DNA of 64,000 nucleotides from Syntrophobotulus glycolicus DSM 8271 (lineage in GTDB: Bacteria > Bacillota > Desulfitobacteriia > Desulfitobacteriales > Syntrophobotulaceae): the NCBI RefSeq assembly GCF_000190635.1, contig NC_015172.1:930001-994000 (forward strand). The letters are read 5' to 3'. Below, piece by piece: positions 1 to 64,000 of this stretch. Positions within the stretch are counted from its first letter, which is position 1; every line of letters begins with the position of its first letter. Made by a program: the position numbers and the translations under genes. The notes beneath the pieces were generated by a model. That model was not told where the DNA came from. It did no database searches and was given only the letters and a program-made list of their open reading frames with translations.

Positions 1-236
1 TGGGCGGCGGGGTCATTCCTTTATGGTTCTTTCCGGACGTGTTAAGAAAAATCTCCTATTTTCTCCCGTTTCAACTGCTTTACCAATTTCCCCAGAGCTT
101 AGCCGTCCAGAAAATATCGACCGGGGAGCTGCTTTTTAACCTGGCGATGGCCGGTTCCTGGATTGTGCTGCTGGGCCTCGGGACATTCTTTCTGTGGAAA
201 ATGGGTGTAAAAAAATTAGTCATCCAGGGAGGGTAG
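1..236 (+). CDS. ABC-2 type transporter permease, 3' end only (cut by window start)
   Basis: The reading frame is open from base 3 to the TAG at 234-236, so the gene begins upstream of the window. The visible C-terminus carries the stretch GGVIPLWFFPDVLRK followed by a hydrophobic segment, typical of the last membrane helices of ABC-2 family export permeases. It lies 3 bases before a second permease and about 0.9 kb before the ATPase, so it is the first visible gene of a three-gene exporter operon. The substrate cannot be read from this fragment. The GTG at 39 is internal and not a start. Confidence 0.75.
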   Translation, partial: GGGVIPLWFFPDVLRKISYFLPFQLLYQFPQSLAVQKISTGELLFNLAMAGSWIVLLGLGTFFLWKMGVKKLVIQGG

Positions 237-239
237 AAT

Positions 240-1037
240 ATGCTGCATTTGCTTAAGCTATACGGCCTTCACATCTTTTATTTTATCAAAGCGGACAGCC
301 AGTATAAGGCAAATTTCATCAGCGGCATCTTTGCGAATTTCTACACCTACGTATTAATGTACCTGTCCATTTGGATTTTGACGCACCGCTTCCCCACGAT
401 TGCCGGCTGGAATTACCAGGAGCTTGTTTTTTTAATGGCGCTCAATCTGTTTTCCTATGCGGTGGCGACGACAGTGCTTTGGAAGCATTACGCCCTGCTG
501 GAGGAACATATCAATAACGGGAACTTCGACAAATTCCTGATTCGTCCTTTGGCTCCGCTGGTCAATCTGCTGTTTCACGGTTTTGACTGGACCGGTTCCG
601 GCCAGATCGTCGCTTCGGGTATCTTTCTGGGGATAAGCCTTTGGAAACTGGGGCTGGACTGGACCGCCCACAAAGTCGGCGTGCTGCTGGTTTGCCTGGC
701 GGGCGGAATTTTGATTCAGGCCGGGGCGATGATTATTTTCCCCGCGTTAAGCTTTTGGCTGAAAAAGTCCAGGAATTTAGGTGAGGTATTGTTTTTTACT
801 TTGCGCAATTTCATCAACTATCCGTTATCTATTTTTGGCGGCGGCGTTGCCTTCATTCTCACTTATCTCCTGCCGTGGGGCTTTATCAACTATTATCCGG
901 CCTTGTACATATTGAATAAGCCAGGTGAACAAAGCGGCTTCTATCTCTATACGCCGCTTGTCGGTTTATTGCTCTTCCTCCTGTCCCTGGGGCTGACGAA
1001 TAGGGGTATAGCAAGATACAAAGGTGTCGGCAGTTAA
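240..1037 (+). CDS. ABC-2 type transporter permease (second permease subunit)
   Basis: 265 residues with about six hydrophobic membrane segments. The N-terminal region (HIFYFIKADSQYKANF) and the overall size fit the ABC-2 family of export permeases that work as a heteropair with a second permease and one ATPase. The ATG at 240 has a good ribosome binding site (AGGGAGGG) and starts 3 bases after the upstream permease stops, so the two are probably translated together. It would form the membrane pore of a drug, lipid or peptide exporter; the substrate is unknown. Function is inferred from family and operon context. Confidence 0.8.
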   Translation: MLHLLKLYGLHIFYFIKADSQYKANFISGIFANFYTYVLMYLSIWILTHRFPTIAGWNYQELVFLMALNLFSYAVATTVLWKHYALLEEHINNGNFDKFLIRPLAPLVNLLFHGFDWTGSGQIVASGIFLGISLWKLGLDWTAHKVGVLLVCLAGGILIQAGAMIIFPALSFWLKKSRNLGEVLFFTLRNFINYPLSIFGGGVAFILTYLLPWGFINYYPALYILNKPGEQSGFYLYTPLVGLLLFLLSLGLTNRGIARYKGVGS

Positions 1038-1097
1038 AGCAATCTGTGGAAGTAATTCTCTGTTGCGCGCCAATCTGCGGAAGGAAGGTTTTTGGCG

Positions 1098-2081
1098 ATG
1101 ATCGAAGTCAAGCGCTTGTGCAAGGAATTCCGAATTACCAAACAGCAAAAGGGCGTATTTTCCTACTTATTTCACAATCAATGGGAAACCAAAAAAGCGG
1201 TGGACGATATTTCCTTCGGCATCCGGCAGGGAGAAATTGTCGGTTATCTTGGGCCCAATGGAGCAGGCAAATCCACCACGATCAAAATGTTGACGGGAAT
1301 CCTGGCGCCCACATCGGGTGAAATTTCCGTAAATGGGCTTATTCCTCACAAAAAACGCAAAGAGCATGCCCGCAACATCGGCGTCGTTTTCGGACAGAGA
1401 AGCCAGCTTTGGTGGGAGCTTCCTGTGATTGATTCGCTTAATTTGCTAAAGTCTATCTATAAAGTACCCCAACAGGCCTATCAAAGAAACCTGGAATTGT
1501 TCCATGAGGTGTTGGGACTCGGTGAGTTTATCAACCAGCCGGTCAGGCAGCTCAGCCTTGGCCAAAGAATGAGAGCCGATTTCGCGGCTTCTCTGGTCCA
1601 TAGTCCGCCGGTCCTTTTTCTGGATGAACCGACCATCGGACTGGACCTGATCGCCAAGGAAAAAATACGCGAATTTATTACCGCCATCAATAGAGAAGAA
1701 AAAGTGACCGTCATCTTAACAACCCATGATCTGGGGGACGTGGAAAAGTTATGTACGCGAACGGTTGTGATCGATCAGGGAAAAATTATTTACGACGGCA
1801 ATCTGGAACGTATGCGGGCCAGCTTAGGCAGGTACAGGACGCTGGTCGTTAAAATCAAGGGCAATGGTTTTCATTTTACCATGCCAAATGTGGTCCTGAC
1901 GAAAGAAAACGGCCCCCAAAAGTGGCTGAAATTCGATAAAGACGAGGTATCCCCTTCCGGGATTATCGCGAAATTAATGAAGCAGTATGAAATCCAGGAT
2001 TTGACTGTGGAGGAGCCGGAGCTTGAGGGGATCATCAAGCAGATTTATCAGGGAGACGCTGAAAAAACGGCGGAAATATAA
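1098..2081 (+). CDS. ABC transporter ATP-binding protein (exporter ATPase)
   Basis: 327 residues from ATG 1098, chosen because AAGGAAGG lies 9 bases upstream; a TTG at 1092 is too close to it. The Walker A motif GPNGAGKST lies at residues 52-60, followed by the signature LSLGQRMRAD, Walker B VLFLDEPTIGLD and the switch histidine in TTHDL. This is a complete nucleotide-binding domain of the ABC-2 exporter class (CcmA/DrrA-like) with about 80 extra C-terminal residues, as is common in that class. It ends the operon with the two permeases at 1-1037 and would power export of an unidentified compound. Confidence 0.9.
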   Translation: MIEVKRLCKEFRITKQQKGVFSYLFHNQWETKKAVDDISFGIRQGEIVGYLGPNGAGKSTTIKMLTGILAPTSGEISVNGLIPHKKRKEHARNIGVVFGQRSQLWWELPVIDSLNLLKSIYKVPQQAYQRNLELFHEVLGLGEFINQPVRQLSLGQRMRADFAASLVHSPPVLFLDEPTIGLDLIAKEKIREFITAINREEKVTVILTTHDLGDVEKLCTRTVVIDQGKIIYDGNLERMRASLGRYRTLVVKIKGNGFHFTMPNVVLTKENGPQKWLKFDKDEVSPSGIIAKLMKQYEIQDLTVEEPELEGIIKQIYQGDAEKTAEI

Positions 2082-2220
2082 ACGAAATATGCGATATACT
2101 TGAGTTTTCAAGCGTATAATTGATAAACTGAATATTAAGACTGCTTTTGTTGCTACCTGTGATGAGCTGTTCATACCGTGTAAAACACGGACAATGTTGG
2201 AAGAAGGGGAGAGAGGAAGG

Positions 2221-2694
2221 ATGAGCATCCGGATCATTCAAATAAACGATGAAGCGATGAAATCTCTGTATACGGAGGAGATTCTCCGAAGTCTACCCGA
2301 ATGGTTCGGCAATGAAAAGGCGCTCCGCGCCTATGTGCAAACCGCCGCCAAATTTCCTTACTGGCTTGCCTTAAATCAGTCTGAAAATGCCGTTGGCTTT
2401 ATTTCTGTTAAAATCCATTATGGGAATACCGGAGATATTTATGTATTCGGTGTATTACCCCAATACCATAGCTAGGGTATCGGAAAAGCACTTTTGGCTG
2501 CGGCGGAAGGGTATTTCAGGCAAAATGGCTGCCAATACGCGATAGTCAAGACCCTGAGTGAAAGAGTCCGCTCTGAACCCTACGCGCGAACAAGAAGGTT
2601 CTACACGGGAGCGGAATTTGAGCAGCTCATCACCCTGACGGAAATGTGGGATGAAGAACATCCGTGCCTGATCATGATTAAAAAACTCGATTGA
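2221..2694 (+). pseudogene. GNAT acetyltransferase interrupted by an in-frame amber codon
   Basis: The frame opens at ATG 2221 (preceded by GGGGAGAGAGGAAGG) and reads as a GNAT protein up to the stop TAG at 2473-2475, then continues in the same frame to 2694 with GIGKALLAAAEGYFRQNGC and a normal GNAT C-terminus. The TAG sits where the acetyl-CoA motif (Q/R)xxGxG begins: the sequence reads YHS-stop-GIGKAL where related proteins have HRQGIG. One CAG to TAG change explains it. The total of about 157 codons is a normal GNAT length. Most likely a recent nonsense pseudogene; stop suppression cannot be excluded from sequence alone. Confidence 0.8.
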
Positions 2695-2751
2695 TTGCGC
2701 CTGCCTGGTCACAGGAGCGGATATATCAACAGGAATTTAGAGGTCTCACTG

Positions 2752-3192
2752 ATGGAAATTATAAAAGTAACAGGAAACAAAAAAATATATATCGACCTGC
2801 TGTTGCTGGCGGACGAGCAGGAGGATATGGTAGACAAATATCTTGAGCGCGGTGAGATGTTTATTTTGAACGATCATGGGGTAAAAGCCGAATGCGTGGT
2901 TACAAAAGAAGCCGATGGTATTTATGAGTTAAAAAGCATTGCGGTTCAGCCTGCTTGCCAGCAAAAAGGTTATGGAAGGGCTTTGATAGAATTTTTGTTT
3001 TCTTACTATGCTGATTGCAAAACCATGCTGGTCGGAACAGGGGACAGTCCTTTCACTTTGAATTTTTATAAAAGGTGCGGTTTTATAGAGTCGCATCGTA
3101 TCAGTGATTTCTTCACTGACAACTATGACCGTCCGATATACGAAAACGGAAAACAGCTTACTGATATGATTTATCTGAAACGAAACCGCTAA
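2752..3192 (+). CDS. GNAT family N-acetyltransferase
   Basis: 146 residues. ATG 2752 was chosen because the family fold begins at MEIIKVTGNK; upstream in-frame codons lack similarity and a ribosome binding site, whereas GAGGT lies before 2752. The acetyl-CoA binding motif is CQQKGYGRALIEF, with the strand before it reading SIAVQP, and the C-terminal NFYKRCGF motif is typical of GNATs. It transfers an acetyl group from acetyl-CoA to an unknown amine acceptor in the cytoplasm. It follows the broken GNAT at 2221 and belongs to a run of small same-strand genes. Confidence 0.85.
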   Translation: MEIIKVTGNKKIYIDLLLLADEQEDMVDKYLERGEMFILNDHGVKAECVVTKEADGIYELKSIAVQPACQQKGYGRALIEFLFSYYADCKTMLVGTGDSPFTLNFYKRCGFIESHRISDFFTDNYDRPIYENGKQLTDMIYLKRNR

Positions 3193-3272
3193 ATTCCTGT
3201 TTGAAGACCAGTTTTATCGGGCCAAGTCGCCTGATGTTCCGATGCTGTTATCTTAAAAATTCGGAGATAGCC

Positions 3273-4496
3273 ATGATTACATTAACAAACCGACAAGCAA
3301 GACAATTTATTCTTCTCAAACACGGTTTGCTGGACGAATACAAATTCATCGGAAAGCAAGGCGCGCTTGACTTTGTGCGGCAGGCGGGCTGTATTCAGTT
3401 CGATCCGGTGGACTCCTGCGGCAAGAATGCAGAGCTTACTTTGCAGTCGCGCGTCAAAGGCTTCACAAAACAAACGCTTTACGAGCTGCTGTATCGTGAC
3501 CGTAAACTTGTGGATTATCCCGATAAAAACCTCTCTGTCATTCCAATCGAGAACTGGCCATATTTTGAGCGTTATCGCCAAGCTTCCCGCGAAGGCGGTT
3601 TGCGCTTTGAGGGACTCGCTGAATTAGAAGATCAAGCCAAAGCTTACATCAAAGCGCATGGCCCGGTAAGCTCTGACGAGCTGCCCATACAAGGAAGTAT
3701 ACGCTGGCATTCTTCTATCCATTGGAGCGGCAATCGGGGCGGCAGTACCAATGCGGCACGCGCGGTGTTGGAGCAGCTGTACGCCACCGGCGAATTGATT
3801 ATTCACCACAAGAAAGGTACACGGAAGTATTACGATCTTGCGGGCAATTATTTACCTGCCGAATTACTGAAGGCCTCCGATCCGTTGCCGGACGAGTTTG
3901 CGCATCAGAAATGGCGCGTTCTGCGGCGTATCGGAGCTGTTGGGATTCTGTGGAACCGTCCGTCAGACGCCTGGCTGAATATATGGGGCTTAAAATCGCC
4001 GCAGAGAAACGATGTATTCAGAGAATTGCTTGAGGAAGGGAAAATCCTCGAAGTCAAGGTTCAGGATTTAAAGGATATTCTTTTCTGCCATGCGAAGGAT
4101 GGATCGCTTCTGGAAACCGTTCGGCAAAAGGATCAATTCAAACCGCGCTGCGAGCTGATCGCACCGCTTGACTGCCTAATGTGGGACAGGAGACTGATTC
4201 GTGCCCTGTTTGATTTTGATTACACTTGGGAAATCTATACTCCCGCCGCCAAGCGGAAATATGGGTTTTACGTTCTGCCTTTGCTTTATCATGACAGCTT
4301 TATCGGCCGTGTGGAAGCAATCGCTGACAATAAGACAAATATCCTGACGGTTAAAAATATTTGGTATGAGAAAAGTGTAAAGCAAACGAAAAAACTTCAA
4401 ATGATGATAGAGAGAAATATAAGCCGGTTTGCGGAGTTTAACGAATGTAATAAAGTCAACTGCGACAGATCAACGGTAAAAACTTATTGCCATTAA
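3273..4496 (+). CDS. Winged-helix DNA glycosylase-like protein of the YcaQ (HTH_42) family
   Basis: 407 residues from ATG 3273 (GGAG upstream); an open frame from 3201 adds non-homologous residues. The sequence matches the YcaQ/AlkZ superfamily, tandem winged-helix glycosylases that unhook interstrand crosslinks or remove bulky alkylated bases. Key stretches are the N-terminal RQFILLKHGL helix and the segment CIQFDPVD at residues 40-47. Q42-F43-D44 lies where the family has its catalytic QxQ or QxD motif, so this looks like the QxD (YcaQ-like) branch. The C-terminal APLDCLMWDRRL is also a family hallmark. Its place in a run of detoxification-type genes fits DNA protection. Confidence 0.8.
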   Translation: MITLTNRQARQFILLKHGLLDEYKFIGKQGALDFVRQAGCIQFDPVDSCGKNAELTLQSRVKGFTKQTLYELLYRDRKLVDYPDKNLSVIPIENWPYFERYRQASREGGLRFEGLAELEDQAKAYIKAHGPVSSDELPIQGSIRWHSSIHWSGNRGGSTNAARAVLEQLYATGELIIHHKKGTRKYYDLAGNYLPAELLKASDPLPDEFAHQKWRVLRRIGAVGILWNRPSDAWLNIWGLKSPQRNDVFRELLEEGKILEVKVQDLKDILFCHAKDGSLLETVRQKDQFKPRCELIAPLDCLMWDRRLIRALFDFDYTWEIYTPAAKRKYGFYVLPLLYHDSFIGRVEAIADNKTNILTVKNIWYEKSVKQTKKLQMMIERNISRFAEFNECNKVNCDRSTVKTYCH

Positions 4497-4542
4497 ACAA
4501 TCATGGGACCAAATGGCAAGTGCTTCGGAAAGAAGGAGAAGA

Positions 4543-5001
4543 ATGAATTACCAAATCATTGCCGTCCGTGAACACCCTGTCTGGCTGAACCGCGCCGTCG
4601 ATTACTTCTCAGCCAAATGGGGAATTGAGCGCAAGCTTTACGAAGACGCGGTTTCAGACGGCATAACGACGGCAAATCCTTTGCCGCGCTGGTTCCTCCT
4701 GCTCAAAGACAAGAAAATTATCGGAAGCTGCGGGCTGATTGAAAATGACTTCATGGTCCGTAAGGACTTGTATCCGTGGCTATGCGCTTTATATATTGAA
4801 GAAACCGAGCGGGGTCAGGGCCTTGGCGCGAAGCTTCTGGCGCATGGCCGACAGGAAGCCCGGAAATTTGGATTTGACAGGGTTTATCTTTGTACGGAAC
4901 ATACCGGTTATTATGAAAAATACGGTTGGAGCTTTTTCAGTCTGGAGGAAAGCGAATGGGGCGGCCGGACAAGAGTATATGAAATCGCCAGTGGCGTGTG
5001 A
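4543..5001 (+). CDS. GNAT family N-acetyltransferase (intact paralogue of the broken copy at 10202)
   Basis: 152 residues from ATG 4543, with GAAGGAG just upstream. The N-terminal helix REHPVWLNRAVDYFSAKWGI is followed by LPRWFLLLKD and the acetyl-CoA loop ERGQGLGAKLL, then YYEKYGWSFF near the end, all standard for this GNAT subgroup. The acceptor is unknown. Its first 69 residues are nearly the same as those of the truncated gene at 10202-10510, showing a duplication inside this 10-kb stretch. The upstream leader (GAAAGAAGGAGAA) is also shared between the two copies. Confidence 0.85.
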   Translation: MNYQIIAVREHPVWLNRAVDYFSAKWGIERKLYEDAVSDGITTANPLPRWFLLLKDKKIIGSCGLIENDFMVRKDLYPWLCALYIEETERGQGLGAKLLAHGRQEARKFGFDRVYLCTEHTGYYEKYGWSFFSLEESEWGGRTRVYEIASGV

Positions 5002-5040
5002 TGGGCGCCTGGTTACAGCGCACTACGAGGAGGATTTGTT

Positions 5041-5496
5041 ATGAGCATTGCTGTTTGTTTTCATCAGGAAACTGATGTACCCGATGAGCTTCTCAAATTC
5101 GCCGTAATTGCGGCGAGAGCTGAGGGCAAATGGATATTCTGCCGCCACAAGGAGCGAAATACTTACGAAATTCCCGGCGGACACCGGGAAACCGGGGAAG
5201 CTATTGCAGATACGGCGAAACGCGAATTGTATGAAGAAACCGGCGCCTTGAAATTCAAACTGGCGCCTTTAGGGGTTTATTCCGTTGACAATGACGGTCA
5301 GATTACCTACGGCAAGCTGTTTTATGCGGAGGTTCAGAAGTTTGGCGAATTGCCGGAGGACTTTGAAATAGGAGAAGTTGTTTTTTCGGATACGCTCCCC
5401 CAAGAACTCACCTATCCGGCGATCCAGCCCTATTTGTTGAAGAAAGCGAGTGATTTTGCCTATTGGATCAGGGAAAAAAATAAAATTATTCCTTAA
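5041..5496 (+). CDS. Nudix hydrolase
   Basis: 151 residues, starting at ATG 5041 after GAGGAGGATTT. The complete Nudix box GHRETGEAIADTAKRELYEE followed by TGA fits GX5EX7REUXEEXGU exactly, so the metal-binding glutamates of the REUXEE core are present. The N-terminal part (VIAARAEGKWIFCRHKER) resembles the MutT-like group that cleans up nucleoside diphosphate derivatives. The exact substrate cannot be told. It starts 39 bases after the GNAT at 4543 and is probably co-transcribed with it. Confidence 0.85.
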   Translation: MSIAVCFHQETDVPDELLKFAVIAARAEGKWIFCRHKERNTYEIPGGHRETGEAIADTAKRELYEETGALKFKLAPLGVYSVDNDGQITYGKLFYAEVQKFGELPEDFEIGEVVFSDTLPQELTYPAIQPYLLKKASDFAYWIREKNKIIP

Positions 5497-5657
5497 AGCC
5501 ATCGCGATGAAAGAGCCCAAAAGTTTAAGAGACTTACAGTTAGTGGTAGAACGCATCTTAATAAAAGCTTACAATAAAGTTACATAATATGTTTTTTGGA
5601 CTTCATGACCGGAACGATGCGATTTTCTTATAGAAAATGATGAGGGAGGACTGTAAG

Positions 5658-5789
5658 ATGCTGAAAAATGCGGTGCGGACAATCGGCAATCTGATCGATA
5701 AACAGAGCGTTTCGTTTATCAGTCCTGCAGGCGGCGCCAACAGCGATGAGGCTGCGCGTCTGGAAGGAATTGGACAAGGAGGATGGTAG
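5658..5789 (+). pseudogene. N-terminal stub of a pyridoxamine 5'-phosphate oxidase-like protein
   Basis: A 43-codon frame opens at ATG 5658 behind a strong ribosome binding site (GAGGGAGGACTGTAAG). It reads MLKNAVRTIGNLIDKQSVSF, recognisable as the start of small pyridoxamine-phosphate-oxidase-like flavin proteins common in Firmicutes. After about 25 residues the similarity stops and the frame ends at TAG 5787. A whole family member is about 150 residues, so this is a 5' remnant left by a deletion. The downstream VOC gene starts 2 bases after this stop and its own ribosome binding site lies within the stub. The family call rests on a short match. Confidence 0.5.
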
Positions 5790-5790
5790 G

Positions 5791-6180
5791 ATGAGGCTGG
5801 ACGGCTTCGGTATTTTTGTAAAAGATATGGCAGTTATGGTTCGATTTTATAGAGATGTTTTGGGATTTGAAATAAAAGAAGAGGAAAACACGACGAATGT
5901 ATATTTAGAAAAGGACGGAACGCTGTTTTTGCTGTATCGACGAACAGATTTTGAAAAGATGACAAACAGGTCATTTGGATATGCAGAAGCAGTAAACGGG
6001 CATTATGAAATCGCATTAAGCGTTGAAAACCATAAAGCGGTTGATTTGGCCTTTAAAGAAGTTCTGTCAAAAGGAGCGACACCTGTCTTAGAACCGACAA
6101 CCGAGCCATGGGGGCAGCGCACCTGTTATATAACCGATCCGGAGGGCAACTTAATTGAGATTGGGTCATTTAATGAATAG
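5791..6180 (+). CDS. VOC family (glyoxalase/bleomycin resistance-like) protein
   Basis: 129 residues from ATG 5791, with ribosome binding site GGAGGATGGTAGG; the longer frame from 5746 is upstream read-through. The fold pattern of vicinal oxygen chelate proteins is clear: GFGIFVKDMAVMVRFYRDVL at the start, LGFEIKEE, and near the end WGQRTCYITDPEGNLIEIG with the last metal-ligand glutamate. Family members are metal-dependent lyases, dioxygenases or antibiotic-binding proteins; the substrate here is unknown. It sits directly behind the oxidase stub. Confidence 0.85.
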   Translation: MRLDGFGIFVKDMAVMVRFYRDVLGFEIKEEENTTNVYLEKDGTLFLLYRRTDFEKMTNRSFGYAEAVNGHYEIALSVENHKAVDLAFKEVLSKGATPVLEPTTEPWGQRTCYITDPEGNLIEIGSFNE

Positions 6181-6384
6181 TGGCCGAGAAAGGCGTCGGT
6201 CGTGAAAAGGTTGATGAAGCCATGCTGCGGGTTGTTGCAGTGTTTGGGATAAATGAAGCGCAGGGCGCAGAAGATTGAGTACTGCTTAAAATTTTGCACA
6301 TATCAGAAAACTTGAAAAACCTGATGATATATGGTAAGATCACCCAAAATGGCAATACAATCATGTCATATTGGCTAATTAGGC

Positions 6385-6442
6385 AACTAAAGGCTGAGGA
6401 ATTTCTTCCGGCGCGAGATGGGAGAGACCTCAGCCTTTAGTT
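6385..6442 (+). repeat. Perfect 15-bp inverted repeat with 28-nt loop
   Basis: AACTAAAGGCTGAGG at 6385-6399 is matched exactly by its reverse complement at 6428-6442. There is no T-tract after the second arm, so it is not a standard intrinsic terminator. It could be an RNA hairpin in a leader or a trace of a small mobile element. Confidence 0.7.
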
Positions 6443-6536
6443 ATGAAAAAGGTAAAAAGAAATTCCGGCGGAGGAAAGTGAAGAAGGAAGCTTGATACGA
6501 GTCTGGTAAATGATGAATTAGGAGGAGGTGAACGCA

Positions 6537-6575
6537 ATGTCAATTGCCCTTTACCAAGAGCGCCCTGGGCGGTAA
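6537..6575 (+). other. Possible leader peptide, 12 codons
   Basis: ATG 6537 is preceded by AGGAGGAGGTGAACGCA, one of the best ribosome binding sites in the window, and reads MSIALYQERPGR before TAA. It ends 45 bases before the start of the double-GNAT gene. Either a leader peptide or the stub of a deleted gene. There is no direct evidence of translation. Confidence 0.3.
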
Positions 6576-6620
6576 ATAATGGGCTCTTAACCCGCAGACT
6601 GTATGATAATGGAGGTTGGA

Positions 6621-7577
6621 ATGGCTGAAAGATTTCGCTTGGCTAGCCTGGATGATTATGATGAAGTCCTGACAATTTATCAAAATGCCATAGGCTGTCT
6701 GTGTTCACAAAACATCGATCAATGGGATGAGCTCTATCCGAGCCCGGACGATTTGCTGGAAGATATCAGAAATCAGCAGCTGCATCTGTTGGTAAGGGAC
6801 GCCGAGATCCTTGCGGCGGTAGTACTCAATGAAAGTCAGGAAGAAGAGTACCAAAAAGGGGCTTGGTTATCCCAAGGACCCGGGATTGCCGTGGTTCATC
6901 GGCTCTGCGTTCATCCGGACGTTCAAAACAAGGGGATGGGCAGGGAAACCATGCGGCGGGCGGAGGGTTACTTAGCGGCAAAGGGCTATGCGGCTGTACG
7001 TCTGGACGCTTTTGCGCAAAACCCGCAAGCCATCCGTTTATACGAAAGCTTAAGCTACAAGCGCGCCGGCGCAGTCCGCTTTTGTAAAGGAGAGTTTTAT
7101 TTGTTTGAAAAACAGTTAAAAGACGCGGCTTCTTTAAGCTGTCACCAAGCGGGAAAAAATGATTTAAAAGGTTTGCTTTTGCTCTATACGCAATTCCGCG
7201 ATGCGAAAATGCCTGATTTTGATGAGAAACTTTACACGTTATGGGGTAATATTCTGGGTGACAAAAATTATTACGTCATCGTTGGCAAAATCAATCAGAC
7301 AATAATTTCTTCCTGCATTTTGCTCATTGTTCCAAACATAAACCAAAGCCACAACCAAAGGCCGTTTGCCTTGATCGAAAATGTAATAACCGACGAATCA
7401 CATAGGAACAAGGGTTATGCGACGCAAGTTTTGAATTTTGCCAAACAAATCGCCGGGAATCATGATTGCTATAAAATAATGCTTTTAACCGGAAGTAAAA
7501 AAGAAAGCGTATTAAATTTCTATCGAAAGGCCGGGTATAATTCCGAGGATAAAACCGGTTTTGTACAATGGCTGTAG
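6621..7577 (+). CDS. Two-domain GNAT acetyltransferase (tandem fusion)
   Basis: 318 residues from ATG 6621 (GGAGGTTGGA upstream; ATGs at 6603 and 6609 lack one). Two complete GNAT domains lie in one chain. The first, residues about 1-165, carries the acetyl-CoA loop QNKGMGRETMRRAEGY and the C-terminal AIRLYESLSY. The second, about 170-318, carries HRNKGYATQVLNFAK and the end VLNFYRKAGYNSEDKTGF. The fusion suggests domains acting on one substrate or a duplicated resistance gene; the acceptor is unknown. A decayed copy of its last residues lies at 9355-9446. Confidence 0.85.
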   Translation: MAERFRLASLDDYDEVLTIYQNAIGCLCSQNIDQWDELYPSPDDLLEDIRNQQLHLLVRDAEILAAVVLNESQEEEYQKGAWLSQGPGIAVVHRLCVHPDVQNKGMGRETMRRAEGYLAAKGYAAVRLDAFAQNPQAIRLYESLSYKRAGAVRFCKGEFYLFEKQLKDAASLSCHQAGKNDLKGLLLLYTQFRDAKMPDFDEKLYTLWGNILGDKNYYVIVGKINQTIISSCILLIVPNINQSHNQRPFALIENVITDESHRNKGYATQVLNFAKQIAGNHDCYKIMLLTGSKKESVLNFYRKAGYNSEDKTGFVQWL

Positions 7578-7749
7578 ATAAAACAAGAGCTCCGCTTGAC
7601 ACCATTAGGAACATTTGGATTTTGATGTTCACATTATGATCTGCATACTCTGCCAGTTTTTCCCGGCTGGAAACCTATTATTCAGACCTGCCCAGAGCCA
7701 ATGACAATTGGTATGGCTCAAACTTCGCGGATTTTTAAAAAGGAGCAGA

Positions 7750-8286
7750 ATGATGCTTGGCTTGAAACGAGGGATCGTCGCGCTTTATGACCATGAAATA
7801 AGCTGGGAAGAAAACGCGGCCTTGACAATGGAAAAACTTCAGAAGATATTCGGCGCAGCGGCAAAGGATATGCAGCATGTGGGCAGCACCTCGATTGTCC
7901 GCATCAAAGCCAAGCCGATCATCGATATTGCCGTCGCGGTAAACAGCTTTGCGGATGTGTATCCGCTCATACCCTTGCTTGAGGCGGAGGGAATCAGGCA
8001 CGGCCCGGAAAACGATCAGCCCTGGCAGGTGTTCTTTTTCTGCGGCAACGACAGGGAAGATACCCGCACCCATCATATCCACGTTGTCAAAACGGACAGC
8101 AGGGAGTGGCGGGATTATATTAATTTTCGGGACTATCTGAACGCCTGCCCCGAAGCAGCCGGGGAATACGAAACCGTTAAACGGCAGCTGGGACAAAAAT
8201 ATCAGAATGACCGTCTTGCTTATACCGAAGGAAAAGACGCGTTTGTCAAAAAGGTTTTGCTCGACGCCCTGGCGTGGAGGAATTGA
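7750..8286 (+). CDS. GrpB family (UPF0157) nucleotidyltransferase-fold protein
   Basis: 178 residues from ATG 7750 (AAGGAG upstream; ATG 7753 is also possible). The hallmarks are HVGSTSIVRIKAKPIIDIAV near residues 40-60, matching the GS...DxD-like nucleotidyltransferase core of the GrpB family, then HHIHVV and the FRDYL helix. GrpB-type proteins are common single genes in Firmicutes but no firm biochemical role is established. It lies in the same direction as its neighbours, with a 170-base gap upstream that shows no other feature. Confidence 0.85.
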   Translation: MMLGLKRGIVALYDHEISWEENAALTMEKLQKIFGAAAKDMQHVGSTSIVRIKAKPIIDIAVAVNSFADVYPLIPLLEAEGIRHGPENDQPWQVFFFCGNDREDTRTHHIHVVKTDSREWRDYINFRDYLNACPEAAGEYETVKRQLGQKYQNDRLAYTEGKDAFVKKVLLDALAWRN

Positions 8287-8399
8287 GCAAATTAGATCTC
8301 AAAGTAATTTGCATAATATATTTTTTCAGTGTCTTAACAAACCGGAGCGGACTTGTTGAAATAACAGATAACAGATGAATTGAAATGGAGGACTCAGCT

Positions 8400-8882
8400 A
8401 TGAGCAAGAAACTGATAGCGTATTTTTCGGCGAGCGGCGTTACTCGCAATGCAGCACAGGCACTGGCGGAGGCTGCTAATGCCGACTTGTATGAGATTAA
8501 GCCGCAAGTGCCGTACACAAAAGCCGACTTGGACTGGCAGGATAAGAACTCTCGCAGTTCGATAGAGATGGGTGATAAATCCTCGCGTCCGATGATTGCG
8601 GACAACGACGCTAACGTCGGCGCGTATGACGTTGTATTTGTCGGATTCCCGATTTGGTGGTATGTCGCGCCGACCATCATCAACACTTTCCTCGAAAGCT
8701 ATGACTTCGCGGGAAAGACCATCGTGCCTTTCGCCACGTCAGGCAGCAGCGGTATCGGCGAGACGGTGGCGAACCTGAAAGGGAGCGTCGGCGCTTCCGC
8801 GACTATCACGGAAGGGAAAATACTAAATGGCACTCCGACGAAAGAAAGCCTTTCGGCTTGGGTAAATAGCCTTGGACTTTGA
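8400..8882 (+). CDS. Flavodoxin
   Basis: 160 residues from ATG 8400. The frame from 8385 is extended by codons that contain the ribosome binding site (ATGGAGGACTCAGCT), so 8400 is the better start. The FMN phosphate-binding loop is YFSASGVTRNAA at residues 7-18, and the later loops VGFPIWWYVAP and FATSGSSGIGE match FMN isoalloxazine-binding regions of flavodoxin-like (Flavodoxin_4) proteins. It would be a soluble electron carrier or an FMN-binding reductase partner. Its position among detoxification genes gives no clear partner. Confidence 0.88.
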   Translation: MSKKLIAYFSASGVTRNAAQALAEAANADLYEIKPQVPYTKADLDWQDKNSRSSIEMGDKSSRPMIADNDANVGAYDVVFVGFPIWWYVAPTIINTFLESYDFAGKTIVPFATSGSSGIGETVANLKGSVGASATITEGKILNGTPTKESLSAWVNSLGL

Positions 8883-8900
8883 AAGCTAGGAGTGGATACT

Positions 8901-9329
8901 GTGACCGGCCCTTCAATCAAAATAGGTACTTACGCCGAACTCGGCACGGCTGCTGACGAACTTCGCCGCCAGGTCTTTATTGACGAGCAGGGGGTTCCTG
9001 AAGAAGAAATATTCGATGGGTTAAGCGGTCAAGCGGTTCATACCGTTGTTTTTGACGGCGGTGTACCTGTCGCCACAGTGAGAATGCGGCAAGACGGCGA
9101 TAGCTGGCGGATTGGTCTGGTTGCCGTAGACAAATCAAGGCGCGGTCAGCATTTAGGCGAAAAAATGATGCGGACGGCAATGGCGTATATTGCAGTGCAC
9201 GACGGCAGGGAGATTGCGCTGACAGCGCAACAGCAAGCAAAAGGATTCTATGAAAAGCTCGGTTTTAGGCAATGTGGCGAGATTAAAGTCTTGGAATCGG
9301 GGTTTGTGCTTGTGCCGATGAAATACTAG
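8901..9329 (+). CDS. GNAT family N-acetyltransferase (ElaA-like)
   Basis: 142 residues from GTG 8901, placed 8 bases behind AGGAG; GTG 8892 overlaps that ribosome binding site. The segment LRRQVFIDEQGVPEEEIFDG is the mark of the ElaA-like GNAT subgroup. The acetyl-CoA loop is RRGQHLGEKMMRTA and the end carries KGFYEKLGFRQCGE. The acceptor is unknown. It starts 18 bases after the flavodoxin stops, so the two are likely co-transcribed. Confidence 0.85.
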   Translation: MTGPSIKIGTYAELGTAADELRRQVFIDEQGVPEEEIFDGLSGQAVHTVVFDGGVPVATVRMRQDGDSWRIGLVAVDKSRRGQHLGEKMMRTAMAYIAVHDGREIALTAQQQAKGFYEKLGFRQCGEIKVLESGFVLVPMKY

Positions 9330-9354
9330 GTGCAGAAAGCTTTATACGCAGCTT

Positions 9355-9446
9355 CTTCTTTGGCTTGGTCGAAAATGTGATAACCGATGAAGCGGAAGGC
9401 CGGATATAATTCCGAGGACAAAACCGGTTTTGTCCAGTGGCTGTAA
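9355..9446 (+). pseudogene. Decayed duplicate of the C-terminus of the double-GNAT gene
   Basis: The stretch reads LVENVITDEA and then, after a shift of frame, RKAGYNSEDKTGFVQWL-stop. Both pieces match the end of the protein at 6621-7577 (IENVITDES... and RKAGYNSEDKTGFVQWL), with the middle part missing. The DNA match is close, so the copy is recent. It is a duplication remnant with an internal deletion and no start codon. Confidence 0.75.
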
Positions 9447-9480
9447 ATATTAATAACGAGTCAGGAGTGGCCGATTCAGA

Positions 9481-10062
9481 GTGGACGTCAAACAAATTTT
9501 TGCAGCTTATGATGATCACAGCAATAACGGTTTAGAGCGTTTCAGCTACTGTCCCGGCTGCGGCGGGAAATGCGCCGTGCAAATGGATGCGGGCAGAGAG
9601 AGGGCGGTCTGTTCCGCGTGCGGGCGCATTCAATACAGAAATCCTGCCCCGGCTGTTTCCGTGTTGATTGTCGCGGAAGATAAGGTGCTTTTGGGGAAAA
9701 GGGCGCCGGGTAGCTTTATGGAGGGAAAATGGTGCCTGCCCTGCGGATTTATAGAGTTTGACGAAGATTTTATTACAGCCGGCAGGCGGGAAGCAAAGGA
9801 AGAGACTGGGCTGAATATCCAAGTCCGGTCAGTGATCAGTGTCTGCTCAAATTATTTGGTGCCTGACCTGCATACCCTTGTTATCGTCTTACTAGCCGGC
9901 GTAGTGAGCGGCGAGGCCTGCCCGGGGGATGACCTGGACGCTTTGCAATGGGTTAAGCTGTCGGGACCTTGGCCGCCGCTGGCTTTTGCCGCGGACAGGC
10001 ACATTATTGAGAGGTACCATAAAACACATCCGGAAGGGCTGCCTGTTGAGACGATACTTTAA
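9481..10062 (+). CDS. Nudix hydrolase with N-terminal zinc ribbon
   Basis: 193 residues from GTG 9481. Two CxxC pairs (CPGCGGKC at about 24-31 and CSACGR at about 45-50) form a zinc ribbon, followed by a Nudix domain with the box GFIEFDEDFITAGRREAKEE then TGL, fitting GX5EX7REUXEEXGU. This layout resembles NADH pyrophosphatase (NudC) and related zinc-ribbon Nudix proteins, but the chain is shorter than NudC and its diagnostic SQPWPFPxS motif is absent. An ADP-ribose or dinucleotide substrate is possible. A CAGGAG about 12 bases upstream is the only visible ribosome binding site. Confidence 0.82.
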   Translation: MDVKQIFAAYDDHSNNGLERFSYCPGCGGKCAVQMDAGRERAVCSACGRIQYRNPAPAVSVLIVAEDKVLLGKRAPGSFMEGKWCLPCGFIEFDEDFITAGRREAKEETGLNIQVRSVISVCSNYLVPDLHTLVIVLLAGVVSGEACPGDDLDALQWVKLSGPWPPLAFAADRHIIERYHKTHPEGLPVETIL

Positions 10063-10201
10063 GGTTCAATTTTAAAATTTGCCGTTTTTGCTGTCGATTC
10101 AGCTAGGAGAATAATCAGGTCAAAATAACGAATTTAAACGAAGGCCTTTTCAGGGTTGGCTCACTTGGCCATCAGGGGCATTCAGAAAGAAGGAGAAAAA
10201 T

Positions 10202-10510
10202 ATGACCGGGAAAATTATTTCCGTCCGGGAACACCCCGCCTACCTAAACCGCGCCGTTGATTATTTCTCCTCCAAGTGGGGAATTGACCGTAAGCTTTAC
10301 GAAGCTGCGGTTTCCGACGGAATTACGACTGCCAATCCGTTGCCGCGCTGGTTCCTTCTGCTCAAAGACGGAGAAATTATCGGCAGCTACGGGCTGATCG
10401 AAAATGACGTGAGTGGGGCGGCCGGACGAGAGTATATGTTATTCCCTAAAAAAGCACGGATTATCAGGCGTGAAAGAAGACCGGATGACCCGTTCAATCT
10501 TCAGGAGTAG
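10202..10510 (+). pseudogene. Internally deleted and frameshifted GNAT paralogue of 4543-5001
   Basis: The first 69 codons match the intact GNAT at 4543 (REHPAYLNRAVDYFSSKWGI, LPRWFLLLKD, GLIEND). The DNA then jumps to the matching 3' end (GAGTGGGGCGGCCGGAC corresponds to 4954 onward), skipping about 202 bases. Because 202 is not a multiple of three the tail is read out of frame, producing a nonsense C-terminus to 10510. The acetyl-CoA loop is lost, so the product cannot be an active acetyltransferase. The start codon and ribosome binding site (GAAGGAGAAAAAT) are intact. Confidence 0.85.
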
Positions 10511-10520
10511 AGGAGGCAAT

Positions 10521-11051
10521 ATGAATCCCCAACGATTTCATCAACAAATTGAGTTTTTGGCAGAAATAGATAAAGTAAAACGTATTGATCGAAATACGGT
10601 TCTTATGGATGCATCGAGAAAGGAGAATGACGCGGAGCATAGCTGGCACATGGCGGTGGCGGTGATGTTATTATTGGAGTACTTTGATGAGAAGGCGCTG
10701 AATTTAGGCAAAGTGTTTAAAATGGTTCTCCTGCATGACATTGTTGAAATAGATGCGGGAGATGTCTTTGCTTATGGGAACGCTGATTATTCAGAGAAAG
10801 CGGAAAGAGAGAAAAAGGCAGCTAAGAGGATTTTTGGCTTATTGCCGCAGGAGCAATGTAAAGAATTTTTGAGCATATGGAACGAATATGAAGAATGTGT
10901 CAGCGGGGAAGCAAAGTTTGCTCAGGCCTTAGACAGTTTTATGCCGATCTTACATAATTACCGGACCAAAGGGTTGCAGTGGCGGAAACTGGGTGTGACA
11001 AGCGATAAGGTGCTGGCTCGAAACCGATGTTACCCGCAAAGCCGACCCTGA
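10521..11051 (+). CDS. HD domain phosphohydrolase (YfbR/HDDC2-like), altered C-terminus
   Basis: 176 residues from ATG 10521, with AGGAGG upstream. HD family metal-binding residues are visible: the first His in NDAEHSWHMA and the HD pair in MVLLHDIVEIDAGD, then LDSFMPILHNYRTKG as in 5'-nucleotidase-like HDDC2/YfbR proteins that hydrolyse deoxynucleoside monophosphates. After VTSDKVLARN the normal ending is missing; the frame runs into a methyltransferase fragment and stops after RCYPQSRP. About 15-25 native C-terminal residues are probably lost, so activity is uncertain. Confidence 0.75.
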   Translation: MNPQRFHQQIEFLAEIDKVKRIDRNTVLMDASRKENDAEHSWHMAVAVMLLLEYFDEKALNLGKVFKMVLLHDIVEIDAGDVFAYGNADYSEKAEREKKAAKRIFGLLPQEQCKEFLSIWNEYEECVSGEAKFAQALDSFMPILHNYRTKGLQWRKLGVTSDKVLARNRCYPQSRP

Positions 11052-11280
11052 GATTGTCAATAGATTGTATTATCTCCTGCAACTGGATAAAGGAGCCAAA
11101 GTTTTGGATATCGGCTGCGGAATGGGAAATTATACAGCGGCGCTGAATCATAAGGGGTTATCCATGACGGGATTGGACATTTCGTCCGCCAAATATCCTA
11201 TCAGTCTGATTATTTATTGGACTAAATACGGCGAGGATTGGCTCTGGACATCGGGACCCCGCCCATTTGGAGGAGGATAA
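11021..11280 (+). pseudogene. Fragment of a class I SAM-dependent methyltransferase
   Basis: Joined to the 3' end of the HD gene in another frame is the reading LETDVTRKADPEIVNRLYYL and LDKGAKVLDIGCGMGNYTAA, the start of a SAM methyltransferase including motif I (DIGCGMG). After LDIS the similarity breaks and the frame ends with WTSGPRPFGGG-stop at 11280. No ribosome binding site or true start is present; the TTG at 11065 is internal. This is a chimera of fragments left by deletion, with the HD gene as its left neighbour and the carboxypeptidase gene 3 bases downstream. Confidence 0.7.
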
Positions 11281-11283
11281 ACA

Positions 11284-12207
11284 GTGAAAGCGTTACGATT
11301 ACAGAAGAATGATAAGATAGGAATCATATCGCCATCCAATCCAATAACAAAAGATTTAATTCCTCAATTAAATAAAGGCATCGATTTTTTTCAGAGCCTG
11401 GGGTTTGAAATTATATTGGCAAAAAATGCTTTATCCAACACGTTAGGATACTCCGCAACTCCGGAAGAAAAGGCGGAAGATATTAATGGAATGTTTAAAG
11501 ATCCCTCGATAAAAGCCATTGTATGTTCTCAAGGCGGTGCAACAGCAAATGCCTGCTTGCCATTATTGGATTGGGAAGCGATCAGAAAAAACCCAAAAAT
11601 ATTTTTAGGAATTAGCGATATCACGGTTTTATTAAACGTATTCTATGCAAAAATCGGATTAATCACATTTCATGGCAATGACGTAATATGGGGTTTTGGA
11701 AGCGAACCCACACCTTATGATGCGCATGAGTTTATCGAACGGTTGATCAACGGCAGGATTGGTTTGATAAACAATAACGGCGAAAGAGCAACCATCCGCG
11801 GCGGCGTTTGTGAAGGAAAATTATTGGGCGGAAATTTAGGCTGCTTATTAAAATTAGCGGGTACCCCGTATCTTCCTGATTTTAAAGAATCGATATTATT
11901 TTTAGAGAGCTATGGATTTTCTCCTGAAGAAAGTTATTGTAATTTTGTTCAATTAGAACAAATGGGTGTATTTGATAAAGTGAAAGGAATTATTGTTGGC
12001 TACATCTATGATGAATATTCAGATCAAAGAAGTGTTCAGCTGGAGGATGTTTTAGAAAGGACCACTTCAAAATATCAATTTCCAATTCTTAAAGTCAATG
12101 ATTTTGGACATAATTGTCCGAATACTATTATTCCTGTGGGAGTAAAAATAAAGCTTAATTCAGATAAGAAGACCATAGAAATCATAGAAGAATGTGTAAC
12201 GTGTTGA
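11284..12207 (+). CDS. S66 family LD-carboxypeptidase (LdcA/MccF-like)
   Basis: 307 residues from GTG 11284, with GGAGGA 6-10 bases upstream. Peptidase family S66 cleaves the L,D bond of murein tetrapeptides (LdcA) or microcin C-type aminoacyl nucleotides (MccF). The catalytic serine lies in GISDITVLL, the glutamate in ILFLESYGF and the histidine in VNDFGHNCPN, so the Ser-Glu-His triad is complete. It ends a run of small genes; 107 bases separate it from the HAD gene. Base composition is clearly AT-richer than its neighbours, suggesting separate acquisition. Confidence 0.88.
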   Translation: MKALRLQKNDKIGIISPSNPITKDLIPQLNKGIDFFQSLGFEIILAKNALSNTLGYSATPEEKAEDINGMFKDPSIKAIVCSQGGATANACLPLLDWEAIRKNPKIFLGISDITVLLNVFYAKIGLITFHGNDVIWGFGSEPTPYDAHEFIERLINGRIGLINNNGERATIRGGVCEGKLLGGNLGCLLKLAGTPYLPDFKESILFLESYGFSPEESYCNFVQLEQMGVFDKVKGIIVGYIYDEYSDQRSVQLEDVLERTTSKYQFPILKVNDFGHNCPNTIIPVGVKIKLNSDKKTIEIIEECVTC

Positions 12208-12314
12208 GCAAAGCATTTTAAGTGGCTGCCACTCAGGCTACTTACAGCAAGAATGGCTTTGAATCAGGAAGGCAGCGGCCTTCCTGCAAGTGGGAAGGAG
12301 GTCTTTTGGTCCGA

Positions 12315-12962
12315 ATGGTGAAAGCGGTTATTTTTGATATGGATGGCGTTATCATTGACAGTGAGCCCATTCACTTTGTATCAGATCAGATGACGCTGCA
12401 GGATTATGGCGTTGAGATAACGAATGAGGAATTAAGCAAATATGTCGGCATCTCAAATCCCGTTATGTGGTCGGAACTGCGTGAAAAGTACGGCCTTGCG
12501 GCGGCTGTCGAAGAACTTTTGGCAAAGCAGATGTACTATAAGAAATTATTATTTGGCGGCAGGGAATTACAGTGTATTGAGGGGATAGAAAGTCTTTTAA
12601 GAAATTTAAAACATTCCGGCCTGAAAATAGGATTGGCTTCTTCATCACCCAGAGAGTTTATCGAAATCATCATAAACAACCTTGGACTTGCCGGATATTT
12701 TGAAGCAGTTGTGAGTGGAGAAGAAGTTGAGAGAAGTAAGCCGGCGCCCGACGTATTTCTAAGAGCGGCGGAATTGCTGAAGGTAAATCCGTCGGATTGT
12801 ATGGTGATAGAGGATTCGGAGCATGGTGTAAAGGCGGCGAAGGCGGCTGGAATGAAATGTATTGGGTACTTGAATACAAATTCTGGACAGCAGGATTTAA
12901 GGTTAGCGGACAAGATGGTAAGTTCGCTCAAAGACATTGACTTTGCGGACAGCCTTTCATAG
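12315..12962 (+). CDS. HAD superfamily hydrolase (beta-phosphoglucomutase-like)
   Basis: 215 residues from ATG 12315, 11 bases behind GGAAGGAGGT; TTG 12306 is too close to that site. Motif I is FDMDGVIIDSEP with the nucleophilic aspartate, motif II is the serine in LASSSP, motif III is the lysine in RSKPAPDVF and motif IV is VIEDSEHGV. The cap insert between motifs I and II makes this subfamily I, as in beta-phosphoglucomutase and small phosphatases. The substrate is unknown. The next gene is on the opposite strand, 14 bases past its stop. Confidence 0.87.
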   Translation: MVKAVIFDMDGVIIDSEPIHFVSDQMTLQDYGVEITNEELSKYVGISNPVMWSELREKYGLAAAVEELLAKQMYYKKLLFGGRELQCIEGIESLLRNLKHSGLKIGLASSSPREFIEIIINNLGLAGYFEAVVSGEEVERSKPAPDVFLRAAELLKVNPSDCMVIEDSEHGVKAAKAAGMKCIGYLNTNSGQQDLRLADKMVSSLKDIDFADSLS

Positions 12963-12976
12963 CTGCTGAAATATGC

Positions 12977-14098
12977 TTATTGAATTACCGAACCAATCCT
13001 CTGCAGGGCTTCTGCCAGAAGTTCTCTCCGGCAGCCAAAATTCAGGCGGACATAACCGTCAAGGCCAAAATCGCGGCCGTCGCTTAAGGCGATCTTCGCT
13101 TCGTGAAGCAGCCGGCCATGGGGATCTTTGATCCCATACGGCCTGAAATCAATCCATTGCAGGTAGGTTCCTTCAACATGGGTGAATTTGGCCTTGGGAA
13201 AACGCTGCGTGAGTTCTTCTTCCAGATAGTCCCGGTTGCTCTGCAGGTAAGCGACGAGTTCGTCCCTCCATTGCCCGGAATTTCCGTAAGCTGCTTTGCA
13301 GGCTTCCAGGCCGAAAAATCCGGGGTGGGGCAGAGCGTAGCTGATTTGGGCAAATTTTTTCCTTAAATCCGGGTTGGGAATGATGGCAAAGGCCATCCCC
13401 AATCCCGGTATGTTATAGGTTTTGCTGGGGCTCATCAAGGTTATGGAGTGCTGCTTGGCATATTCATCCACGGTCAGGAACGGAATATGCGGCCTGTCAA
13501 AAACAAGCTCGCAGTGGATTTCGTCGGCAATGACAAGCAGGTCATTGTCCTGGGCAAAACGGCTGAGCCCGGCAAGCTCGTCTTTTTGATAAACCCTGCC
13601 GACCGGATTGTGCGGATTGCAGAGGTAAAAAATATCCGTATCGGAAGTAAGGCGCTGCTCTAAATCAGCGAAGTCCATTTCATAATAGTCGTTCGTTTCT
13701 TTCAGAGGAGATAAAATCAGCTCTTTGCCGGCCCGGACGGGACCTTGCAGCAGCATCGGGTAATTCGGCGTATTGGCGGCGGCCTTGCCGGGCGCGATAT
13801 GAGCGGCAACGGCCAAAGCCGGGACAATACCCGGAAGAAGCCTGATCCAGGACTCCTCCAAAACATAATGATAAGTCTGATAAAACCAGTTCGCGATGGT
13901 TTCGTACAACAGGCGGTCCGGCCTGGTATAACCATAGACCTCGTGCGCCGTCCTGTCTTTCAGGGCAGCGACGATCTGGGGTGATGGTTTGAAATCCATA
14001 TCGGCAATGAACATCGGGATATATTCGTTCCCATAGGTATCCCATTTGACGCTGCCGGTTCCTCTCCTGTTGATTTTCTCATCAAAATCATAATTCAT
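12977..14098 (-). CDS. MalY/PatB family aminotransferase class I/II, probable cystathionine beta-lyase
   Basis: 373 residues on the minus strand. Fold type I PLP enzyme: MNYDFDEKINRRGTGSVKWD is the typical PatB/MalY start, YLCNPHNPVGRVY and VIADEIHCELVFD bind PLP, and SPSKTYNIPGLG carries the PLP lysine. The family cleaves C-S bonds of cystathionine or cysteine conjugates to a thiol, pyruvate and ammonia. It is transcribed away from a D-cysteine desulfhydrase-like gene at 14379, so the pair looks like a small sulfur amino acid catabolism locus sharing a 280-bp intergenic region. Confidence 0.88.
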   Translation of the reverse strand: MNYDFDEKINRRGTGSVKWDTYGNEYIPMFIADMDFKPSPQIVAALKDRTAHEVYGYTRPDRLLYETIANWFYQTYHYVLEESWIRLLPGIVPALAVAAHIAPGKAAANTPNYPMLLQGPVRAGKELILSPLKETNDYYEMDFADLEQRLTSDTDIFYLCNPHNPVGRVYQKDELAGLSRFAQDNDLLVIADEIHCELVFDRPHIPFLTVDEYAKQHSITLMSPSKTYNIPGLGMAFAIIPNPDLRKKFAQISYALPHPGFFGLEACKAAYGNSGQWRDELVAYLQSNRDYLEEELTQRFPKAKFTHVEGTYLQWIDFRPYGIKDPHGRLLHEAKIALSDGRDFGLDGYVRLNFGCRRELLAEALQRIGSVIQ

Positions 14099-14378
14099 AT
14101 GCCCAAACTCCCCTTTGAACCACGGTTGGTATTTTAATCCTATCTCAAGCTTTTATAAAACAATAGGGATAATATTTTGACCGGAACTTACAGCAGGAAC
14201 TGCTATAAAGTATATAGAATGAGTAAAAATTAAACAATAGCCCCGGTATTCCAGGGGTGAATACAGAACTTGAAGCTGACATCAATACCTGGCCGGCAGG
14301 AACAGCTATCGAATGGTAAAAAGGGCAAACGTGAGGCTGGATACCGGGATGGAGAATAGATTGGGAGGTGCTCGTTTC

Positions 14379-15377
14379 ATGATCAAAATTCCTGAAAAAA
14401 TAACGTTGGCAAACCTGCCAACAAAAATAGAAAAGTTGGAAAGACTTTCGCCAAAACTGGGAGGACCAAATATCTATATCAAAAGAGACGATCAAACGGG
14501 AACGGAGGTTTCCGGCAATAAAATAAGAAAGCTGGAATTTGCGGTCAAAGAAGCGCTTGATCAAGGCTGTGATGTGCTCATTACCTGCGGGGGAAGCCAG
14601 TCCAATCACTGCAGAGCTACGGCAGCGGCAGCGGCAAGGATTGGCATAAAATCAGTTCTCGTTCTAAGGGGAAGCAGCAATGAAGAATCAGATGGCAACT
14701 TGTTTATCAACAGGCTTTTGGGCGCGCAAATCCGCTTTATTACTCCGGAAGAATATCGAAATAAACGGGCCGAAATCATGGAGAAAATCAAGGCTGAACT
14801 GGAGGAGCAGGGCCGCAGGCCTTATATTATTCCGGAAGGCGCGTCTAATGGAATCGGCAGCTTTGGATACTATACTGCCATGGCAGAAATTGTTCGCCAG
14901 GAAAAGGAACTGGGCGTACATTTTGATAGAATTGTAATCGCGGCAGGGTCCGGCGGTACTTATTCCGGGCTTTTCCTGGCAAGCAAAACACTGGGGTACA
15001 CCGGTCAAATTTATGGGATTAATGTTTGCGATGACGCCGAATACTTCAAAAATCAGATTGATAAAATAGTGCGGGAAAGTATGCAATATATCAATGTGGA
15101 TTTACAGTTTTCAAAAGATGAAATTCACATGATTGATGGCTATGTGGGTCAGGGATATGCACTGAGCAGGCCGGAGGAGATGCACTTTATTCATGAATTT
15201 GCCAGACTGGAAGGAATTATTCTGGACCCTGTATATACGGGTAAAGCAATGTATGGATTGGCAGAGGAAATCAAAAAGGGAAACTTTAAAACCTGTGAAA
15301 ACATCCTGTTCATTCATACCGGAGGAGCGTTTGGCTTGTTCCCCAAAAAACATTTATTTACACTTCCCCAGGTGTAA
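14379..15377 (+). CDS. D-cysteine desulfhydrase / ACC deaminase family PLP enzyme
   Basis: 332 residues from ATG 14379 behind GGGAGGTG; the frame from 14313 is upstream read-through. Fold type II PLP enzyme: SGNKIRKLEF contains the PLP lysine, TCGGSQSNHCRATA is the substrate and PLP phosphate region, and AAGSGGTYSGLFLAS the glycine-rich phosphate loop. This signature is shared by D-cysteine desulfhydrase, ACC deaminase and L-cysteate lyase; which of these applies cannot be read directly. The divergent MalY-like neighbour favours a sulfur amino acid role releasing sulfide, pyruvate and ammonia. Confidence 0.85.
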   Translation: MIKIPEKITLANLPTKIEKLERLSPKLGGPNIYIKRDDQTGTEVSGNKIRKLEFAVKEALDQGCDVLITCGGSQSNHCRATAAAAARIGIKSVLVLRGSSNEESDGNLFINRLLGAQIRFITPEEYRNKRAEIMEKIKAELEEQGRRPYIIPEGASNGIGSFGYYTAMAEIVRQEKELGVHFDRIVIAAGSGGTYSGLFLASKTLGYTGQIYGINVCDDAEYFKNQIDKIVRESMQYINVDLQFSKDEIHMIDGYVGQGYALSRPEEMHFIHEFARLEGIILDPVYTGKAMYGLAEEIKKGNFKTCENILFIHTGGAFGLFPKKHLFTLPQV

Positions 15378-15575
15378 AGAGGTGAAGAATAGACAAGAAA
15401 CGATTCGGCTGGATCAAGACGGGGAAAATCGAGCAGGACGATTTCTACGCTTGGAGAGAAAAGGTCAGAAAAAAAGCAAAGTGCGAGAGCGGGGAGATTG
15501 GGTTGCAGGAGTGACAAAAGTGGCTGAAAAAATAGTAGGGAAGTATTGAATTTTTTTGGGTTGAGAGGTAACAGC

Positions 15576-16124
15576 TTGTTTATTATATTTTTAAGTGCCC
15601 TATCCGATAGCGAAAGGGACTTGGTGAATCAGATTTTTAAAGAATACAATATGAAGCTATATCACATATCCTTCAGCATCCTTCATTCACAACAAGATGC
15701 TGAAGATGCGTTAGCGCAGGCTTTTCTCAAAATTATAGATCATATTGACCGAATAAAAAAAATACCACGTCACGAAATGCTGCCTTTCTGCGTTATGATA
15801 GTAAAAAATACGTCCATTGATATTCATCGTAAGAATAGTAAAACGGTTTCTATGGAATCTATCGCTGAGATACAAGAATTTTCTGCTGATACCACCGAGG
15901 AAGTTTTCTTTAGAAATCATGACAGAGAATTGTTGCTTAAACTGATTAAAAAACTATCATCTGAAGACAGATATTTACTTGAATTAAGATTAGGAGAGGG
16001 CATGTCATACAAAGAGATTGGAGCGATAATGAATATAACCGAAATTACTGCCCGGAAACGACTTCAAAGGGCTTTGGAAAAACTGCAAAAATTATACTTA
16101 GAAGAGGGAGATCTCAATGCATAA
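15576..16124 (+). CDS. RNA polymerase sigma factor, ECF-like (sigma-70 region 2 and 4)
   Basis: 182 residues from TTG 15576, chosen for GAGAGGT 6 bases upstream; an upstream TTG at 15546 has none. Region 2 is visible as ILHSQQDAEDALAQAFLKII, and region 4 as LSSEDRYLLELRLGEGMSYK followed by an HTH (EIGAIMNITEITARKRLQRA). It should direct RNA polymerase to a small regulon, probably including its own operon. It overlaps the next gene by 8 bases, a layout typical of ECF sigma factor plus anti-sigma factor pairs. Confidence 0.85.
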   Translation: MFIIFLSALSDSERDLVNQIFKEYNMKLYHISFSILHSQQDAEDALAQAFLKIIDHIDRIKKIPRHEMLPFCVMIVKNTSIDIHRKNSKTVSMESIAEIQEFSADTTEEVFFRNHDRELLLKLIKKLSSEDRYLLELRLGEGMSYKEIGAIMNITEITARKRLQRALEKLQKLYLEEGDLNA

Positions 16125-17067
16125 CGACGCTGTGTTTTTAAAATCAACGTTTCAGCAATCCATCATAGAACAGAGCGATGAGGCTGAGAGCAGATTTGAG
16201 GTTGACGGAATAGATATTAACGAATTGACGGAAAAAATTCTACTGCTGCCAGAATACATGAGGTCTCTTTTGTTTATGAAGTATATTTTTTATTTTGATC
16301 CTAATGTAGCTGAGGAGATATTATCTATTCGCCATGCAAAGCAAAAGTTAAGGTATGCCGAATCCCTTTTGGCCTATTCACTAAGATTGTCTGATAACCA
16401 GTGTGTCGAAAGGACATGTATGGAGCAGGCAGTTCGTCAAGCGTTAAACAGAGAGATATCGAATGAGGATACAAGCATTATTACTTTAAAACCTCATTAC
16501 TCTAACAAATTCAGGAATCAGTTAAAGGGGATAAAAGCAGCACAAAGATATAGTAATCATCTAACCCTAAAGCGTGTGGGCATAGCAATCATTGCCGTCA
16601 TCATTAGTTTTGCGATGACGATCACAGCAAACGCGGAACTTAGAATGAGGTGTTTTGACTGGCTGGTGGAAACGTTCCCCCTATTCAGTCAATTTGGTCC
16701 CGCAAATGCAATTGAGTCAAGCCCATCGGATTTTGAGAGGCTTAAAAATATGGAATTAAACTATATACCCAGCGGATTTATGCTTATTGATACATTTGAA
16801 GCTGACCCAATGGTAGTATATCGTTACGAAGACTCGAATGGAAAAGTCCTGACGATCAACGTCAGTGTACCTACAGGTTCCCCTATTCTGGCCAATACTG
16901 AGGACACTCAAATTAATGAAGTAATTCTCAATGAACAAATTGCCTATTGGTGGGAAAAAGACAGTTTTTTCTATTTTATATGGCAGGAAAATGGTTTTGA
17001 AATAAACATAGTTGGACAAGTGAGTTATGAAGAAATACTTAAAATTTCTAAAAATATACAAACGTGA
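16117..17067 (+). CDS. Membrane-anchored regulator with C-terminal DUF4367-like domain, probable anti-sigma factor
   Basis: 316 residues from ATG 16117, overlapping the end of the sigma factor gene. An N-terminal cytoplasmic part of about 150 residues is followed by one membrane helix (VGIAIIAVIISFAMTITANA, about residues 150-169) and an external domain whose beginning (LNYIPSGFMLIDTFEAD) is typical of DUF4367 proteins. Translational coupling and topology suggest an anti-sigma factor that holds the sigma factor until an outside signal arrives. The N-terminal part has no clear zinc-binding motif, so the anti-sigma role is inferred from position. Confidence 0.65.
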   Translation: MHNDAVFLKSTFQQSIIEQSDEAESRFEVDGIDINELTEKILLLPEYMRSLLFMKYIFYFDPNVAEEILSIRHAKQKLRYAESLLAYSLRLSDNQCVERTCMEQAVRQALNREISNEDTSIITLKPHYSNKFRNQLKGIKAAQRYSNHLTLKRVGIAIIAVIISFAMTITANAELRMRCFDWLVETFPLFSQFGPANAIESSPSDFERLKNMELNYIPSGFMLIDTFEADPMVVYRYEDSNGKVLTINVSVPTGSPILANTEDTQINEVILNEQIAYWWEKDSFFYFIWQENGFEINIVGQVSYEEILKISKNIQT

Positions 17068-17195
17068 ATTTTTTAAGAAAATATGTCACATTTACCCTCC
17101 TTGTGCGTTATATAGGTAAAAGAACCTATGACGCCGAGGAGGATTTTTTTATGAATTATTACGATATGGCGATAAACGGAGAGGGGAAAACGCAT

Positions 17196-17810
17196 ATGAA
17201 AAAAAATAAAAGAATTGCAGGATTTATTGCCATGATCTTGGTTTTTATATTGAGTGGTTGTAAAGCTGCTGAAACTTCAGAGGGTATTACCACAATTACG
17301 TTTCCTTCTGACAACACTGGGAAAACTGAGTTTAACGCATCAATTTATGAGGTAGGTCCTTTTACTTTATCTTTGAAAATGCCGAGTGATTGGAGCATCG
17401 AGAGTGTGGCTCCAAATGAAGGATTCACCTTTCTGCCTGTTTTTTCGAAATCATATATACTTAATGAAAATGATGAATACGTAGGTGTCGTAGGCTACAA
17501 TACGTATGAGGTTTATGAGGGCGCAGAGGAAGACCCTCGTGCAATTTATAACGAAATTGCGTTGGGGAACGATTATCATTTTGATGTCAGGGATTCCTAT
17601 AATGTGATAAAGGAAACTCCTGCGGGGTCTGCTGCTGTCGTTGATGTTTACTATTCCGGCTCTATAAATGACGGTGTTGAGAAACAGAATAAAGGAATTG
17701 TATCATATAATAAAGATTTATTAGTTTATGTTGCAATGGAGTTTTATCGTGATAAAATTACGCATGAACAGGCCAATATGATTGCCGAAAGCATTAGTAT
17801 TTCTAAGTAA
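17196..17810 (+). CDS. Predicted lipoprotein in the sigma factor operon
   Basis: 204 residues from ATG 17196 (GGAGAGGGG upstream); codons before it in the long frame from 17064 look non-coding. The start MKKNKRIAGFIAMILVFILS followed by GC is a clear lipoprotein signal with the lipobox LSGC, cysteine at about residue 24. The mature part (FTLSLKMPSDWSIESV... ending EQANMIAESISIS) resembles small extracytoplasmic PsbP/DUF-type domains but I do not recognise a specific family. It follows the sigma and anti-sigma genes and may be a target of the sigma factor or part of signal sensing. Confidence 0.7.
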   Translation: MKKNKRIAGFIAMILVFILSGCKAAETSEGITTITFPSDNTGKTEFNASIYEVGPFTLSLKMPSDWSIESVAPNEGFTFLPVFSKSYILNENDEYVGVVGYNTYEVYEGAEEDPRAIYNEIALGNDYHFDVRDSYNVIKETPAGSAAVVDVYYSGSINDGVEKQNKGIVSYNKDLLVYVAMEFYRDKITHEQANMIAESISISK

Positions 17811-17959
17811 ATAAATATTCTTTTGAGTATATTCTCTGTGTGCCATTTCTCAATACGTCTGAACAAAGTATGGTATAGCCAAAAAATGATTACACATTTT
17901 CCCATGTGTGATTTGGTTACGCAAGTATCTAGAGAACTGGTTAAGCTAAGAATCAGTGT

Positions 17960-17995
17960 AAATCCCCAAACACCGCAGGAAATGTTTGGGGATTT
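17960..17995. terminator. Hairpin, 13-bp stem
   Basis: AATCCCCAAACA at 17961-17972 pairs perfectly with TGTTTGGGGATT at 17983-17994 (one more A-T pair outside), loop of 10 bases. No T-tract follows, so it is terminator-like but not a textbook intrinsic terminator. It lies 150 bases after the lipoprotein gene. Confidence 0.5.
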
Positions 17996-18469
17996 GCCGC
18001 TTCGCAGGATTGCTTGAGATCATAAACCCTCAACCGATTTATCCGACAGCCTTGAATTTATTCTGTTCTCTCTCAGAGGTGAACACGCTCGCAAAGAGCC
18101 GGGTAAAAAGACGTGATACGATACAAGAGAGGTATTGAGCAGGGATGTTCGAAAGTGTATTGAACAGCCGGAGGAGGCTCTTGACATTTATCCCGGGAAG
18201 TAGTAGGTATAAAATAGAAAAACATAATATGAATTTTATTACCATGATCAGGTTTTCACAATCCCGGACAGGATCTGCGCCGAGGATTTGCAGTTTGCTT
18301 ATCTTTACTGTCTGGAGAGAATAGACAGTGAAGATGCTTACAACATGAGAAAGTCTGGGTCGCTTTCGGCAGATCAGACCTCCTTAAAATGTATTGGACA
18401 GATAAAATGTGTTGGATATATCGGATATCATGGCAGATCAATCAATAAATAAATAAGGCAGGTAATGGG

Positions 18470-18649
18470 ATGAGACTTGTCCTCTGTATTCTAATCGTTG
18501 TCGCTATTGGGATGATCCTTGCGAGATTCGCAAGGCTGGCCGGTGGAATCCTCAGGTTTTCAGAAAGATATATATGGTTTCGAAAGCTTTTAAAGAAAGT
18601 CAGAAAATCAATTCAGGGATTCAAAAAAAATGGTTGGCCGGGAGGATGA
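18470..18649 (+). CDS. Small membrane protein, 59 residues, hypothetical
   Basis: ATG 18470 follows AGGCAGGTAATGGG. The product begins MRLVLCILIVVAIGMILARF, a single hydrophobic helix, and continues with a basic tail (RKLLKKVRKSIQGFKKNGW) before TGA at 18647. The pattern of one membrane helix and a positively charged tail is that of many small bacterial membrane proteins. It stands alone, 240 bases before ligD. Its coding status rests only on start site and composition. Confidence 0.4.
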   Translation: MRLVLCILIVVAIGMILARFARLAGGILRFSERYIWFRKLLKKVRKSIQGFKKNGWPGG

Positions 18650-18889
18650 AGGTTCGTTTATTCCGCAAAGGAATTGGACGGGCCTTTTCATTGATTAGCT
18701 TCCCTGCCCTGACCTGTCAAGGATGCTGACCGCTTAAAAGGATACTTATCATTCAACTGGAAACAATAAATCCAGAGGCGCTTTCATTCAATATGATGAC
18801 ATTGAATTCAACCTGTGAAAGCAGGAAGGCAACAGCCTTCAAGGACGGTCGGAAGAAGACCGAAAAAGAGAAGGAACCGGAGCAATCTG

Positions 18890-21331
18890 ATGGATAGAAA
18901 GCTGAACGACTACAACGAAAAAAGGAATTTTGCCAGGACCACGGAACCGGAAGGGGCAAGAGAAATGGCCCGGGAAGGCTTAAGGTTTGTCGTCCAGCAC
19001 CATCTGGCCCGCAGGGATCACTATGATTTCCGCCTGGAATGGGACGGAGCTCTCTTGAGCTGGGCCGTGCCCAAGGGACCTTCCTATAATACCCGGGATA
19101 AGAGGCTGGCCGTCCAGGTGGAGGACCATCCCCTGGAATACAGGAACTTTGAGGGGACGATTCCCAAAGGGGAATATGGCGGCGGAGTCGTCATGCTCTG
19201 GGATGAAGGGTACTGGGAACCGGATGGGAATGTGGACGACGGGCTCCGCGCAGGGATGCTGAAGTTTGTGCTCAAAGGACGGAGGCTGAAGGGAAAGTGG
19301 GCTTTGGTGCGCTTGAAAAAGAAAGCGGGCGAGACCAAGGATAACTGGCTGCTGCTGAAAGAAAAAGATCAGTATGCCAAAACCGGCGACGAGGTTTCCC
19401 AGTTTGCCACCAGCATCAGAACCGGACGCACCATGAAGGAAATCGAAGAAGGGGAGGACGAAAAGATCACCCCAAACCCCTTCGGCAGTACCGGCGTGCA
19501 GCTGGCCAAATTAGTGCGGATGGTTCCTGAAGGGGAGGATTGGCTCTATGAGCTGAAATACGACGGCTACAGGATAGTGGCGTATATGGAGGGCGGCAGC
19601 GCCCGCCTTCTGACCAGGAATGGCCGGGATTATACGGCGCGGTTTCCGGATGTCGCCTCTTCCCTTAGCGATTGGGCCGGAGGAAGGGCCATGATTCTGG
19701 ACGGCGAAATGGCCGTCACGGATGCAGCGGGCAGGACAGATTTTCAGGCGCTCCAGAACTATCTGAACAATGCTCAGGCCCAAAGCCTGACCTATATCAT
19801 CTTTGATCTCCTGGCCCTGGATGGGGCGGACCTCCGGGGACACCGCCTGCTTGACCGGAAGGGAACCCTGGAAGCGTTGCTGAAGGATGCCCCTGAAAAC
19901 CTCTACTACAGCCGGCATGTGAGCGGAAACGGCAGGGAAAGCTTCGCTGCGGCCTGTGCCGCAGGTCTGGAAGGAATCATCGGCAAAAAAGCGGATTCCC
20001 TCTACAGCGGAACCAGAAACGGGGACTGGATCAAGCTGAAATGCGAGCAACGGCAGGAATTTGTGATCGGGGGCTATACCCTTTCCGCGAAAAAGACGAG
20101 CGGGGTCAGCTCCCTGCTCCTGGGGGTTTACGAAGGTCAGGGATTGGTCTATGCCGGCCGGGCCGGCACGGGCTTAAGTGAAGCGGGCCGGAGAGAGCTT
20201 GCGGAAAAATTTGCGGGCAGAGAGAGAACGGAGCCTCCTTTCCGGCTTCCGCCCAAGGCCAGGGCAAACGAGAAAATCACCTGGCTGGAGCCTGAGCTGG
20301 TCGCGGAAATCAAATTTGCCGAATGGACCAAGGATGATCTGTTAAGGCAGGCCAGCTTCAAAGGCCTGCGGACGGACAAGAAGCCTGAGGAGATCAAAAG
20401 GGAAAAAACGGATGGGGAAAGACAGCCCCCGCCGTCCGCCAAAGAAACGGAGAGAGCCATGGAAGCAAACACCAACAGCATCATGATCGAAGGAATCAAG
20501 ATCACAAATCCGGACAAGGTAATCTTTACCGACCCTGAAACCACCAAAGGGGATGTGGTCCGGTACTACGCCCAGGTGGCGGAGCGCATGCTGCCTTATG
20601 TGAGCCGCAGGGTGCTCAGCATCGTCCGCTGCCCTAAGGGCATCGCCCAGACCTGCTTTTATAAAAAGCATCCCGGCCCCGGCAGCAAGGGAATCGTCAC
20701 CATCCCGGTCACCAACAGCGACGGAGAAACCGAGGAATATTTTTATATAGAGAACACCTCCGGACTGATTGCTGAAGCCCAAATGGGCACCCTGGAATTT
20801 CATACCTGGGGAAGCCGGGCGGACGAGCTGGAAAAGCCTGATCTGATGGTTTTTGATCTGGACCCGGATGAAGGAATGGATCTGAGCAGGGTGCGCCAGG
20901 GTGTGCGGGATATGAAAGATCTTCTCACCGAGCTTTCCTTGCGGGCCTACCTGAAAACCAGCGGCGGCAAGGGGTATCATGTGGTCGTCCCGCTAAAGCC
21001 CTCTGTTTCCTGGGACCGGTTTTACGATTTTGCCAGGCGGGTTGCCGAAGTGATGGAGCAGAAATGGCCTGACCGTTACACCAGCAATGTGAGAAAGGCC
21101 AAGCGCGCGGGCAAGATCTTTATCGACTGGATGCGCAACGGCAGAGGGGCGACCAGTATTGCCCCCTATTCCCTGAGAGCGAGGGAAGGGACCAGAGTGT
21201 CCATGCCCATTGCCTGGGAGGAGCTGGATACGGTGGCTCCGGACAGTGTCAATATGGCGGAGGCGCTGCGGCGGATCGGCGGCAATGACCCCTGGCAGGG
21301 TTTCTTCCGGAACGGGCAGCAGCTGAAATGA
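18890..21331 (+). CDS. ligD: ATP-dependent DNA ligase D (non-homologous end joining)
   Basis: 813 residues from ATG 18890 (GGAG upstream). Three domains in order. A 3'-phosphoesterase domain (about 1-190) has HHLARRDHYDFRLEWDG and GEYGGG. An ATP-dependent ligase domain (about 200-500) has the adenylated lysine in ELKYDGYR (Lys223), GEMAV, and EGIIGK with IKLK. A primase-polymerase domain (about 530-813) has DLDPDEGMD catalytic aspartates, TSGGKGYHV and SIAPYSLR. This is the PE-LIG-POL order also seen in Pseudomonas. It repairs double-strand breaks with Ku, but no ku gene is in this window. Confidence 0.95.
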   Translation: MDRKLNDYNEKRNFARTTEPEGAREMAREGLRFVVQHHLARRDHYDFRLEWDGALLSWAVPKGPSYNTRDKRLAVQVEDHPLEYRNFEGTIPKGEYGGGVVMLWDEGYWEPDGNVDDGLRAGMLKFVLKGRRLKGKWALVRLKKKAGETKDNWLLLKEKDQYAKTGDEVSQFATSIRTGRTMKEIEEGEDEKITPNPFGSTGVQLAKLVRMVPEGEDWLYELKYDGYRIVAYMEGGSARLLTRNGRDYTARFPDVASSLSDWAGGRAMILDGEMAVTDAAGRTDFQALQNYLNNAQAQSLTYIIFDLLALDGADLRGHRLLDRKGTLEALLKDAPENLYYSRHVSGNGRESFAAACAAGLEGIIGKKADSLYSGTRNGDWIKLKCEQRQEFVIGGYTLSAKKTSGVSSLLLGVYEGQGLVYAGRAGTGLSEAGRRELAEKFAGRERTEPPFRLPPKARANEKITWLEPELVAEIKFAEWTKDDLLRQASFKGLRTDKKPEEIKREKTDGERQPPPSAKETERAMEANTNSIMIEGIKITNPDKVIFTDPETTKGDVVRYYAQVAERMLPYVSRRVLSIVRCPKGIAQTCFYKKHPGPGSKGIVTIPVTNSDGETEEYFYIENTSGLIAEAQMGTLEFHTWGSRADELEKPDLMVFDLDPDEGMDLSRVRQGVRDMKDLLTELSLRAYLKTSGGKGYHVVVPLKPSVSWDRFYDFARRVAEVMEQKWPDRYTSNVRKAKRAGKIFIDWMRNGRGATSIAPYSLRAREGTRVSMPIAWEELDTVAPDSVNMAEALRRIGGNDPWQGFFRNGQQLK

Positions 21332-21359
21332 ACAGGCCGTTCGGAAATGAACAGGCCGT
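21325..21359 (+). repeat. Short tandem duplication at the ligD stop codon
   Basis: GAAATGAACAGGCCGT occurs at 21325-21340 and again at 21344-21359, a period of 19 bases. The first copy contains the ligD TGA stop. Probably a replication-slippage duplication; no function is evident. Confidence 0.7.
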
Positions 21360-21370
21360 CCTGATATCCC

Positions 21371-21400
21371 TTGACAATAAATGGGGGGTATGAATATAAT
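21371..21400 (+). promoter_or_regulatory. Sigma-A type promoter for the MtaA-like gene
   Basis: TTGACA at 21371-21376 and TATAAT at 21395-21400 are both perfect consensus boxes, separated by 18 bases. Transcription would start near 21407, giving a leader of about 140 nt before the ATG at 21550. A terminator-like hairpin lies inside that leader. Confidence 0.75.
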
Positions 21401-21453
21401 GAGCAGGATGAAAATATATTAATCATGGGACAAAAAACATGAGATAAAATCGA

Positions 21454-21506
21454 CCGGAAAGCTGGAGATCTCGCGCGTAAGCGCAGGATTTCCGGCTTCT
21501 TTTTTT
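21454..21506 (+). terminator. Leader terminator (attenuator candidate) before the MtaA-like gene
   Basis: CCGGAAA at 21454-21460 pairs with TTTCCGG at 21489-21495. The enclosed part holds a GCGC-GTAA-GCGC hairpin, and the outer stem is followed by CTTC and a run of seven T. It lies between the strong promoter at 21371 and the gene at 21550, so full-length transcription requires read-through. This is the layout of an attenuator or riboswitch; no known riboswitch consensus was recognised. Confidence 0.65.
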
Positions 21507-21549
21507 CAGAAGACACAGCCCGGAGAGGGCAAGAAATGGAGGTTTTGGC

Positions 21550-22584
21550 ATGAGCATGACGCCCAGGCAAGTTCTTCAGGCGGTTACGAGCTTCAAGGAA
21601 CCTGACCGCCTGCCGATCTCAATTTCCGCGCTGAGCATTCTCCAGCACCGGGAGGGTTATACGCAGGAGAGCTTCCTGCGGCTGCCCCCGCAGGAGCAGG
21701 CCGAATTCGCATATCAGGCAACGCGGACATACGGAGGAGACATGCTGCAAGTCGGACTTGGCGGTACGCTGGCGGTAAAGGCGCTCGGCGGCAAGGTCAA
21801 ATTCCGCGCTCACGGTCCGGCAGATGTCACGGAGCCGCTGATCGAAAATATCTCCGATCTTGACAAGATCGACCTTGACCGCGTAAAAGAGGATGAGCAT
21901 TACCAAAACGCCCTGGAGGTAGCAAGGCACACTTTGCGGCTGGCAGGGGATGAATACCCGGTCTCGGTCGGTTCCTGGGGGCTTTACACGCAGGCCGGCC
22001 TGCTTTATGGCGCGGAAAAGCTGATGCGGGGGAGCATCCGCGACAAAGCGGCCATCCGGGCCCTGCTGGATTTCACTTTTGAGCTGCTTAAAGCCACGAC
22101 CGGTGAAATCGTGGACATGGGAGCGAGCGTCGGTAGCCTGGCGGACCCGACAGCCTCCGGGGACATGATCTCCCGCGAGCTTTTTGCAGAGCTTGCCCTT
22201 CCTTATTTGAGGAAGGTGTATGACTGGTACCGTTCGAAGGGCCTTCTGACCTCGCTGCACATCTGCGGCAATATCAACGACCGGATCGGCCTGATCCCGG
22301 AAACGGGGGTGAATATCCTGTCGATTGACTATAAGGTTGACATCGGGCGGGCGGCAAAGCTCCTGAAGGGTAAGACGGTGATCGGCGGCAACGCCGATCC
22401 TGTCGCGGTCATTATGCAGAGCGACGCCGAAGCTGTCCGCAAAGCCTATCTTGAGATCATCGAAAGGGTTGGAAACGCTCCGTACATCGTAATGGCGGGG
22501 TGCGGCATCCCTTCCCGTACTCCGCTGGAAAATATTCAGGCAATGGTCGATATTGCTCATCACACCGTGCCGAAATACAGTTGA
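21550..22584 (+). CDS. Uroporphyrinogen decarboxylase-fold methyltransferase (MtaA/CmuA-like)
   Basis: 344 residues from ATG 21550 (ATGGAGG upstream). The fold is that of uroporphyrinogen decarboxylase, but the zinc ligands of corrinoid-methyltransferase relatives (MtaA, MtbA, CmuA) are present: His237-x-Cys239 in LHICGN and Cys318 in VMAGCGIP. Those enzymes move methyl groups between a corrinoid protein and a thiol or tetrahydrofolate carrier. No corrinoid protein or partner methyltransferase is adjacent, so the donor is unknown. A promoter and leader terminator upstream suggest regulated expression. Confidence 0.85.
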   Translation: MSMTPRQVLQAVTSFKEPDRLPISISALSILQHREGYTQESFLRLPPQEQAEFAYQATRTYGGDMLQVGLGGTLAVKALGGKVKFRAHGPADVTEPLIENISDLDKIDLDRVKEDEHYQNALEVARHTLRLAGDEYPVSVGSWGLYTQAGLLYGAEKLMRGSIRDKAAIRALLDFTFELLKATTGEIVDMGASVGSLADPTASGDMISRELFAELALPYLRKVYDWYRSKGLLTSLHICGNINDRIGLIPETGVNILSIDYKVDIGRAAKLLKGKTVIGGNADPVAVIMQSDAEAVRKAYLEIIERVGNAPYIVMAGCGIPSRTPLENIQAMVDIAHHTVPKYS

Positions 22585-22719
22585 GGCTGCCGCTTTCCCA
22601 TTGCACAGATCAAGAAATCGATTTCAGGCCATGAAAGCCAGGGGCATCAGAACTCTGAATTCTGATGTCTTTGTTTTGATCTTTTTTCCAAGGATGGCGT
22701 GAAGGATAAGCCGTAAGCG

Positions 22720-22766
22720 TTGACAAGGAAACGATTAATTTGATAAATTAGTTTCAAAGGAAACTA
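22720..22766 (+). promoter_or_regulatory. Promoter with overlapping palindromic operator for the MarR-MFS operon
   Basis: TTGACA at 22720-22725 and TAAATT at 22744-22749 (spacing 18) form a plausible promoter. The element TAGTTTC-AAAG-GAAACTA at 22749-22766 is a perfect inverted repeat overlapping and following the -10 box. A third GAAAC at 22728-22732 faces GTTTC at 22751-22755. These half-sites are placed so that the MarR protein encoded at 22788 could repress its own operon. The assignment to that protein is inference. Confidence 0.6.
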
Positions 22767-22787
22767 TAGAGAGGGAGGATTCATTCG

Positions 22788-23225
22788 TTGGAGAGCATCG
22801 GCAGGTACAGTGCGGCGATCTACCGGCTCAGTCAGAGCATATTCAACCATAAGCTGAAGGAGCTGGGGATCAGCAGCGGACAGTATGATTTTTTTCTCGT
22901 GATCGCCCGCAATGAGGGGATCAGCCAAAAGGAGCTCGGAGACAGGCTCTATGTGGAGAAATCAACGACGGCCAAGGCGGTCAAGCATCTCCTGAACAAA
23001 GGCTACATTCATAAAAAGCAGATCGAAAACGATAAGCGGTATTTTGCGCTGTATCTGACAGAAAAGGGTATTCAAGCCTCGGTGGCTGTTCAAGCGGTCT
23101 TTTCGGAAATCCTGGACATCTTTTCCAGCAATATTCCGGAAGAGACGATCGAACAAACGATCGTGGTATTGAAACAAGTGATCGGCAACTTGCAGGAAGA
23201 AAAAAGGAAAGACATCAGTGAATAA
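22788..23225 (+). CDS. MarR family transcriptional regulator
   Basis: 145 residues from TTG 22788 (GAGGGAGG upstream). The winged helix is clear: SQKELGDRLYVEKSTTAKAV is the recognition helix-turn-helix, and QIENDKRYFALYLTEKG is the wing with the conserved D-R pair. MarR proteins bind palindromes as dimers and release DNA on ligand binding. The adjacent MFS exporter begins 22 bases downstream and the operator-like palindrome lies 20-40 bases upstream, so it is probably a local repressor of the efflux gene. Confidence 0.9.
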   Translation: MESIGRYSAAIYRLSQSIFNHKLKELGISSGQYDFFLVIARNEGISQKELGDRLYVEKSTTAKAVKHLLNKGYIHKKQIENDKRYFALYLTEKGIQASVAVQAVFSEILDIFSSNIPEETIEQTIVVLKQVIGNLQEEKRKDISE

Positions 23226-23247
23226 CAGTGATGATTTTACGGAGGCA

Positions 23248-24645
23248 ATGAATATGGAACAGAGCAGCAGTCAGACCAGGATTATTTTGGTGATTGTCAT
23301 GATCACCTCTTTTGTGACGCCATTTATGAGCAATGCCGTGAACCTGGCCATCCCCTCTATCGGGCTGGAGTTTGGGGGCAATCAAAGCCTGATGAATTGG
23401 GTGGTTTTCGGCTTTTTGCTTTCCTCCGCCGCTTTTTTGCTGCCGTTTGGCCGCCTGGCCGACCAGTTCGGGCGGAAAAGAATATTTTTGATCGGCATGG
23501 TTTTACTGGCGGCCTCTTCCCTAGCCTGCGCTTTAGCCACCTCTCTGCCCGCCCTGGTCGGCTTCAGGATTTTGCAGGGCTTTTCCAGCTCCATGATATT
23601 CAGCAATGCAATGGCGATTTTAACCTCGGTCGTACCGCCCGAATCCAGAGGCAAGGCTTTGGGCTTAAACGCCGCCGCCACCTACATCGGCTTATCCTGC
23701 GGCCCGGTATTGGGAGGCTTGATCACCAGAGTATTCACGTGGCGGGGGATCTTTTATTTCAACCTGGTGATGGCGCTCCTGATTATTGTGATCACAGTCT
23801 GGAAATTAAAGGGGGAATGGACAGGTGTCACCGCTAAAATTGACGGCTGGGGCATGATCCTGTGTATCGCCGCTCAAGCCCTGCTGTTGTTTGGGCTCAA
23901 TGATCTGACGGCCGGCCTTCTCTATCAGCTCAGCTTTGCGGCGGGGATTGTGCTGCTGGCCGTATTTTTCCTGTTTGAACGAAACCATCCCAATCCCCTG
24001 ATTCCGATCGGAAGTATGATCCAAAACCGGCCGTTTGTTTTTTCCAACCTGGCGACCTTAATCAATTACAGCGCGACATTCGCCCTGAGTTTTGTCTTAT
24101 CCCTGTATCTGCAGACCGCGCTTGGCATTGATACGGCGATCTCAGGACTGATTTTGCTGGTCCAGCCGATGATGATGGCTCTGCTCTCTCCGCTTGCCGG
24201 GACATTATCGGACAGGATCAGACCCGGGGTCCTTGCTTCCCTGGGGATGGGCATCTCGGCCCTGGGGCTGTTTTTCTTCATTTTTCTCACTATCCAGACC
24301 CCGATTGTGCTGATCATTTTGAACCTGGCCTTTATCGGGATTGGCTTTGCCCTGTTTGCCTCACCCAATACCAATGCCGTCATGGGCTCGGTTGACCGGA
24401 CACTGTACGGTGTGGCGTCTTCCGTGATGGGAAATATGCGGCTGCTGGGCCAGTCTGTCAGTATGGCCATTGTTTCCCTCATTACCTCGATCCTGATGCG
24501 CAATCTCACCGTCAGCTCAGCAGGCTATGTTGATCAGCTGATGGTCAGCCTGAGGATCTCCTTTATCATCTTTGCCGTATTCTGCAGCCTGGGCGTGTTT
24601 GCGTCGATGGTCGGGGGCAAGGGGAGGGAAGCGGGAGAAAGCTGA
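23248..24645 (+). CDS. MFS drug efflux transporter (DHA2-type, 14 membrane segments)
   Basis: 465 residues from ATG 23248 (GGAGG upstream); GTG 23218, which overlaps the marR stop, is a less likely start. Fourteen hydrophobic segments and the loop 2-3 motif GRLADQFGRKRIFLIGM are those of the major facilitator superfamily. The motif in segment 5 (GLSCGPVLGGLI) is the antiporter motif C of drug/proton exchangers of the EmrB/QacA type. It should expel a toxic compound sensed by the MarR regulator. The substrate is unknown. Confidence 0.9.
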   Translation: MNMEQSSSQTRIILVIVMITSFVTPFMSNAVNLAIPSIGLEFGGNQSLMNWVVFGFLLSSAAFLLPFGRLADQFGRKRIFLIGMVLLAASSLACALATSLPALVGFRILQGFSSSMIFSNAMAILTSVVPPESRGKALGLNAAATYIGLSCGPVLGGLITRVFTWRGIFYFNLVMALLIIVITVWKLKGEWTGVTAKIDGWGMILCIAAQALLLFGLNDLTAGLLYQLSFAAGIVLLAVFFLFERNHPNPLIPIGSMIQNRPFVFSNLATLINYSATFALSFVLSLYLQTALGIDTAISGLILLVQPMMMALLSPLAGTLSDRIRPGVLASLGMGISALGLFFFIFLTIQTPIVLIILNLAFIGIGFALFASPNTNAVMGSVDRTLYGVASSVMGNMRLLGQSVSMAIVSLITSILMRNLTVSSAGYVDQLMVSLRISFIIFAVFCSLGVFASMVGGKGREAGES

Positions 24646-24689
24646 GCGCATCCATAAGTCCGGCTGAAAATCTGATGGAACGTCTCCTG

Positions 24690-24722
24690 CAAAACCACTG
24701 TGCACTGTGCACAGTGGTTTTG
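24690..24722. terminator. Perfect 15-bp inverted repeat after the MFS gene
   Basis: CAAAACCACTGTGCA at 24690-24704 and its exact complement at 24708-24722 are separated by 3 bases, giving a very stable hairpin with A and T runs at its base in both directions. It lies 45 bases after the transporter stop and just upstream of the next promoter. Likely a bidirectional terminator separating the two operons. Confidence 0.6.
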
Positions 24723-24735
24723 GCGTTTCATTCCA

Positions 24736-24764
24736 TTTACACGGCAAATAAGCAGTGCTACAAT
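24736..24764 (+). promoter_or_regulatory. Promoter of the PII / ABC / ureohydrolase operon
   Basis: TTTACA at 24736-24741 and TACAAT at 24759-24764 with an ideal 17-bp spacer. Predicted transcription start near 24771, leaving a leader of about 105 nt before the first PII gene. Confidence 0.65.
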
Positions 24765-24773
24765 TCAAGGTGT

Positions 24774-24845
24774 CAAGGGTTATATGGAGTCACGGAAACA
24801 AGGGCGTTTCAAAGCAGTTGGCTTGAATACCCTTGTTTCTTTTTT
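24774..24845 (+). terminator. Leader terminator with a competing pairing arm (attenuator candidate)
   Basis: GAAACAAGGG at 24795-24804 pairs perfectly with CCCTTGTTTC at 24830-24839, followed by six T: a full intrinsic terminator inside the leader of the PII operon. An earlier CAAGGG at 24774-24779 can pair with the same CCCTTG (24830-24835), so two exclusive structures are possible. This is the arrangement of a transcription attenuator. None of the known guanidine riboswitch consensus sequences was recognised. Confidence 0.65.
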
Positions 24846-24874
24846 GAAAATTACTCTGATAAGGGGAAAGCAAA

Positions 24875-25201
24875 ATGAAAATGGTGAAGGCGGTTATCAG
24901 GCCGGAAAAATTTTATGATGTGCTATATGCACTGAATGAAGCGGGGTTTTCCGCCGCAACACGGTTTGGGGTGCTGGGGCGGGGCAAGCAAAACGGCTTA
25001 AAGGCCGGAGCGGTGTCCTATGATGAAATCCCTAAGGAGATGATGATCATCGTGGTTGAGGATCAGGACGAGCAAAAGGTATGTGATGTGATTATGCAGA
25101 ATGCCAGGACCGGTCTCAAGGGGGCCTACGGCGACGGGAAAATCATTGTGACGACTGTGGATACGGTTTATACCATCTCCAGCGGAGAAAAAAAACTTTG
25201 A
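24875..25201 (+). CDS. PII family nitrogen regulator, NifI1-like
   Basis: 108 residues from ATG 24875. The chain VKAVIRPEKFYDVLYALNEA, then GVLGRGKQNGL, VSYDEIPKEMMIIVVED and the C-terminal AYGDGKIIV are PII hallmarks. The GRGKQ plus YDEIPKEM combination is typical of NifI1, the archaeal and clostridial PII type that senses 2-oxoglutarate and regulates nitrogenase. Here it opens an operon with an ABC importer and a ureohydrolase, not a nif operon. It likely signals nitrogen status to the transporter or enzyme. The stop overlaps the upstream edge of the next PII frame. Confidence 0.85.
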   Translation: MKMVKAVIRPEKFYDVLYALNEAGFSAATRFGVLGRGKQNGLKAGAVSYDEIPKEMMIIVVEDQDEQKVCDVIMQNARTGLKGAYGDGKIIVTTVDTVYTISSGEKKL

Positions 25202-25218
25202 AAAGGATGCGCGGGAAG

Positions 25219-25575
25219 ATGAAGGAAGTCATGATTGTGATTCAAAACAAAATGTATCAAGAGACAAAGCAGGCCTTGATCAATGGCGGGTTCGGCGCGT
25301 TTTCCAGTTTTCTGGTTTTCGGCAAGGGGAAGAAGCCGGTGCAATTCACGGCGAAGAACGGGCAGCCGCTTGACAATAAGGATACGGGCCAGCCGATGTT
25401 GGCCAAAAAAATGATCATGGTCTGGATCAATGATGAGGAAGAGGAAAAATTGGTGGAGATAGTGTTAACGGTAAACCGCGGCGGCAACTGCGGAGACGGC
25501 AAAATATTCGTGACCAAACTGAACGGCGCCATGAGGATAAGAACGGGAGAAAAAGGCCGGGACGCGCTGATCTGA
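25219..25575 (+). CDS. PII family nitrogen regulator, NifI2-like
   Basis: 118 residues from ATG 25219, chosen because family members begin MKEVM; TTG 25198, overlapping the previous stop, is an alternative. NifI2 features are the long T-loop (KGKKPVQFTAKNGQPLDNKD), MIMVWINDEEEEKLVEIVL, CGDGKIFV and the C-terminal MRIRTGEKGRDAL. NifI1 and NifI2 normally act together on nitrogenase in methanogens and clostridia. Their pairing here, followed 13 bases later by an importer permease, suggests that the same control logic has been applied to nitrogen uptake. Confidence 0.82.
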   Translation: MKEVMIVIQNKMYQETKQALINGGFGAFSSFLVFGKGKKPVQFTAKNGQPLDNKDTGQPMLAKKMIMVWINDEEEEKLVEIVLTVNRGGNCGDGKIFVTKLNGAMRIRTGEKGRDALI

Positions 25576-25588
25576 CAGGAGTGAGGAC

Positions 25589-26377
25589 ATGCTGAAAAAA
25601 TGGTTTTCCATAAGAAAAGAGATTGAAAAAAAACATTATCTTCTGCTCGGCGTCAGCTCCTTTGCCGTCATTATCACAGCCTGGACCATCGCCAGCACCG
25701 GCGGGTTTGTCAATGAATTGTTCCTGCCGGCCCCGCTCGATGTGGTGCGCAATATCGTCCAAGGCGCGGTGACCGGCACGATCTGGCCGGACATGTGGAT
25801 CAGCATTTCCCGTATCATGATCGGCTTTCTGCTGGCGGTCGCTATCGGTATCCCTCTGGGCATTTTGATCGGGACGTTTAAAAGCGTGGAGGCCTTTCTG
25901 CAGCCGGTGGCGGAATTTATCCGCTATATGCCGGTGCCGGCCTTTATCCCCCTGATCATGATGTGGGTGGGAATCGGGGAAAACGCGAAAATAGCCGTGA
26001 TCTTCGCGGGCATATTTTTCCAGCTGATTCTGATGGTGGCCGATGATGTGCGGCTGGTTCCCGGCGATTTGCTCAATGCGGGCTATACCTTGGGGGCGAG
26101 CAACAGACAAAGCATCTTTAAGATCCTCATCCCGGCCATGATGCCCAAGCTGATGGACACCCTCCGGGTGCTTCTGGGATGGGCCTGGACCTATGTGACC
26201 GTCGCTGAGCTGGTGGCCGCCAATTCCGGCCTCGGGTACAGCATTTTGAAAGCGCAGAGATTTCTGAAGACGGATTCTATTTTCGCGGGGATCTTAATCA
26301 TCGGTTTATTGGGCCTGATTTTTGACAGGTTATTAAGCTACGTGAATAAAAAGATTTTTTACTGGGTGGAGAAATGA
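25589..26377 (+). CDS. NitT/TauT family ABC transporter permease
   Basis: 262 residues from ATG 25589 (AGGAGTGAGG upstream). Six hydrophobic segments and the EAA loop GYTLGASNRQSIFKILIPAM are those of SsuC/TauC/NrtB-type importer permeases. It works with the ATPase at 26427 and lipoprotein at 27307 to import a small compound. This family carries nitrate, sulfonates, taurine, urea-like and guanidino compounds. The ureohydrolase and urease context favours a nitrogen-rich guanidino compound or urea analogue; this is inference. Confidence 0.9.
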   Translation: MLKKWFSIRKEIEKKHYLLLGVSSFAVIITAWTIASTGGFVNELFLPAPLDVVRNIVQGAVTGTIWPDMWISISRIMIGFLLAVAIGIPLGILIGTFKSVEAFLQPVAEFIRYMPVPAFIPLIMMWVGIGENAKIAVIFAGIFFQLILMVADDVRLVPGDLLNAGYTLGASNRQSIFKILIPAMMPKLMDTLRVLLGWAWTYVTVAELVAANSGLGYSILKAQRFLKTDSIFAGILIIGLLGLIFDRLLSYVNKKIFYWVEK

Positions 26378-26426
26378 TACCGGCAGGCAGCCTTTTCACC
26401 CCGATATATTTTTGAAGGAATGATGG

Positions 26427-27275
26427 ATGATGTCAACAGCGAGCATGCCGAAAGAGCATATGCCGATCAGCGCAATGATGAGCAACACCAAAATCCAGAT
26501 CAATCATGTTTACAAAAAATTTCCCGCCAAAAAGGGCGATGTCACCGCTTTGAAAGATATCAACATACAGGTGCTGGACAATGAATTTGTATGTGTGATC
26601 GGCCCCTCCGGCTGCGGGAAGTCGACCCTGCTGAAAATTGTCGCCGGTCTGGAGGAGCTGAGCGGCGGGGAGATCCTGGTCAACGATAAGGTCGTGACGG
26701 GGCCGGCCGCGGACAGGGGGATGGTATTTCAGAACTATACGCTTTTCCCCTGGAAGACGGTGGAGGAGAATATCGCCTTCGGGCTTCGTCTGAAAAAAAT
26801 GGAAAAATCCGCTGTGGCTGACATCGTCCATAAATACTTAACCGTCATCGGTCTGGAAAAATTCAAAAAGAGTTATCCCAAAGAGCTTTCCGGCGGCATG
26901 AAGCAAAGAGTGGCAATTGCCCGCGCCCTGGCCAACAGTCCCGAAGTCCTTTTGATGGACGAGCCGTTTGGAGCCTTGGATCCATATACCAAGGCCTCCA
27001 TGCAGGAGCTGTTGCGAAAAATATGGCAGGACGAGAAGACAACCATTCTTTTCGTGACGCATGACATAGATGAAGCAGTCTTTCTTTCCGAGACATTATA
27101 CATCCTTTCCGCCAATCCGGGAGAGGTCCAGGCCAGGGTGCCCATTCATCTTCCGCATTCGCGGTCCATCGAGATCAAGGACAGCACAAAATTTTTCCGT
27201 ATCCGCACCAACCTGTCCAAGGTGATGCAGGGGAAAGAAGACATTGAGGCTATCGATGAAATTTATTCATTCTGA
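26427..27275 (+). CDS. NitT/TauT family ABC transporter ATP-binding protein
   Basis: 282 residues from ATG 26427, with GAAGGA 7 bases upstream. Walker A is GPSGCGKST, the signature LSGGMKQRVAIARAL, Walker B VLLMDEPFGALD and the switch histidine in FVTHDIDEA, all complete. The DIDEAVFLSE segment after the H-loop is typical of SsuB/TauB/NrtD ATPases. It powers the importer formed with the permease directly upstream. Several alternative ATGs lie between 26420 and 26430. Confidence 0.92.
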   Translation: MMSTASMPKEHMPISAMMSNTKIQINHVYKKFPAKKGDVTALKDINIQVLDNEFVCVIGPSGCGKSTLLKIVAGLEELSGGEILVNDKVVTGPAADRGMVFQNYTLFPWKTVEENIAFGLRLKKMEKSAVADIVHKYLTVIGLEKFKKSYPKELSGGMKQRVAIARALANSPEVLLMDEPFGALDPYTKASMQELLRKIWQDEKTTILFVTHDIDEAVFLSETLYILSANPGEVQARVPIHLPHSRSIEIKDSTKFFRIRTNLSKVMQGKEDIEAIDEIYSF

Positions 27276-27306
27276 CAGTGAAAGCATTTCGTTCAAGGAG
27301 GGTAAA

Positions 27307-28362
27307 ATGAAGAAATTGATTGCGGTTTTTCTGATGGTGATCCTGGGCGCCGGTTTCGTGGCGGGATGCGGCAAAAGCAGCTCCCCGGCGGGAGAAAACA
27401 CCGCCGCGGGCAGTAAGGCGATCCAGTTCGGCATCAGTGCTTATCCCAGCTGGTATGTATGGTTTATTGCCAAAGAGGAAAAGATTTTTGAGAAATACGG
27501 GCTGAATGTGAACCTGGTATGGTTTCCGACCTATTCCGACTCCACCCAGGCTTTCCTGACCGGAAATCTGGATTTTGTCTCCCTGGCCCTTTCGGACACT
27601 GTCGCCCCTTATGTGAAGGGGGAAGGACATAAAATCGTCCTGATTAATGATTATTCCAACGGGGCGGACGGACTGGTCGCGGCTCCGGACATCAAATCGG
27701 TTCAGGATTTGAAAGGCAAGACCGTGGCCACGGAGTATGGTACGATTGAGCACTTCTTCTTATTAAGGCTTTTGGAACAAAATAACATGACAGAATCCGA
27801 TATTGACTTTACGAATATGACCATCAGTGACAGCGGGGTAGCCTTTTTAAGCGGCTCGGTGGACGCGGCTTCCCTCTGGGAACCGGCCCTGAGCAAGGCG
27901 CAGGGAAGAGAGGGGACCAATACCCTGTATACCTCCAGGCAAACCCCCGGACTGATTCCGTCCGTGCTGGTGGCCAACCAGAACTATATTGCCGGCAACG
28001 AAGAAAATACGGAAAAGCTGATCCAGGTATGGTTCGACGCCCTGAAATTTTACCAGGACAATCCGGATAAAGCCCTGGAGGATATGGCGAAAAGTACGGA
28101 AATCTCCGTGGAGGAAATGAAGGTCGCCATGTCCGGCTCCAAGCTGTATTCTCTCCAGGACAATCTGGACGCCATGACCAAGCAGAGCGACTCTCTGACC
28201 TATATTCCGTATACGACCAGAATCACGGCCGATTTCCTGTACGGCGTGAAGCTGATCGAAAAGAAGGCCGATGATTACACCGCCTTATTTGATCCGGCAT
28301 ATTTGCAGAAGGTCAGCAAGCTCCGGGCATCGGAACCGGCTCCCGACACAGAGCTGAAATAA
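27307..28362 (+). CDS. NitT/TauT family ABC transporter substrate-binding lipoprotein
   Basis: 351 residues from ATG 27307 (CAAGGAGGGT upstream). The signal MKKLIAVFLMVILGAGFVAG followed by C is a lipoprotein signal with lipobox VAGC. The mature domain has the NMT1/SsuA-like fold: AYPSWYVWFIAKEEKIFEKY, then TYSDSTQAFLTGNLDFVSLA and VQDLKGKTVATEYGT. It catches the substrate outside the membrane and delivers it to the permease. The ligand cannot be read from sequence; the next gene, a ureohydrolase, suggests a guanidino compound. Confidence 0.9.
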   Translation: MKKLIAVFLMVILGAGFVAGCGKSSSPAGENTAAGSKAIQFGISAYPSWYVWFIAKEEKIFEKYGLNVNLVWFPTYSDSTQAFLTGNLDFVSLALSDTVAPYVKGEGHKIVLINDYSNGADGLVAAPDIKSVQDLKGKTVATEYGTIEHFFLLRLLEQNNMTESDIDFTNMTISDSGVAFLSGSVDAASLWEPALSKAQGREGTNTLYTSRQTPGLIPSVLVANQNYIAGNEENTEKLIQVWFDALKFYQDNPDKALEDMAKSTEISVEEMKVAMSGSKLYSLQDNLDAMTKQSDSLTYIPYTTRITADFLYGVKLIEKKADDYTALFDPAYLQKVSKLRASEPAPDTELK

Positions 28363-28395
28363 CATCAAGATGTGAAGAAAGGGACGATACAAGCA

Positions 28396-29409
28396 ATGAA
28401 CAATTATTACATCACCTGCGGCAAAAGGGAAGCGCAGAACGATTTTCCCACTCATTTGATCTCCGGGATTCCCTCCTTTTTGAAGGCGGCCATCCTTCCG
28501 CCGGTGGAAAGTGTTCTCCGGGAACACCAGGTAAAGGCAGCGGTACTGGGACTGCCCTGGGAGCATACCAATACATGCCGGCCCGGGGCTTCTATGGGCC
28601 CAAGGGCGGTCCGCAACGCAACCGATCATTATCTCAGCTATCACGGCGAATTTCAGGTCGATTTATTCAATGCCCTGAATCTGGTGGACTGCGGTGATGT
28701 CCAGATCATGCCCGGCAATGCCAAGGTGACGTTTGAAAGAGCGGAGGAGTGTTTGCTCAACATCATCAACGCGGGTGCTGTCCCCTTTGTCTTCGGCGGT
28801 GATGACTCCTGTCCCATCCCGGTGACCTCGGCGGTTTCTAAAACCTGTCAAAAGGGCAATATCGGCTACATCCATTTTGACGCCCACCTGGATACGGCCA
28901 AGGATGTCGGGGGGGAACTGCTCAACCACGCCTGCCCGGTCAGCCGGACGGCCGAGCTGCCCAACTGCCGCGGCGAGAATGTGGCGATTGTCGGGATCAA
29001 CGGAGCGCTGAACCCGCCCGAGGAGATTGACTACTGCCGGGAGAACGGCATTCATGTGTATTCGATCTGGGATATTGAGGAACGGGGCGTGGACACGGTC
29101 ATTGCCGATATCATTGAAAAGGTCTGGGCTCCCGGTGTGGAAAAGGTCGTCCTGCAGACAGACCTGGATTGTATGGACCAGGCCTTCGTGCCGGGAATCA
29201 CAACACCGGAAACCGGCGGCCTGACCCCCAGAGAGATGCTCAAATTCGTGAGGGCTTTTGCCAAAAAAGGAATCGCGGCCTATGTGATCGCGGAATGCAG
29301 CCCAGTGTACGATCCGGCCAATATTTCGGCGAGAGTGGCCGTAAGACTGGCCATGGACGCGATGGGGACAATCGCCAATCCGAACGGGAGCGGCAGGATC
29401 AGCAAGTAG
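28396..29409 (+). CDS. Ureohydrolase (arginase/agmatinase/guanidine hydrolase) family enzyme with altered first metal motif
   Basis: 337 residues from ATG 28396; an upstream GTG at 28372 has no ribosome binding site. Family motifs: RPGASMGPRAVR near 62-73, FDAHLD with Asp162, His164 and Asp166, DLDCMD with Asp256 and Asp258, and glutamate 300 in AECSPVYD. The first motif, usually GGDHS, reads GGDDS (134-138), so a metal-ligand His is replaced by Asp137. The family uses two Mn or Ni ions to release urea from guanidino compounds. Between an importer and a urease operon it probably supplies urea; guanidine, agmatine or a guanidino acid are candidate substrates. Confidence 0.82.
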   Translation: MNNYYITCGKREAQNDFPTHLISGIPSFLKAAILPPVESVLREHQVKAAVLGLPWEHTNTCRPGASMGPRAVRNATDHYLSYHGEFQVDLFNALNLVDCGDVQIMPGNAKVTFERAEECLLNIINAGAVPFVFGGDDSCPIPVTSAVSKTCQKGNIGYIHFDAHLDTAKDVGGELLNHACPVSRTAELPNCRGENVAIVGINGALNPPEEIDYCRENGIHVYSIWDIEERGVDTVIADIIEKVWAPGVEKVVLQTDLDCMDQAFVPGITTPETGGLTPREMLKFVRAFAKKGIAAYVIAECSPVYDPANISARVAVRLAMDAMGTIANPNGSGRISK

Positions 29410-29452
29410 AGTCGGCATTCTCAGATTAAGCAAAGGGAATAGGTTGTAAAAT

Positions 29453-29758
29453 ATGAAACGGATAGAGGCCCTTATCCCCCGGGATAAGCTTCAGCGATTG
29501 GTGGAAGAGCTGGAGGAAAATCACTTTAAAGACATCGTTCACTTTTCGGTGACCGGGCGCGGGAGGGCCGGACACAATTTGCCGGCGGAGCAGGCCCCGA
29601 CCGAAAGGGTCGAGCTGATGGTGGAAAACGAAGAGGAAAAGCTTGCGGTCAATATCATCAGCCGGATATGCAGAAGAAAAGACAGCGACAGCGGCAGAAT
29701 CATCATTTACAGCTCCGTCAAGGTGATCACCATTCATAACGGCAATGAAAGCCTTTAG
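29453..29758 (+). CDS. Divergent PII-like protein
   Basis: 101 residues from ATG 29453. The fold pattern of PII is visible: MKRIEALIPRDKLQRLVEEL, VTGRGRAG at the start of the T-loop, VELMVENEEEKLAVNII and a C-terminal strand. However, the nucleotide-binding GDGK(I/V)FV loop of PII is replaced by DSGRIIIY, and the T-loop is short. It may bind a different ligand or act as a subunit of a mixed trimer with the two PII proteins at 24875 and 25219. It lies between the ureohydrolase and the PucR-type regulator. Confidence 0.75.
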   Translation: MKRIEALIPRDKLQRLVEELEENHFKDIVHFSVTGRGRAGHNLPAEQAPTERVELMVENEEEKLAVNIISRICRRKDSDSGRIIIYSSVKVITIHNGNESL

Positions 29759-29807
29759 CTTTTCCGGTCCCCGGAATTAATCGTTCAAGGAAACAGAGGG
29801 TTTGAGG

Positions 29808-30986
29808 ATGAAGGGATTTGATCTGTCGGATTTGCCGGCATTGTACAGCATCCAGAATATGACGGGAGAAACCGGCCTGGACAGGGAGATGATCAGGATC
29901 GTCATGCCGGAGGAGCCTGATGCCGAAAAATTTTTTGCCGGCATCGAAGCCGGTGATTTTGTGATCATCCCCCAGTCCGTCTTGTTGTGCAGTCCGGATT
30001 TCTGCCGGCAGCTCCTTTCCCGCGATCAGGGCCGGAATATCGCCGGTATCCTGGTCCATCACAGGGTGAGGGAAAAATGGATCGGGGAAGAGACTCTGGC
30101 TCTGGCCCGGTCCCTGCAAACCCCCATCTTCAGTATGGGGGACAGTGCCGATATCATCGACGTGGTCTATGAATTGAGACAGGCGGTCAATCTCTATTCC
30201 GGGGCGCATACCTTTGATCTTCTGGACAATTTAATGTACGGCGTCTCCCATAATCATGAGATGCTGATTTCCAGAGCAAAATTCTACAAATATGATTTGT
30301 TGCAGCCGCATTACGCCTTCGTGTTAAAGCTGGAGATGAATTACAGCCTGAAAAAAAAATATACCGCGGAGGAAATCATCAGGTTCAGTGAAAATGAATT
30401 CAAAAAGCATCTGGGCAATGTGTTATTTACACCCTGCAGCAACGGCCTGATCACCCTGCTGCCGGAGACCTTCTCCCCGCAGAGGCTGGAAGAGGTCGTG
30501 CAAAGGATCAAGAAGGAATATCACATCAATTATTACGGCGGGATCGGACATACCTACGATAATCTGGACGGATTCGCGGAAAGCATTGATCAGGCCAAAA
30601 AAATTGTCAAAATTTTAAATGAGACCTATAACGGGAAGAATACCATCAAAGACTTTCAATATATGTTCATCTATATGATGATTTATCAGATGATTTCCGA
30701 TCCCAAGCTGGAACAGTATTACAACTATACATTATCAACGCTGATTAATTATGACAAAGCGAATAACAGCCAGCTGTTTAAGACCCTGCGGGTATATCTG
30801 GAGGAGAACCAGAACGCGGTGACCACAGCGGAAAAGCTGTTTATCCACCGGAATACCCTGCGCAACAGGCTGGTCAAAATAGAGGAACTGACCCGGAAGT
30901 CGCTGTCCTGCCTGGAGGACCGCTTTGATCTATGCCTGGCCATGTATATCGACGACATCTGGAGGAGTGATTCCAAAGATGAATAA
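29808..30986 (+). CDS. PucR family transcriptional regulator
   Basis: 392 residues from ATG 29808; TTG 29802 is an alternative. The N-terminal part resembles the PucR purine-catabolism sensor domain (FVIIPQSVLLCSPDFCRQLL), the middle a GGDEF-like CdaR region, and the end a PucR C-terminal helix-turn-helix: LFKTLRVYLEENQNAVTTAE, FIHRNTLRNRL and EDRFDLCLAM. PucR proteins activate genes for purine, allantoin and urea breakdown. Placed 24 bases before ureA, it probably controls the urease operon and perhaps the upstream uptake genes. Confidence 0.88.
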   Translation: MKGFDLSDLPALYSIQNMTGETGLDREMIRIVMPEEPDAEKFFAGIEAGDFVIIPQSVLLCSPDFCRQLLSRDQGRNIAGILVHHRVREKWIGEETLALARSLQTPIFSMGDSADIIDVVYELRQAVNLYSGAHTFDLLDNLMYGVSHNHEMLISRAKFYKYDLLQPHYAFVLKLEMNYSLKKKYTAEEIIRFSENEFKKHLGNVLFTPCSNGLITLLPETFSPQRLEEVVQRIKKEYHINYYGGIGHTYDNLDGFAESIDQAKKIVKILNETYNGKNTIKDFQYMFIYMMIYQMISDPKLEQYYNYTLSTLINYDKANNSQLFKTLRVYLEENQNAVTTAEKLFIHRNTLRNRLVKIEELTRKSLSCLEDRFDLCLAMYIDDIWRSDSKDE

Positions 30987-31010
30987 AAGGCCGGCAGGGG
31001 AGGGAAGCCC

Positions 31011-31313
31011 ATGTATCTGACGCCGAAGGAAACGGAAAAGCTGATGCTGCATTATGCGGGAGAATTGGCGAGAAAACGCCTGAACAGGGGATTGAAGCTG
31101 AACTACCCCGAAGCGGTGGCCCTGATCAGCGCCGAATTATTGGAAGCCGCCAGAGACGGCAGAAGCGTGACCGAGATCATGCATTACGGAACAACTGTTC
31201 TGAAGAAGGACCAGTGTATGGAAGGGGTGCCGGAAATGATTCCCGAGATCCAGGTGGAGGCGACCTTCCCGGACGGAACCAAGCTTGTGACCGTCCATCA
31301 TCCCATCAAATAA
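31011..31313 (+). CDS. ureA: Urease subunit gamma
   Basis: 100 residues from ATG 31011 (GGGGAGGGAAG upstream), the usual length. [20 protein letters not shown] is the standard start, and [21 protein letters not shown] is the conserved middle. With UreB and UreC it forms the cytoplasmic nickel urease that splits urea into ammonia and carbamate. First gene of a complete ureABCEFGD operon; ureB follows after 13 bases. Confidence 0.97.
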
Positions 31314-31326
31314 GGAGGCGGTCGGT

Positions 31327-31704
31327 ATGATTCCCGGCGAGTATATCATCGGCAACCGGGAGATCGAACTGAACAAGGGCCGGAAAACGGCGGAGCTCGT
31401 CGTGGCCAATAACGGCGACAGGCCGGTTCAGGTCGGCTCCCATTTCCATTTTTTCGAGGTGAACAGGGAGCTGTGTTTTGACCGGGAGGCGGCCTTGGGG
31501 ATGCGCCTCGATATTCCTTCAGGGAATGCCGTCCGGTTTGAACCGGGAGAGGAAAAAAAGGTCCGGCTCGTTATGCTCGGAGGAAAGCAGGCGGTTTTCG
31601 GTTTGAATAACCTGACCGCCGGCAGGGTCTGTGATCCCTCTGTCCGGCAAAGAGCTTTAAAAGACGCGGCTGAGCGTCACTTTGAAGGAGCTGATCCCAG
31701 TTGA
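31327..31704 (+). CDS. ureB: Urease subunit beta
   Basis: 125 residues from ATG 31327 (AAGGAGGCGG upstream). [20 protein letters not shown] opens the chain, and [17 protein letters not shown] is the conserved beta-subunit core. It packs against UreC in the urease trimer. The stop overlaps the start of ureC by 4 bases (TTGA), indicating coupled translation. Confidence 0.97.
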
Positions 31705-33416
31705 GCTGCACAATATCCGGCAGAGAGTATGCCAATATGTACGGGCCGACCAAAGGAGATAAGATCCGCCTGGCGGATACGGAGTTATGGGTGGAGATCG
31801 AACAGGACTGGACGGTTTACGGCGACGAATGCAAATTCGGCGGCGGCAAGTCCGTGCGGGACGGCATGGGGCAGTCCCCTTCCCGGTCCGGGGAAGAGGG
31901 CGCGCTGGACCTGCTGATCACCAACGCCGTCATCGTGGATTACAGCGGCATCATTAAAGCCGATATCGGGATAAAAAACGGAAAAATCGAAGGGATCGGC
32001 AAAGCGGGGAATCCGGATATCATGGACGGTGTCGCCCCCAATATGGTGATCGGCGCCGCGACGGAGGTCATTGCGGGCGAGGGCCTGATCGTGACCGCCG
32101 GCGGCATCGATACCCATATTCATTTTATTTGCCCGCAGCAGATTGAAACCGCCCTTTACAGCGGCATGACAACCATGATCGGCGGCGGGACCGGACCGGC
32201 GGACGGCACGAACGCCACGACCTGCACCCCCGGCAGATTCAACCTGCACAGGATGCTGGAGGCGGCGGAAGCCTTTCCGGTGAATTTGGGCTTTTTGGGC
32301 AAGGGAAACGCTTCGTTCCCCAAGCCCCTGATCGAGCAGATCGAGGCCGGAGCGCTCGGGCTGAAGCTTCACGAGGACTGGGGGACAACCCCGGCAGCCA
32401 TCGACGCCTGCCTCCGGGTCGCCGACCAGTATGATGTTCAGGCTGCCATTCACACGGATACCCTGAACGAAGCGGGTTTTGTGGAAGACACGATCCGGGC
32501 CATCGGCGGCAGGACGATCCATACCTACCATACCGAGGGAGCGGGCGGGGGACATGCTCCCGATATCATCAAAATAGCGGCGCTGAGCAATATTCTTCCC
32601 TCGTCCACCAATCCGACCATGCCCTTTACCCGCAATACTCTGGATGAGCATCTGGATATGCTGATGGTATGCCATCACCTGGACAGCCGGGTGCCGGAGG
32701 ATATCGCCTTTGCCGATTCCAGAATCCGCCCCGAAACCATCGCGGCGGAGGATGTTCTGCATGATTTGGGCGTCTTCAGCATGATGAGCTCCGATTCTCA
32801 GGCGATGGGCCGGGTGGGCGAGGTGATCATCCGCACCTGGCAAACCGCCGATAAGATGAAACGGCAGCGCGGCGCGTTGCCTCAAGAACGCGGCAACGAT
32901 AATTTCCGGGTCAAGAGGTACATCGCCAAATATACGATTAATCCCGCCGTGACGCACGGGATCGCGGATTATGTGGGCTCGGTGGAGCGCGGCAAGCTGG
33001 CCGATCTGGTTCTGTGGAAGCCGGAAATGTTCGGAGTGAAGCCGGAAATGATCTTAAAGGGAGGGGTGATCACCGCGGGCAGAATGGGGGATGCCAATGC
33101 CTCCATCCCCACCCCTCAGCCTTTGCTTTACCGGAAGATGTTCGGGGCGTTCGGGCGGGCCAAATACAGCGCCTGCGCCACATTTGTGTCCCAGGAATCC
33201 ATAGACAACGGGACAATCGGGGGATTGAACCTGAGTAAACAGATTCTGGCGGTGAAAAACTGCCGGAAGATCACCAAAAAGGATATGCGTCTCAATGACA
33301 GCATGCCCTCGATCGAGGTCGATCCCGAAACCTATGAGGTCAGGGTGGACGGGGAAAGGATCAGCTGTGAAGCGGCGGAAACGCTGCCGCTGGCCCAGCG
33401 GTATTTTTTGTTCTGA
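31701..33416 (+). CDS. ureC: Urease subunit alpha (catalytic)
   Basis: 571 residues from TTG 31701, a full-length UreC. The nickel site is intact: [12 protein letters not shown] supplies two histidines, [10 protein letters not shown] carries the lysine to be carbamylated (Lys222), [11 protein letters not shown] and [15 protein letters not shown] give the third and fourth histidines, and the flap has MVCHHLD with the catalytic histidine. The Asp ligand is in SSDSQAMGR. It hydrolyses urea in the cytoplasm, using nickel loaded by UreEFGD. Confidence 0.98.
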
Positions 33417-33430
33417 AGGGAGGAAGTCCG

Positions 33431-33883
33431 ATGATGGCCGAAAAGATTTTAGGCAATCTGAAGTATTCTGAGCTGAATGGCAGAAGGCTCGATACGGTCA
33501 GGATCGACTGGTTTGAGGTGGAGAAACGGATCTGGAAAAAGACCAGTGAGCACGGCGTTGAAGTCGGCCTGAAAATCAGGGCGGGATTGCCCCTGCAAAG
33601 CGGAGACATCCTTTACGAGGACGACCGGGTCGTGATGGCCGTGGAGGTTTCGGAATGTGAAGCCATCGTGATTGTCCCCGGGGATATGCGGGAAATGGGG
33701 CGGGCCTGTTACGAGATCGGCAACCAGCATGTCCCGTTGTTTTATGAAAACGGGCGGCTGGCCGTTCCCTATGAAGGGCCTGTTTTTGCCCTGCTGGAGG
33801 CCGGGGGCTACCGGCCGGAAAGAATCATGCTGAAACTGGAGCACCGGCTTGGCGGTTCCGGATGCCGGCACAGCCTGGCGTGA
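33431..33883 (+). CDS. ureE: Urease accessory protein UreE (nickel metallochaperone)
   Basis: 150 residues from ATG 33431 (GGGAGGAAG upstream). The N-terminal part contains RKTSEHG-like and LRAGLPLQSGD-type UreE segments (here KTSEHGVEVGLKIRAGLPLQ), and the C-terminal domain holds ACYEIGNQHVPLFYENGRLA with the conserved nickel-binding GNQH histidine. There is no long histidine-rich tail, only CRH near the end, so it is a delivery rather than storage type. It passes nickel to the UreFGD complex. Confidence 0.95.
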   Translation: MMAEKILGNLKYSELNGRRLDTVRIDWFEVEKRIWKKTSEHGVEVGLKIRAGLPLQSGDILYEDDRVVMAVEVSECEAIVIVPGDMREMGRACYEIGNQHVPLFYENGRLAVPYEGPVFALLEAGGYRPERIMLKLEHRLGGSGCRHSLA

Positions 33884-33891
33884 AAGCCGCG

Positions 33892-34566
33892 ATGAACAGC
33901 AATTTCCTGCTGCTTTTGCAGATTACCGATCCCTATTTCCCGATCGGCGCCTATACACAGAGCTTCGGACTTGAGACCTATGTCCAGAAGGGCCTTGTCA
34001 GGGATGGGGAGACGGCCCGCCAGTATCTGACCGGCAAGCTGGAAAACAGCTTCTTATATAACGAGCTTTTGGGAATGCGGCTGGCCTATGAATACGCCGC
34101 AAAGCGGGAGCTGGGCCTGATCCTGGAGCTGAACGAGCTTTACGGGGCGTCCACTGTCCCCGCTGAGCTCAAAAAGGCCGGCATGAACCTGGGCCGGGGT
34201 TTTTTCAGGATGGCGGAGACGTACGGGGGCAGAATGGATTTGCTGAGGGCCTGTCAGGAGGCGGAAAACGTCAATTATTGCCTTGCCTTCGGCATCTTCT
34301 GCGCGGAAAACGGCATCCCCTTTCCGGAGGCCGCCCTGGCCTTCACCTACAGTCAGGCTTCCGCCATGATCAATAATCTGGCCAAGCTCCTTCCCCTGAG
34401 CCAGACGGAGGGGCAGGCCATTCTTTTTCAGACCGGGGACTTGATCTCCCGGCTGGCCCGCGAAGTGACCGCCCTCACGGCCGGGGATCTGGGACGAAGC
34501 ACGATCGGGTTTGAGATCAGGTCAATGCAGCACGAAAGATTATATACCAGAATGTACAGCTCATAA
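33892..34566 (+). CDS. ureF: Urease accessory protein UreF
   Basis: 224 residues from ATG 33892, 8 bases after the ureE stop; an in-frame ATG at 33862 within ureE is a longer alternative. LLLLQITDPYFPIGAYTQSF is the UreF hallmark, followed by the all-helical body with AAKRELGLILELNELYGAST and a C-terminal QHERLYTRMYSS. UreF bridges UreD and UreG on the apo-urease and controls GTP-dependent nickel insertion. Confidence 0.95.
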   Translation: MNSNFLLLLQITDPYFPIGAYTQSFGLETYVQKGLVRDGETARQYLTGKLENSFLYNELLGMRLAYEYAAKRELGLILELNELYGASTVPAELKKAGMNLGRGFFRMAETYGGRMDLLRACQEAENVNYCLAFGIFCAENGIPFPEAALAFTYSQASAMINNLAKLLPLSQTEGQAILFQTGDLISRLAREVTALTAGDLGRSTIGFEIRSMQHERLYTRMYSS

Positions 34567-34626
34567 CGCCGGTGGTTCACGGGCCGGACCGGTGATGAGC
34601 AGGGAAGGCAAATCCGAGGAGGGCTT

Positions 34627-35235
34627 ATGTCTTATGTGAAAATCGGGGTCGGCGGCCCGGTCGGTTCGGGAAAGACCTCTTTGATCGAAAAATTGACGCG
34701 GAAATTGGCTGGGGAGTACAGCATTGCCGTGATCACCAACGATATCTACACCAAGGAGGACGCCGAGTTTTTAATCAAAAACAGTGTTTTGCCGCCGGAG
34801 CGCATCATAGGGGTGGAAACGGGCGGCTGTCCGCATACCGCCATCAGAGAGGACGCCTCGATGAATCTGATGGCCGTGGAAGAAATGGCGGAGAAATTCC
34901 CCGGAGTGCAAATGATCTTTGTGGAAAGCGGCGGGGACAACCTGTCGGCCACCTTCAGCCCCGAGCTGGCCGACGCCGCGATTTATGTGATTGATGTTTC
35001 CGGCGGAGATAAAATACCGAGAAAAGGCGGACCGGGCGTTACCCGCTCCGACCTGCTGGTGATCAACAAGGCTGATCTGGCGCCCCATGTGGGGGCCAGC
35101 CTGGAGGTAATGAAACGGGACTCCCTGAACATGCGCGGGGGCAGGCCGTTTGTTTTTACTTCCCTGAGAGAGGACGAGGGGCTGGAACAGGTGATTGAAT
35201 GGATCAAAAAAGATGTCCTGCTGGAAGAGCTGTAA
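34627..35235 (+). CDS. ureG: Urease accessory protein UreG (GTPase)
   Basis: 202 residues from ATG 34627 (CGAGGAGGGC upstream). The P-loop [10 protein letters not shown] lies at residues 9-18, the CPH nickel motif is in [24 protein letters not shown] is the switch region and the guanine-specificity motif is NKADL. UreG is the SIMIBI-class GTPase that drives nickel transfer into urease. It lies 60 bases after ureF and 12 bases before ureD. Confidence 0.97.
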
Positions 35236-35247
35236 GCGGGAGGGCGT

Positions 35248-36015
35248 ATGATCAACCGCTTTGGCCAGGAAAGTAAATTAATCATCGGCACAGGGTGCAG
35301 GGAAGGGAGGACCGTTCTGGAGGAGGTCAGCTTCACCGCGCCCTATAAAATCGCCAAGCCCTTTTATGGAGCGGACGGGACGATGAGGCTGACGGTCATG
35401 ACGGCCTCCGCGGGCCTGATGAGCGGGGACCGCTGCCACATCCAGGCGGAGATCGGCGCGGGCTCCAAGGTGGAGATCGGCACACAGGCCTTTGCCAAGA
35501 TCCATAAAATGAACGACGGCTTTGCCAGGCAGCAGACAGAGATCCGGGTGGCAGCCGGCGCAAGCCTGAGGTTTTTGCCGCTGCCGGTGCTCCCCTTCGC
35601 GGGCTCCGCCATGCAAAACGACACCCGGATCACCCTGGAAAAAGGCGCGGCCCTGCAATATGCCGAGGTGTTATCCTGCGGCAGGTATACAAGAGGGGAA
35701 AAATTTCAGTATGCCGCTTACCAGGCGCTGACAGAGCTCCGGTATGACGGCAAGCTGGTCTTCCGGGACAACACCAGGCTGGTCCCCGGAGAACAGGACC
35801 TTTCCGGCATCGGCTTTTATGAAGGCTTCCTGCATCAGGCCACCGGAATTTTGTTCAATTCCGGCCGGCTGCCGGAAGCCCTGCGGGACAGGCTGGCGCA
35901 AGATCAAGAGATAGAGTACGGACTGACCGAAATCGGCGGCGGAGGTCTTGTGATCAGAATCCTCGGCCGGAGTGCGCAAAGCCTCTATGACATCCTGAAC
36001 AATCCGGTCGGGTAA
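35248..36015 (+). CDS. ureD: Urease accessory protein UreD (UreH)
   Basis: 255 residues from ATG 35248 (GGGAGGGCG upstream). The beta-rich scaffold is recognisable from MRLTVMTASAGLMSGDRCHI, QAFAKIHKM, and LPLPVLPFAGSAM, followed by the conserved GRYTRGEKF and LTEIGGGGLVIR. UreD binds apo-urease directly and is the platform for UreF and UreG. It is the last urease gene and is followed by a GC-rich hairpin. No nickel importer gene is present in the operon. Confidence 0.93.
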   Translation: MINRFGQESKLIIGTGCREGRTVLEEVSFTAPYKIAKPFYGADGTMRLTVMTASAGLMSGDRCHIQAEIGAGSKVEIGTQAFAKIHKMNDGFARQQTEIRVAAGASLRFLPLPVLPFAGSAMQNDTRITLEKGAALQYAEVLSCGRYTRGEKFQYAAYQALTELRYDGKLVFRDNTRLVPGEQDLSGIGFYEGFLHQATGILFNSGRLPEALRDRLAQDQEIEYGLTEIGGGGLVIRILGRSAQSLYDILNNPVG

Positions 36016-36016
36016 A

Positions 36017-36037
36017 CCGGGCCTTTGTCCGGCCCGG
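36017..36037 (+). terminator. GC-rich hairpin after ureD
   Basis: CCGGGCC at 36017-36023 and GGCCCGG at 36031-36037 form a stable stem two bases after the ureD stop. There is no T-tract, so termination may be partial. Confidence 0.45.
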
Positions 36038-36098
36038 GCCGGCGGAGCCGAGCTTTCGAATACGGCGGCAGGAGCGCTGAAGAAATTGCGGAAAATCC

Positions 36099-36127
36099 TT
36101 GAAGAAACTTCGCTCAGAATCTATACT
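36099..36127 (+). promoter_or_regulatory. Promoter for the CZB chemoreceptor
   Basis: TTGAAG at 36099-36104 and TATACT at 36122-36127, spacing 17. Predicted start near 36134, about 65 bases before the coding start at 36198, so the receptor has its own promoter separate from the urease operon. Confidence 0.55.
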
Positions 36128-36197
36128 GACGGTATAGGGTGCGGATCTGGTGAAGAATAAAAAAATATCTAGTCTGATTCGAAGGAGAGAAAGCGCA

Positions 36198-37676
36198 ATG
36201 AATTTTCTGAAAAACGCGCCGTGTGAAGAAGCTCTGAGTGTGATGAAGAGCGTAGAGGACAGATTGAACGGGAAAAATGTCGACCTGCCGGATGTGAAAT
36301 ACCCCATCCACCAAAAGCTTGTGAACATCTTCAATAAGCTGTTGTCCAGTGAAGAAAAGATGTCCGCGAGTTCCAAAAAAATGATCGGACTGACGTCGGC
36401 CTTAAGTAATTTTGATGTTGAAATGGCTCATTCTTCCAACGAATTGATCGAATTCGCCAAAGAAATGTCCAACATCAGCGAATCGAATCTGGCGATCGTG
36501 GAAGAGATCAGCGCCAGCATGAGCGAAGTGAACGACACCGTCAGCAATACCTCCGGGATTATGAACAGCCTGCGGGAGTATTCCCGGGAGCTTGTCCAGA
36601 AAAATGACGAAAGCATCAGCAGGATTAATGAAATCAACGGGCTGAAAAACGATGTTTCCAAAGACGCTGCCTTGATGAGCGAGCAGATCAGGACCCTGGT
36701 GGAGATGGCCGTGAAGGTGAATGAGATTGTGGACGGGGTGGAAAACATCGCCAACCAGACCAACCTGCTGGCCTTGAACGCCGCGATCGAGGCGGCGCGG
36801 GCGGGGGAAGCGGGAAAGGGCTTTGCCGTTGTGGCGGACGAGGTCAGAAAGCTGGCCGACAACACCAAAACCAGCCTGGGCGATATGCGCTCCTTTGTCA
36901 ATAACATTCAGGAGGCGGCGGTAAGCGGGCGGACGAGCATGGAAAATACCATGGATTCCACAGCCAGGATGCATTCCATGCTGGACCTGATCTCGGAAAC
37001 CATTGTAGAAAATGTCGCGATGCTCAAGCACACCATTGGGGATGTGGAACAAATGACAGAATCACTGGACCATATCAAAGAATCGACCAATCAGATTAAC
37101 CAGGCCATGGAAGCGTCCACCAAGGACGCCGAGAAGATTAATCAGATGACCGGGACGATTCAGGAGCAAGCGGGCCAAAGCACAAAGAACGCCGAAGACA
37201 TTTCCAGGATTGACGACGAGCTGAGCGGAATCATAAGGGAGATGGTCACTTCCCTAAACGGCGGCAAAAATGCCATTTCCAACGGGGAATTGCTGGAAAA
37301 TATCTCAAAAGCCAAAGAGGCCCATTTCAACTGGATCAAAAACCTGAACAGGATCGTAGAGGAAATGACGGTCTACCCGCTCCAGACCAATGCCAAAAAA
37401 TGCGCTTTCGGCCATTTTTACCACTCGATCGATGCTTCCGGCACGGTGTTGCAGGAAGCGTGGGAAGCGATCGATCAGGTGCACGACCGGCTGCATACAA
37501 ACGGCAGCAGGGTCATCGAGGCGGTCAGGGAGAATAAGCCGGAATCGGCAAAGAGCCTGTTTATTCAAACGGAAGCGCTCTCCAAAGAGATTTTTGCCAA
37601 GTTGAATCAAGTGATGTCCATTATCGAAAACAGTGAGGCAAACGGGGTGCAAATTTTGCAGACGGCCTCCCGTTAG
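36198..37676 (+). CDS. Soluble methyl-accepting chemotaxis protein with C-terminal CZB (zinc-binding) domain
   Basis: 492 residues from ATG 36198 (CGAAGGAGAG upstream); the frame from 36150 has no ribosome binding site. No membrane helix is present. Residues about 60-360 are coiled coil with the signalling tip [20 protein letters not shown] beginning at about 186. The C-terminal 130 residues form a chemoreceptor zinc-binding domain with the 3His-1Cys pattern: His376 in HFNW, Cys402 and His406 in CAFGHFYH, His429 in VHDRLH. CZB receptors sense zinc or zinc-linked oxidants in the cytoplasm and signal to CheA. Confidence 0.9.
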
Positions 37677-37728
37677 GGCCGGCGGCGATTTCCCGGCAAG
37701 AAAGCCGGCTGACGGAAAGATGAAACGG

Positions 37729-37777
37729 AAAAGGGGGCTCGCGCTTTGCCTTGAGGCAAGGCCGCGAGCCCCCTTTT
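37729..37777. terminator. Strong bidirectional terminator between the chemoreceptor and htrA-like genes
   Basis: AAAAGGGGGCTCGCG at 37729-37743 pairs perfectly with CGCGAGCCCCCTTTT at 37763-37777, and the enclosed bases contain a further stem (TTGCC/GGCAA). A runs on one side and T runs on the other serve both converging genes. Confidence 0.9.
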
Positions 37778-37801
37778 CGTGTCGGCGCTGATCCGGGCCG
37801 G

Positions 37802-38956
37802 TCAGGAGGGCCTGGCTTCTTCCAGGACCAGCTTGAGGGTGATGGTCTGATTATTGCGCTTGACGGCAAAGCTCAGCTCATCGCCGACCTGGTGCCCTCC
37901 GAGCACCTTATTGAGGTCCGCGGAGCTTGTAATTTGAGCGCCGTCAGCGGAAACGAGACAGTCCCCGGCTTGGAAGCCGGCCGTTTGGGCATGAGAGCCG
38001 GCAGTGACGCTTTGGACATAAACTCCGGACTGCTGCAGCCTGTAGGCCATCGCCGTCTGGGCGTCCGCGACGTCCACCAGGGTCATCCCCAGTGTGACCC
38101 GGCCTTTGACATAGCCGTTGCTCATCAGCTGCTCAATCACGGTCTTGGCGTCATTGACCGGGATGGCAAACCCCAGGCCTTCCACACCCGACCCGGAGGA
38201 TTTGGCCACCACGATGCCGATCAGCTCGCCGCTGCCGTTAAAAAGCCCGCCGCCGGAGTTGCCGGGATTGATGGCGGCGTTTGTTTGCAGGAGGTTCATG
38301 GTTTCGCCGTCCAGTTCGATTTCCCGGTCGAGCGCACTGATGATCCCGTCGGTGACTGTGCCGCCCAATTCCCCCAAGGGATTGCCGATTGCCACGGCTG
38401 TTTCGCCGACCAGGAGCTTGTCCGAATCCCCGAATACGGCGGGCTGCAGGCCGGAAGCGTCAATTTTGAGCAGGGCAAGGTCCGATTGGGAGTCGCTTCC
38501 GATCAAGGCGGCGGAGTAGGTTGTTTCATTTCTCAGGCGGACCGTGATTTTTTCCGCATTCTCAATCACATGATTGTTGGTGACAAGATAGCCGTCCTGG
38601 GTGATCACCACGCCGCTTCCGGCACCCTCAGAGACATATTGTCCCCGTCTGGCGTTGTTTTGCACGGTTTCCGTGGCAATCTCCACCACGGAGTCGGCGG
38701 CAAGACCGGCAATATCGGCCACGGACAGGGAGCTGCCGCCGCTTGCCGCGGCGCCGGTTTCCGCCGACTGGTACATGACCGCCACACCGTGGCCGCTGCC
38801 CGAGGACTGAAAAGTATCGGCCAGCAGGCCGCCGGCGTAGCCCAGGACAGAGGAGGCCGCCAGGGCTGTCCCGAGGAGGATGGCCGCCGTCTTTTTCGTA
38901 AGAAAGCTTTTATCTTTTGCCGGGGCAGGATTAGGGTACTGTTCGTTGTTTTCCAC
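37802..38956 (-). CDS. HtrA/DegP-like serine protease with PDZ domain (S1C)
   Basis: 384 residues from GTG at 38956 on the minus strand, with AAAGGAGG upstream; the longer frame to 39217 is antisense of the permease end. A single N-terminal membrane anchor (TAAILLGTALAASSVLGYAG) is followed by the trypsin-like domain with the catalytic His in TNNHVIE, Asp in SQSDLALL and Ser in NPGNSGGGL, then one PDZ domain. It degrades or refolds damaged proteins at the outer face of the membrane. It ends the operon of a two-component system and MacAB-like exporter, so it probably belongs to the same envelope stress response. Confidence 0.92.
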   Translation of the reverse strand: MENNEQYPNPAPAKDKSFLTKKTAAILLGTALAASSVLGYAGGLLADTFQSSGSGHGVAVMYQSAETGAAASGGSSLSVADIAGLAADSVVEIATETVQNNARRGQYVSEGAGSGVVITQDGYLVTNNHVIENAEKITVRLRNETTYSAALIGSDSQSDLALLKIDASGLQPAVFGDSDKLLVGETAVAIGNPLGELGGTVTDGIISALDREIELDGETMNLLQTNAAINPGNSGGGLFNGSGELIGIVVAKSSGSGVEGLGFAIPVNDAKTVIEQLMSNGYVKGRVTLGMTLVDVADAQTAMAYRLQQSGVYVQSVTAGSHAQTAGFQAGDCLVSADGAQITSSADLNKVLGGHQVGDELSFAVKRNNQTITLKLVLEEARPS

Positions 38957-39012
38957 GAGAGGAAACCTCCTTTCATTGACTGGATATCCGATCAATTGTG
39001 CGGAAAAATGGG

Positions 39013-40167
39013 TTAGTCCATCCGCAGGGCGTCGATGGGATTGAGGCGGGAAGCCCTGTAAGCCGGGAATATTCCAAAGACCAGACCGATTGCCGCGGCG
39101 AAGCCGAAGGCCAAGGCCGCCACTTTGGCCGAATAAGCGAAGGTATAGCCCAGCAGCTCGGCGGCGCTCCCGATGCCCAGGCCGGCGATGATCCCGGCGA
39201 TACCGCCTAACAGACACAGGACCAGCGCTTCAGTCAGAAACTGGGTTAAGATATTGCTCCGGCGGGCGCCCAGGGATTTGCGGATTCCGATTTCTCTGGT
39301 GCGCTCCGTAACGGAGACCAGCATGACATTCATGACGCCGATACCGCCGACAAGCAGGGATATGCCGGCAATTCCCGCCAGGAGCAGGACGAGGGTATCC
39401 TGGATGGTGCTCATGGTTTCCAGCATGGATTGCTGGGTGGTTACACTGATTTCATCACCGGAAACATTCAGTGCCGATCTTAAGAAATTCTCCGCGGTGA
39501 TCTGGACGGCATTGACCGAATCTTCGTTTTCCGCCCGGAGATAAAGGGATTTGATGTCGGAGCCGCCCGCGGCGGCAGTAAGGGGGATCAGGACCGTGCT
39601 GTCGGCGTCGGTTCCCATGGAGGAGCCCTGTTCGGCCAGTGTTCCCACTACCGTATAATTATCCCCGGCGATTTTGACGGTTTCTCCCACGGGGTCCTTC
39701 CCGGCAAATAAGTCCGCGCTGACATCGGAGCCGATAAGGCAAACCTTGCTTTTCTGATTGAGGTCGATAAAGGAAAGCTCCCGGCCCGCGGAGAGGTCAT
39801 AATTGCGGATGGACAGGTAATGTTCATCCACTCCCAGCACAGAGGTCATGCCGGCGGTGGAGCTTCCCTGGGAAACGGTTGCGCTGACACTGGTATAGGG
39901 AGCGGTCTCCGCCACTCCGTCCAGCTTGGATAAATTCTCCGCGTCCTCCGGTTTTAAGCCGTTGTCGGCCTCGATGGATACGGTCAGGGTATCTGTGCCG
40001 AGGGAGGAAACCTGGTCGGTGATACTCTGGGAGCTGCCTGTTCCGATGCCGACCAGGACAATAACGGAGGAAATCCCGATGATTAACCCCAGCATGGTCA
40101 GGGAAGAGCGCAGGGTATTGCTGAGAATATTTTTTAAGGCCAGTTTGACGGTTTGCATCAATTTCAT
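39013..40167 (-). CDS. MacB-like ABC transporter permease (FtsX family)
   Basis: 384 residues on the minus strand. The layout is MacB_PCD plus FtsX: one N-terminal membrane helix (TMLGLIIGISSVIVLVGIGT), a large external domain of about 200 residues, and three C-terminal helices around GISLLVGGIGVMNVMLVSVT, with TREIGIRKSLGA as the family mark. It transmits force from the ATPase to the outside to export peptides or antibiotics, without forming a substrate channel. It lies 7 bases after the ATPase gene in the same operon. Confidence 0.92.
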   Translation of the reverse strand: MKLMQTVKLALKNILSNTLRSSLTMLGLIIGISSVIVLVGIGTGSSQSITDQVSSLGTDTLTVSIEADNGLKPEDAENLSKLDGVAETAPYTSVSATVSQGSSTAGMTSVLGVDEHYLSIRNYDLSAGRELSFIDLNQKSKVCLIGSDVSADLFAGKDPVGETVKIAGDNYTVVGTLAEQGSSMGTDADSTVLIPLTAAAGGSDIKSLYLRAENEDSVNAVQITAENFLRSALNVSGDEISVTTQQSMLETMSTIQDTLVLLLAGIAGISLLVGGIGVMNVMLVSVTERTREIGIRKSLGARRSNILTQFLTEALVLCLLGGIAGIIAGLGIGSAAELLGYTFAYSAKVAALAFGFAAAIGLVFGIFPAYRASRLNPIDALRMD

Positions 40168-40174
40168 GCCGTAC

Positions 40175-40846
40175 TCACCTCAGTTCCGGAAAAATCCGCC
40201 CGTCAACGATATTGACCGCACGGTCGGCCTGGCGGGAGATCTGTGTGTCGTGTGTAATCAGGATGATGGTCTGGCCGAGATCGTTGAGCTCCCGCAGGAT
40301 CTCCATGATTTCCCGGCCTGTTTTCTGATCGAGAGCCCCGGTGGGCTCGTCGGCGAGGATGATCTGGGGCCGGCAGGCCAGAGCGCGGGCAATGGCGATC
40401 CGCTGCTGCTGTCCCCCGGAAAGCTCCTTGGGTGTGTGCTTTTCTCTGTCCTTTAAACCAACCCTCTCCAGATAGTAAGAGGCCAGCTCTTTGGATTCCC
40501 TGGCCGAAGCCCCTTTGTACATCAGGGGGACTTCGACATTTTCCAAAGCGTTGAGCTTGGACAGGAGATTAAAATTCTGAAAAATAAAACCGATCTTGTG
40601 GTTTCTGATTTGGGCCAGTTCGTTGTCGGTGGAATGGTTGATATCGATACCGTCGAGAAAATACTGGCCGCTGTCCGGCATGTCCAGGCAGCCGAGGATA
40701 TTCATGAGGGTAGACTTTCCCGAGCCGGAGGGGCCCAGGATGGCCACGAATTCACCGGCGGCGGCCTGGAAGCTGATATCGTCCAAAGCCTTCACTTCGC
40801 TGTCGCCCATGAGATAGGATTTTGATAAATGTGTGAGATCAATCAT
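40175..40846 (-). CDS. MacB-like ABC transporter ATP-binding protein (LolD family)
   Basis: 223 residues on the minus strand. Walker [10 protein letters not shown], signature [15 protein letters not shown], Walker [13 protein letters not shown] and the switch histidine in ITHDTQI are all present, and the length is typical of the LolD/MacB ATPase group. It pairs with the FtsX-type permease downstream and the membrane fusion protein upstream to form a tripartite-like Gram-positive exporter. Confidence 0.93.
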
Positions 40847-40859
40847 GATTTACGCTCCT

Positions 40860-41861
40860 TTAGTCAGCGTTTTGCCGGCTGCTGCCATTCGGGCTCTGGT
40901 CCGGCATATTGCCGCCCGGTCCTTGCATGGCCCCGCCCTGCATGCCGCCCATACCGCCGCCGAAGCCGCCCGACCGGCCGGAATTTTCCGCAGAGCCGGT
41001 TTGAACGGTGTACTGGATGATGTCACCGGCGGAAAGACCGCTTGTAATTTGCACATAGGCATCGTTAGCCAGGCCGAGCTCGACGGAAACAGGAGAGGCC
41101 GCACCGTCCTTAACGACCGTGACCACAGCATTGTCCCCGCTGCCGCTGACCGCTTCAATCGGAACCGCGACAGCGTCGCTGACACTGGCGACGACGATTT
41201 CCACATCGGCGGACATCCCGATCTTGATTTCGGCGGTTTCATCCAGAGTCAGGGTAACGGTAAAGGTTGAGCTTCCGTTGCTGTAGGTGCCGGTTTCGCT
41301 GATGGCCGACACTTTCCCGCTGTGCTTGGCGTCGGGCAGGGCATTGACGGTGATCTCCGCTTCCTGGCCGACGTTCAGATTCTGGAGGTCGCTTTCATCG
41401 ACAGAGAGCTGGGTGACAAGCTTTTCCGTACTCTGGACGGAGATGGTATTAGCGGCGGCACTATCCGCTGTTTTGGAGGCGCTGCCGCTGTCCGTAAGAT
41501 TCACGGTGCCGGCCACGCCTTTGCAGGGGGAAACCAGCTCCGTGCCGTCGGTGTAGGACAGCAGGGCCTGACCCTCTTCTACCGCTTGTCCTTCCGTGAC
41601 CAGGACCTCATCGACCGTTTTGTCTTGGTCCGCGGTCAGTGTTTCCTCGTCCCCGCTTAAGATCTGGCCGGAGCCGGAAACGACTTTGCGAATATCCTGG
41701 GTGCCTACCGTGGCGGTCCTGGTTTCACTTGCGGTCAGATTTTGCCCGTCCCTGTTCTGGGCCTTGACATAGTACGGAATGACAATCGCAAAGGCCAGAA
41801 CGGCTGCGGCAACACCTAAAGAAACCAACAGCTTAGTTTTCCTTTTCTTTTTTGGACTCAT
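40860..41861 (-). CDS. HlyD/MacA-like efflux periplasmic adaptor (membrane fusion protein)
   Basis: 333 residues from ATG at 41861 on the minus strand (AAAGGAGC upstream). One N-terminal membrane helix (LLVSLGVAAAVLAFAIVIPY), then a biotinyl-lipoyl-like half (VVSGSGQILSG and LLSYTDGTELVSPCKGV) and beta-barrel parts typical of RND/MacA adaptors. The C-terminus is rich in Gly and Met (GGFGGGMGGMQGGAMQ). It links to the MacB-like permease and ATPase. The Gly-Met tail is unusual and might contact metal or peptide, but that is speculation. Confidence 0.88.
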   Translation of the reverse strand: MSPKKKRKTKLLVSLGVAAAVLAFAIVIPYYVKAQNRDGQNLTASETRTATVGTQDIRKVVSGSGQILSGDEETLTADQDKTVDEVLVTEGQAVEEGQALLSYTDGTELVSPCKGVAGTVNLTDSGSASKTADSAAANTISVQSTEKLVTQLSVDESDLQNLNVGQEAEITVNALPDAKHSGKVSAISETGTYSNGSSTFTVTLTLDETAEIKIGMSADVEIVVASVSDAVAVPIEAVSGSGDNAVVTVVKDGAASPVSVELGLANDAYVQITSGLSAGDIIQYTVQTGSAENSGRSGGFGGGMGGMQGGAMQGPGGNMPDQSPNGSSRQNAD

Positions 41862-41991
41862 GAAAAAATTGCTCCTTTCATCCGCTGTTCGGCGGTATTG
41901 ACAGGAACAATGATAAGCAGTCAACCTTAAATTAGCTTAAAACCAACCTTAAAAAAACCATAAAAAAGCCCGGTATATTTTGGTATTGGGG

Positions 41992-43284
41992 TTATTTCGG
42001 CAATCTGACGACCACGGTTGTCCCCTTGGGCTTGTTCGGCTCAAGGCGAATGCTGCCGTGATGCGCTTCCACGATCCAGCGGGCAATGGACAGGCCCAGG
42101 CCTGTGCCGTTCCGGTTCTGCCTGCGGGCCCGGTCTTCCCGGTAAAAACGGTCAAAGACCTTTTCTCTGGCTTCATCGCTCATGCCGATTCCGGTGTCGG
42201 CCACCTTCAGATAAACTTTATTCTCGCTGAATTCTGTCCGCACCGTCACACGGTCCCGGGGGCCGGTGTATTTCAGGGCATTGTCGAAGAGGATGTGCAG
42301 CAATTGGTGGATTCTGCTTTTATCGGCGCAGAGATTTGCCGGGCAGTTCAGCTCGAGCTGAAACTGCTTTTCCTGGTTTGCCGCCAGCTCAAGATAGGGC
42401 TCGCTGACAGTTCTGACCAGCAGGTCAAGGGAAAAAAGCTCCTTGCTTAACTCCGTGATCGTACCGCCGGAGCGGGTGATGGTCAGCATATCGGCGACCA
42501 TCTTGGACAGCCGTCCGGTTTCATTCAGGACCAGGGCCAGGGTATCGGCATGCTGAATAATTTTGTGCTCAGGCGTGGTCAGCAACAATTCCACGGAGTT
42601 CTGGACAATGCTCAAAGGAGTCCGAAGCTCATGGGAGACGTTTTCCACGAATTCAACCTGCTTTTTCCAGGCCGTTTTCACCGGCAGCATGGTTTTTTGG
42701 GACAGGATATAGCTGGCTAAGATGGACAGGGCCGAGAACAGGAGAATCGAGAGAACAATGAGCAGAGACATCTGCTGCAGCAGAGCGGTTTCCCCGTCGG
42801 CATTGATCACGAGCTGCAGGTAGGTCTGCCCGCTGTCCGCTGCCGGCAGCGCAATCATCAGGCTGCGGAAAACATACTGGTCTTTGATTCTCACTGTTGT
42901 GATGCTGTTCAGGCTGTTCGGATCAAAAGGGAGGTACTGCAGGTATTGTTCGTAATAGGCGCTGTTGACACTGCCGAAATGGGTGATCGTCCCCGCAGCG
43001 TTTCTCATCAGGGGAATCACTCTCGGGTTTCTTAGATCGGCGAAACGGCTGGGCTCAAAACTGTCCCCGGCCTCCGGCTGCCGCTCGAAATCGCGGTCCC
43101 CGGCAGCCCAGCTTTCCATCAGCTTGCGGGAGACTGTCAGCTCACTGTCCAGCTTGGCATACAGAGTACTGCGGGCCTGATTGAAAACGATCAGGCCAAA
43201 GGCGGTAAAAATCAGGAGAAAGGCGATCAGATTGTAGCGCATATTGATCAGCTGCTGTCTGCGGATAATCCGGTCTTCATTCAT
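41992..43284 (-). CDS. Two-component sensor histidine kinase
   Basis: 430 residues from ATG at 43284 on the minus strand, overlapping the response regulator gene by 8 bases. Two membrane helices (NLIAFLLIFTAFGLIVFNQA and LIVLSILLFSALSILASYIL) frame an external sensor of about 150 residues. The phosphorylated histidine is in ENVSHELRTPLS, and the ATPase part has LLHILFDNALKYT (N box), VADTGIGMSD (G1) and NGTGLGLSIA (G2). It probably senses envelope damage or a toxic peptide and activates the exporter genes downstream. Confidence 0.93.
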   Translation of the reverse strand: MNEDRIIRRQQLINMRYNLIAFLLIFTAFGLIVFNQARSTLYAKLDSELTVSRKLMESWAAGDRDFERQPEAGDSFEPSRFADLRNPRVIPLMRNAAGTITHFGSVNSAYYEQYLQYLPFDPNSLNSITTVRIKDQYVFRSLMIALPAADSGQTYLQLVINADGETALLQQMSLLIVLSILLFSALSILASYILSQKTMLPVKTAWKKQVEFVENVSHELRTPLSIVQNSVELLLTTPEHKIIQHADTLALVLNETGRLSKMVADMLTITRSGGTITELSKELFSLDLLVRTVSEPYLELAANQEKQFQLELNCPANLCADKSRIHQLLHILFDNALKYTGPRDRVTVRTEFSENKVYLKVADTGIGMSDEAREKVFDRFYREDRARRQNRNGTGLGLSIARWIVEAHHGSIRLEPNKPKGTTVVVRLPK

Positions 43285-43963
43285 CGCCGCCACCATTGCC
43301 GGTTATCATGTAACCGACGCCCCGGACTGTTTTCAGATATTTGTCATAGCCTTTTTTCTGCAGCGCTTTCCGGATGTTGCTGGTATAGACATCGACAACG
43401 GTGATGGTGGTGTCGGAATCAAAACCCCAGATCCGGTCAAAGATTTGTTTCTTGGTCACGATGCTGTTGTGATTGCGGATCAGAAACTCCAGGATGTCAA
43501 ACTGCCGGCCGGCCAGGGTCAATTCCTCGTCACGGATTTTCACGGTCCGGTTGCTGAGGTTTAAGGTCAGGTCTCTGAAATTGAGGATATTTTCTTTTAA
43601 GGCTCCTCCCGAGCGCCGGATCAGGGATTCCAGGCGGGCCAGAAGCTCCTGGCGGTAGAAGGGCTTGACCAGATAATCATCCGCGCCGAGCTTGAAGCCT
43701 TTGACCTTATCATCAATATTGTCTTTGGCTGTAAGGAGGAGAACCGGGGTCGATACGCCCTTTTCCCTCAAGGCGGACAGCACCTGGTAGCCGTTCATTT
43801 TCGGCATCATGATATCCAGAACGATGACATCATAGATTTCCTGTTCCGCCAGATAGAGGCCTTCTTCCCCGTCAAAGGCCTGCTCGTAAACAAACAGGCC
43901 GCCCAGGCTCCGGCAAATGGTAGCGGACAGGACCGGATCATCTTCAATAACAAGTACACGCAT
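43277..43963 (-). CDS. OmpR-family response regulator
   Basis: 228 residues on the minus strand (GGAGAAGC upstream). The receiver domain has the acidic pocket VIEDDP, the phosphorylated Asp in VIVLDIMMPKMNG (about residue 51), and the lysine in LVKPF. The C-terminal winged helix is VVDVYTSNIRKALQKKG with TVRGVGYM. It is the first gene of the operon RR-HK-adaptor-ATPase-permease-HtrA and is likely its regulator. Confidence 0.94.
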   Translation of the reverse strand: MRVLVIEDDPVLSATICRSLGGLFVYEQAFDGEEGLYLAEQEIYDVIVLDIMMPKMNGYQVLSALREKGVSTPVLLLTAKDNIDDKVKGFKLGADDYLVKPFYRQELLARLESLIRRSGGALKENILNFRDLTLNLSNRTVKIRDEELTLAGRQFDILEFLIRNHNSIVTKKQIFDRIWGFDSDTTITVVDVYTSNIRKALQKKGYDKYLKTVRGVGYMITGNGGGDE

Positions 43964-44245
43964 CGCTTGCTTCTCCTCCGGCGGACATCAGAAAGGATTT
44001 GAAAAGATTGTTATAGTATAACGCGAAGATCAGGCATTTATTCCGGGCGGAGCGGGCGATTCCGGGAGAGGCGGCGGTCGGCCGCAGAACAGGAAACCGG
44101 GAAATGCTGAATCGTGATGGATAAAACAGTCTATTGCGCTATAATAGGACTAGGCAGGGGTGCCTGGGCAAAAGGAATAATCCCATGGACAAAGTCATCC
44201 CGCAGCCGGCGGATTGAAGAAATCAAAATAACGGAGGGTGGAAAA

Positions 44246-44587
44246 ATGCCACAGCATTTGATGAAAAACATAGACTTTTCCAAGGTTCTGGAGATGGAGG
44301 GTCTGGTTCAGTATCAGGAAGGCCAGGTAGTGAGCAGAACTCTCGCTCAGGGTAAGCCGGTGAGCATCACCTTATTTGCTTTCGCGGAGGGGGAAGAGAT
44401 CAGCTCCCATTCCTCAGGCGGTGATGCGCTGGTCTATCTGCTCGACGGAGAGGCCGAGATCACAATCGGGGAAGAAAGATATCAGATGAAAAAAGGACAG
44501 ACAATCGTCATGCCTGCCGGTATCCCCCATGCCTTACAAGCGGTGAAACCGTTTAAAATGCTGCTGATCGTTATCTTCAGCCTCTGA
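44246..44587 (+). CDS. Cupin domain protein
   Basis: 113 residues from ATG 44246 (CGGAGGGTGG upstream); the frame from 44114 is extended upstream without similarity. A single cupin barrel has motif 1 EEISSHSSGGDALVYLLDGE and motif 2 GQTIVMPAGIPHAL. Motif 1 has one histidine instead of two (SHSSGGDA), which weakens but does not rule out metal binding. Small cupins of this type often bind ligands or detoxify; the role here is unknown. Confidence 0.85.
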   Translation: MPQHLMKNIDFSKVLEMEGLVQYQEGQVVSRTLAQGKPVSITLFAFAEGEEISSHSSGGDALVYLLDGEAEITIGEERYQMKKGQTIVMPAGIPHALQAVKPFKMLLIVIFSL

Positions 44588-44643
44588 TCCGCAAGGGGAT
44601 TAAACAGGGGATAGGTTAGAGAGGAATAGAAAGGTGGAGGAAG

Positions 44644-45000
44644 ATGAAATTTATCTGCTATCCGAAATGCACGACATGCCAAAAGGCGCGGAAGTGGCTT
44701 GATGAACAGGGCATTGCCTATGAGGCCCGGGACATCAAGACCGATAACCCTTCGTTTGAGGAGCTGAAAGCCTGGTTTGCCGCCAGCGGACTCCCTCTGC
44801 GGAAGTTTTTCAATACGAGCGGCTTGCTGTACAAATCCCTGAAGCTAAAAGAAAAGCTGCCCTCCATGAGTGAGGAGGAACAGCTGAAGCTGCTGGCGAC
44901 AGACGGAATGCTGGTGAAGCGTCCGCTCCTGATCAGTGACGGCTTGGTATTGGCAGGGTTCAAAGAAAACGAATGGCGGCATGCTATTCATTCCGGATGA
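44644..45000 (+). CDS. ArsC/Spx family protein (YffB-like thioredoxin fold)
   Basis: 118 residues from ATG 44644 (GGTGGAGGAAG upstream). MKFICYPKCTTCQKARKWLD contains a redox CxxC pair (CTTC) in the thioredoxin-like active site, and DGMLVKRPLLI is the ArsC family strand with the conserved arginine-proline. The family includes arsenate reductases and Spx-type regulators; the RPLL segment and length fit the ArsC-like YffB group. No arsenic genes are nearby, so a general thiol role is as likely. Confidence 0.88.
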   Translation: MKFICYPKCTTCQKARKWLDEQGIAYEARDIKTDNPSFEELKAWFAASGLPLRKFFNTSGLLYKSLKLKEKLPSMSEEEQLKLLATDGMLVKRPLLISDGLVLAGFKENEWRHAIHSG

Positions 45001-45074
45001 CCGCCGCCTTCTTTTTGAACGATAAAACTATCGATATGATCCCTGGCGCACGATTAATTGATTGATCATATAAC

Positions 45075-45105
45075 GAAAGGTCTCTCCAACCGGAGAGGGC
45101 CTTTC
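45075..45105 (+). terminator. Terminator after the arsC-like gene
   Basis: GAAAGG-T-CTCTCC pairs with GGAGAG-GG-CCTTTC around an AACC loop. It lies 75 bases after the stop codon. Confidence 0.7.
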
Positions 45106-45113
45106 TTCAGTTA

Positions 45114-45135
45114 GGCCCCCTTTCGCCAGGGGGCC
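45114..45135. terminator. GC-rich hairpin
   Basis: GGCCCCC at 45114-45120 and GGGGGCC at 45129-45135 form a strong stem with an 8-base loop, followed by five A. Reading on the minus strand it would end in T, so it could terminate antisense transcription. Confidence 0.5.
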
Positions 45136-45171
45136 AAAAACGGTTCAGGCGGTATGTTTTTTTCTTTTTTA

Positions 45172-45200
45172 TTGAAATCACTTTTTATGTAAAATATAAT
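45172..45200 (+). promoter_or_regulatory. Promoter for the PilZ gene
   Basis: TTGAAA at 45172-45177 and TATAAT at 45195-45200 with a 17-bp spacer, near-consensus. The start near 45207 would leave a long leader of about 160 nt before the gene at 45366. I could not recognise a riboswitch there. Confidence 0.75.
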
Positions 45201-45365
45201 AGGATTAGCGCTAGGACCAAAGTAATAAAGATGGATGGGACCAACAGCCCAGAAACAGAGAAGAGTTGACAGTAAACTGTGATAAGGTTTTTGTGGATAA
45301 GGTTTTCCTGCTGATGATCATTGATTTGGTCATGAAAGATTGATCGGAGATGAAAAACAACATTG

Positions 45366-45731
45366 ATGGATAGAAAGATGACCAATGAAAAAAGAAAAAG
45401 TGAACGAATGGAGTATTGTGCCGCAATTCAGTGTTCAAAGGTAATTTCTGAGGGTAAAGTAAAGAGTTTTGATCCTCCTGTGGAAATGAAGGTAAAAAAT
45501 ATTGCTCCCGAAGGATTATGCATCAGCGCATTGGAGTCATTTGAAGTGGGTTCGCTGCTGAAGTTTGATATGATGCTGAAGGATGTCTGGTATAAAGAGA
45601 TTACGGCCACAATTATCTGGACCATAAAAAATAAGAATACATATGATTACGGACTGCATATGCAATATGTGACCGGGCGGTTTGGCGTCCAGATCATAGA
45701 GATGGGGCGGCAGGTCTTCAAAAAGGTCTGA
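45366..45731 (+). CDS. PilZ domain protein (cyclic di-GMP binding)
   Basis: 121 residues from ATG 45366. The PilZ signature is present: RKSERMEY fits the RxxxR motif and KNIAPEGLCI the (D/N)xSxxG motif with alanine in place of serine, followed by beta strands to YGLHMQYV. PilZ domains bind cyclic di-GMP and change motility, adhesion or secretion. It stands alone behind its own promoter. The Ser to Ala change in motif 2 occurs in some functional PilZ proteins, so binding is likely but not certain. Confidence 0.8.
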   Translation: MDRKMTNEKRKSERMEYCAAIQCSKVISEGKVKSFDPPVEMKVKNIAPEGLCISALESFEVGSLLKFDMMLKDVWYKEITATIIWTIKNKNTYDYGLHMQYVTGRFGVQIIEMGRQVFKKV

Positions 45732-45847
45732 CTGGGGAAACCCTCGCCGGTTATCCATTCCGGCTGAAAACAGAGAGAAGAACGTTCAAGGAAAGTGCGG
45801 CGCATCAGGGGTCTTGAAGATGCGGTAAAATTCCTGTTGATCTCTGC

Positions 45848-45877
45848 TTGACAGCATCAGCCGGCAAGGATTATAAT
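45848..45877 (+). promoter_or_regulatory. Promoter of leader module 1
   Basis: TTGACA at 45848-45853 and TATAAT at 45872-45877, spacing 18; both boxes are perfect consensus. It reads toward the terminator at 45944 and the DUF4395 gene. Confidence 0.75.
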
Positions 45878-45911
45878 AACGGCAAACCTCCTGATTCCCG
45901 AAAACCGATAG

Positions 45912-45972
45912 GAATTGAAATGATTGTCTGACTGGGAGACTAGAGGCCATGAGAATATGTTCATGGCCTTTT
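45912..45972 (+). terminator. Leader 1 terminator (candidate riboswitch or attenuator)
   Basis: AGGCCATGA at 45944-45952 pairs with TCATGGCCT at 45961-45969, followed by TTTT. Upstream, GAATTGAA at 45912 is followed 31 bases later by the stem base, exactly as in leader 2 at 47185-47244. The terminator stands 88 bases before the start of the DUF4395 gene. Confidence 0.65.
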
Positions 45973-46059
45973 CGACTGCCCGGGGCAGAACTAACGTATT
46001 GGCTTTTTTCATCATATTATAGGGAAAATGATCGGATCAGATGAAGAGGAGGATGACTG

Positions 46060-46488
46060 ATGAATGAAATCCCTGTCCCTTATCTTAGGGCCAATCAGAC
46101 CGGAATGGTTATTTTGGTTATCCTTGCGGCTATTGTGGGCCAGCCTTGGATCATTGCGGTTCTATGGCTCATTGAAGCTGCCGGGTTAGTATTCGGGGTC
46201 AAAGGAAACTTGTTTATCCGAACGGCAAAACCTTTTTTGCAAAAAAAGATTGCTCAGGCAGAAACGGAAGCCAGAGAGCTGACCCGTTTTAACAATACGT
46301 TAGCGGTACTCTTTCTGAGCATTTCCCTGGTGTTTTTTGTCCTTGGATGGCCTTTGGCCGGCTATATCACGGCCGGTTTGCTGGCTGGAGTTGCGCTGAT
46401 CGCGATCAGTGGTTATTGTCTCGGTTGTTTTTTGTATTTTCAGGTGAAACAGTTCCGGAGAAAATTCACGAAGACAAAATCAAGTTGA
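46060..46488 (+). CDS. DUF4395 family membrane protein
   Basis: 142 residues from ATG 46060 (GAAGAGGAGG upstream). Four hydrophobic segments and the paired-cysteine region GYCLGCFLYFQV fit DUF4395 proteins. A related protein is often found with thiol or sulfur transfer proteins, but no biochemical role is established. It follows a promoter and leader terminator and precedes a radical SAM gene by 22 bases, so the two are likely co-transcribed. Confidence 0.75.
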   Translation: MNEIPVPYLRANQTGMVILVILAAIVGQPWIIAVLWLIEAAGLVFGVKGNLFIRTAKPFLQKKIAQAETEARELTRFNNTLAVLFLSISLVFFVLGWPLAGYITAGLLAGVALIAISGYCLGCFLYFQVKQFRRKFTKTKSS

Positions 46489-46510
46489 AAGGATCAGGGG
46501 AGCAGCCGCG

Positions 46511-47107
46511 ATGATCATGACCTATGAAATAGAAGACAATTTATATGTCAATCTGACCAACCGCTGTCCCAATGCCTGCCGCTTTTGCATCCGGAATAAA
46601 CCGGAAGCTTTCGCGCATGATCTCTGGCTGGATCAAGAGCCCAGCGCCGGGGAGGTCATCCGGGAGATTTTAGCCAGGGAGTTAAGCCAATATCGCCAGC
46701 TGGTGTTCTGCGGCTTCGGCGAGCCCCTGGAAAGGCTTGAGGAAGTGCTGGAGATCGTCAGAAGGGTGAAGGAAAAAAACAAAATCTATGTCAGGATCAA
46801 CACGAACGGGCTGGCTGGCAAAATCCACCGCAGGGATGTCACTCCCCAATTCGAGACGCTGATCGACGGTCTTTCCATCAGCCTCAATGCGGGGAATGCC
46901 GAAGAGTATGATGCTGTCTGTCACAGCGTATTTGGGTTGGAGGCCTTCCCGGCAATTCTCGATTTCGCGGCCAAAAGCAAAGCCTATGTGCAGGATGTGC
47001 AATTCTCAGTTGTTGATTGCCTGCCGCCGGACCGGCTGGCAGCCTGCCGGAAAATAGCGGCGGAGCTCGATATCCCCTTGAAGGTGCGCAGGGAAGTGAA
47101 AGCCTGA
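46511..47107 (+). CDS. Radical SAM protein, TatD-linked type
   Basis: 198 residues from ATG 46511; ATG 46517 is an alternative. NLYVNLTNRCPNACRFCIRN gives the CxxxCxxC motif that binds the 4Fe-4S cluster and SAM, and VFCGFGEPLE the glycine-rich SAM-binding motif. RINTNG is typical of small radical SAM enzymes. Length and the LYVNLTNRCPNAC start match the group usually fused to or next to TatD nuclease; no tatD gene is visible here. The substrate is unknown. The nitrogenase-like operon follows after a promoter and leader. Confidence 0.8.
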   Translation: MIMTYEIEDNLYVNLTNRCPNACRFCIRNKPEAFAHDLWLDQEPSAGEVIREILARELSQYRQLVFCGFGEPLERLEEVLEIVRRVKEKNKIYVRINTNGLAGKIHRRDVTPQFETLIDGLSISLNAGNAEEYDAVCHSVFGLEAFPAILDFAAKSKAYVQDVQFSVVDCLPPDRLAACRKIAAELDIPLKVRREVKA

Positions 47108-47116
47108 AAATAAACG

Positions 47117-47146
47117 CTTGACCGCTGAAAATCAAATATTGTATGA
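47117..47146 (+). promoter_or_regulatory. Promoter of leader module 2 (nitrogenase-like operon)
   Basis: TTGACC at 47117-47122 and TATGAT at 47141-47146 with an 18-bp spacer, starting about 10 bases after the radical SAM stop. It drives the leader that ends in the terminator at 47216-47244. Confidence 0.6.
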
Positions 47147-47184
47147 TGTTATCCGTCAGATCATCTGCAGGAATAATATTCTTT

Positions 47185-47244
47185 GAATTGAAGACAGTGA
47201 TTGCCCAGAAAACTGGAGGTCATACCATGGTATGGCCTCTTTTT
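47185..47244 (+). terminator. Leader 2 terminator (candidate riboswitch or attenuator)
   Basis: GAGGTCATA at 47216-47224 pairs with TATGGCCTC at 47231-47239 (one G-U pair) around a CCATGG loop, followed by TTTTT. The upstream part GAATTGAA at 47185 and the following 31 bases align without gaps to leader 1 at 45912, with about 18 of 31 matching plus all eight of the box. It stands 60 bases before the first nitrogenase-like gene. Confidence 0.65.
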
Positions 47245-47303
47245 GTATGATTTGGGGCCTGCAGCCGGATGATTCCGTACCTGCAGGATGAAACGGGGGG
47301 GAA

Positions 47304-48767
47304 ATGATGACGGTTAATTTAAAAGAACCGGCGGTAGAATTGAGAGAACTGAGGTTGAAGACAATTACCGGTTATGAGGGGGATGCTGTCGATTTAAACA
47401 GCAGGGACGATTTTCGCAATCGGGAACGTTCTTTTACGCAGTGCGGTTCCTGCGGGGCGGACCAGGTGATGAACCTGCTGACCCAGATTCAGGACGCGGC
47501 GGTGGTCGAGCATGGGCCGGCAGGCTGCGCCGGTGATATTTCTTTCCGCAATGGGACGTTCCGGACGGGAAATAAGCGCATGGGCTATGCCGTGCATAAT
47601 GTGAAATACATCAATACCAATCTGGATGAAAACGATACCATATTCGGGGGGGAGGCCAAGCTGGTCAGGGCCGTCCGGGAGGCTTACCGGAGATTTCAGC
47701 CCAGGGCGATTTTTGTCACCACCACCTGCGCCTCGGCCATTATCGGCGATGATGTTCCGGGCATCTGCGATGATTTGGAAGAGGAATTGGGAATCCCGGT
47801 GGTGGCCACCTTATGTGAAGGCTTCCGGACCAATATTTGGGCCACGGGTTTCGACTCGGCCAATCACAGTATTTTACGCAAGATTGTCAAACCGGCCCGC
47901 CAAAAACAAGCGGATTTGATCAATGTGATCAGTTTCCAGCACCGCTTTGTCTATGAAAGTGTTTTCCGGCAGATGGGGCTGCGTCCCAATCACATTGTGC
48001 CGCTTTCCACGATCGAACAGCTGGAGCGCATCTCGGAAGCGGCGGCCACAGTCCAGTATTGCCAGACGTTGGGCACTTATCTGGCCGCCGGGCTGGAGCA
48101 GCACTTCGGAGTCCCGGAGGTGAAAGCGGCCGCTCCCTTTGGCCTGCGGGCCTCAGATGAACTTCTGCGGGAGATCGGCCGGATCTTTCATAAGGAAGCG
48201 GAGGCGGAACAGGTCATCCGCTCGGAACGGGAAAAAATTGCCGAAGACCTGGCCTATCTGCGGGGCCGCCTGAGCGGCAAGACTGCGTTTATCGCCGCGG
48301 GGGGACCCCTGGCTTACAGTATTCTGGCCCTGGTGAAGGATTTGGGGATGGAGGTCGTGGGCACCTGTGTCTGGCACCATGATCAGGTTTATGATAACAG
48401 GCATGAAAAGCTCAATTTTTTAAACTTTGCGACGGAGCATTATGGGAACTTTCCGGTGGGCGTCTGCAATAAGCAAGCGTTTGAGGTCATCAATGCCATT
48501 AATAAGCATCAGCCGGATATTGCCATTTCCAGGCATATGTCGACGGTTTGGGCGGCGAAGCTGGGCATTCCGTCCATTTTTGCCGGCAATGAACCGACCG
48601 AAATGCTGTATGACGGCTTGGTCCGCTTTGGCCAGACCATTCATGACGCCATTTTCAATCCGGCTTTCATCAACAATATCGCCCGCCACAGCAAGCTGCC
48701 CTATACGGACTGGTGGCTGGAGCAAAATACCTATTCTTTCTTAAAAGGGTGCGAAAACAATGAGTGA
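47304..48767 (+). CDS. Nitrogenase component 1-like protein, alpha-type (D1)
   Basis: 487 residues from ATG 47304 (GGGGGGG upstream). Oxidored_nitro fold with NifD-like landmarks: P-cluster cysteines at Cys47/Cys50 in TQCGSCGAD, Cys75 in GPAGCAGD and Cys142 in TTTCASAIIGDD; CEGF at 171-174. Cys253 in VQYCQTLGTY aligns with the FeMo-cofactor cysteine of NifD. The region of the cofactor histidine (HSWDYSGPYHG in NifD) reads GNEPTEMLYDG and lacks it. It is therefore not a standard nitrogenase but a reductase-like relative binding a P-cluster-type centre and perhaps another cofactor. The stop overlaps the start of K1. Confidence 0.85.
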   Translation: MMTVNLKEPAVELRELRLKTITGYEGDAVDLNSRDDFRNRERSFTQCGSCGADQVMNLLTQIQDAAVVEHGPAGCAGDISFRNGTFRTGNKRMGYAVHNVKYINTNLDENDTIFGGEAKLVRAVREAYRRFQPRAIFVTTTCASAIIGDDVPGICDDLEEELGIPVVATLCEGFRTNIWATGFDSANHSILRKIVKPARQKQADLINVISFQHRFVYESVFRQMGLRPNHIVPLSTIEQLERISEAAATVQYCQTLGTYLAAGLEQHFGVPEVKAAAPFGLRASDELLREIGRIFHKEAEAEQVIRSEREKIAEDLAYLRGRLSGKTAFIAAGGPLAYSILALVKDLGMEVVGTCVWHHDQVYDNRHEKLNFLNFATEHYGNFPVGVCNKQAFEVINAINKHQPDIAISRHMSTVWAAKLGIPSIFAGNEPTEMLYDGLVRFGQTIHDAIFNPAFINNIARHSKLPYTDWWLEQNTYSFLKGCENNE

Positions 48768-50091
48768 TGTTGAAATTATCCAGGAACCGCGCCATACCTG
48801 CGCTCTGGGAGGGCTGCAGACCGTAGTGGCCATTGAACGGGCCATTCCCATCTTGCATGCCGGACCGGGCTGCGGCTCCAAGCTGCACCGGGGCATGGCC
48901 CTGGCGGGGGGTTACCAGGGAGCCGGTTACGCGGGGGCGGATGCGACCCCGTGTACGAATATGATCGAGAAGGATGTGGTTTTCGGGGGGACCGAAAAAC
49001 TGCGGGACCTGATTGAGGGGACCCTGAAAATCATGGACGGGGACTTTTTTGTGGTTTTAACCGGCTGCACCGCCGATATTATCGGCGATGATGTCGGCAG
49101 TGTGGTGGCCGATTTCCAGGCCCGGGGGATACCCATCGTCCATGCTGAAACGGCCGGTTTCAAAGGGGATTCCTACAAAGGGCATGAGCTGGTGCTGGAG
49201 GCCATTATCAGGCAGTACCTGCAGCCGGCCGCCCACAAGGAAAAGGGGCTGGTCAATATTTTGGCCAGTGTGCCCCGGCATGATCCTTTTTGGGAAGGAG
49301 ATCTCCATGAGGTGAAAGAACTGCTGGCGGGCATCGGCTTAAAGGCCAATATCTTGTTTGGTTTTGACAGCGGGGGCCGGAAAGCTTTGGAGGCGATCCC
49401 CTCCGCGGAGTTTAACCTGGTGCTTTCTCCCTACCAGGGCTTGAAAACCGCCCAACTGCTGCAGGAGAAATTTGACACCCCTTACCTGCATTATCCGGTT
49501 TTGCCGGTGGGCGGGGCGGAAACCTCCAAGTTTCTGCGGACGGTGGCGGAATTTGCCGGAACCTGGTCCCAAGCCGCCGCTGACGCTGTCGCTTACAGGG
49601 AACGGGAATTTTATCATTATCTGGTGCGTTCCGCGGACCTGCTGACCGAATTCCAGCTCCAGATGCCCAGACGGTTTATCAATATTAATGATGCTTCCTA
49701 CGCCCTGGCGTTCAGCAAGTTTTTGGTCAATGAGCTGGGATATTTCCCGATCCGGCAATTCATTACCGAGAACGTTCCGGAGGAATACCGGCAGCCGGTG
49801 GCGGGTTATTTTCAGGAACTGGGTCCCGGCATTTCCACGGAGGTGACCTTTGCCCAGGACGGAGGGGTGATCAGTGAGGTCATCAATTCCACCAGAATAC
49901 GGGGAACGCCCCTGGTTCTGGGCAGCTCCTGGGAGATCGACCTGGTCGGCAGCATCAAAGGACTGCAGCTGAGTGTGGCCCTGCCGGTCATTGACCGCCT
50001 GATTCTGCATCGCAGCTATGTGGGATACCGGGGCGGCCTGAATCTGGTCGAGGATATTTACAGTAAACTGCTGGCCCTCAATCGCGGTTAG
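48760..50091 (+). CDS. Nitrogenase component 1-like protein, beta-type (K1)
   Basis: 443 residues from ATG 48760, overlapping D1 by 8 bases. NifK-like cysteines for the P-cluster are conserved: Cys14 in RHTCALGGLQ, Cys38 in GPGCGSKLH and Cys103 in LTGCTADIIGDD. The chain is much shorter than NifK because the N-terminal extension is missing. It should form a heterotetramer with D1. Electron donor would be a NifH-like iron protein, but none is encoded in the window. Close in sequence layout to K2 at 51619, pointing to duplication of the pair. Confidence 0.85.
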   Translation: MSDVEIIQEPRHTCALGGLQTVVAIERAIPILHAGPGCGSKLHRGMALAGGYQGAGYAGADATPCTNMIEKDVVFGGTEKLRDLIEGTLKIMDGDFFVVLTGCTADIIGDDVGSVVADFQARGIPIVHAETAGFKGDSYKGHELVLEAIIRQYLQPAAHKEKGLVNILASVPRHDPFWEGDLHEVKELLAGIGLKANILFGFDSGGRKALEAIPSAEFNLVLSPYQGLKTAQLLQEKFDTPYLHYPVLPVGGAETSKFLRTVAEFAGTWSQAAADAVAYREREFYHYLVRSADLLTEFQLQMPRRFININDASYALAFSKFLVNELGYFPIRQFITENVPEEYRQPVAGYFQELGPGISTEVTFAQDGGVISEVINSTRIRGTPLVLGSSWEIDLVGSIKGLQLSVALPVIDRLILHRSYVGYRGGLNLVEDIYSKLLALNRG

Positions 50092-50147
50092 CCGGGAGGG
50101 GGGCTGTGGGGCGGTCTGCCCTATATTTGAGGAAAGAAGGAATGAGA

Positions 50148-51635
50148 ATGGCGATTAATTTAAACGTAAGCGCCGTAGGTACGCGGGAAGAACGGCTGGG
50201 CTCGGTCGTGGGATATGTGGGGGACATCAAGGATCTGGCCCGCCAGAGCAGGTGCGGGACCTTAAAGGACCAGGAGCGCTGCTTCAGTCAGTCCAGCACC
50301 TGTGACAATGGCTGTGCGGTGCACTATCTGGCCCACATCCGCGATGTGGCCGTGATTATCCATGCCCCTTCAGGCTGCGCGGCGCTCGCGTCAGCCTCGG
50401 TCACCATGCACACCCAGCTGGCCGACAAACGGGGCCTGGAGTATCATTCAGTGATTTTGGGAACGGACATGAATGAATCGGATACGGTTTTCGGCGCTGT
50501 GGACGGCCTGCGGGATATTGTGGTGCAGACCTATGAACGGTATAAGCCCTCCGCTGTTTTTGTCGCCACTTCCTGCGTATCCGGAATCATCGGCGAGGAT
50601 GTTGATTCTGTCGTGGAGGAGCTGGACCGGGAGCTGCCGGTACCGGTTGTGGCCATGCATTGCGAGGGCTTTAAATCCAAGGTGTGGGCGACCGGTTTTG
50701 ACGCCGCGGATCATGCGATTCTAAGAGGGATTGTCAAGCCGCCCCGGGAAAAAAGAAATGTCATCAATTTTAAAAACTTCAATGAACTGGCCCGCCGGGA
50801 AATCACCGAGATGTTCGCCAATTTCGGGGTAACTCCGTTTTTCCTCTATTCCAATACCACAGTGGAGGAGCTTTCCCATATTTCAGAAGCCCTGGCCACG
50901 GTCTCCATCTGCGGGACCCTCAGTTCTTATCTGGGCAACGCGCTGGAGCAGGAATACGGGGTTCCTTATATTAAAACCATCAATCCTCTGGGCGTGGCCG
51001 GTTTTGAGATCTGGCTGCGGGAAATCGGGCGGGTGATCGGCAAGGAAAATGAGGTGGAAGCGTATATTCAGGAGCAGCGCCAAATTTACCTCCCCCAGCT
51101 GGAAGAGGTGAAAAAGAAGCTCAAAGGATTGCGGGTCGTGCTGGGCATGGGCTCCAGCTTCGCCTTTCAAGTGGCCCGGGTGATCCAGGAGCTGGACATG
51201 GAAGTGGCTTATATCGCCTCCTGGCATTATGATTCCCGCTACGACGACGGGGAAGCGCCGCCCCATGTGCAATACCTGGCGGAGCACACGCCTGATAATT
51301 TTAAAGTCAGTGTGGCCGACCAGCAGAATTTTGAGATTTTGAATATCCTGAATACCTATAAGCCGGACCTTTATCTGGCCAGACACGGGGGAACCACGGT
51401 TTGGGCCATCAAACAGGGAACGCCCTCGATTTTTATGGCGGATGAGTACATGACGTACGGCTACAAAGGCACTCTGGATTTTGCCTATAAAATTTTAGCG
51501 GCCATTACCAACCGCAGTTTTGAGAAAAACCTGTCCTCCCGGATCGAGCTGCCCTACACCAGCTGGTGGTATGAGCAGGACAGCAGCTTGCTATACAAGA
51601 AAGAAGAGGTGGAAGCCAATGCCCAGGATACTTGA
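50148..51635 (+). CDS. Nitrogenase component 1-like protein, alpha-type (D2)
   Basis: 495 residues from ATG 50148, placed 7 bases behind AGAAGG; ATG 50142 is too close. P-cluster type cysteines are Cys52/Cys56 in STCDNGCAVH, Cys77 in APSGCAAL and Cys143 in ATSCVSGIIGED. The cofactor-type cysteine is Cys255 in VSICGTLSSY, and the usual cofactor histidine is again missing (region reads FMADEYMTYGYKG). It shares KVWATGFDAADHAILRGIVK with D1, so the two alpha-type proteins are paralogues. It overlaps K2 by 17 bases. Confidence 0.85.
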   Translation: MAINLNVSAVGTREERLGSVVGYVGDIKDLARQSRCGTLKDQERCFSQSSTCDNGCAVHYLAHIRDVAVIIHAPSGCAALASASVTMHTQLADKRGLEYHSVILGTDMNESDTVFGAVDGLRDIVVQTYERYKPSAVFVATSCVSGIIGEDVDSVVEELDRELPVPVVAMHCEGFKSKVWATGFDAADHAILRGIVKPPREKRNVINFKNFNELARREITEMFANFGVTPFFLYSNTTVEELSHISEALATVSICGTLSSYLGNALEQEYGVPYIKTINPLGVAGFEIWLREIGRVIGKENEVEAYIQEQRQIYLPQLEEVKKKLKGLRVVLGMGSSFAFQVARVIQELDMEVAYIASWHYDSRYDDGEAPPHVQYLAEHTPDNFKVSVADQQNFEILNILNTYKPDLYLARHGGTTVWAIKQGTPSIFMADEYMTYGYKGTLDFAYKILAAITNRSFEKNLSSRIELPYTSWWYEQDSSLLYKKEEVEANAQDT

Positions 51636-52923
51636 TCAAACTCGCTATAAATGCGCTTTATCCGCCATTCAGACAGTCCAAGCCATCTCCGGGGCCCTGC
51701 CGATCCTGCATTCCGGTCCGGGCTGCTCGGACCGCTTATCGAGCGGGGCCGGAACGTCCGGGCATTTTGCCCCGCGGATTTTTCCCTGTACCAATATCAG
51801 CGAAAAAGAAGTCATTTTCGGCGGAGAGGAAAGGCTGCGGGAAACCATTGCCAATGCTCTTAAGGTAATCAATGCCGAGCTTTTTGTGGTGCTGACGGGC
51901 TGTTCGGCTGAAATTGTGGGAGATGACGTGGAGGAAGTGGTCCGTTCGTTCAGAGATGCCGAAAAACCGGTGCTTTACGCCTCCACGGCCGGCTTTAAGG
52001 GCAATAATTATCTGGGCTATGAGTGGGTCCTGGAAGCGATCATCAGTCAATATTTACAAGACGGTTCTGCCTATCCCCAAGAACCGGGTCTGGTCAATAT
52101 TTTCGCCAGTATTCCCCTGCACGACCCGTTCTGGCACGGCAACCTGGAGGTTCTGGCCCAGCTTTTGTCCGAACTGGGTCTGCAGCCCAACATCATTTTC
52201 GGCTATGACAACGGCATGAAGAATATCGACAAAATTCCCTCCGCCCAGTTCAATCTTCTGGTATCTCCCTGGCAGGGACTGGACAGCGTCAAGCTCTTGG
52301 AGCAAAAGTACGGCACTCCCTATTTCCATTATCCCAATCTCCCCGTGGGCGCTTTTGAAACCAGCAAATTTTTAAGGGCGGTCAGTGATTTTGCCGGACT
52401 GGACCGCGAAAAAACCGAGGCTGTCGTGAAAGAAAAGGAACGTAAATATTACTACTTTATCGAGCGGTTTGCCGATCTCTTTCTGGAGAACAGAATCATG
52501 GCCCAAAGGTTCGTGATTGTCTCCGACGCCCAGTATACTCTGGCGCTGACCAAATTTCTGGTCAATGACCTGGGGCTTTTTCCGGAGAAGCAATATATTA
52601 TGGATGATACGCCGGAAAAATACCGCCAGGCTATCGCGGGATATTTCCGGGATCTGAATTTTGGCATTGAGACCGAGGTTTCCTTTGAGACCGACGGCTA
52701 TAAGGTCCACGAGGAAATCGAGGCTACGGATTACCACGGCTATCCCCTGATCGTGGGCAGCGCCTGGGAAAAAAAGCTGGCCCGCAAAACCTCGGCCCAC
52801 TATTTGTCGGTTTCCTGGCCGCTCACGGAAAGACTGATCATCAACAGTTCTTATGCCGGCTATGAGGGAGGCCTGAAATTCCTGGAGGATATTTATTCGG
52901 TGGTGCTGACGCGCTTCAATTAA
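51619..52923 (+). CDS. Nitrogenase component 1-like protein, beta-type (K2)
   Basis: 434 residues from ATG 51619 (GGTGG upstream), overlapping the end of D2. Cys12 in RYKCALSAIQ, Cys36 in GPGCSDRL and Cys95 in LTGCSAEIVGDD are the three P-cluster-type ligands. The rest parallels K1 (STAGFKGNNYLGYE, HDPFWHGNL, LPVGAFETSKFLR). It is the last gene of the four-gene operon. Together, D1K1 and D2K2 could be an enzyme plus a cofactor-assembly scaffold, like NifDK plus NifEN, or two enzymes; sequence alone does not decide. Confidence 0.85.
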   Translation: MPRILDQTRYKCALSAIQTVQAISGALPILHSGPGCSDRLSSGAGTSGHFAPRIFPCTNISEKEVIFGGEERLRETIANALKVINAELFVVLTGCSAEIVGDDVEEVVRSFRDAEKPVLYASTAGFKGNNYLGYEWVLEAIISQYLQDGSAYPQEPGLVNIFASIPLHDPFWHGNLEVLAQLLSELGLQPNIIFGYDNGMKNIDKIPSAQFNLLVSPWQGLDSVKLLEQKYGTPYFHYPNLPVGAFETSKFLRAVSDFAGLDREKTEAVVKEKERKYYYFIERFADLFLENRIMAQRFVIVSDAQYTLALTKFLVNDLGLFPEKQYIMDDTPEKYRQAIAGYFRDLNFGIETEVSFETDGYKVHEEIEATDYHGYPLIVGSAWEKKLARKTSAHYLSVSWPLTERLIINSSYAGYEGGLKFLEDIYSVVLTRFN

Positions 52924-52998
52924 AAGGCTTTCCTCAGCCAGAGGGCGGACGGGATAACCAGGACTCTTGTTTGCAGATGAAAGAAGAGTGGGCAAAAG

Positions 52999-53433
52999 AT
53001 GAACACCCCGAAAGAATATTGGAATAATGAATACCGAAAGCAGCGGATAGAGAAACCCGTCTATGATCTTTGGCTGGCTAAATATAAAGACATATTGGGG
53101 AAAGCGAAAGATACCCACATCATTGATCTGGGCTGTGGGCAGGGGAATAACAGCCTGTATCTGACTGAAAGAGGTTATAAGGTCCTGGCTTGTGATATCT
53201 CTGAAATTGCCATAGAACGCTTAAAAAAGCAGATATCCGGGGCAGAAACCAGGGTTTTTGACATGCTCGACGGACTTCCCTTTGAGACGAATAGGGCAGA
53301 AATTGTCATTGCCGACTTATGCCTGCACTATTTTGCCTGGACGGAGACTCTCGGTATCGTTCAGGAAATAAAGAGGATTCTGGTTGACGGAGGCAATCTG
53401 CTCCTGCGGGTTAATTCCACTCATACTAATTAG
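52999..53433 (+). pseudogene. SAM-dependent methyltransferase truncated by an IS630 insertion
   Basis: 144 codons from ATG 52999. MNTPKEYWNNEYRKQRIEKP opens a class I methyltransferase; motif I is IIDLGCGQGNNSLYL and the later IADLCLHYFAW and IKRILVDGGNLLLRVNS are motifs IV to VI. After RVNSTH the gene meets the left end of an IS630 element and stops within its inverted repeat at 53431-53433. The normal C-terminal third is missing, and the sequence after the element does not continue the family. Probably inactive. Confidence 0.8.
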
Positions 53434-54550
53434 CGTATAATATATGGAAATATTTAGGTATATATGGTATAATATTAAACAAGGAAGGTGCTGATATTAT
53501 GCCAAAATACCAGTTTAGCGAAGCCCAAAAAGAAGAAATATTAGAAGCGTCAAAGAAGAGCAAAAATACTTTCGAATACAAAAGACTTCAATGCTTAGTA
53601 TTAAGATTTGAGAAAAATATGAAGTTACATGAAATCAGTGAAATCGTAGGTTATAACTATAAAGCCGTAGGAAATATCATATCAAAATATTTTGTAGAAG
53701 GCCTTAACGGTATACTTGGAGAAAAAAGAAAAGGCGGTAATAAAAGATACTTGAGTGTAGAAGAAGAGAACTCATTATTAGAACCATATTTGAAGAAAGC
53801 AGAACAAGGGAAAATGCTGATTGTGGCTGAAATAAATGAGGCCTATGAAAAAAAGATCGGACATAGTGTTCTTGCCGCAACAGTGTATAGGATGCTTTCC
53901 AGACATAACTGGAGAAAAATAGTTCCAAGAAGTAAACATCCGAAATCCAAACCAGAAGAGCAAGAGGCTTACAAAAAAAATCACGGACAAAATAAGTGAA
54001 CTGGTAAATTTTAGCACAAAAAACTGCGTCTGATGTTTCAAGATGAAGGACGTTTTGGGCGTATCAATAAACCTAAACTATGCTGGTGGCCTAAGGGGAT
54101 TTGCCCGAGAGTCCCTTGCCAAGTAGTAAGAGAATATACATACGCCTACGCCGCAGTCTCACCACAAGACGGGAAGATGGTTTCATTGGTGTTACCGTAT
54201 GCCAATACTGATTGTATGAATGTGTTTTTAAAAGAAGTATCCGACCGGTTTCCTGAAGATCATATTGTTATGGTCATGGACTGTGCTGCATGGCAGAGAT
54301 CTAAAACTTTAAAAATTCCAGAAAACATGGAAATCTATCCGCTTCTGCCTTATAGCCCTGAGCTGAATCCTGTTGAAAATATTTGGGATGAGGTTAGAGA
54401 GAAAGGCTTTTTCAACGAGATATTCAAGTGCATGAAAGATGTTGAAACTAGACTCTGTGACATTTTGCATGATCTAGAAACTGATGATAAGAGAGTTAAA
54501 GGCATAATGGGTTGGAAATGGATACTTTCCATGTTTTAAATGCAAATTAG
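53426..54550 (+). mobile_element. IS630-family insertion sequence with TA target duplication
   Basis: About 1125 bp. The left end CTAATTAGCGTATAA (53426-53440) and the right end, read in reverse as CTAATTTGCATTTAA (ending at 54550), match at 11 of 15 bases. Both are flanked by TA (53424-53425 and 54551-54552), the hallmark of the IS630/Tc1 group. Inside is a transposase in two reading pieces. It inserted into a methyltransferase gene. Confidence 0.85.
53499..54539 (+). pseudogene. IS630 transposase, interrupted by two compensating shifts in A runs
   Basis: The first part (53499-53999; MPKYQFSEAQKEEIL start behind GGAAGG) contains the N-terminal helix-turn-helix. The second (from 54033) carries the DDE core: Asp in MFQDEGRFG, Asp in VMVMDCAAWQ and Glu in PYSPELNPVENIWDE. 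Both lie in the same frame, but the bridge between them is open only in another frame: an A8 run at 53973-53980 and an A6 run at 54018-54023 need one base less and one base more to give KKITDKISELVNFSTKKLRL. It is either decayed or expressed by frameshifting, as some IS630 elements are. Confidence 0.75.
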
Positions 54551-54552
54551 TA

Positions 54553-54961
54553 TTAGTTCCGAGGAAGCTGTATTGTATGAGGATGCCATCCTTACCGCCA
54601 TTACTAATGATAACCCCCGTCTTTTTGAAAACGACCGGGGCCTTGCTGAAAACATTGAGAACAAAGTTCTCAATAAAAAGGTATATAGCCTTTACCCTTC
54701 AGTGGAGGTCAGTGATGGCCAGCTGTGGGGTGTATGACTGCCGGGTTATCGGAAGCTCTTTCAGCAGAAGAAACCGCGGAGCTTTTGGAATTTGTGGCCG
54801 GACAGAATAGTGACGGGTACGGTGCGGTGCTAGAACAGCGCCCAATTAAAACACCGGATAGCATAAATTATGTCAGCTTCTGGGATAGTGATAAAAATTA
54901 CGCCCCTGAGACAGAACAGGAATTGAAAAAAGGTCCTCTATACTGGATACGGCGGTCCTAA
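54553..54961 (+). pseudogene. Frameshifted remnant of a plasmid/ICE-type accessory gene
   Basis: Reading ISSEEAVLYEDAILTAITND to SDGQLWGV in one frame continues as TAGLSEALSAEETAELLEFV and EQRPIKTPDSINYVSFWDSD in another after a one-base shift near 54730. The second half resembles small hypothetical proteins that accompany ArdA-type antirestriction genes on conjugative elements of Firmicutes. No start or ribosome binding site is seen; the 5' end was cut by the IS630 element. The family call comes from memory of the sequence pattern and is moderate. Confidence 0.5.
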
Positions 54962-54977
54962 GATGGGAGGGATATAA

Positions 54978-55533
54978 GTGAGTAAGTTATTTTCAGTAGT
55001 GGGATTGAAAACCGATACCGGTATTGGCGAGGTAGGATTTATGGGCGGCATCCCAGAAGCTGAGGAGATTCAAGATTCGAGACTCAACAAAGAGCTTGTC
55101 GAGGACTGCGGTGGCTCCGATTACATTACAGTCAACTTAAAATCCTACCTCTACGGGGAGGGAGAACCCGAAAAGATCTCTGTCGCGGACCTGGATTGGA
55201 TTAAGAACAATCCGGGATTTGTCAACAGCGAGAACGTCACATGCATCCAGAGTTCCCGCTATACCATCTTGCATGGATTAGGCGCGAATCAGGGACGGAC
55301 AGGGATACCAAATCGTAGAGTGCTTCAATATTCAGGGGGAGGAACTGAGCTTCATTCCCGAAACCTTTTCCCTTACAGAATTGAACTTCCTGGCGCGGCG
55401 CATAAGCAAGATGAATGAACACGACCGAATTGCTTTCACAGGCTGCGCCGTCAGGGGCGAAGGAAAGCTGGGAATGCGCGACCTCATCAATCAGACCTAC
55501 AATCTGGATGACGCTCATGTGAAATGGAAGTAG
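54978..55533 (+). pseudogene. Frameshifted antirestriction (ArdA-like) type gene
   Basis: GTG 54978 (GATGGGAGGG upstream) starts a frame reading SKLFSVVGLKTDTGIGEVGF and SDYITVNLKSYLYGEGEPEK. Near 55300 the frame shifts; the continuation GYQIVECFNIQGEELSFIPE then FSLTELNFLARRISKMNEHD and LGMRDLINQTYNLDDAHVKW ends at TAG 55531. The C-terminal part has the look of ArdA-like antirestriction proteins (LNFLARRI, DLINQTYNLD). These protect incoming mobile DNA from host restriction. As frameshifted here it is probably dead, a trace of a lost conjugative element. Confidence 0.5.
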
Positions 55534-55572
55534 CACGGAACCCGGGAGGACCACTGCGGACTTCGGAATAGG

Positions 55573-55751
55573 AGTACGCCGAGTGTTATGAGAAACGGAG
55601 CGTAATATTACAACTAACCTGGAATTCAGTCACTGGAACGGGATATTCTTTGATGAGAAAATGACCAGCGCTATTATTGACAGGCTTATTCATCACAGTC
55701 ATTTGCTTGTATTTACCGGCCCCAGTTACAGACCACCAGATCATCCATAAA
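55573..55751 (+). pseudogene. IS21 family IstB C-terminal remnant
   Basis: The plus strand reads AECYEKRSVI and, after a one-base shift, ITTNLEFSHWNGIFFDEKMT followed by AIIDRLIHHSHLLVFTGPSY and R. This is the C-terminal end of the IstB transposition helper ATPase of IS21 elements (ITTNLxFSxW...A(I/M)IDRLVHHA). The rest of the element is gone. It marks another mobile element in this region. Confidence 0.7.
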
Positions 55752-55897
55752 CTGTTAAATTTGGAAACTGGGGTGCTGCATATTTGAATTTCAGGAGTGC
55801 TACATTTTTTACTTGCCAAAAATAGTTAATAATATTACAATTAAAGCCCCTAAAAAGTTAAATGTAAAGAAAGGTCCGTATTGGTAGTAATACATAT
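55752..55897. other. Short AT-rich gap without a recognised feature
   Basis: Nothing recognisable is seen; the stretch lies between the IstB remnant and the mini-ORF pair. It probably belongs to the decayed mobile region. Confidence 0.4.
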
Positions 55898-55978
55898 ATG
55901 AAAAACTATATCAAGCATTTGATCGACATATATCATGATTTTAAAAAGGCCAATATTAATCCTGAAAGGGAAAAATGA
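55898..55978 (+). CDS. 26-residue mini-ORF coupled to the next gene
   Basis: ATG 55898 reads MKNYIKHLIDIYHDFKKANI and ends with TGA at 55976, overlapping the next ATG in the form ATGA. Its last codons contain the ribosome binding site (GAAAGGG) of the following gene. It could be a leader peptide or a small partner protein. No good ribosome binding site of its own is visible. Confidence 0.3.
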   Translation: MKNYIKHLIDIYHDFKKANINPEREK

Positions 55979-56187
55979 AATATTCTTTAATCTATGATGC
56001 AATAAAAAGAGAGATAGGCTTTAAGTGGGATGAAACTTCTAATGAACGTCTTGAAAACTTATATACGTTCCTTCAAAAAAGGATTGATAATACTATATTA
56101 GGAAAAACTCGAAAAGCACGGGGTATGAGGAGCTACAGCACATATAAGGAATACATGATTGAAAAACAAGGAATAAACTTGGAATAA
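55975..56187 (+). CDS. Hypothetical 70-residue protein
   Basis: ATG 55975 follows CTGAAAGGG. The product MKYSLIYDAIKREIGFKWDE then LENLYTFLQKRIDNTILGKT and TYKEYMIEKQGINLE is predicted helical and charged, with no recognisable domain. It overlaps the 26-codon ORF by ATGA, so translation is probably coupled. A pair of tiny coupled genes inside a mobile island can be a toxin-antitoxin or small defence module, but nothing in the sequence proves this. Confidence 0.45.
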   Translation: MKYSLIYDAIKREIGFKWDETSNERLENLYTFLQKRIDNTILGKTRKARGMRSYSTYKEYMIEKQGINLE

Positions 56188-56365
56188 CTTTTTGGAGGTA
56201 ATTGGATCGATTTTGACGGATTTGGTCAAAATGTCTGTCTAACTTGGGACACCTAACACCGTCAATTAATGGACATTATGCGGTGGCAGTACCAACTTAT
56301 TTTATTGCTCGCGTAATGGATATATAATTAGGACATGTAATATTTTCCTGTGAAGGATTATTGTT
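56188..56365. other. Gap with no recognised gene
   Basis: AT-rich, with the motif TGTCTGTCTAACTTGGGACA that may be the end of an old insertion sequence. No ORF with a ribosome binding site was seen. Confidence 0.4.
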
Positions 56366-56558
56366 ATGGACTATATGACTGCGAGAGAAGCATCCAAAAA
56401 AATGGGATATCATGCAGAGCAGAGTGTAAGTTTTATGCGCTCAAGGGAAGATCCTCAGCGCCGTTATATTCGGAAATGCTTGGGCCATACCAAAAGATGC
56501 TGTTAAGGCCAAGGATAGTAGATATAAGAAAGATGTTAATCTAAAGAACGGGTATTAA
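56366..56558 (+). pseudogene. Helix-turn-helix DNA-binding protein, twice frameshifted
   Basis: Read across three frames the DNA gives MDYMTAREASKK, then NGISCRAECKFYALKGK, then ILSAVIFGNAWAIPKDAVKA and KDSRYKKDVNLKNGY before TAA at 56556. This is a small MerR-like/excisionase-type helix-turn-helix protein of about 65 residues (MTAxEAxxKWGIS...FGNxWAIPKDAxKPxDxRYK) frequently found beside restriction or defence genes. Two indels destroy it. It lies 130 bases upstream of the SAMD9-like gene and may once have regulated it. Confidence 0.65.
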
Positions 56559-56685
56559 CCGACGAGCAAGTAGGATATAGTCCGAATGGCGAACAATTGG
56601 GCGGGTTTACATAGGTTCTAAGAGCAATACTACGCAGTTTGTTCGATGGTAGTTTACCGTAAAATATGCACTAGGAGGGGGCAAA
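56559..56685. other. 5' region of the SAMD9-like gene
   Basis: About 130 bases without an ORF, ending in the strong ribosome binding site AGGAGGGGG directly before ATG 56686. No clear promoter boxes were seen. Confidence 0.4.
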
Positions 56686-59600
56686 ATGTATTCTGGCGAA
56701 ACACTCAATTCAAGAATGAATAGTGTAAAAGCTGACTATAGAAACGCAATGAAGAGTTTTACCAACATGGTCAATCTATTCAAATCCGGGCTGGACTTTA
56801 CCGAAATGGATAATCTACAAAATTTGCTTGCAACCTGTCGTCTCTGCCATGAATCGCTCTTTGGCGCATTTGAAACCATAATGAAAATCTTGGCAGGAAA
56901 ATTGGAAGAGCAACCAGTAGGTAAAGGCTTCCCGACACTCATTAGTCTTTCCAGAGATCTGCACAGGATATCAACCGGTTCAAAACGGGGCTCAGTACCT
57001 GGTCTAGCAATTGACTATACAGCAATCCAAAAGATAGAGCTCGACAAAATTGTTTCAACAAAAGATGTGCGCAATGATTTGACTCATAAGGGAATTATCC
57101 GTGAAGCGCGACATTATGAGAGCCTGTTTGAAAACTTAAAGCGGCTTATTCGAATGGTTGACCCTGATTTCAATGATATAGTGCCGCCCGATGTTCGGGA
57201 GCTTGAGCAAGAGACATTTGGGCACTTTTTAAAGCATATCAAATTTGATGAAGTGTGGGCACCACCGGCTCATATCCTTATTATGGACTCCATTTGGACT
57301 ATACCGGACGATCATGCAGCACTACTACTCTCTTTGCCTTGGGACGTAATCATAGATTTAGATGGCCGGGGCATTGGAAATTGGGAGTATGACGGCAATC
57401 GCAAGATAAGGTATAATATCGCTGCTTCGAGCCGTGTGCAAAAAATTATAGAAAGCGGCGGCAAAAAAACCATTCCTATATTTGCAATCAAACCAGATGA
57501 GAACAATTATTCCATGATTCAAAATGTCGAAAGAATTCCGTATTTAAACTATTCGGATGGAGATATATCGCTTAATAAAGATACAGAAAAAAGCCTTGAT
57601 GCATTGACCACACAGCTGCGCAAGGCAAGAAGCAACCACATCAATATAGATAAAGCGCAAGAAAATCTCACCATGAAGCAGAGGAAAATAAACGTCATAC
57701 GTAAGTTTTTAAAAGAATATCTCAGCAATTACGACTCTGCTGTCATTGTCAGTCTTGCGGAGGCGTTTAGTCAGGATAATAGCAGCCAACAAATCATCCA
57801 TGAGATTTTTAAAAAAATAGATATAAACATACAGGTGATACTGGTGCAGGATGCACTTGATGCGAAGGTTCCTTTGCCCGATTGGATTGACGAAACCATG
57901 TGCATGACTTGGAATTGTGAGTTAAGTACGTTTTTTAGCGAGATTTATAAAAACAGAGATATGTTTTCCGGTTATAGGTCTACTGAAAATAAAAAGAAAA
58001 GCAAGGATAGTTATCGGTTTATCCTGCGGGACAAGGTGGAAAAGATGATCTCCCGAAACGGCATCATAAAAGAAGTGGAAGATTATTTTGAGCTATTGCA
58101 TTTAGATGTCGGAATGGAGGCGTCCAGAGATGGAGAGGAATTATTTTACCGTGGGCATTTAGCGGAGTGGTCTGCACTAAATAATAAGTGCGACACGGAT
58201 ATCGCACCTGATACGCATAAGAAACTCGTTCAGCGGATCAGAAGCTCATTTACGACCAACCCGGAAGTAGAAAATACATTCTTTATTCTACATCAGCCGG
58301 GAGTCGGTGCTACGACACTAGGACGACGTATTGCATGGGATATCCATAAAGATTTTCCCGTAGCGATTTTGAAGCGTTTTGACAGTAAGTTGCTCAACAA
58401 CCGTATCAGTTCGTTATATAGAGCGCTCGAAAATACACCGTTTCTGATTTTGGTCGATTCGGCTCACGGTGTGTCCGATGATGACATTGATGAATTTGTC
58501 AAGCTCATGAGACACCAAAACTTCCCAATTGCGGCACTTGTTGTTCAACGGAATCATAGCAGCCGAGTTGGAAAAAATGTGTATACCCTTCCAAAGCTGG
58601 ATTCAGATGGCATTGATGCTATCAAAATAAGGTGTATGAAATGCGCTCTTGCCCTTTATGACACGCAGCAAGAGATGATTTCCCATGTCGATGAGCTTGA
58701 TAGATATATTGAAAAATCGCATCAAACTCCCATGATAATCAATATGTATATCATGGACAAAAATTTCAAGACACCTGAGCAATATGTCCGTTCGTTTATT
58801 GACAAGAATACTTTACCTGAGAATATTGTAAAGATATTGACATATGTATCGCTTTATTCAAAATATACCGATCACGAACTCTCCATTAGGTTCATTAGTT
58901 CTATTTATCATGCGGATGGCGTGTCGCGAGAAAGCAAGGCGTTCCAAACCGTTATGCAGAATTACGACAAGCTGTTGTTGTTCAGACCCTCGGCTAAATC
59001 AGGCCCTCCGGAAAGCGTGCGGTGCATCCACCCATTGTTTGCCACAGAAATTTTGCGTTGGTTGAAAGGTGATTCTTGGGAATATAGCCTTGCTGAAATG
59101 AGCTGCGATTTTGTAGAATCGACGCTGGCAGTGCTGACCGACAAAACCACAACCGAAAGCTTATCATGGTTGTTTGCTCGTAAGAGTAGGAATTATTCTG
59201 AAGAAACTAGCGGCAATATGACAAATTTAGTTGAAGCTGTGATGAAGGTTACATTAAGGAGCTCAGGAATTGAACTATTGGAGAAGGTGGCAAGCCGTGT
59301 CGCGGGATACATTAGTGAGAACGAGACCCTCATAGATGAGGATGAAACCACCGATTACAGCCATATTCTTAACTTGAGTGCTAGACTTTGGGCTCAGTGC
59401 GCCCGGTATTACCGCAACAGCGATTGCTATGATGAGTCCATGATGGATAAATATACCGAATTATCCTTGATGACACTAGACAAGGATAATCCGGAGGCAC
59501 AAAAGGGTTTTCAAGATTTGTATCATATGGCAGGTGTTTGTTGGAGTAAAAAACTCAAAAATCTTTTTGAGAACTCTCCGGATGACAATAGCGATGAAAA

Positions 59601-61101
59601 TATCGCAAATATAAAAAGTATATTCGATACAACCATAGATTATTACGGAAAATGTGTTCAGCTGGGAAAATTGGATTATGCGTTGCCATCCATGATGTCC
59701 CTATATGCTTTGGTTCTAAAGTATGTTTTCAATATGCTTGGTTTTCTCAAGGATGACTATAAACCGGAGAAGCTGGACGACATCAAGTTCAGTTGGGTGC
59801 AACAGGATATCATCGAAGAAGCAAACCAATTGATTGATGACGCGGAGCAATATGAACTCAGCAAAGAAGCATCCGAATTGTTCAACACTTACGCTAATGA
59901 TTTCCGCTACACCTATATGTTAAAGGACAACATCAGGATGCTGCAGGATCTCAACAACTATATTGACCGGCTAAGAATTAGCGCCCAAGAGCATCCGGTT
60001 TCGCTCCAGCAGGCATACGCCCAGAGGGTCTATTACATTTTAAACAAATACTATGACGAAAAAACCAAAACGTATAACTACCTGTCGCTATATGAAAACA
60101 AAATTGATTTAGATAAAGTGCGCAGTAGTATTGACAGTGCACTTGGGTATTATGGCAGGAAACAGAATTACCTTTATAAAATATGGTTTAAACTCGCTAA
60201 ACTTGACGATACGCCATTTGCTAAAGCTAAACAAAAAGCACTAGATTGGGCTGCTTTGATCAACGGTCAGAAGAAATCGTCGCGATATAGCCGGGAGATC
60301 GGACCTTTTTACTATATGTATGTCATCTCTCTATTAAGCAAACAACCCGCAGCAAATGTGAAAAAAGACTGGGATTTGCTCCAAATGAACAATAGTATCA
60401 ATGATACGAACAGAAACGAAGAGTGGATATTAGACTACTATACATCTGGAAAAACCGGAATGGGTTGCCTGGTAGACCGTGATTGGGCTCCACATGATGG
60501 GATTAGGGACAATGCTATGGTTAGCTGGGTAAAAGGAAGAATCGTACACATTTCGACAGATGAAATTGTGGGTGGGATTGATGTCGATAAAAGCATCGTA
60601 GATTTAAGCAAAAAGCAATATAAGAGTGAGGGACAGGTATTCTTCAAACCCCGTACCGCAGATAAGACAATCAATCAAAACGGCGACGAAGTCGAATTAA
60701 AATTTGGCTTTACATTAACGCGTCTGCGTGCTGTTGACAATACCATTCCAGACAAAAAACCACTTGCACGTGGAAGGAGCGAGAATGTTGTTCTTAAAAC
60801 CACCGTGTATTTGCCAAATGACTGGGTGCAGTTTATTCCTGAATGGATTTTCAAGGCTGGGCAAAACCGGACTCCGCTGCTTTTGATTGGCAAGGTAGAT
60901 GGGCAAAGGGCAGCCTTGCATATTGGTGATATACAGAAATATTCCAATTTGGAACTAAATTCATTTGGTAGCGCTCAAAACGTACTCATTCGCTTAAAAG
61001 AAACGAAATCCATCTATGCAACTGTTGAGAAAAAAGGAAAACGTGGACTCGAGTTGTCACTTTATGCGACAGGACAAAAGCTCAGCGAAGTCATAAAATG
61101 A
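56686..61101 (+). CDS. SAMD9-like STAND NTPase with HEPN-type motif, predicted defence protein
   Basis: 1471 residues from ATG 56686 (AGGAGGGGG upstream). Residues 1-170 are helical and carry Arg129-NDLT-His134, an RxxxxH motif of HEPN ribonuclease domains. About 190-430 resembles the SIR2-like part of SAMD9 proteins (LLLSLPWDVIIDLDGRG, VIVSLAEAF). At 487-500 comes FYRGHLAEWSALNN, then the P-loop FILHQPGVGATTLGRRIAWD (533-552) and Walker B FLILVDSAHG (Asp591). These match the HQPGxGGTTL core of animal SAMD9/SAMD9L. Helical repeats (TPR-like) fill about 850-1200, and a beta-rich end (from about 1270) resembles the OB fold. In bacteria such proteins are predicted anti-phage sensors. It sits in a mobile island with IS630 pieces on both sides. 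Confidence 0.8.
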   Translation: MYSGETLNSRMNSVKADYRNAMKSFTNMVNLFKSGLDFTEMDNLQNLLATCRLCHESLFGAFETIMKILAGKLEEQPVGKGFPTLISLSRDLHRISTGSKRGSVPGLAIDYTAIQKIELDKIVSTKDVRNDLTHKGIIREARHYESLFENLKRLIRMVDPDFNDIVPPDVRELEQETFGHFLKHIKFDEVWAPPAHILIMDSIWTIPDDHAALLLSLPWDVIIDLDGRGIGNWEYDGNRKIRYNIAASSRVQKIIESGGKKTIPIFAIKPDENNYSMIQNVERIPYLNYSDGDISLNKDTEKSLDALTTQLRKARSNHINIDKAQENLTMKQRKINVIRKFLKEYLSNYDSAVIVSLAEAFSQDNSSQQIIHEIFKKIDINIQVILVQDALDAKVPLPDWIDETMCMTWNCELSTFFSEIYKNRDMFSGYRSTENKKKSKDSYRFILRDKVEKMISRNGIIKEVEDYFELLHLDVGMEASRDGEELFYRGHLAEWSALNNKCDTDIAPDTHKKLVQRIRSSFTTNPEVENTFFILHQPGVGATTLGRRIAWDIHKDFPVAILKRFDSKLLNNRISSLYRALENTPFLILVDSAHGVSDDDIDEFVKLMRHQNFPIAALVVQRNHSSRVGKNVYTLPKLDSDGIDAIKIRCMKCALALYDTQQEMISHVDELDRYIEKSHQTPMIINMYIMDKNFKTPEQYVRSFIDKNTLPENIVKILTYVSLYSKYTDHELSIRFISSIYHADGVSRESKAFQTVMQNYDKLLLFRPSAKSGPPESVRCIHPLFATEILRWLKGDSWEYSLAEMSCDFVESTLAVLTDKTTTESLSWLFARKSRNYSEETSGNMTNLVEAVMKVTLRSSGIELLEKVASRVAGYISENETLIDEDETTDYSHILNLSARLWAQCARYYRNSDCYDESMMDKYTELSLMTLDKDNPEAQKGFQDLYHMAGVCWSKKLKNLFENSPDDNSDENIANIKSIFDTTIDYYGKCVQLGKLDYALPSMMSLYALVLKYVFNMLGFLKDDYKPEKLDDIKFSWVQQDIIEEANQLIDDAEQYELSKEASELFNTYANDFRYTYMLKDNIRMLQDLNNYIDRLRISAQEHPVSLQQAYAQRVYYILNKYYDEKTKTYNYLSLYENKIDLDKVRSSIDSALGYYGRKQNYLYKIWFKLAKLDDTPFAKAKQKALDWAALINGQKKSSRYSREIGPFYYMYVISLLSKQPAANVKKDWDLLQMNNSINDTNRNEEWILDYYTSGKTGMGCLVDRDWAPHDGIRDNAMVSWVKGRIVHISTDEIVGGIDVDKSIVDLSKKQYKSEGQVFFKPRTADKTINQNGDEVELKFGFTLTRLRAVDNTIPDKKPLARGRSENVVLKTTVYLPNDWVQFIPEWIFKAGQNRTPLLLIGKVDGQRAALHIGDIQKYSNLELNSFGSAQNVLIRLKETKSIYATVEKKGKRGLELSLYATGQKLSEVIK

Positions 61102-61439
61102 TTTTTTATTTATCATTGCAAATATTGGATGGGAAATATGATAAAGATTTGATAATAAAGATTGTACTTGACAATCATAGTGCGCATACTTCGAAAGAAA
61201 CCATGAAATATTTGGCTAGCAGACCAGGAAGGTTTGAATTTGTATTCACCCCAAAACACGGATCATGGCTAAGCCTAATAGAAAGCTTCTTCGGAAAGTT
61301 AGCAAGGGTATGCCTGAAGGGCATCAGAGTAAAATCTAAAGAAGAACTCATCGATAGAATCTACCGATATCTGGATGAAGTTAATGAGGTTCCTGTCGTT
61401 TACCATTGGAAATATAAAATGGATGAAATTCAAATCTGA
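61098..61439 (+). pseudogene. IS630-type transposase, C-terminal fragment
   Basis: The frame that overlaps the end of the SAMD9-like gene reads DKDLIIKIVLDNHSAHTSKE, then FVFTPKHGSWLSLIESFFGK and KEELIDRIYRYLDEVN, the second Asp and the catalytic Glu regions of an IS630-type DDE transposase. Its N-terminal two thirds are absent; the ATG at 61098 is not a real start. It differs from the IS630 at 53426, so a second element once lay here and its left part was replaced by the defence gene. It directly abuts a truncated nitrilase gene. Confidence 0.75.
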
Positions 61440-61448
61440 TTTGCGCAT

Positions 61449-62063
61449 GTCGGGATAGGAATTTCTGAGAGGGATGCGCATAACTGTACGCTTTATTGCA
61501 CGTTTCTGATTTTTGGCCCCGACGGCACAATCCTTGCCAAGCACAGGAAATTAAAACCGACAGGTATGGAACGCTGTATCTGGGGAGACGGCAATGAGGG
61601 AGCGGCGGCAACCGTTGACACGGAGTTCGGAACCATCGGCGCTTTAATCTGCTGGGAAAACTATATGCCTCTGGCCCGTGCTGCGCTCTATCAAAAAGGG
61701 GTGACAATCTATTTGGCTCCCACAGCAGATAACCGGGAGGAATGGCAGTGTACCATGCGACATATCGCCGCAGAGGGAAGATGCTTTGTGATTGGCTGCA
61801 ATCAGTTTGTGACGAAATCGATGTATCCGGACCAATTCCACTATCAGCAGGAACTTGATGTGGTGCCGGAAGAACTGTGCCCCGGGGGAAGCTGCATTGT
61901 CGATCCATTTGGAAAGTATCTTGTTGAGCCGGTATGGAATAAGGAAGAGATCTTATCTGCGGAGCTGGATATGAATCAGGTGCCTCTCAGCCGGATGGAT
62001 TTTGACTCGACCGGGCATTATGCAAGGCCGGATGTTTTTGAACTTGTCATTCACCGGTGCTGA
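61449..62063 (+). pseudogene. Nitrilase-family carbon-nitrogen hydrolase, 5'-truncated
   Basis: The frame reads VGIGISERDAHNCTLYCTFL, then PDGTILAKHRKLKPTGMERC with the catalytic lysine, IGALICWENYMPL with the catalytic cysteine, and ends at 62063 after DVFELVIHRC. The N-terminal third with the catalytic glutamate is missing, removed where the IS630 fragment joins at about 61445. ATG 61566 is internal. Complete nitrilases are about 300 residues and hydrolyse nitriles or amides. As it stands it cannot be active. Confidence 0.82.
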
Positions 62064-62374
62064 AAAAAGCGGCGGCTGTGATTCCGGTACCAGTACAATC
62101 TGAAACGGATCAGAAAACGAGGCATTCTTCGGAGACAGAGGAATGCCTCTTAGCGTGCTGCGGGGAAATCAGCGAGATGGTGAGACCGCTCAACAGATCC
62201 CGGCAGAAATCATTCGCAAATCAGATTGATCCGTCATGGCTTGACCGATCATGATTTTATCGCATATATCTGATAAAATAATAGTTTAGTCATATGCACA
62301 TTCGGGAGTGCTCAGGCTCTCTCACCCATAAAAAAGCGGAATGGGATTCCACGAGGAAAAGGAGTCAAGAAAAG
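62064..62374. other. 310-bp gap
   Basis: Contains two imperfect hairpins (around 62118-62150, where GAGGCATTCTTC faces GAGGAATGCCTC) that could end transcription of the nitrilase. Otherwise no gene is seen. A weak open frame 62057-62254 has no ribosome binding site or similarity. Confidence 0.45.
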
Positions 62375-62572
62375 ATGAACGGACAAAACCGAAAGGATGT
62401 CACCGTGGGCGCACGGGTGAAAATCGTGCTCAAAGCGGACCAGAGAACAGGAAAGCTCACTGAGGGGAGAGTGGCAAGGCTTCTGACCAAGAGCAGCGCT
62501 CATCCCCACGGCATCAAGGTGATGCTGGAGGATGGACAGGTTGGCCGGGTGAAGGAAATATTAGAGCCGTAA
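62375..62572 (+). CDS. ywbE: YwbE family protein (DUF2196)
   Basis: 65 residues from ATG 62375 (AAAGGAG upstream), the usual length for YwbE. VTVGARVKIVLKADQRTGKL followed by EGRVARLLTKSSAHPHGIKV and EDGQVGRVKEIL is the full family pattern. It is a small basic conserved protein of unknown function found across Firmicutes and other bacteria. It is followed by a terminator. Confidence 0.9.
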   Translation: MNGQNRKDVTVGARVKIVLKADQRTGKLTEGRVARLLTKSSAHPHGIKVMLEDGQVGRVKEILEP

Positions 62573-62585
62573 GGACAAATACAAG

Positions 62586-62620
62586 GGCAGGCGTGTGACT
62601 TTTCCGCACAGCCTGCCTTT
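62586..62620 (+). terminator. Terminator after ywbE
   Basis: GGCAGGC at 62586-62592 pairs with GCCTGCC at 62611-62617, followed by TTT and a T-rich stretch. It lies 14 bases after the stop codon. Confidence 0.75.
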
Positions 62621-62743
62621 ATTGTTGCCGCAGCTTAATCATTATTCAATTTTAGCAGCACCGGTAATACCGGCCTTTGCCAGCAGCTATTCTTCCAGCT
62701 ATGGATATTCATCTTCATGTCTTTTTTGAAACAGCAAGTCTCT

Positions 62744-63100
62744 TTATTCGTCCAATAAATAACGCAGCATCTTTTCAGGATTTTCCAGAAAGCGGCGGGT
62801 CAGCTGATAATGCTCGGTTTCCCGGTAGTCCACAGAAGAAATGGCGTCCTCTGACAGCTGGTATACCTCCGCGCCAGGATAAGCGCTTCATAAACCTCAT
62901 CCAGATAACTGGCGGCATTATAAAAGCTCTCGGCCCTCAAAAAGAAGCCGTCCTTAGGATAGGCGCTCCGCGAAAGGGTCAGGTGACGATAGAAATCGGA
63001 GTGAGTGCCAAAGGTGCCGGACCACAGGCAAACGGCAAAGATAGGAGTGCTCATCCACCGGTGACCGCATCCGTACGCTGCTGATATAATTCCGTTCCAT
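62744..63100 (-). pseudogene. AAA family ATPase remnant with large internal deletion
   Basis: On the minus strand the reading FGTHSDFYRHLTLSRSAYPK DGFFLRAESFYNAASYLDEV is recognisable as the middle of a small ABC/RecF-like AAA ATPase (the FLRAESFYNVAT segment). After a deletion and frame change it continues GAEVYQLSEDAISSVDYRET and FLENPEKMLRYLLDE before TAA at 62744, the normal C-terminus. The Walker A, signature and Walker B parts are missing. It is a decayed gene, in the same orientation as the two genes that follow on the minus strand. Confidence 0.65.
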
Positions 63101-63112
63101 TTGTTCACCTTT

Positions 63113-63643
63113 CTACCGTTTGCCCCTGACCGCATGGCGCTGGGTGTAGGTCAGCTTTCCATTGACACGCTCCGACAGCATCAGGCTGACAGTATCGGCT
63201 TCCGTCCCAAAGGGGATTCCCAGGAGTTGGCTCTCGTCAAGGGCTTTGTGGAGAAGCACCTGCCTTGCCAAGGTGATATGGGGAGAGAAACGGCGGTTTT
63301 CCAGGATAAAGCCCTTGCCTTGCAGGTGGGCGCTCAACTCTTTTTGCAGGGTGATCAGCGCTTTGTTCGTTCCCAGCCCAAGCCACCAGATGTCGCCGCC
63401 CTCGCGGCGGAACCGTCCGGCGTGGTCAAAGATCAGCTTCATGGGCGGGACCGCTGTGCTGTCCAGCGCTTCCCGCGCCGCAGCCTCGCGCCGCGGCTCC
63501 ACCTCGCCTAAAAAGGCGAGGGTAAGGTGCAGGTTTTCCGGATGCGAGAAACTCCCGCGTCCCGCCTCCCGCAGGCGGCCCTGCACCGCGAGGATATGTT
63601 CTTTTGTCTGGGCGTCAAAGTTAATGGCGAGAAACAGCCGCAT
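63113..63643 (-). CDS. thpR: RNA 2',3'-cyclic phosphodiesterase (2'-5' RNA ligase family)
   Basis: 176 residues on the minus strand with GGAAAGAAGG upstream. MRLFLAINFDAQTKEHILAV is the usual start, and the two HxTx catalytic motifs are HLTLAFLG and HITLAR, so both active-site histidines are present. ThpR opens 2',3'-cyclic phosphates at RNA ends and can join tRNA halves with 2'-5' bonds in vitro. It lies 23 bases downstream of the peptide deformylase gene. Confidence 0.92.
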   Translation of the reverse strand: MRLFLAINFDAQTKEHILAVQGRLREAGRGSFSHPENLHLTLAFLGEVEPRREAAAREALDSTAVPPMKLIFDHAGRFRREGGDIWWLGLGTNKALITLQKELSAHLQGKGFILENRRFSPHITLARQVLLHKALDESQLLGIPFGTEADTVSLMLSERVNGKLTYTQRHAVRGKR

Positions 63644-63666
63644 AGTCCGCCTTCTTTCCTTATCTT

Positions 63667-64000
63667 CTAAATGAGGATGCCATTGCAGTGGTCGATTTCG
63701 TGCTGGATAATCTGGGCGGTGAAGCCTTTGAAGTTTTGCAGGCGGGTTTGCAGGGCGGTATCTTGGTACTGGACCCTGATGTTTTTGCAGCGCCTGGCTT
63801 TGCGGGTGCCGGCAAGGGACAGGCAGGCTTCCTCCGTCTCATACGGTTCGCTTTGTTTGACGATTTCAGGGTTGAGCATCACCAGATAGCCGCCCTCGGC
63901 AGTCACGGCAATGATGCGTTTGGCCACGCCGATCATATTGGCGGCAAGTCCCACGCAGCAGCCGGCGTTGGCGGAAAGGGTATCCAGCAAGTCCTGGACT
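63667..64000 (-). CDS. Peptide deformylase family protein, 5' end cut by window edge
   Basis: The minus-strand frame is open to the last base of the window (VQDLLDTL...), so the start lies beyond it; the TTG at 63990 is internal. Motif 1 reads GLAANMIGV where most deformylases have GxGxAAxQ, motif 2 is EACLS (usually EGCLS) with the metal cysteine, and motif 3 is QHEIDHCNG with both histidines and the catalytic glutamate. The metal site is complete. The AANMIG variant without the motif 1 glutamine belongs to a clostridial second-type deformylase whose activity is less certain. Confidence 0.82.
   Translation of the reverse strand, partial: VQDLLDTLSANAGCCVGLAANMIGVAKRIIAVTAEGGYLVMLNPEIVKQSEPYETEEACLSLAGTRKARRCKNIRVQYQDTALQTRLQNFKGFTAQIIQHEIDHCNGILI

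Follow-up and report, generated by a model that had tools for sequence, protein, structure and literature searches.

Two pairs of methylthio-alkane reductase-like proteins encoded in tandem in Syntrophobotulus glycolicus share a leader element with distant candidate partner genes

Results and discussion

Four linked genes encode two pairs of nitrogenase-like proteins

We analyzed a stretch of 64,000 nucleotides (the window) of the genome (3,406,739 bp) of Syntrophobotulus glycolicus DSM 8271, an anaerobe that degrades glycolate. Four plus-strand genes at positions 47304-52923, here called D1, K1, D2, and K2, overlap or are closely spaced (Table 1). Each encodes a full PF00148 protein (E 1e-59 to 1e-79), which bears out the tandem of nitrogenase-like genes recognized in a preliminary description of this DNA. 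The four-gene observation itself is already known: Dos Santos et al. (2012, PMC3464626) recorded Sgly_0993-0996 as a linked set of four nitrogenase-like genes, among the nine pairs of this species. Our own count of nitrogenase-like D/K pairs in the genome was also nine. The start of D2 was assigned from a ribosome-binding site and ATG read from the sequence, the open reading frame start at 50106 being too early; for K2, the ATG overlaps the D2 stop and the open reading frame start at 51520 is too early.

Two small genes lie upstream. The link of the DUF4395 gene to D1K1D2K2 is not conserved (it formed a single-member cluster in the neighborhood comparison). The radical-SAM protein scored 237 bits for TIGR04100 (cut-off 262) and 208 bits for TIGR04038 (cut-off 129.7). 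We considered it as a substitute for MarB or NifB and rejected it, since it is of the TIGR04100/TatD-linked type and its position beside D1K1 is not conserved. The possible promoter of the operon is weak, and the number of such sites is no higher than the shuffled expectation.

Table 1. Features of the D1-K1-D2-K2 region (window positions).
Feature	Position	Strand	Support
Second leader element copy, before the DUF4395 and radical-SAM genes	45920..45977	+	RNA model R1 42.3 bits (seed sequence); fold z-score -4.0
DUF4395 protein, putatively co-regulated	46060..46488	+	PF14340
Small radical-SAM protein, TIGR04100/TatD-linked type, not NifB	46511..47107	+	TIGR04100, TIGR04038
Possible sigma-70 promoter of the operon	47118..47147	+	TTGACC-18-TATGAT, 10/12 matches
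Leader element of the D1-K1-D2-K2 unit	47193..47246	+	RNA model R1 41.6 bits, E 3.8e-7 (own sequence in seed); fold z-score -3.15
D1, alpha-type MAR-like component-1 subunit, 487 aa	47304..48767	+	PF00148; top PDB match MarD 9fmg_A, 379 bits
K1, beta-type partner, 443 aa	48760..50091	+	Top PDB match MarK 9d9u_C, 417 bits
D2, second alpha-type subunit	50142..51635 (start 50142 or 50148)	+	Top PDB match MarD, 328 bits
K2, second beta-type subunit	51619..52923	+	Top PDB match MarK, 383 bits

The two pairs fall into separate clades outside MarDK

For all four proteins, the top match among solved structures was MarD or MarK of the methylthio-alkane reductase (MAR), a nitrogenase-like enzyme that removes sulfur from organic compounds, whereas the best nitrogenase or NifEN matches reached 85-125 bits. 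Identity to Rhodospirillum rubrum MarDK is 36-39% for the D proteins and 42-45% for the K proteins, and AlphaFold models of D1 and D2 superimpose on MarD (9fmg_A) with TM scores of 0.89 and 0.85, versus about 0.7 for nitrogenases. Curated models of known families were not matched at their cut-offs. For nitrogenase component 1, D1 scored 152 bits for nifD (cut-off 653), 125 for VNFD (823), and 91 for ANFD (874); nifE scores were 180 for D1 and 163 for D2 (505). The best score for the DPOR/COR enzymes (BchNB, BchYZ) was 99 for BchB (490), and CfbD scores were at most 57 (268), the D/K genes here being moreover paired.

In phylogenetic trees, D1 forms its own clade (support 100/100) together with Sporomusa and Pelosinus orthologues at 82% identity, and D2 belongs to a separate clade with the same support. 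The K1 clade (100) is congruent with that of D1, and the K2 clade is likewise supported at 100. Both pairs are excluded from the MarD and MarK clades (support 100%, n = 10 each) and lie far from Nif/Anf; not one of the nine S. glycolicus D proteins falls inside the MarD clade. An exclusive clade of D1 and D2 was rejected (p-AU 4e-4), and with it tandem duplication of a single pair. A clade of MAR with D2 was also rejected (p-AU 1e-4); a tree joining D1 with MarD was not (p-AU 0.26). Judged from their sequences, neither pair is a nitrogenase, NifEN, DPOR/COR, CfbD, or bona fide MAR. The preliminary description had set the proteins apart from nitrogenase and the DPOR enzymes and considered a new reductase plausible; the scores and clades agree with the former, and the latter remains the best reading, as none of these families fits either pair.

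Cluster ligands are conserved and the pocket is divergent

Alignment with MarDK confirmed the three P-cluster-type cysteines reported for each of the four proteins (D1 C50/C75/C142, D2 C52/C77/C143, K1 C14/C38/C103, and K2 C12/C36/C95), such that the six P-cluster cysteines of MarDK (MarD C66/C91/C158, MarK C32/C56/C121) are all kept in both pairs. Cys253 of D1 and Cys255 of D2, previously assigned to the cofactor cysteine position, indeed align with MarD Cys270. This residue and the Loop I Arg428-His429 motif, which hold the [Fe8S9C] cluster, have been proposed as a hallmark of MAR (PMC12552129). The Loop I motif is also kept, as R410-H411 in D1 and R412-H413 in D2, and the earlier statement that the cofactor histidine is lost is therefore wrong: a histidine is absent only at the place of NifD His442. 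MarD Trp195, Phe199, and His375 are conserved as well. Thus the S. glycolicus pairs have in common with R. rubrum MarHDK (group IV-C; PDB 9fmg, 9d9u) the fold and all of these residues. The conservation indicates that the Arg-His signature marks a superfamily wider than MAR, several clades of which occur together in a single cell.

The pairs differ from R. rubrum MarHDK in another part of the active site. Cys73-Gln74-His194 of MarD, present in 10 of 10 members of the MarD clade, is replaced by Asn-Leu-Ile in D1 and His-Tyr-Val in D2; His194 occurs in none of 38 other superfamily members. Since D1 and D2 also lie outside the MarD clade, they are probably reductases different from MAR itself. 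It is doubtful that either pair, or both, acts simply as a methylthio-alkane reductase on dimethyl sulfide or methylthioethanol in an organism that lacks bona fide MarDK. That reading draws on MAR being the closest characterized enzyme, on the retention of all cluster ligands, on a niche left free by the absence of any S. glycolicus protein from the MarD clade, and on the D1-MarD tree that was not rejected. The replaced residues and the rejected MAR-D2 clade argue against it. Moreover, in Sporomusa D1K1 is found beside true MarDK and therefore is no MAR substitute there.

An alternative nitrogenase is extremely unlikely. P-cluster and cofactor cluster ligands are present, and a nitrogenase function has been proposed for related group IV-A proteins of Endomicrobium and Heliophilum (PMC9147875), but the positions of NifD Gln191 and His195 are occupied by Trp and Phe in D1 and D2, the clades are distant from those of nitrogenases, MAR itself does not reduce N2 (PMC12552129), and the genome already encodes NifHDKEN and AnfHDGK. 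We also rejected isethionate reductase (IsrDK). IsrBHDK of Rhodobacter capsulatus resembles the present system in its group IV membership, C-S cleavage, and nearby sulfonate transporters, but IsrD has one P-cluster Cys only and no Cys275 (PMC11423573), whereas D1 and D2 keep all three P-cluster cysteines and the counterpart of Cys270; this comparison was made with the residues as described.

Candidate partner proteins are encoded elsewhere in the genome

No NifH, NifB, or NifEN gene was found within the window flanks of D1K1D2K2, as the preliminary description had reported. Its remark that no iron protein is present holds locally but not genome-wide. A search of the genome for a NifH-like partner and NifB found three NifH proteins and two NifB-type proteins, in addition to NifDK, NifEN, and AnfHDGK. 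A single MarH-type Fe protein (493 bits to MarH versus 290 to the next Fe protein) is encoded at 2841767-2842645, 1.86 Mb from D1K1D2K2 and behind the same leader element, and a NifB-like protein at 2845791-2846681. R. rubrum likewise has a MarH-type Fe protein and a NifB-type protein; unlike in that organism, marB and marH are absent from the D1K1D2K2 operon.

The preliminary description had also entertained an enzyme plus scaffold pair, an idea found as well in Dos Santos et al. (2012, PMC3464626), in which one pair would be a NifEN-like assembly platform for the other. The gene order resembles nifDKEN, both pairs keep the cluster ligands, and D1K1 and D2K2 are closely linked in five other loci. 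We nonetheless find this very improbable. Neither alpha chain lacks any of the catalytic ligands, the MarD-type histidine included; elsewhere in the S. glycolicus genome, a D2K2 paralogue stands alone (2824492-2827279); the orientation of the pairs varies between genomes; R. rubrum marBHDK as described lacks a dedicated scaffold (PMC12552129); true NifEN is encoded in the genome; and D1 and D2 do not form an exclusive clade.

Neighboring genes point to sulfur scavenging

In S. glycolicus no sulfur gene adjoins D1K1D2K2, the nearest metY-type gene being about 58 kb away, and a simple operon link to metY is missing at this locus. Related loci have such neighbors. In Sporomusa and CTSoil_079, D2K2 orthologues adjoin metY and cysK; in a Family XIII bacterium, D1K1 precedes cysK. 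In S. glycolicus itself, the D/K pair at 1.437 Mb sits between two metY genes and is also flanked by an SsuA-type ABC system. Of the nine metY-type genes, four are found within 2 kb of an nfl pair, where 0.15 would be expected (circular-shift p 8e-4), and genes for the NifB-like protein, metY/metC-type enzymes, metH, and MetNIQ are grouped together. The recurrence of metY, cysK, MetNIQ, and SsuA-type transporter genes near orthologues and paralogues therefore points to sulfur scavenging by C-S cleavage. It also argues against reductases for a non-sulfur substrate (a carbon-nitrogen, carbon-halogen, selenium, or other bond) that would have the cofactor machinery alone in common with MAR. We rate that possibility as improbable, even though the pocket diverges from that of MarD, other nfl units of S. 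glycolicus include a URO-D-type methyltransferase, a corrinoid protein, and an Fe-ADH that hint at varied substrates, and type I corrinoid methyltransferase clusters, some adjoining MarHDK-like genes, are mostly selenium-related (PMC10418091).

Beyond what was directly established (family placement, ligand conservation, partner genes, gene context, and the shared leader), we favor as the probable explanation that D1K1 and D2K2 each represent a distinct catalytic component within the MAR superfamily, likely cleaving C-S bonds of organosulfur compounds. Each pair would assemble as a (DK)2 tetramer that contains a P-cluster and an [Fe8S9C] cluster free of homocitrate, the latter presumably held by Cys253/His411 in D1 and Cys255/His413 in D2. 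The MarH-type Fe protein would probably supply the electrons, and a NifB-type protein, for instance the NifB-like one, would probably provide the cluster precursor. The likely task is ATP-driven reductive C-S bond cleavage in imported organosulfur compounds under sulfur shortage, with the freed sulfur captured by MetY/CysK. As the active-site wall is unlike that of MarD, each pair probably acts on a substrate of its own. Against this explanation weigh the missing sulfur genes beside D1K1D2K2 in S. glycolicus, the replacement of the pocket residues that mark MAR, and the occurrence of the leader element before some genes unrelated to sulfur at first sight.

Substrates are known for only a few nitrogenase-like enzymes, among which MAR has been described as the sole case where the nitrogenase P- and [Fe8S9C]-clusters were demonstrated (PMC12552129). 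Heliobacterial NflDK2-4 and the nine S. glycolicus pairs belong to the same superfamily, in group IV (PMC9147875, PMC3464626); earlier work on them identified neither a cofactor histidine nor a function and resolved no clade beyond group IV (the heliobacterial proteins were compared by description). A single MarH-type Fe protein appears to serve all nine S. glycolicus pairs, and one genome can therefore be used to ask how the protein scaffold, not the cluster, sets the substrate.

A leader element links D1K1D2K2 to distant genes

The leader element upstream of D1 consists of a 4-bp hairpin (CCAG/CTGG) followed by AGG at the 5' arm of an intrinsic terminator, which was also picked up by an independent scan. 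No Rfam family matched the element at its gathering score, and permissive scans of three copies gave chance-level matches only; it is apparently undescribed. Besides the Fe-protein and NifB-like genes, it precedes cysK and transporter (ABC) genes and seems to tie D1K1D2K2 to these distant partners, which may all be under common regulation. Copies also stand before some genes without an evident part in sulfur metabolism (GNAT, ABC exporters). The element is present in 12 other nfl-bearing genomes, at 3-49 copies each, and absent from 57 of 60 relatives. With it, the members of the putative regulon can be listed, partner genes located, and the inducing signal probed.

More tentatively, the pairs may represent two new substrate classes of carbide-cluster organosulfur reductases, and nfl-bearing Bacillota may have placed a whole regulon (catalytic pairs, shared Fe protein, NifB type, cysK, and transporters) under an undescribed RNA attenuator family, a hairpin-terminator that would sense sulfur status directly or via a protein. 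ANTAR-controlled attenuators similarly have a small hairpin just upstream of an intrinsic terminator, but the leader differs in its single covarying 4-bp stem, whose loop is 3-5 nt long in most copies, and it lacks the A1/G4 hexaloop pair (PMC3369931). We rejected ANTAR control on this motif and on the location of the sole ANTAR protein (1816899), far from the islands. Our literature searches on a CymR GGAAT motif and on a nitrogenase or sulfonate riboswitch found nothing. A CymR-like Rrf2 protein is encoded at 2871231 and scored under the curated cut-off. As a lead only, a candidate CymR-like operator, TATAGGAATAGTG, lies 14-21 nt upstream of the leader element; it is clear at a minority of copies and individually significant at about 5 of 27.

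Two nitrogenase-like pairs of the MAR superfamily

The tandem nitrogenase-like (nfl) component-1 genes D1-K1-D2-K2 of the preliminary description (D, alpha-type; K, beta-type) are real, and all four encode full-length PF00148 proteins, but they have been on record since 2012. Dos Santos et al. listed nine nitrogenase-like pairs in Syntrophobotulus glycolicus and described two sets of four genes, one of them Sgly_0993-0996 (PMC3464626); gene order and position suggest that the genes at genome 977-983 kb are this set. The 24 PF00148 proteins of the genome comprise nine nitrogenase-like pairs, NifDK, NifEN and AnfDK. In the literature examined, no earlier description was found of the cofactor ligands, clade, partners or leader of D1K1D2K2. 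D1 and K1, like D2 and K2, overlap by a few bases, and the K1-D2 gap is about 50 bases, so a single transcript is likely. D1 and D2 share 38% identity, and K1 and K2 share 50%.

Features of the window (window coordinates)
Feature	Position	Strand	Description
D1	47304-48767	+	alpha-type
K1	48760-50091	+	beta-type
D2	50142 or 50148 to 51635	+	alpha-type
K2	51619-52923	+	beta-type
Leader before D1	47193-47246		upstream comparison, model R1
Second leader copy	45920-45977		model R1
Further leader copy	6367-6444		different upstream sequence
Methyltransferase-domain ORF	52999-53433		144 amino acids, right after K2
Transposase pieces	53499-54539, 61098-61439		broken, DDE-type, downstream of K2
Long ORF	56686-61101		1471 amino acids, no Pfam match
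PII/NifI-like genes and transporter	24875-28362		upstream of urease genes
5_ureB_sRNA match	31857-32151	-	Rfam; antisense inside urease alpha-subunit gene

In a search of solved structures, the top relative of all four proteins was MarD or MarK of the Rhodospirillum rubrum methylthio-alkane reductase (MAR, MarHDK), with 379 (D1), 417 (K1), 328 (D2) and 383 (K2) bits versus 85-125 for the best nitrogenase or NifEN matches. AlphaFold models of D1 (pLDDT 82.8) and D2 (pLDDT 78.8) matched MarD (PDB 9fmg_A) with TM scores of 0.89 and 0.85, respectively, against about 0.7 for nitrogenases. Trees of D proteins (a careful one of 45 rows, a quick one of 61) and K proteins (60 rows) agreed: a MAR superclade forms to the exclusion of Nif, Anf and the remaining group IV pairs, and within it MarD/MarK, D1/K1 and D2/K2 form their own clades (support 99-100). 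In these trees neither pair falls inside the MarDK or Nif clades. AU tests rejected a single clade of MAR and D2 (p 1e-4) or of D1 and D2 (p 4e-4) and failed to reject one of MAR and D1 (p 0.26). D1K1 and D2K2 are two distinct, uncharacterised subfamilies of the MAR superfamily, and very probably carbide-cluster reductases. Orthologues in Sporomusa and Pelosinus share 82% (D1) and 69-70% (D2) identity whereas no D1 match above 44% was found among 60 nearer relatives, making horizontal transfer likely. The transposase pieces would fit earlier mobility of this locus; the adjoining methyltransferase-domain ORF was perhaps cut by the transposase, and the 1471-amino acid ORF may encode an NTPase-type protein.

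Cofactor ligands and pocket

MarD binds its P-cluster through Cys66, Cys91 and Cys158 and its [Fe8S9C] cluster through Cys270 and His429; Arg428-His429, on a MarD-specific loop, is a proposed hallmark (PMC12552129). The 2012 survey had looked for NifD His442 (PMC3464626), as had the preliminary description, whose report of a lost cofactor histidine was mistaken: aligned to MarD, both proteins keep Cys270 (C253 in D1, C255 in D2), Arg428-His429 (R410-H411, R412-H413), Trp195, Phe199 and His375. In contrast, the MarD pocket triad Cys73-Gln74-His194 is replaced by Asn-Leu-Ile in D1 and His-Tyr-Val in D2. Among 61 D proteins, 48 of them in the MAR superclade, the full triad occurs only in the MarD clade. 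His194 is present in 10/10 MarD-clade members and 0/38 of the remaining superclade, whereas Arg or Lys at 428 (48/48) and His429 (46/48) pervade it; the Arg-His signature therefore marks a wider superfamily than MAR. Two superclade D proteins (L057 and L061, loci of G031 and G013) have Arg428 but Ala at 429, and their cluster ligation is possibly different.

Partners and gene neighbourhood

The preliminary description saw no NifH or NifB beside the set; candidate partners of both kinds turned up elsewhere in the genome. One of three NifH proteins (2841767-2842645) has MarH, the MAR Fe protein, as its top structure (493 bits versus 290 for the next). Beside its gene lie MetNIQ-type genes, a metY/metC-type gene, metH and a NifB-like gene, whose product scores 288 bits, under the NifB cut-off of 344. 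The other two NifH genes sit in the nif and anf operons, which leaves the MarH type as the inferred Fe protein of the nfl pairs.

In five other loci (L026, L027, L028, L029 and L043; L029, from a MAG, has a frame break in D2), no more than about 1.6 kb separates D1K1 from D2K2, and their orientation varies. In Sporomusa and CTSoil_079, metY is directly upstream of D2K2, with cysK near; true MarDK adjoins D1K1 in Sporomusa, and locus L030 has a NifB-like gene, D1K1 and cysK in that order. No sulfur gene was found adjoining D1K1D2K2 in S. glycolicus. Of its nine metY-type genes, however, four are no further than 2 kb from another nfl pair, against 0.15 expected (circular-shift p 8e-4). The pair at 1.437 Mb is followed by an SsuA-type ABC system, and a SAM riboswitch precedes the metY pair at 2.816 Mb. 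In L020 (11500-18979; genome 2815-2823 kb), an nflDK pair directly follows genes for a URO-D-type methyltransferase and a corrinoid protein, and two metY-type genes and a SAM riboswitch adjoin this group. L054 (1483-4449; G048:C165) carries two D-type genes in direct tandem and no K in the stretch examined.

A shared leader element

When sequences upstream of S. glycolicus genes were compared, a common leader element emerged; it is described by RNA model R1, and we read it as a putative transcription attenuator. Typically, [GC]TGA and a 4-bp hairpin precede AGRC or AAGGC, which opens the 5' arm of a T-run intrinsic terminator. The stem takes the forms CTGG/CCAG, CCAG/CTGG, TCAG/CTGA, CTAG/CTAG, CCGG/CCGG and CCAA/TTGG; pair counts far exceed shuffles and slid controls, support that is partly by construction because seeds were picked for stems. 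R1 itself provided three independent checks, on this genome, on relatives and on other nfl-bearing genomes. The 3.4-Mb genome has at least 25 R1 matches at E<=0.1 (150 of 1544 candidates scored), and the nfl island at 2.76-2.86 Mb accounts for 16; the D1 copy came from a separate R1 scan, not this listing. Among the matches listed, 10 of 18 non-seed ones fall in the island, about 3% of the genome.

At E<=0.001, 57 of 60 relatives lacked a match, including most with ordinary nif genes only, although the nfl-rich G013 and G048 lacked one as well. Matches were present in 12 of 12 other nfl-bearing genomes (3-49 each); G114 and G168 contributed no seeds. In the compared loci, which are nfl-centred and include seeds, the leader stands on 23/43 nfl transcription units versus 22/162 other genes (enrichment in the nfl/sulfur class, p 1.3e-5). 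In S. glycolicus the element precedes D1K1D2K2 and four further nfl units, a DUF4395-radical SAM unit, the MarH-type gene and the NifB-like/MetNIQ unit. It also stands before cysK, genes for ABC transporters and nitroreductases, and a few others that have no clear connection with sulfur. This hairpin-terminator element, common to units of the nfl, Fe-protein, NifB-like, cysK and ABC kinds, is abundant among Bacillota that bear nfl genes; it matched no Rfam (15) family and was the least expected outcome.

In the most likely scheme, low sulfur would relieve attenuation and organosulfur compounds would be imported. ATP-gated electron transfer from the MarH-type protein would run by way of the P-cluster to an [Fe8S9C] cluster of D1 or D2, where a C-S bond would be cut, and MetY/CysK would fix the released thiol or sulfide. 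Ligands, family, gene neighbourhood and the common leader are what the sequence shows; the clusters, the chemistry, the signal and the substrate in this scheme are inferred. On balance we favour such organosulfur C-S cleavage on substrates other than those of MAR.

Further leader copies (genome 917053, 923784, 925491 and 929337, and window 6367-6444) differ in upstream sequence (around GTCATATTGGCT[GA]AT), precede ABC exporter, GNAT and DUF5680 genes, and perhaps form a separate sub-regulon. A tandem leader pair (L022 18248-18311 and 18351-18415; genome 2862247-2862414) precedes one ABC transporter operon. Elsewhere in the window, two PII/NifI-like genes stand in front of ABC transporter genes that include one for an NMT1-type binding protein, and the 5_ureB_sRNA match may reflect mere coding conservation.

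Follow-up and report, generated by a model that had tools for sequence, protein, structure and literature searches.

The window analysed here was a 64,000-nucleotide stretch of Syntrophobotulus glycolicus DSM 8271 (contig NC_015172.1, positions 930,001–994,000). It contained an intact, stop-free reading frame that was present as a single copy in the genome and encoded a protein composed of an N-terminal helical domain, a SIR2-like region, an NTPase module, a helical repeat region and a C-terminal end with two β-rich segments (Table 1). The G+C content dropped from 50–57% to about 40% over 53–61.5 kb of the window, and IS630-type open reading frames were located on both sides of the gene, as the first-pass annotation had stated. 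Its further claim of a mobile island was supported by the low G+C content, the IS630 pieces and a truncated nitrilase. The Syntrophobotulus gene sits on acquired DNA. The open reading frames neighbouring the gene and both IS630 copies were broken.

Table 1. Features of the SAMD9-like gene and of its flanks, in positions of the window
Feature	Position	Strand	Basis
IS630-type transposase on the upstream side of the island, two ORFs (HTH_33; DDE_3)	53499..54539	+	Pfam domains
Shine-Dalgarno AGGAGG, 7 nt 5' of ATG	56673..56678	+	read from sequence
SAMD9-like giant protein, 1471 aa	56686..61101	+	translation, PDB searches
N-terminal helical domain, residues 1–165, probable HEPN effector	56686..57180	+	motifs, Swt1 alignment, model
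E63xxxK67, HEPN helix-2 Ex3[KR] motif	56872..56886	+	alignment; definition PMC3710099
R129NDLTH134, HEPN RNxxxH motif	57070..57087	+	alignment
SIR2-like region, residues about 190–430	57253..57975	+	collinear with SAMD9
STAND-type NTPase module, residues about 480–860	58123..59265	+	SAMD9 profile match, E 3e-23
FYRG....W motif, residues 487–495	58144..58170	+	alignment
Lysine-less P-loop HQPGVGATT, residues 536–544	58291..58317	+	alignment
Helical repeat region, residues about 861–1250, TPR-like	59266..60435	+	first part aligned to SAMD9
Cold-shock/OB-like segment, residues about 1280–1350 (VFFKP...VELKFGF)	60523..60735	+	invariant columns, four members
Second β-rich C-terminal segment, residues about 1365–1471	60778..61098	+	alignment reading only
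Second, different IS630-type transposase (DDE_3), C-terminal part only, downstream flank	61098..61439	+	Pfam, comparison of IS630 copies

A composite transposon was rejected: the two IS630 copies were unrelated rather than near-identical, and terminal repeats were not found. The decayed antirestriction genes proposed earlier (ORFs 54540–55418) were not supported: Pfam gave no match to these frames, and none of their PHROG matches was significant. No defence genes adjoined the Syntrophobotulus copy, which was accompanied by mobile-element debris, and the promoter and terminator scans around the gene gave chance-level results only.

When the single sequence was searched against the PDB with phmmer, SAMD9 was the top match with an E value of 3.3e-7, and pairwise BLASTP with a stretch of human SAMD9 gave an E value of 3e-12. 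A four-member profile of the protein and three relatives matched human SAMD9 in the PDB with an E value of 3e-23; all six significant matches were SAMD9, and all other chains were far behind. The profile alignment was collinear with SAMD9 through the SIR2-like, NTPase and helical-repeat regions and started only after the N-terminal domain, and a third stretch at the C-terminus was very weak. The SAMD9-like core described in the first reading was thus borne out by all three comparisons, which strongly support placing the 1471-residue bacterial protein in the SAMD9 family.

The SIR2-like region was identified through the same region of SAMD9. When residues 186–480 were searched alone against the PDB, five matches were obtained, all with SAMD9 at the same collinear place, and they were weak (E value of 0.13). 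True sirtuins gave no match in this search, and the SIR2-like label therefore held by way of SAMD9 but not by similarity to sirtuins themselves. The NTPase module matched the Pfam family nSTAND_NTPase5 with an E value of 1.1e-5 at 25.7 bits, below the gathering cut-off of 34, and nSTAND_NTPase7 with a score of 18, below the cut-off of 27. The F, Y, G and W residues of the FYRG..W motif did not vary among the four bacterial proteins, and SAMD9 conserves them as well. The P-loop pattern H-x-P-G-x-G-A-T-T was common to the Syntrophobotulus protein and SAMD9, and the corresponding sequences of the relatives were HEPGIGGST, YQPGQGGST and HGAGAGGTT. A P-loop in which Gly (or Ala) replaces the Walker lysine, together with an upstream His, is given as a hallmark of the SAMD9 family by Mekhedov et al. 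(PMC5445408). The motif positions first read for R129-N-D-L-T-H134, FYRG..W (residues 487–495) and HQPGVGATTL (residues 536–545) were correct; the lysine mutant of the P-loop that had been suggested for plaque assays is impossible, because HQPGVGATT has no lysine.

In the helical repeat region, Pfam TPR matches were obtained only for one relative, L008. The cold-shock/OB-like segment carried the conserved pattern VFFxP...V.F..GF, which makes a C-terminal OB-like end of the cold-shock type plausible, as proposed in the first-pass annotation, but its CSD match was weak (E value of 1). The structure model of the C-terminal end was unreliable (pLDDT of 35) and was left out of the analysis.

Three relatives (L006, L007 and L008) were found. 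L006 and L007 shared the N-terminal domain of the Syntrophobotulus protein, and the overall identity among these three members was 9–15%. L008 had a TCAD9 domain in place of the HEPN-like domain, and the effector is therefore swappable. The defence-type genes near the three relatives comprised a D12 methyltransferase with a DndB/DpdB-like gene; Abi_C with DUF3800 and a HEPN-like gene; and a PIN-domain gene. A tblastn search of plasmids and phages with the Syntrophobotulus protein and plasmid searches with L006 and L007 gave no match, and the plasmid search with L008 matched only its N-terminal kinase-like part. Two phylum-level samples, of 398 and 397 genomes and with most genomes in common, contained no full-length member beyond the three known genomes, and small class samples contained none. 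Scans of a genome collection and of viral contigs returned no relative, with patterns so narrow that the result has little bearing on rarity. Three further nSTAND matches (L039, L040 and L041) were rejected as relatives, being not SAMD9-like.

The sequence R129NDLTH134 agreed with the Rx4–6H pattern of the HEPN superfamily, in which a polar residue follows Arg. Residues Glu63, Lys67, Asn130 and His134 of the two HEPN motifs were invariant in all three members sharing the N-terminal domain, and were four of the ten invariant positions among its 186 gap-free columns. The catalytic residue Arg129 was found as Arg only in the Syntrophobotulus protein and was replaced by Thr or Ser in L006 and L007. 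When the Syntrophobotulus protein was compared with members of HEPN_Swt1 by hhalign, 35 columns (residues 126–160) were aligned, which covered the motif and the last helix (VRNDLTHKG and VRNKLAHLG, respectively), and the score was reached by none of 300 shuffles. The scores of the relatives and of the three-member N-terminal alignment against the Swt1 HEPN domain were not above those of shuffles, and searches of Pfam, PADLOC and PDB sequences with residues 1–190 gave no match. The N-terminal model, predicted like the others from a single sequence only, had a pLDDT of 60 and a pTM of 0.61. Glu63 and Lys67 were located in helix 2 (residues 41–75), which was followed by an insert, and the RNxxxH motif immediately preceded the final long helix of the bundle; the HEPN fold consists of four up-down helices with an insert between helices 2 and 3. 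Among the 50 best structural neighbours listed by VIA were HEPN structures (PDB codes 3jrt, 1jog, 6m6w, 4nqf, 7ae6, 5yep, 2hsb and, for Csm6, 6tug) with Z values of 6.6–7.9, where 7–8 is within the helical-bundle background, and generic and designed helical bundles ranked above them. The N-terminal domain is likely, but not proven, to be a HEPN-type putative RNase: the motif placement, the four invariant residues and the local HEPN_Swt1 match agreed with the HEPN N-terminus of the first-pass annotation, whereas the fold was not decisive and the Arg residue was absent in two relatives.

The absence of Arg from both relatives with the same domain, and the motif loss documented in HEPN families (PMC3710099), would fit a HEPN fold turned into a non-catalytic RNA-binding or oligomerization module, with Arg129 incidental and toxicity coming from elsewhere, such as the SIR2-like region. 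This is rather unlikely. The His, Asn, Glu and Lys residues were invariant at the low overall identity given above, a pattern that points to an active site; a lack of Arg with His conserved is also listed for the Parep1/8 HEPN family (PMC3710099); and the SIR2-like region matched SAMD9 and no sirtuin. A third possibility, that the domain is a four-helix adaptor of unrelated origin which brings in an effector from outside the protein and that RNDLTH matches by chance, would agree with the lack of profile matches for residues 1–190 and with the rank of generic and designed bundles above HEPN structures. We consider it quite unlikely, given that the motifs were at the correct topological places and invariant except for Arg, that no shuffle equalled the Swt1 HEPN match, and that fusions of this type have already been classed as HEPN (PMC3710099). 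That the gene is acquired cargo without a present role, stranded among IS fragments of a low-G+C island and heading for decay like the broken frames around it, is very improbable, as the 4.4-kb frame was wholly intact, had a strong ribosome site and kept all hallmark residues.

In the animal SAMD9 and SAMD9L proteins (PDB codes 9zjr, 37ht and 37ib), the SIR2-like region, the FYRG..W motif, the NTPase with its lysine-less P-loop and the helical repeats follow one another as in the bacterial protein, whose plausible OB-like end would also correspond, and there is likewise an N-terminal nuclease-type effector position. The bacterial protein differs by having no SAM or Alba (tRNase) domain, with the probable HEPN domain in their place. 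Mekhedov et al. (2017; PMC5445408) described bacterial SAMD9 proteins with the same core architecture and lysine-less P-loop. The effector part of those described is either AlbA_2 or a Ser/Thr kinase at the N-terminus; AlbA_2 is not strictly defining, having been lost in some members, and no mention of HEPN was found in the main text as far as consulted. AlbA_2 was absent from the Syntrophobotulus protein, and the HEPN-like domain occupied its position. Anantharaman et al. (2013; PMC3710099) described Abi2/Swt1-type HEPN domains fused to STAND-ATPase, TPR and S1 domains (Npun_F6454, MED222_16016 and Desac_1927), and mentioned bacterial HEPN–STAND proteins with cold-shock-type OB ends. These three, likened here by description only, would share the probable N-terminal HEPN domain, the STAND NTPase, the TPR-like repeats and the plausible OB-fold end and are probably the same kind of protein; no connection to SAMD9 was drawn there. 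The combination of HEPN and a SAMD9 core, at first thought little described, was thus known in part, but an explicit SAMD9-family identification was not found in the literature searched, nor was a paper joining the HEPN–STAND fusions (2013) with the bacterial SAMD9 proteins (2017), two strands that the protein would link.

The Avs (AVAST) proteins, such as the SIR2-type Avs5, likewise have an N-terminal effector, a central STAND NTPase and a C-terminal helical sensor, and Avs5 is reported to be similar to SAMD9 in predicted fold (PMC12931631). However, the Avs NTPase belongs to another family, and PADLOC models, including those of Avs, gave nothing beyond a marginal chance-level match to the SAMD9-like protein. 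Tha, an anti-phage HEPN RNase of Staphylococcus prophages, has an RNxxxH effector (R265NSIMH270) switched on by a phage protein, but it has 301 residues with the HEPN domain at the C-terminus, and a STAND NTPase is not described (PMC11087260).

With moderate confidence, we favour the reading that the Syntrophobotulus protein is a self-contained antiviral switch of the SAMD9 family, in which the probable HEPN domains would cut RNA on phage infection; the protein probably stops protein synthesis under these conditions. The C-terminal helical repeats and the OB-like end would sense an infection cue. By analogy with SAMD9 and STAND proteins, the lysine-less NTPase would bind nucleotide and drive oligomerization, which would pair the N-terminal HEPN domains, HEPN being active as dimers. 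The paired domains would cut tRNA or other RNA and translation would stop, so that the infected cell would be lost and phage spread prevented. SAMD9 itself has been described as an infection-activated tRNase (PMC13245274).

Tentatively, the SAMD9 chassis may be a bacterial immune platform on which effectors are swapped, among them the HEPN RNase, the kinase-like TCAD9 and the AlbA tRNase, with the human SAMD9 tRNase as one more swap. If so, bacteria would already have used a switch of the SAMD9 type to cleave RNA upon infection. Overactive human SAMD9 and SAMD9L cause disease, and both proteins restrict poxviruses; to our knowledge, little is understood of their sensing and switching. With a probable RNase as its effector, a bacterial relative would provide a simple system in which the trigger and the switching of the lysine-less NTPase could be tested with phages in laboratory bacteria.

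The SAMD9-like gene of Syntrophobotulus glycolicus was a single-copy, uninterrupted reading frame in the 3.4-Mb genome encoding a 1471-residue protein (P0001), with its start codon seven bases after a perfect AGGAGG. When P0001 was searched alone, human SAMD9 was the top PDB match (E 3.3e-7). Two further genomes from that order yielded relatives; loci L006 and L007 contained the full architecture, and L008 contained the core only. The four-member profile A2 (P0001, L006, L007, and L008) matched human SAMD9 with an E-value of 3e-23, and all six significant PDB matches were SAMD9. The aligned stretches were collinear (profile positions 190–293 with SAMD9 chain residues 256–361, and 450–953 with 524–1015); a third, at the C-terminus, was very weak. 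Used as a separate query, residues 186–480 of P0001 and its relatives matched only SAMD9 in the PDB, weakly, yet at the same place. The P-loop, HQPGVGATT, has no Walker lysine, a family hallmark according to Mekhedov et al. (2017, PMC5445408). The SAMD9-like core proposed by the first-pass annotation was borne out by this profile, the collinear core, and the lysine-less P-loop, the latter two being common to P0001 and human SAMD9. The Pfam matches to nSTAND_NTPase5 and nSTAND_NTPase7 were both under their cut-offs. All four members had a cold-shock-like pattern, VFFxP...V.F..GF, in their C-terminal end, but an OB fold there was not proven by profile search or structure model.

The N-terminal domain of P0001 is probably HEPN-like, judging by the invariant residues, their placement in the model, and a HEPN_Swt1 match. 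The motif arginine is replaced by Thr or Ser in L006 and L007. Two features diagnose a HEPN domain: helix 2 carries Ex3[KR], and helix 3 ends with Rx4-6H, in which the arginine is followed by a polar residue, mostly Asn, Asp, or His (PMC3710099). The N-terminus shared 15% and 9% identity with those of L006 and L007; Glu63, Lys67, Asn130, and His134 were four of the 10 invariant residues among 186 gap-free columns. In a single-sequence model, Glu63 and Lys67 lay inside helix 41–75, and RNDLTH immediately preceded helix 134–158. Residues 126–160 aligned with HEPN_Swt1 proteins from the same class (VRNDLTHKG/VRNKLAHLG), with a score reached by none of 300 shuffles; neither the profile of the three members nor the relatives by themselves passed this test. 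The motif, its placement, and the shuffle test thus favored the HEPN N-terminus of the earlier annotation, whereas residues 1–190 had no sequence match in Pfam or PDB. Structural neighbors included many HEPN proteins (Z 6.6–7.9) mixed with unrelated and designed helical bundles, and the structural comparison is therefore suggestive only. The motif is canonical in P0001, but activity across the group is uncertain.

In L008, a TCAD9 domain (E 2e-11) occupied the position of the HEPN-like domain. The same assembly also contained the HEPN-type L007, two effector types on one chassis. Two plasmid proteins shared the kinase-like region of L008, one adjoining an S-4TM pore-forming effector gene. AlbA_2 or kinase domains at this position were described by Mekhedov et al. 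(PMC5445408), who reported bacterial SAMD9 proteins in 2017, and the AlbA-type effector of human SAMD9 was reported as a tRNase (PMC13245274). A 2013 paper (PMC3710099) had already listed Abi2/Swt1-type HEPN domains in fusion with STAND-ATPase, TPR, and S1, as well as bacterial HEPN-STAND proteins whose OB end is of the cold-shock type. P0001 may well belong to that group. No paper joining these fusions with bacterial SAMD9 was found in a literature search covering subscription papers and preprints incompletely.

Features of the window and of related loci
Feature	Location	Remark
Radical-SAM-like ORF	46511-47107	ahead of nitrogenase-like genes
Four nitrogenase-component-1-like genes	47304-52923	consecutive; two alpha/beta-type pairs
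Class I methyltransferase gene	52999-53433	ends at left edge of IS630 element
IS630-type element, two ORFs	53499-54539	left flank of SAMD9-like ORF
Small ORFs	54540-55418	
SAMD9-like ORF	56686-61101 (+)	P0001
IS630-type transposase, C-terminal part	61098-61439	another copy; right flank of SAMD9-like ORF
Nitrilase-family gene (Nit6803 family), C-terminal half	61440-62063	directly beyond right IS630 fragment
D12 adenine methyltransferase and 774-aa DndB/DpdB-like protein	L006:2712-5862	after SAMD9-like gene, same strand
SAMD9-like core with TCAD9 (kinase-like) N-terminus	L008:3359-7822	
Protein with L008 kinase-like N-terminal region	L034:4668-6887	Streptomyces plasmid NZ_CP109010; S-4TM neighbor
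Protein with L008 kinase-like N-terminal region	L035:5899-8400	Ruegeria plasmid NZ_CP065360
787-aa nSTAND_NTPase5 protein and adjoining 278-aa ORF	L041:3050-6206	genome G052

The G+C content was ~40% around the gene, compared with 50–57% in flanking genes. The left and right IS630 copies shared no strong repeat, and a composite transposon was therefore rejected. The methyltransferase gene looked truncated by the IS630 element, and the nitrilase was cut off at the downstream fragment, with no N-terminal half seen nearby. The small ORFs formerly taken for antirestriction remnants had no significant match. Three of the four nitrogenase-like genes were scanned (48760-52923); because their NifE, NifK, BchB, and N2-ase matches were far under every curated cut-off, the genes may form an uncharacterised nitrogenase-like enzyme cluster. 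At L041, the 787-aa protein exceeded the nSTAND_NTPase5 cut-off and adjoined a 278-aa ORF whose start (SVLSGKCVLFLGAGASASSF) resembled SIR2, a possible two-gene STAND defence pair.

Beside the observed homology, motif, domain swap, and genomic setting of the P0001 group, a STAND-type switch is the best-supported reading of P0001. The C-terminal half would sense an infection cue, and nucleotide at the lysine-less P-loop would permit oligomerisation. HEPN domains act as dimers; oligomerisation would pair those of P0001, which could then cut RNA and stop translation. A role in phage defence is inferred. L006 adjoined the methyltransferase and DndB/DpdB-like genes, possibly as one defence operon, with a recombinase near; L007 adjoined Abi_C and had DUF3800, BRO, and HEPN-like genes in its neighborhood, and L008 adjoined a PIN-domain gene. 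Together with the N-terminal swap, these neighbors match what is expected of a defence gene whose effector can be exchanged.
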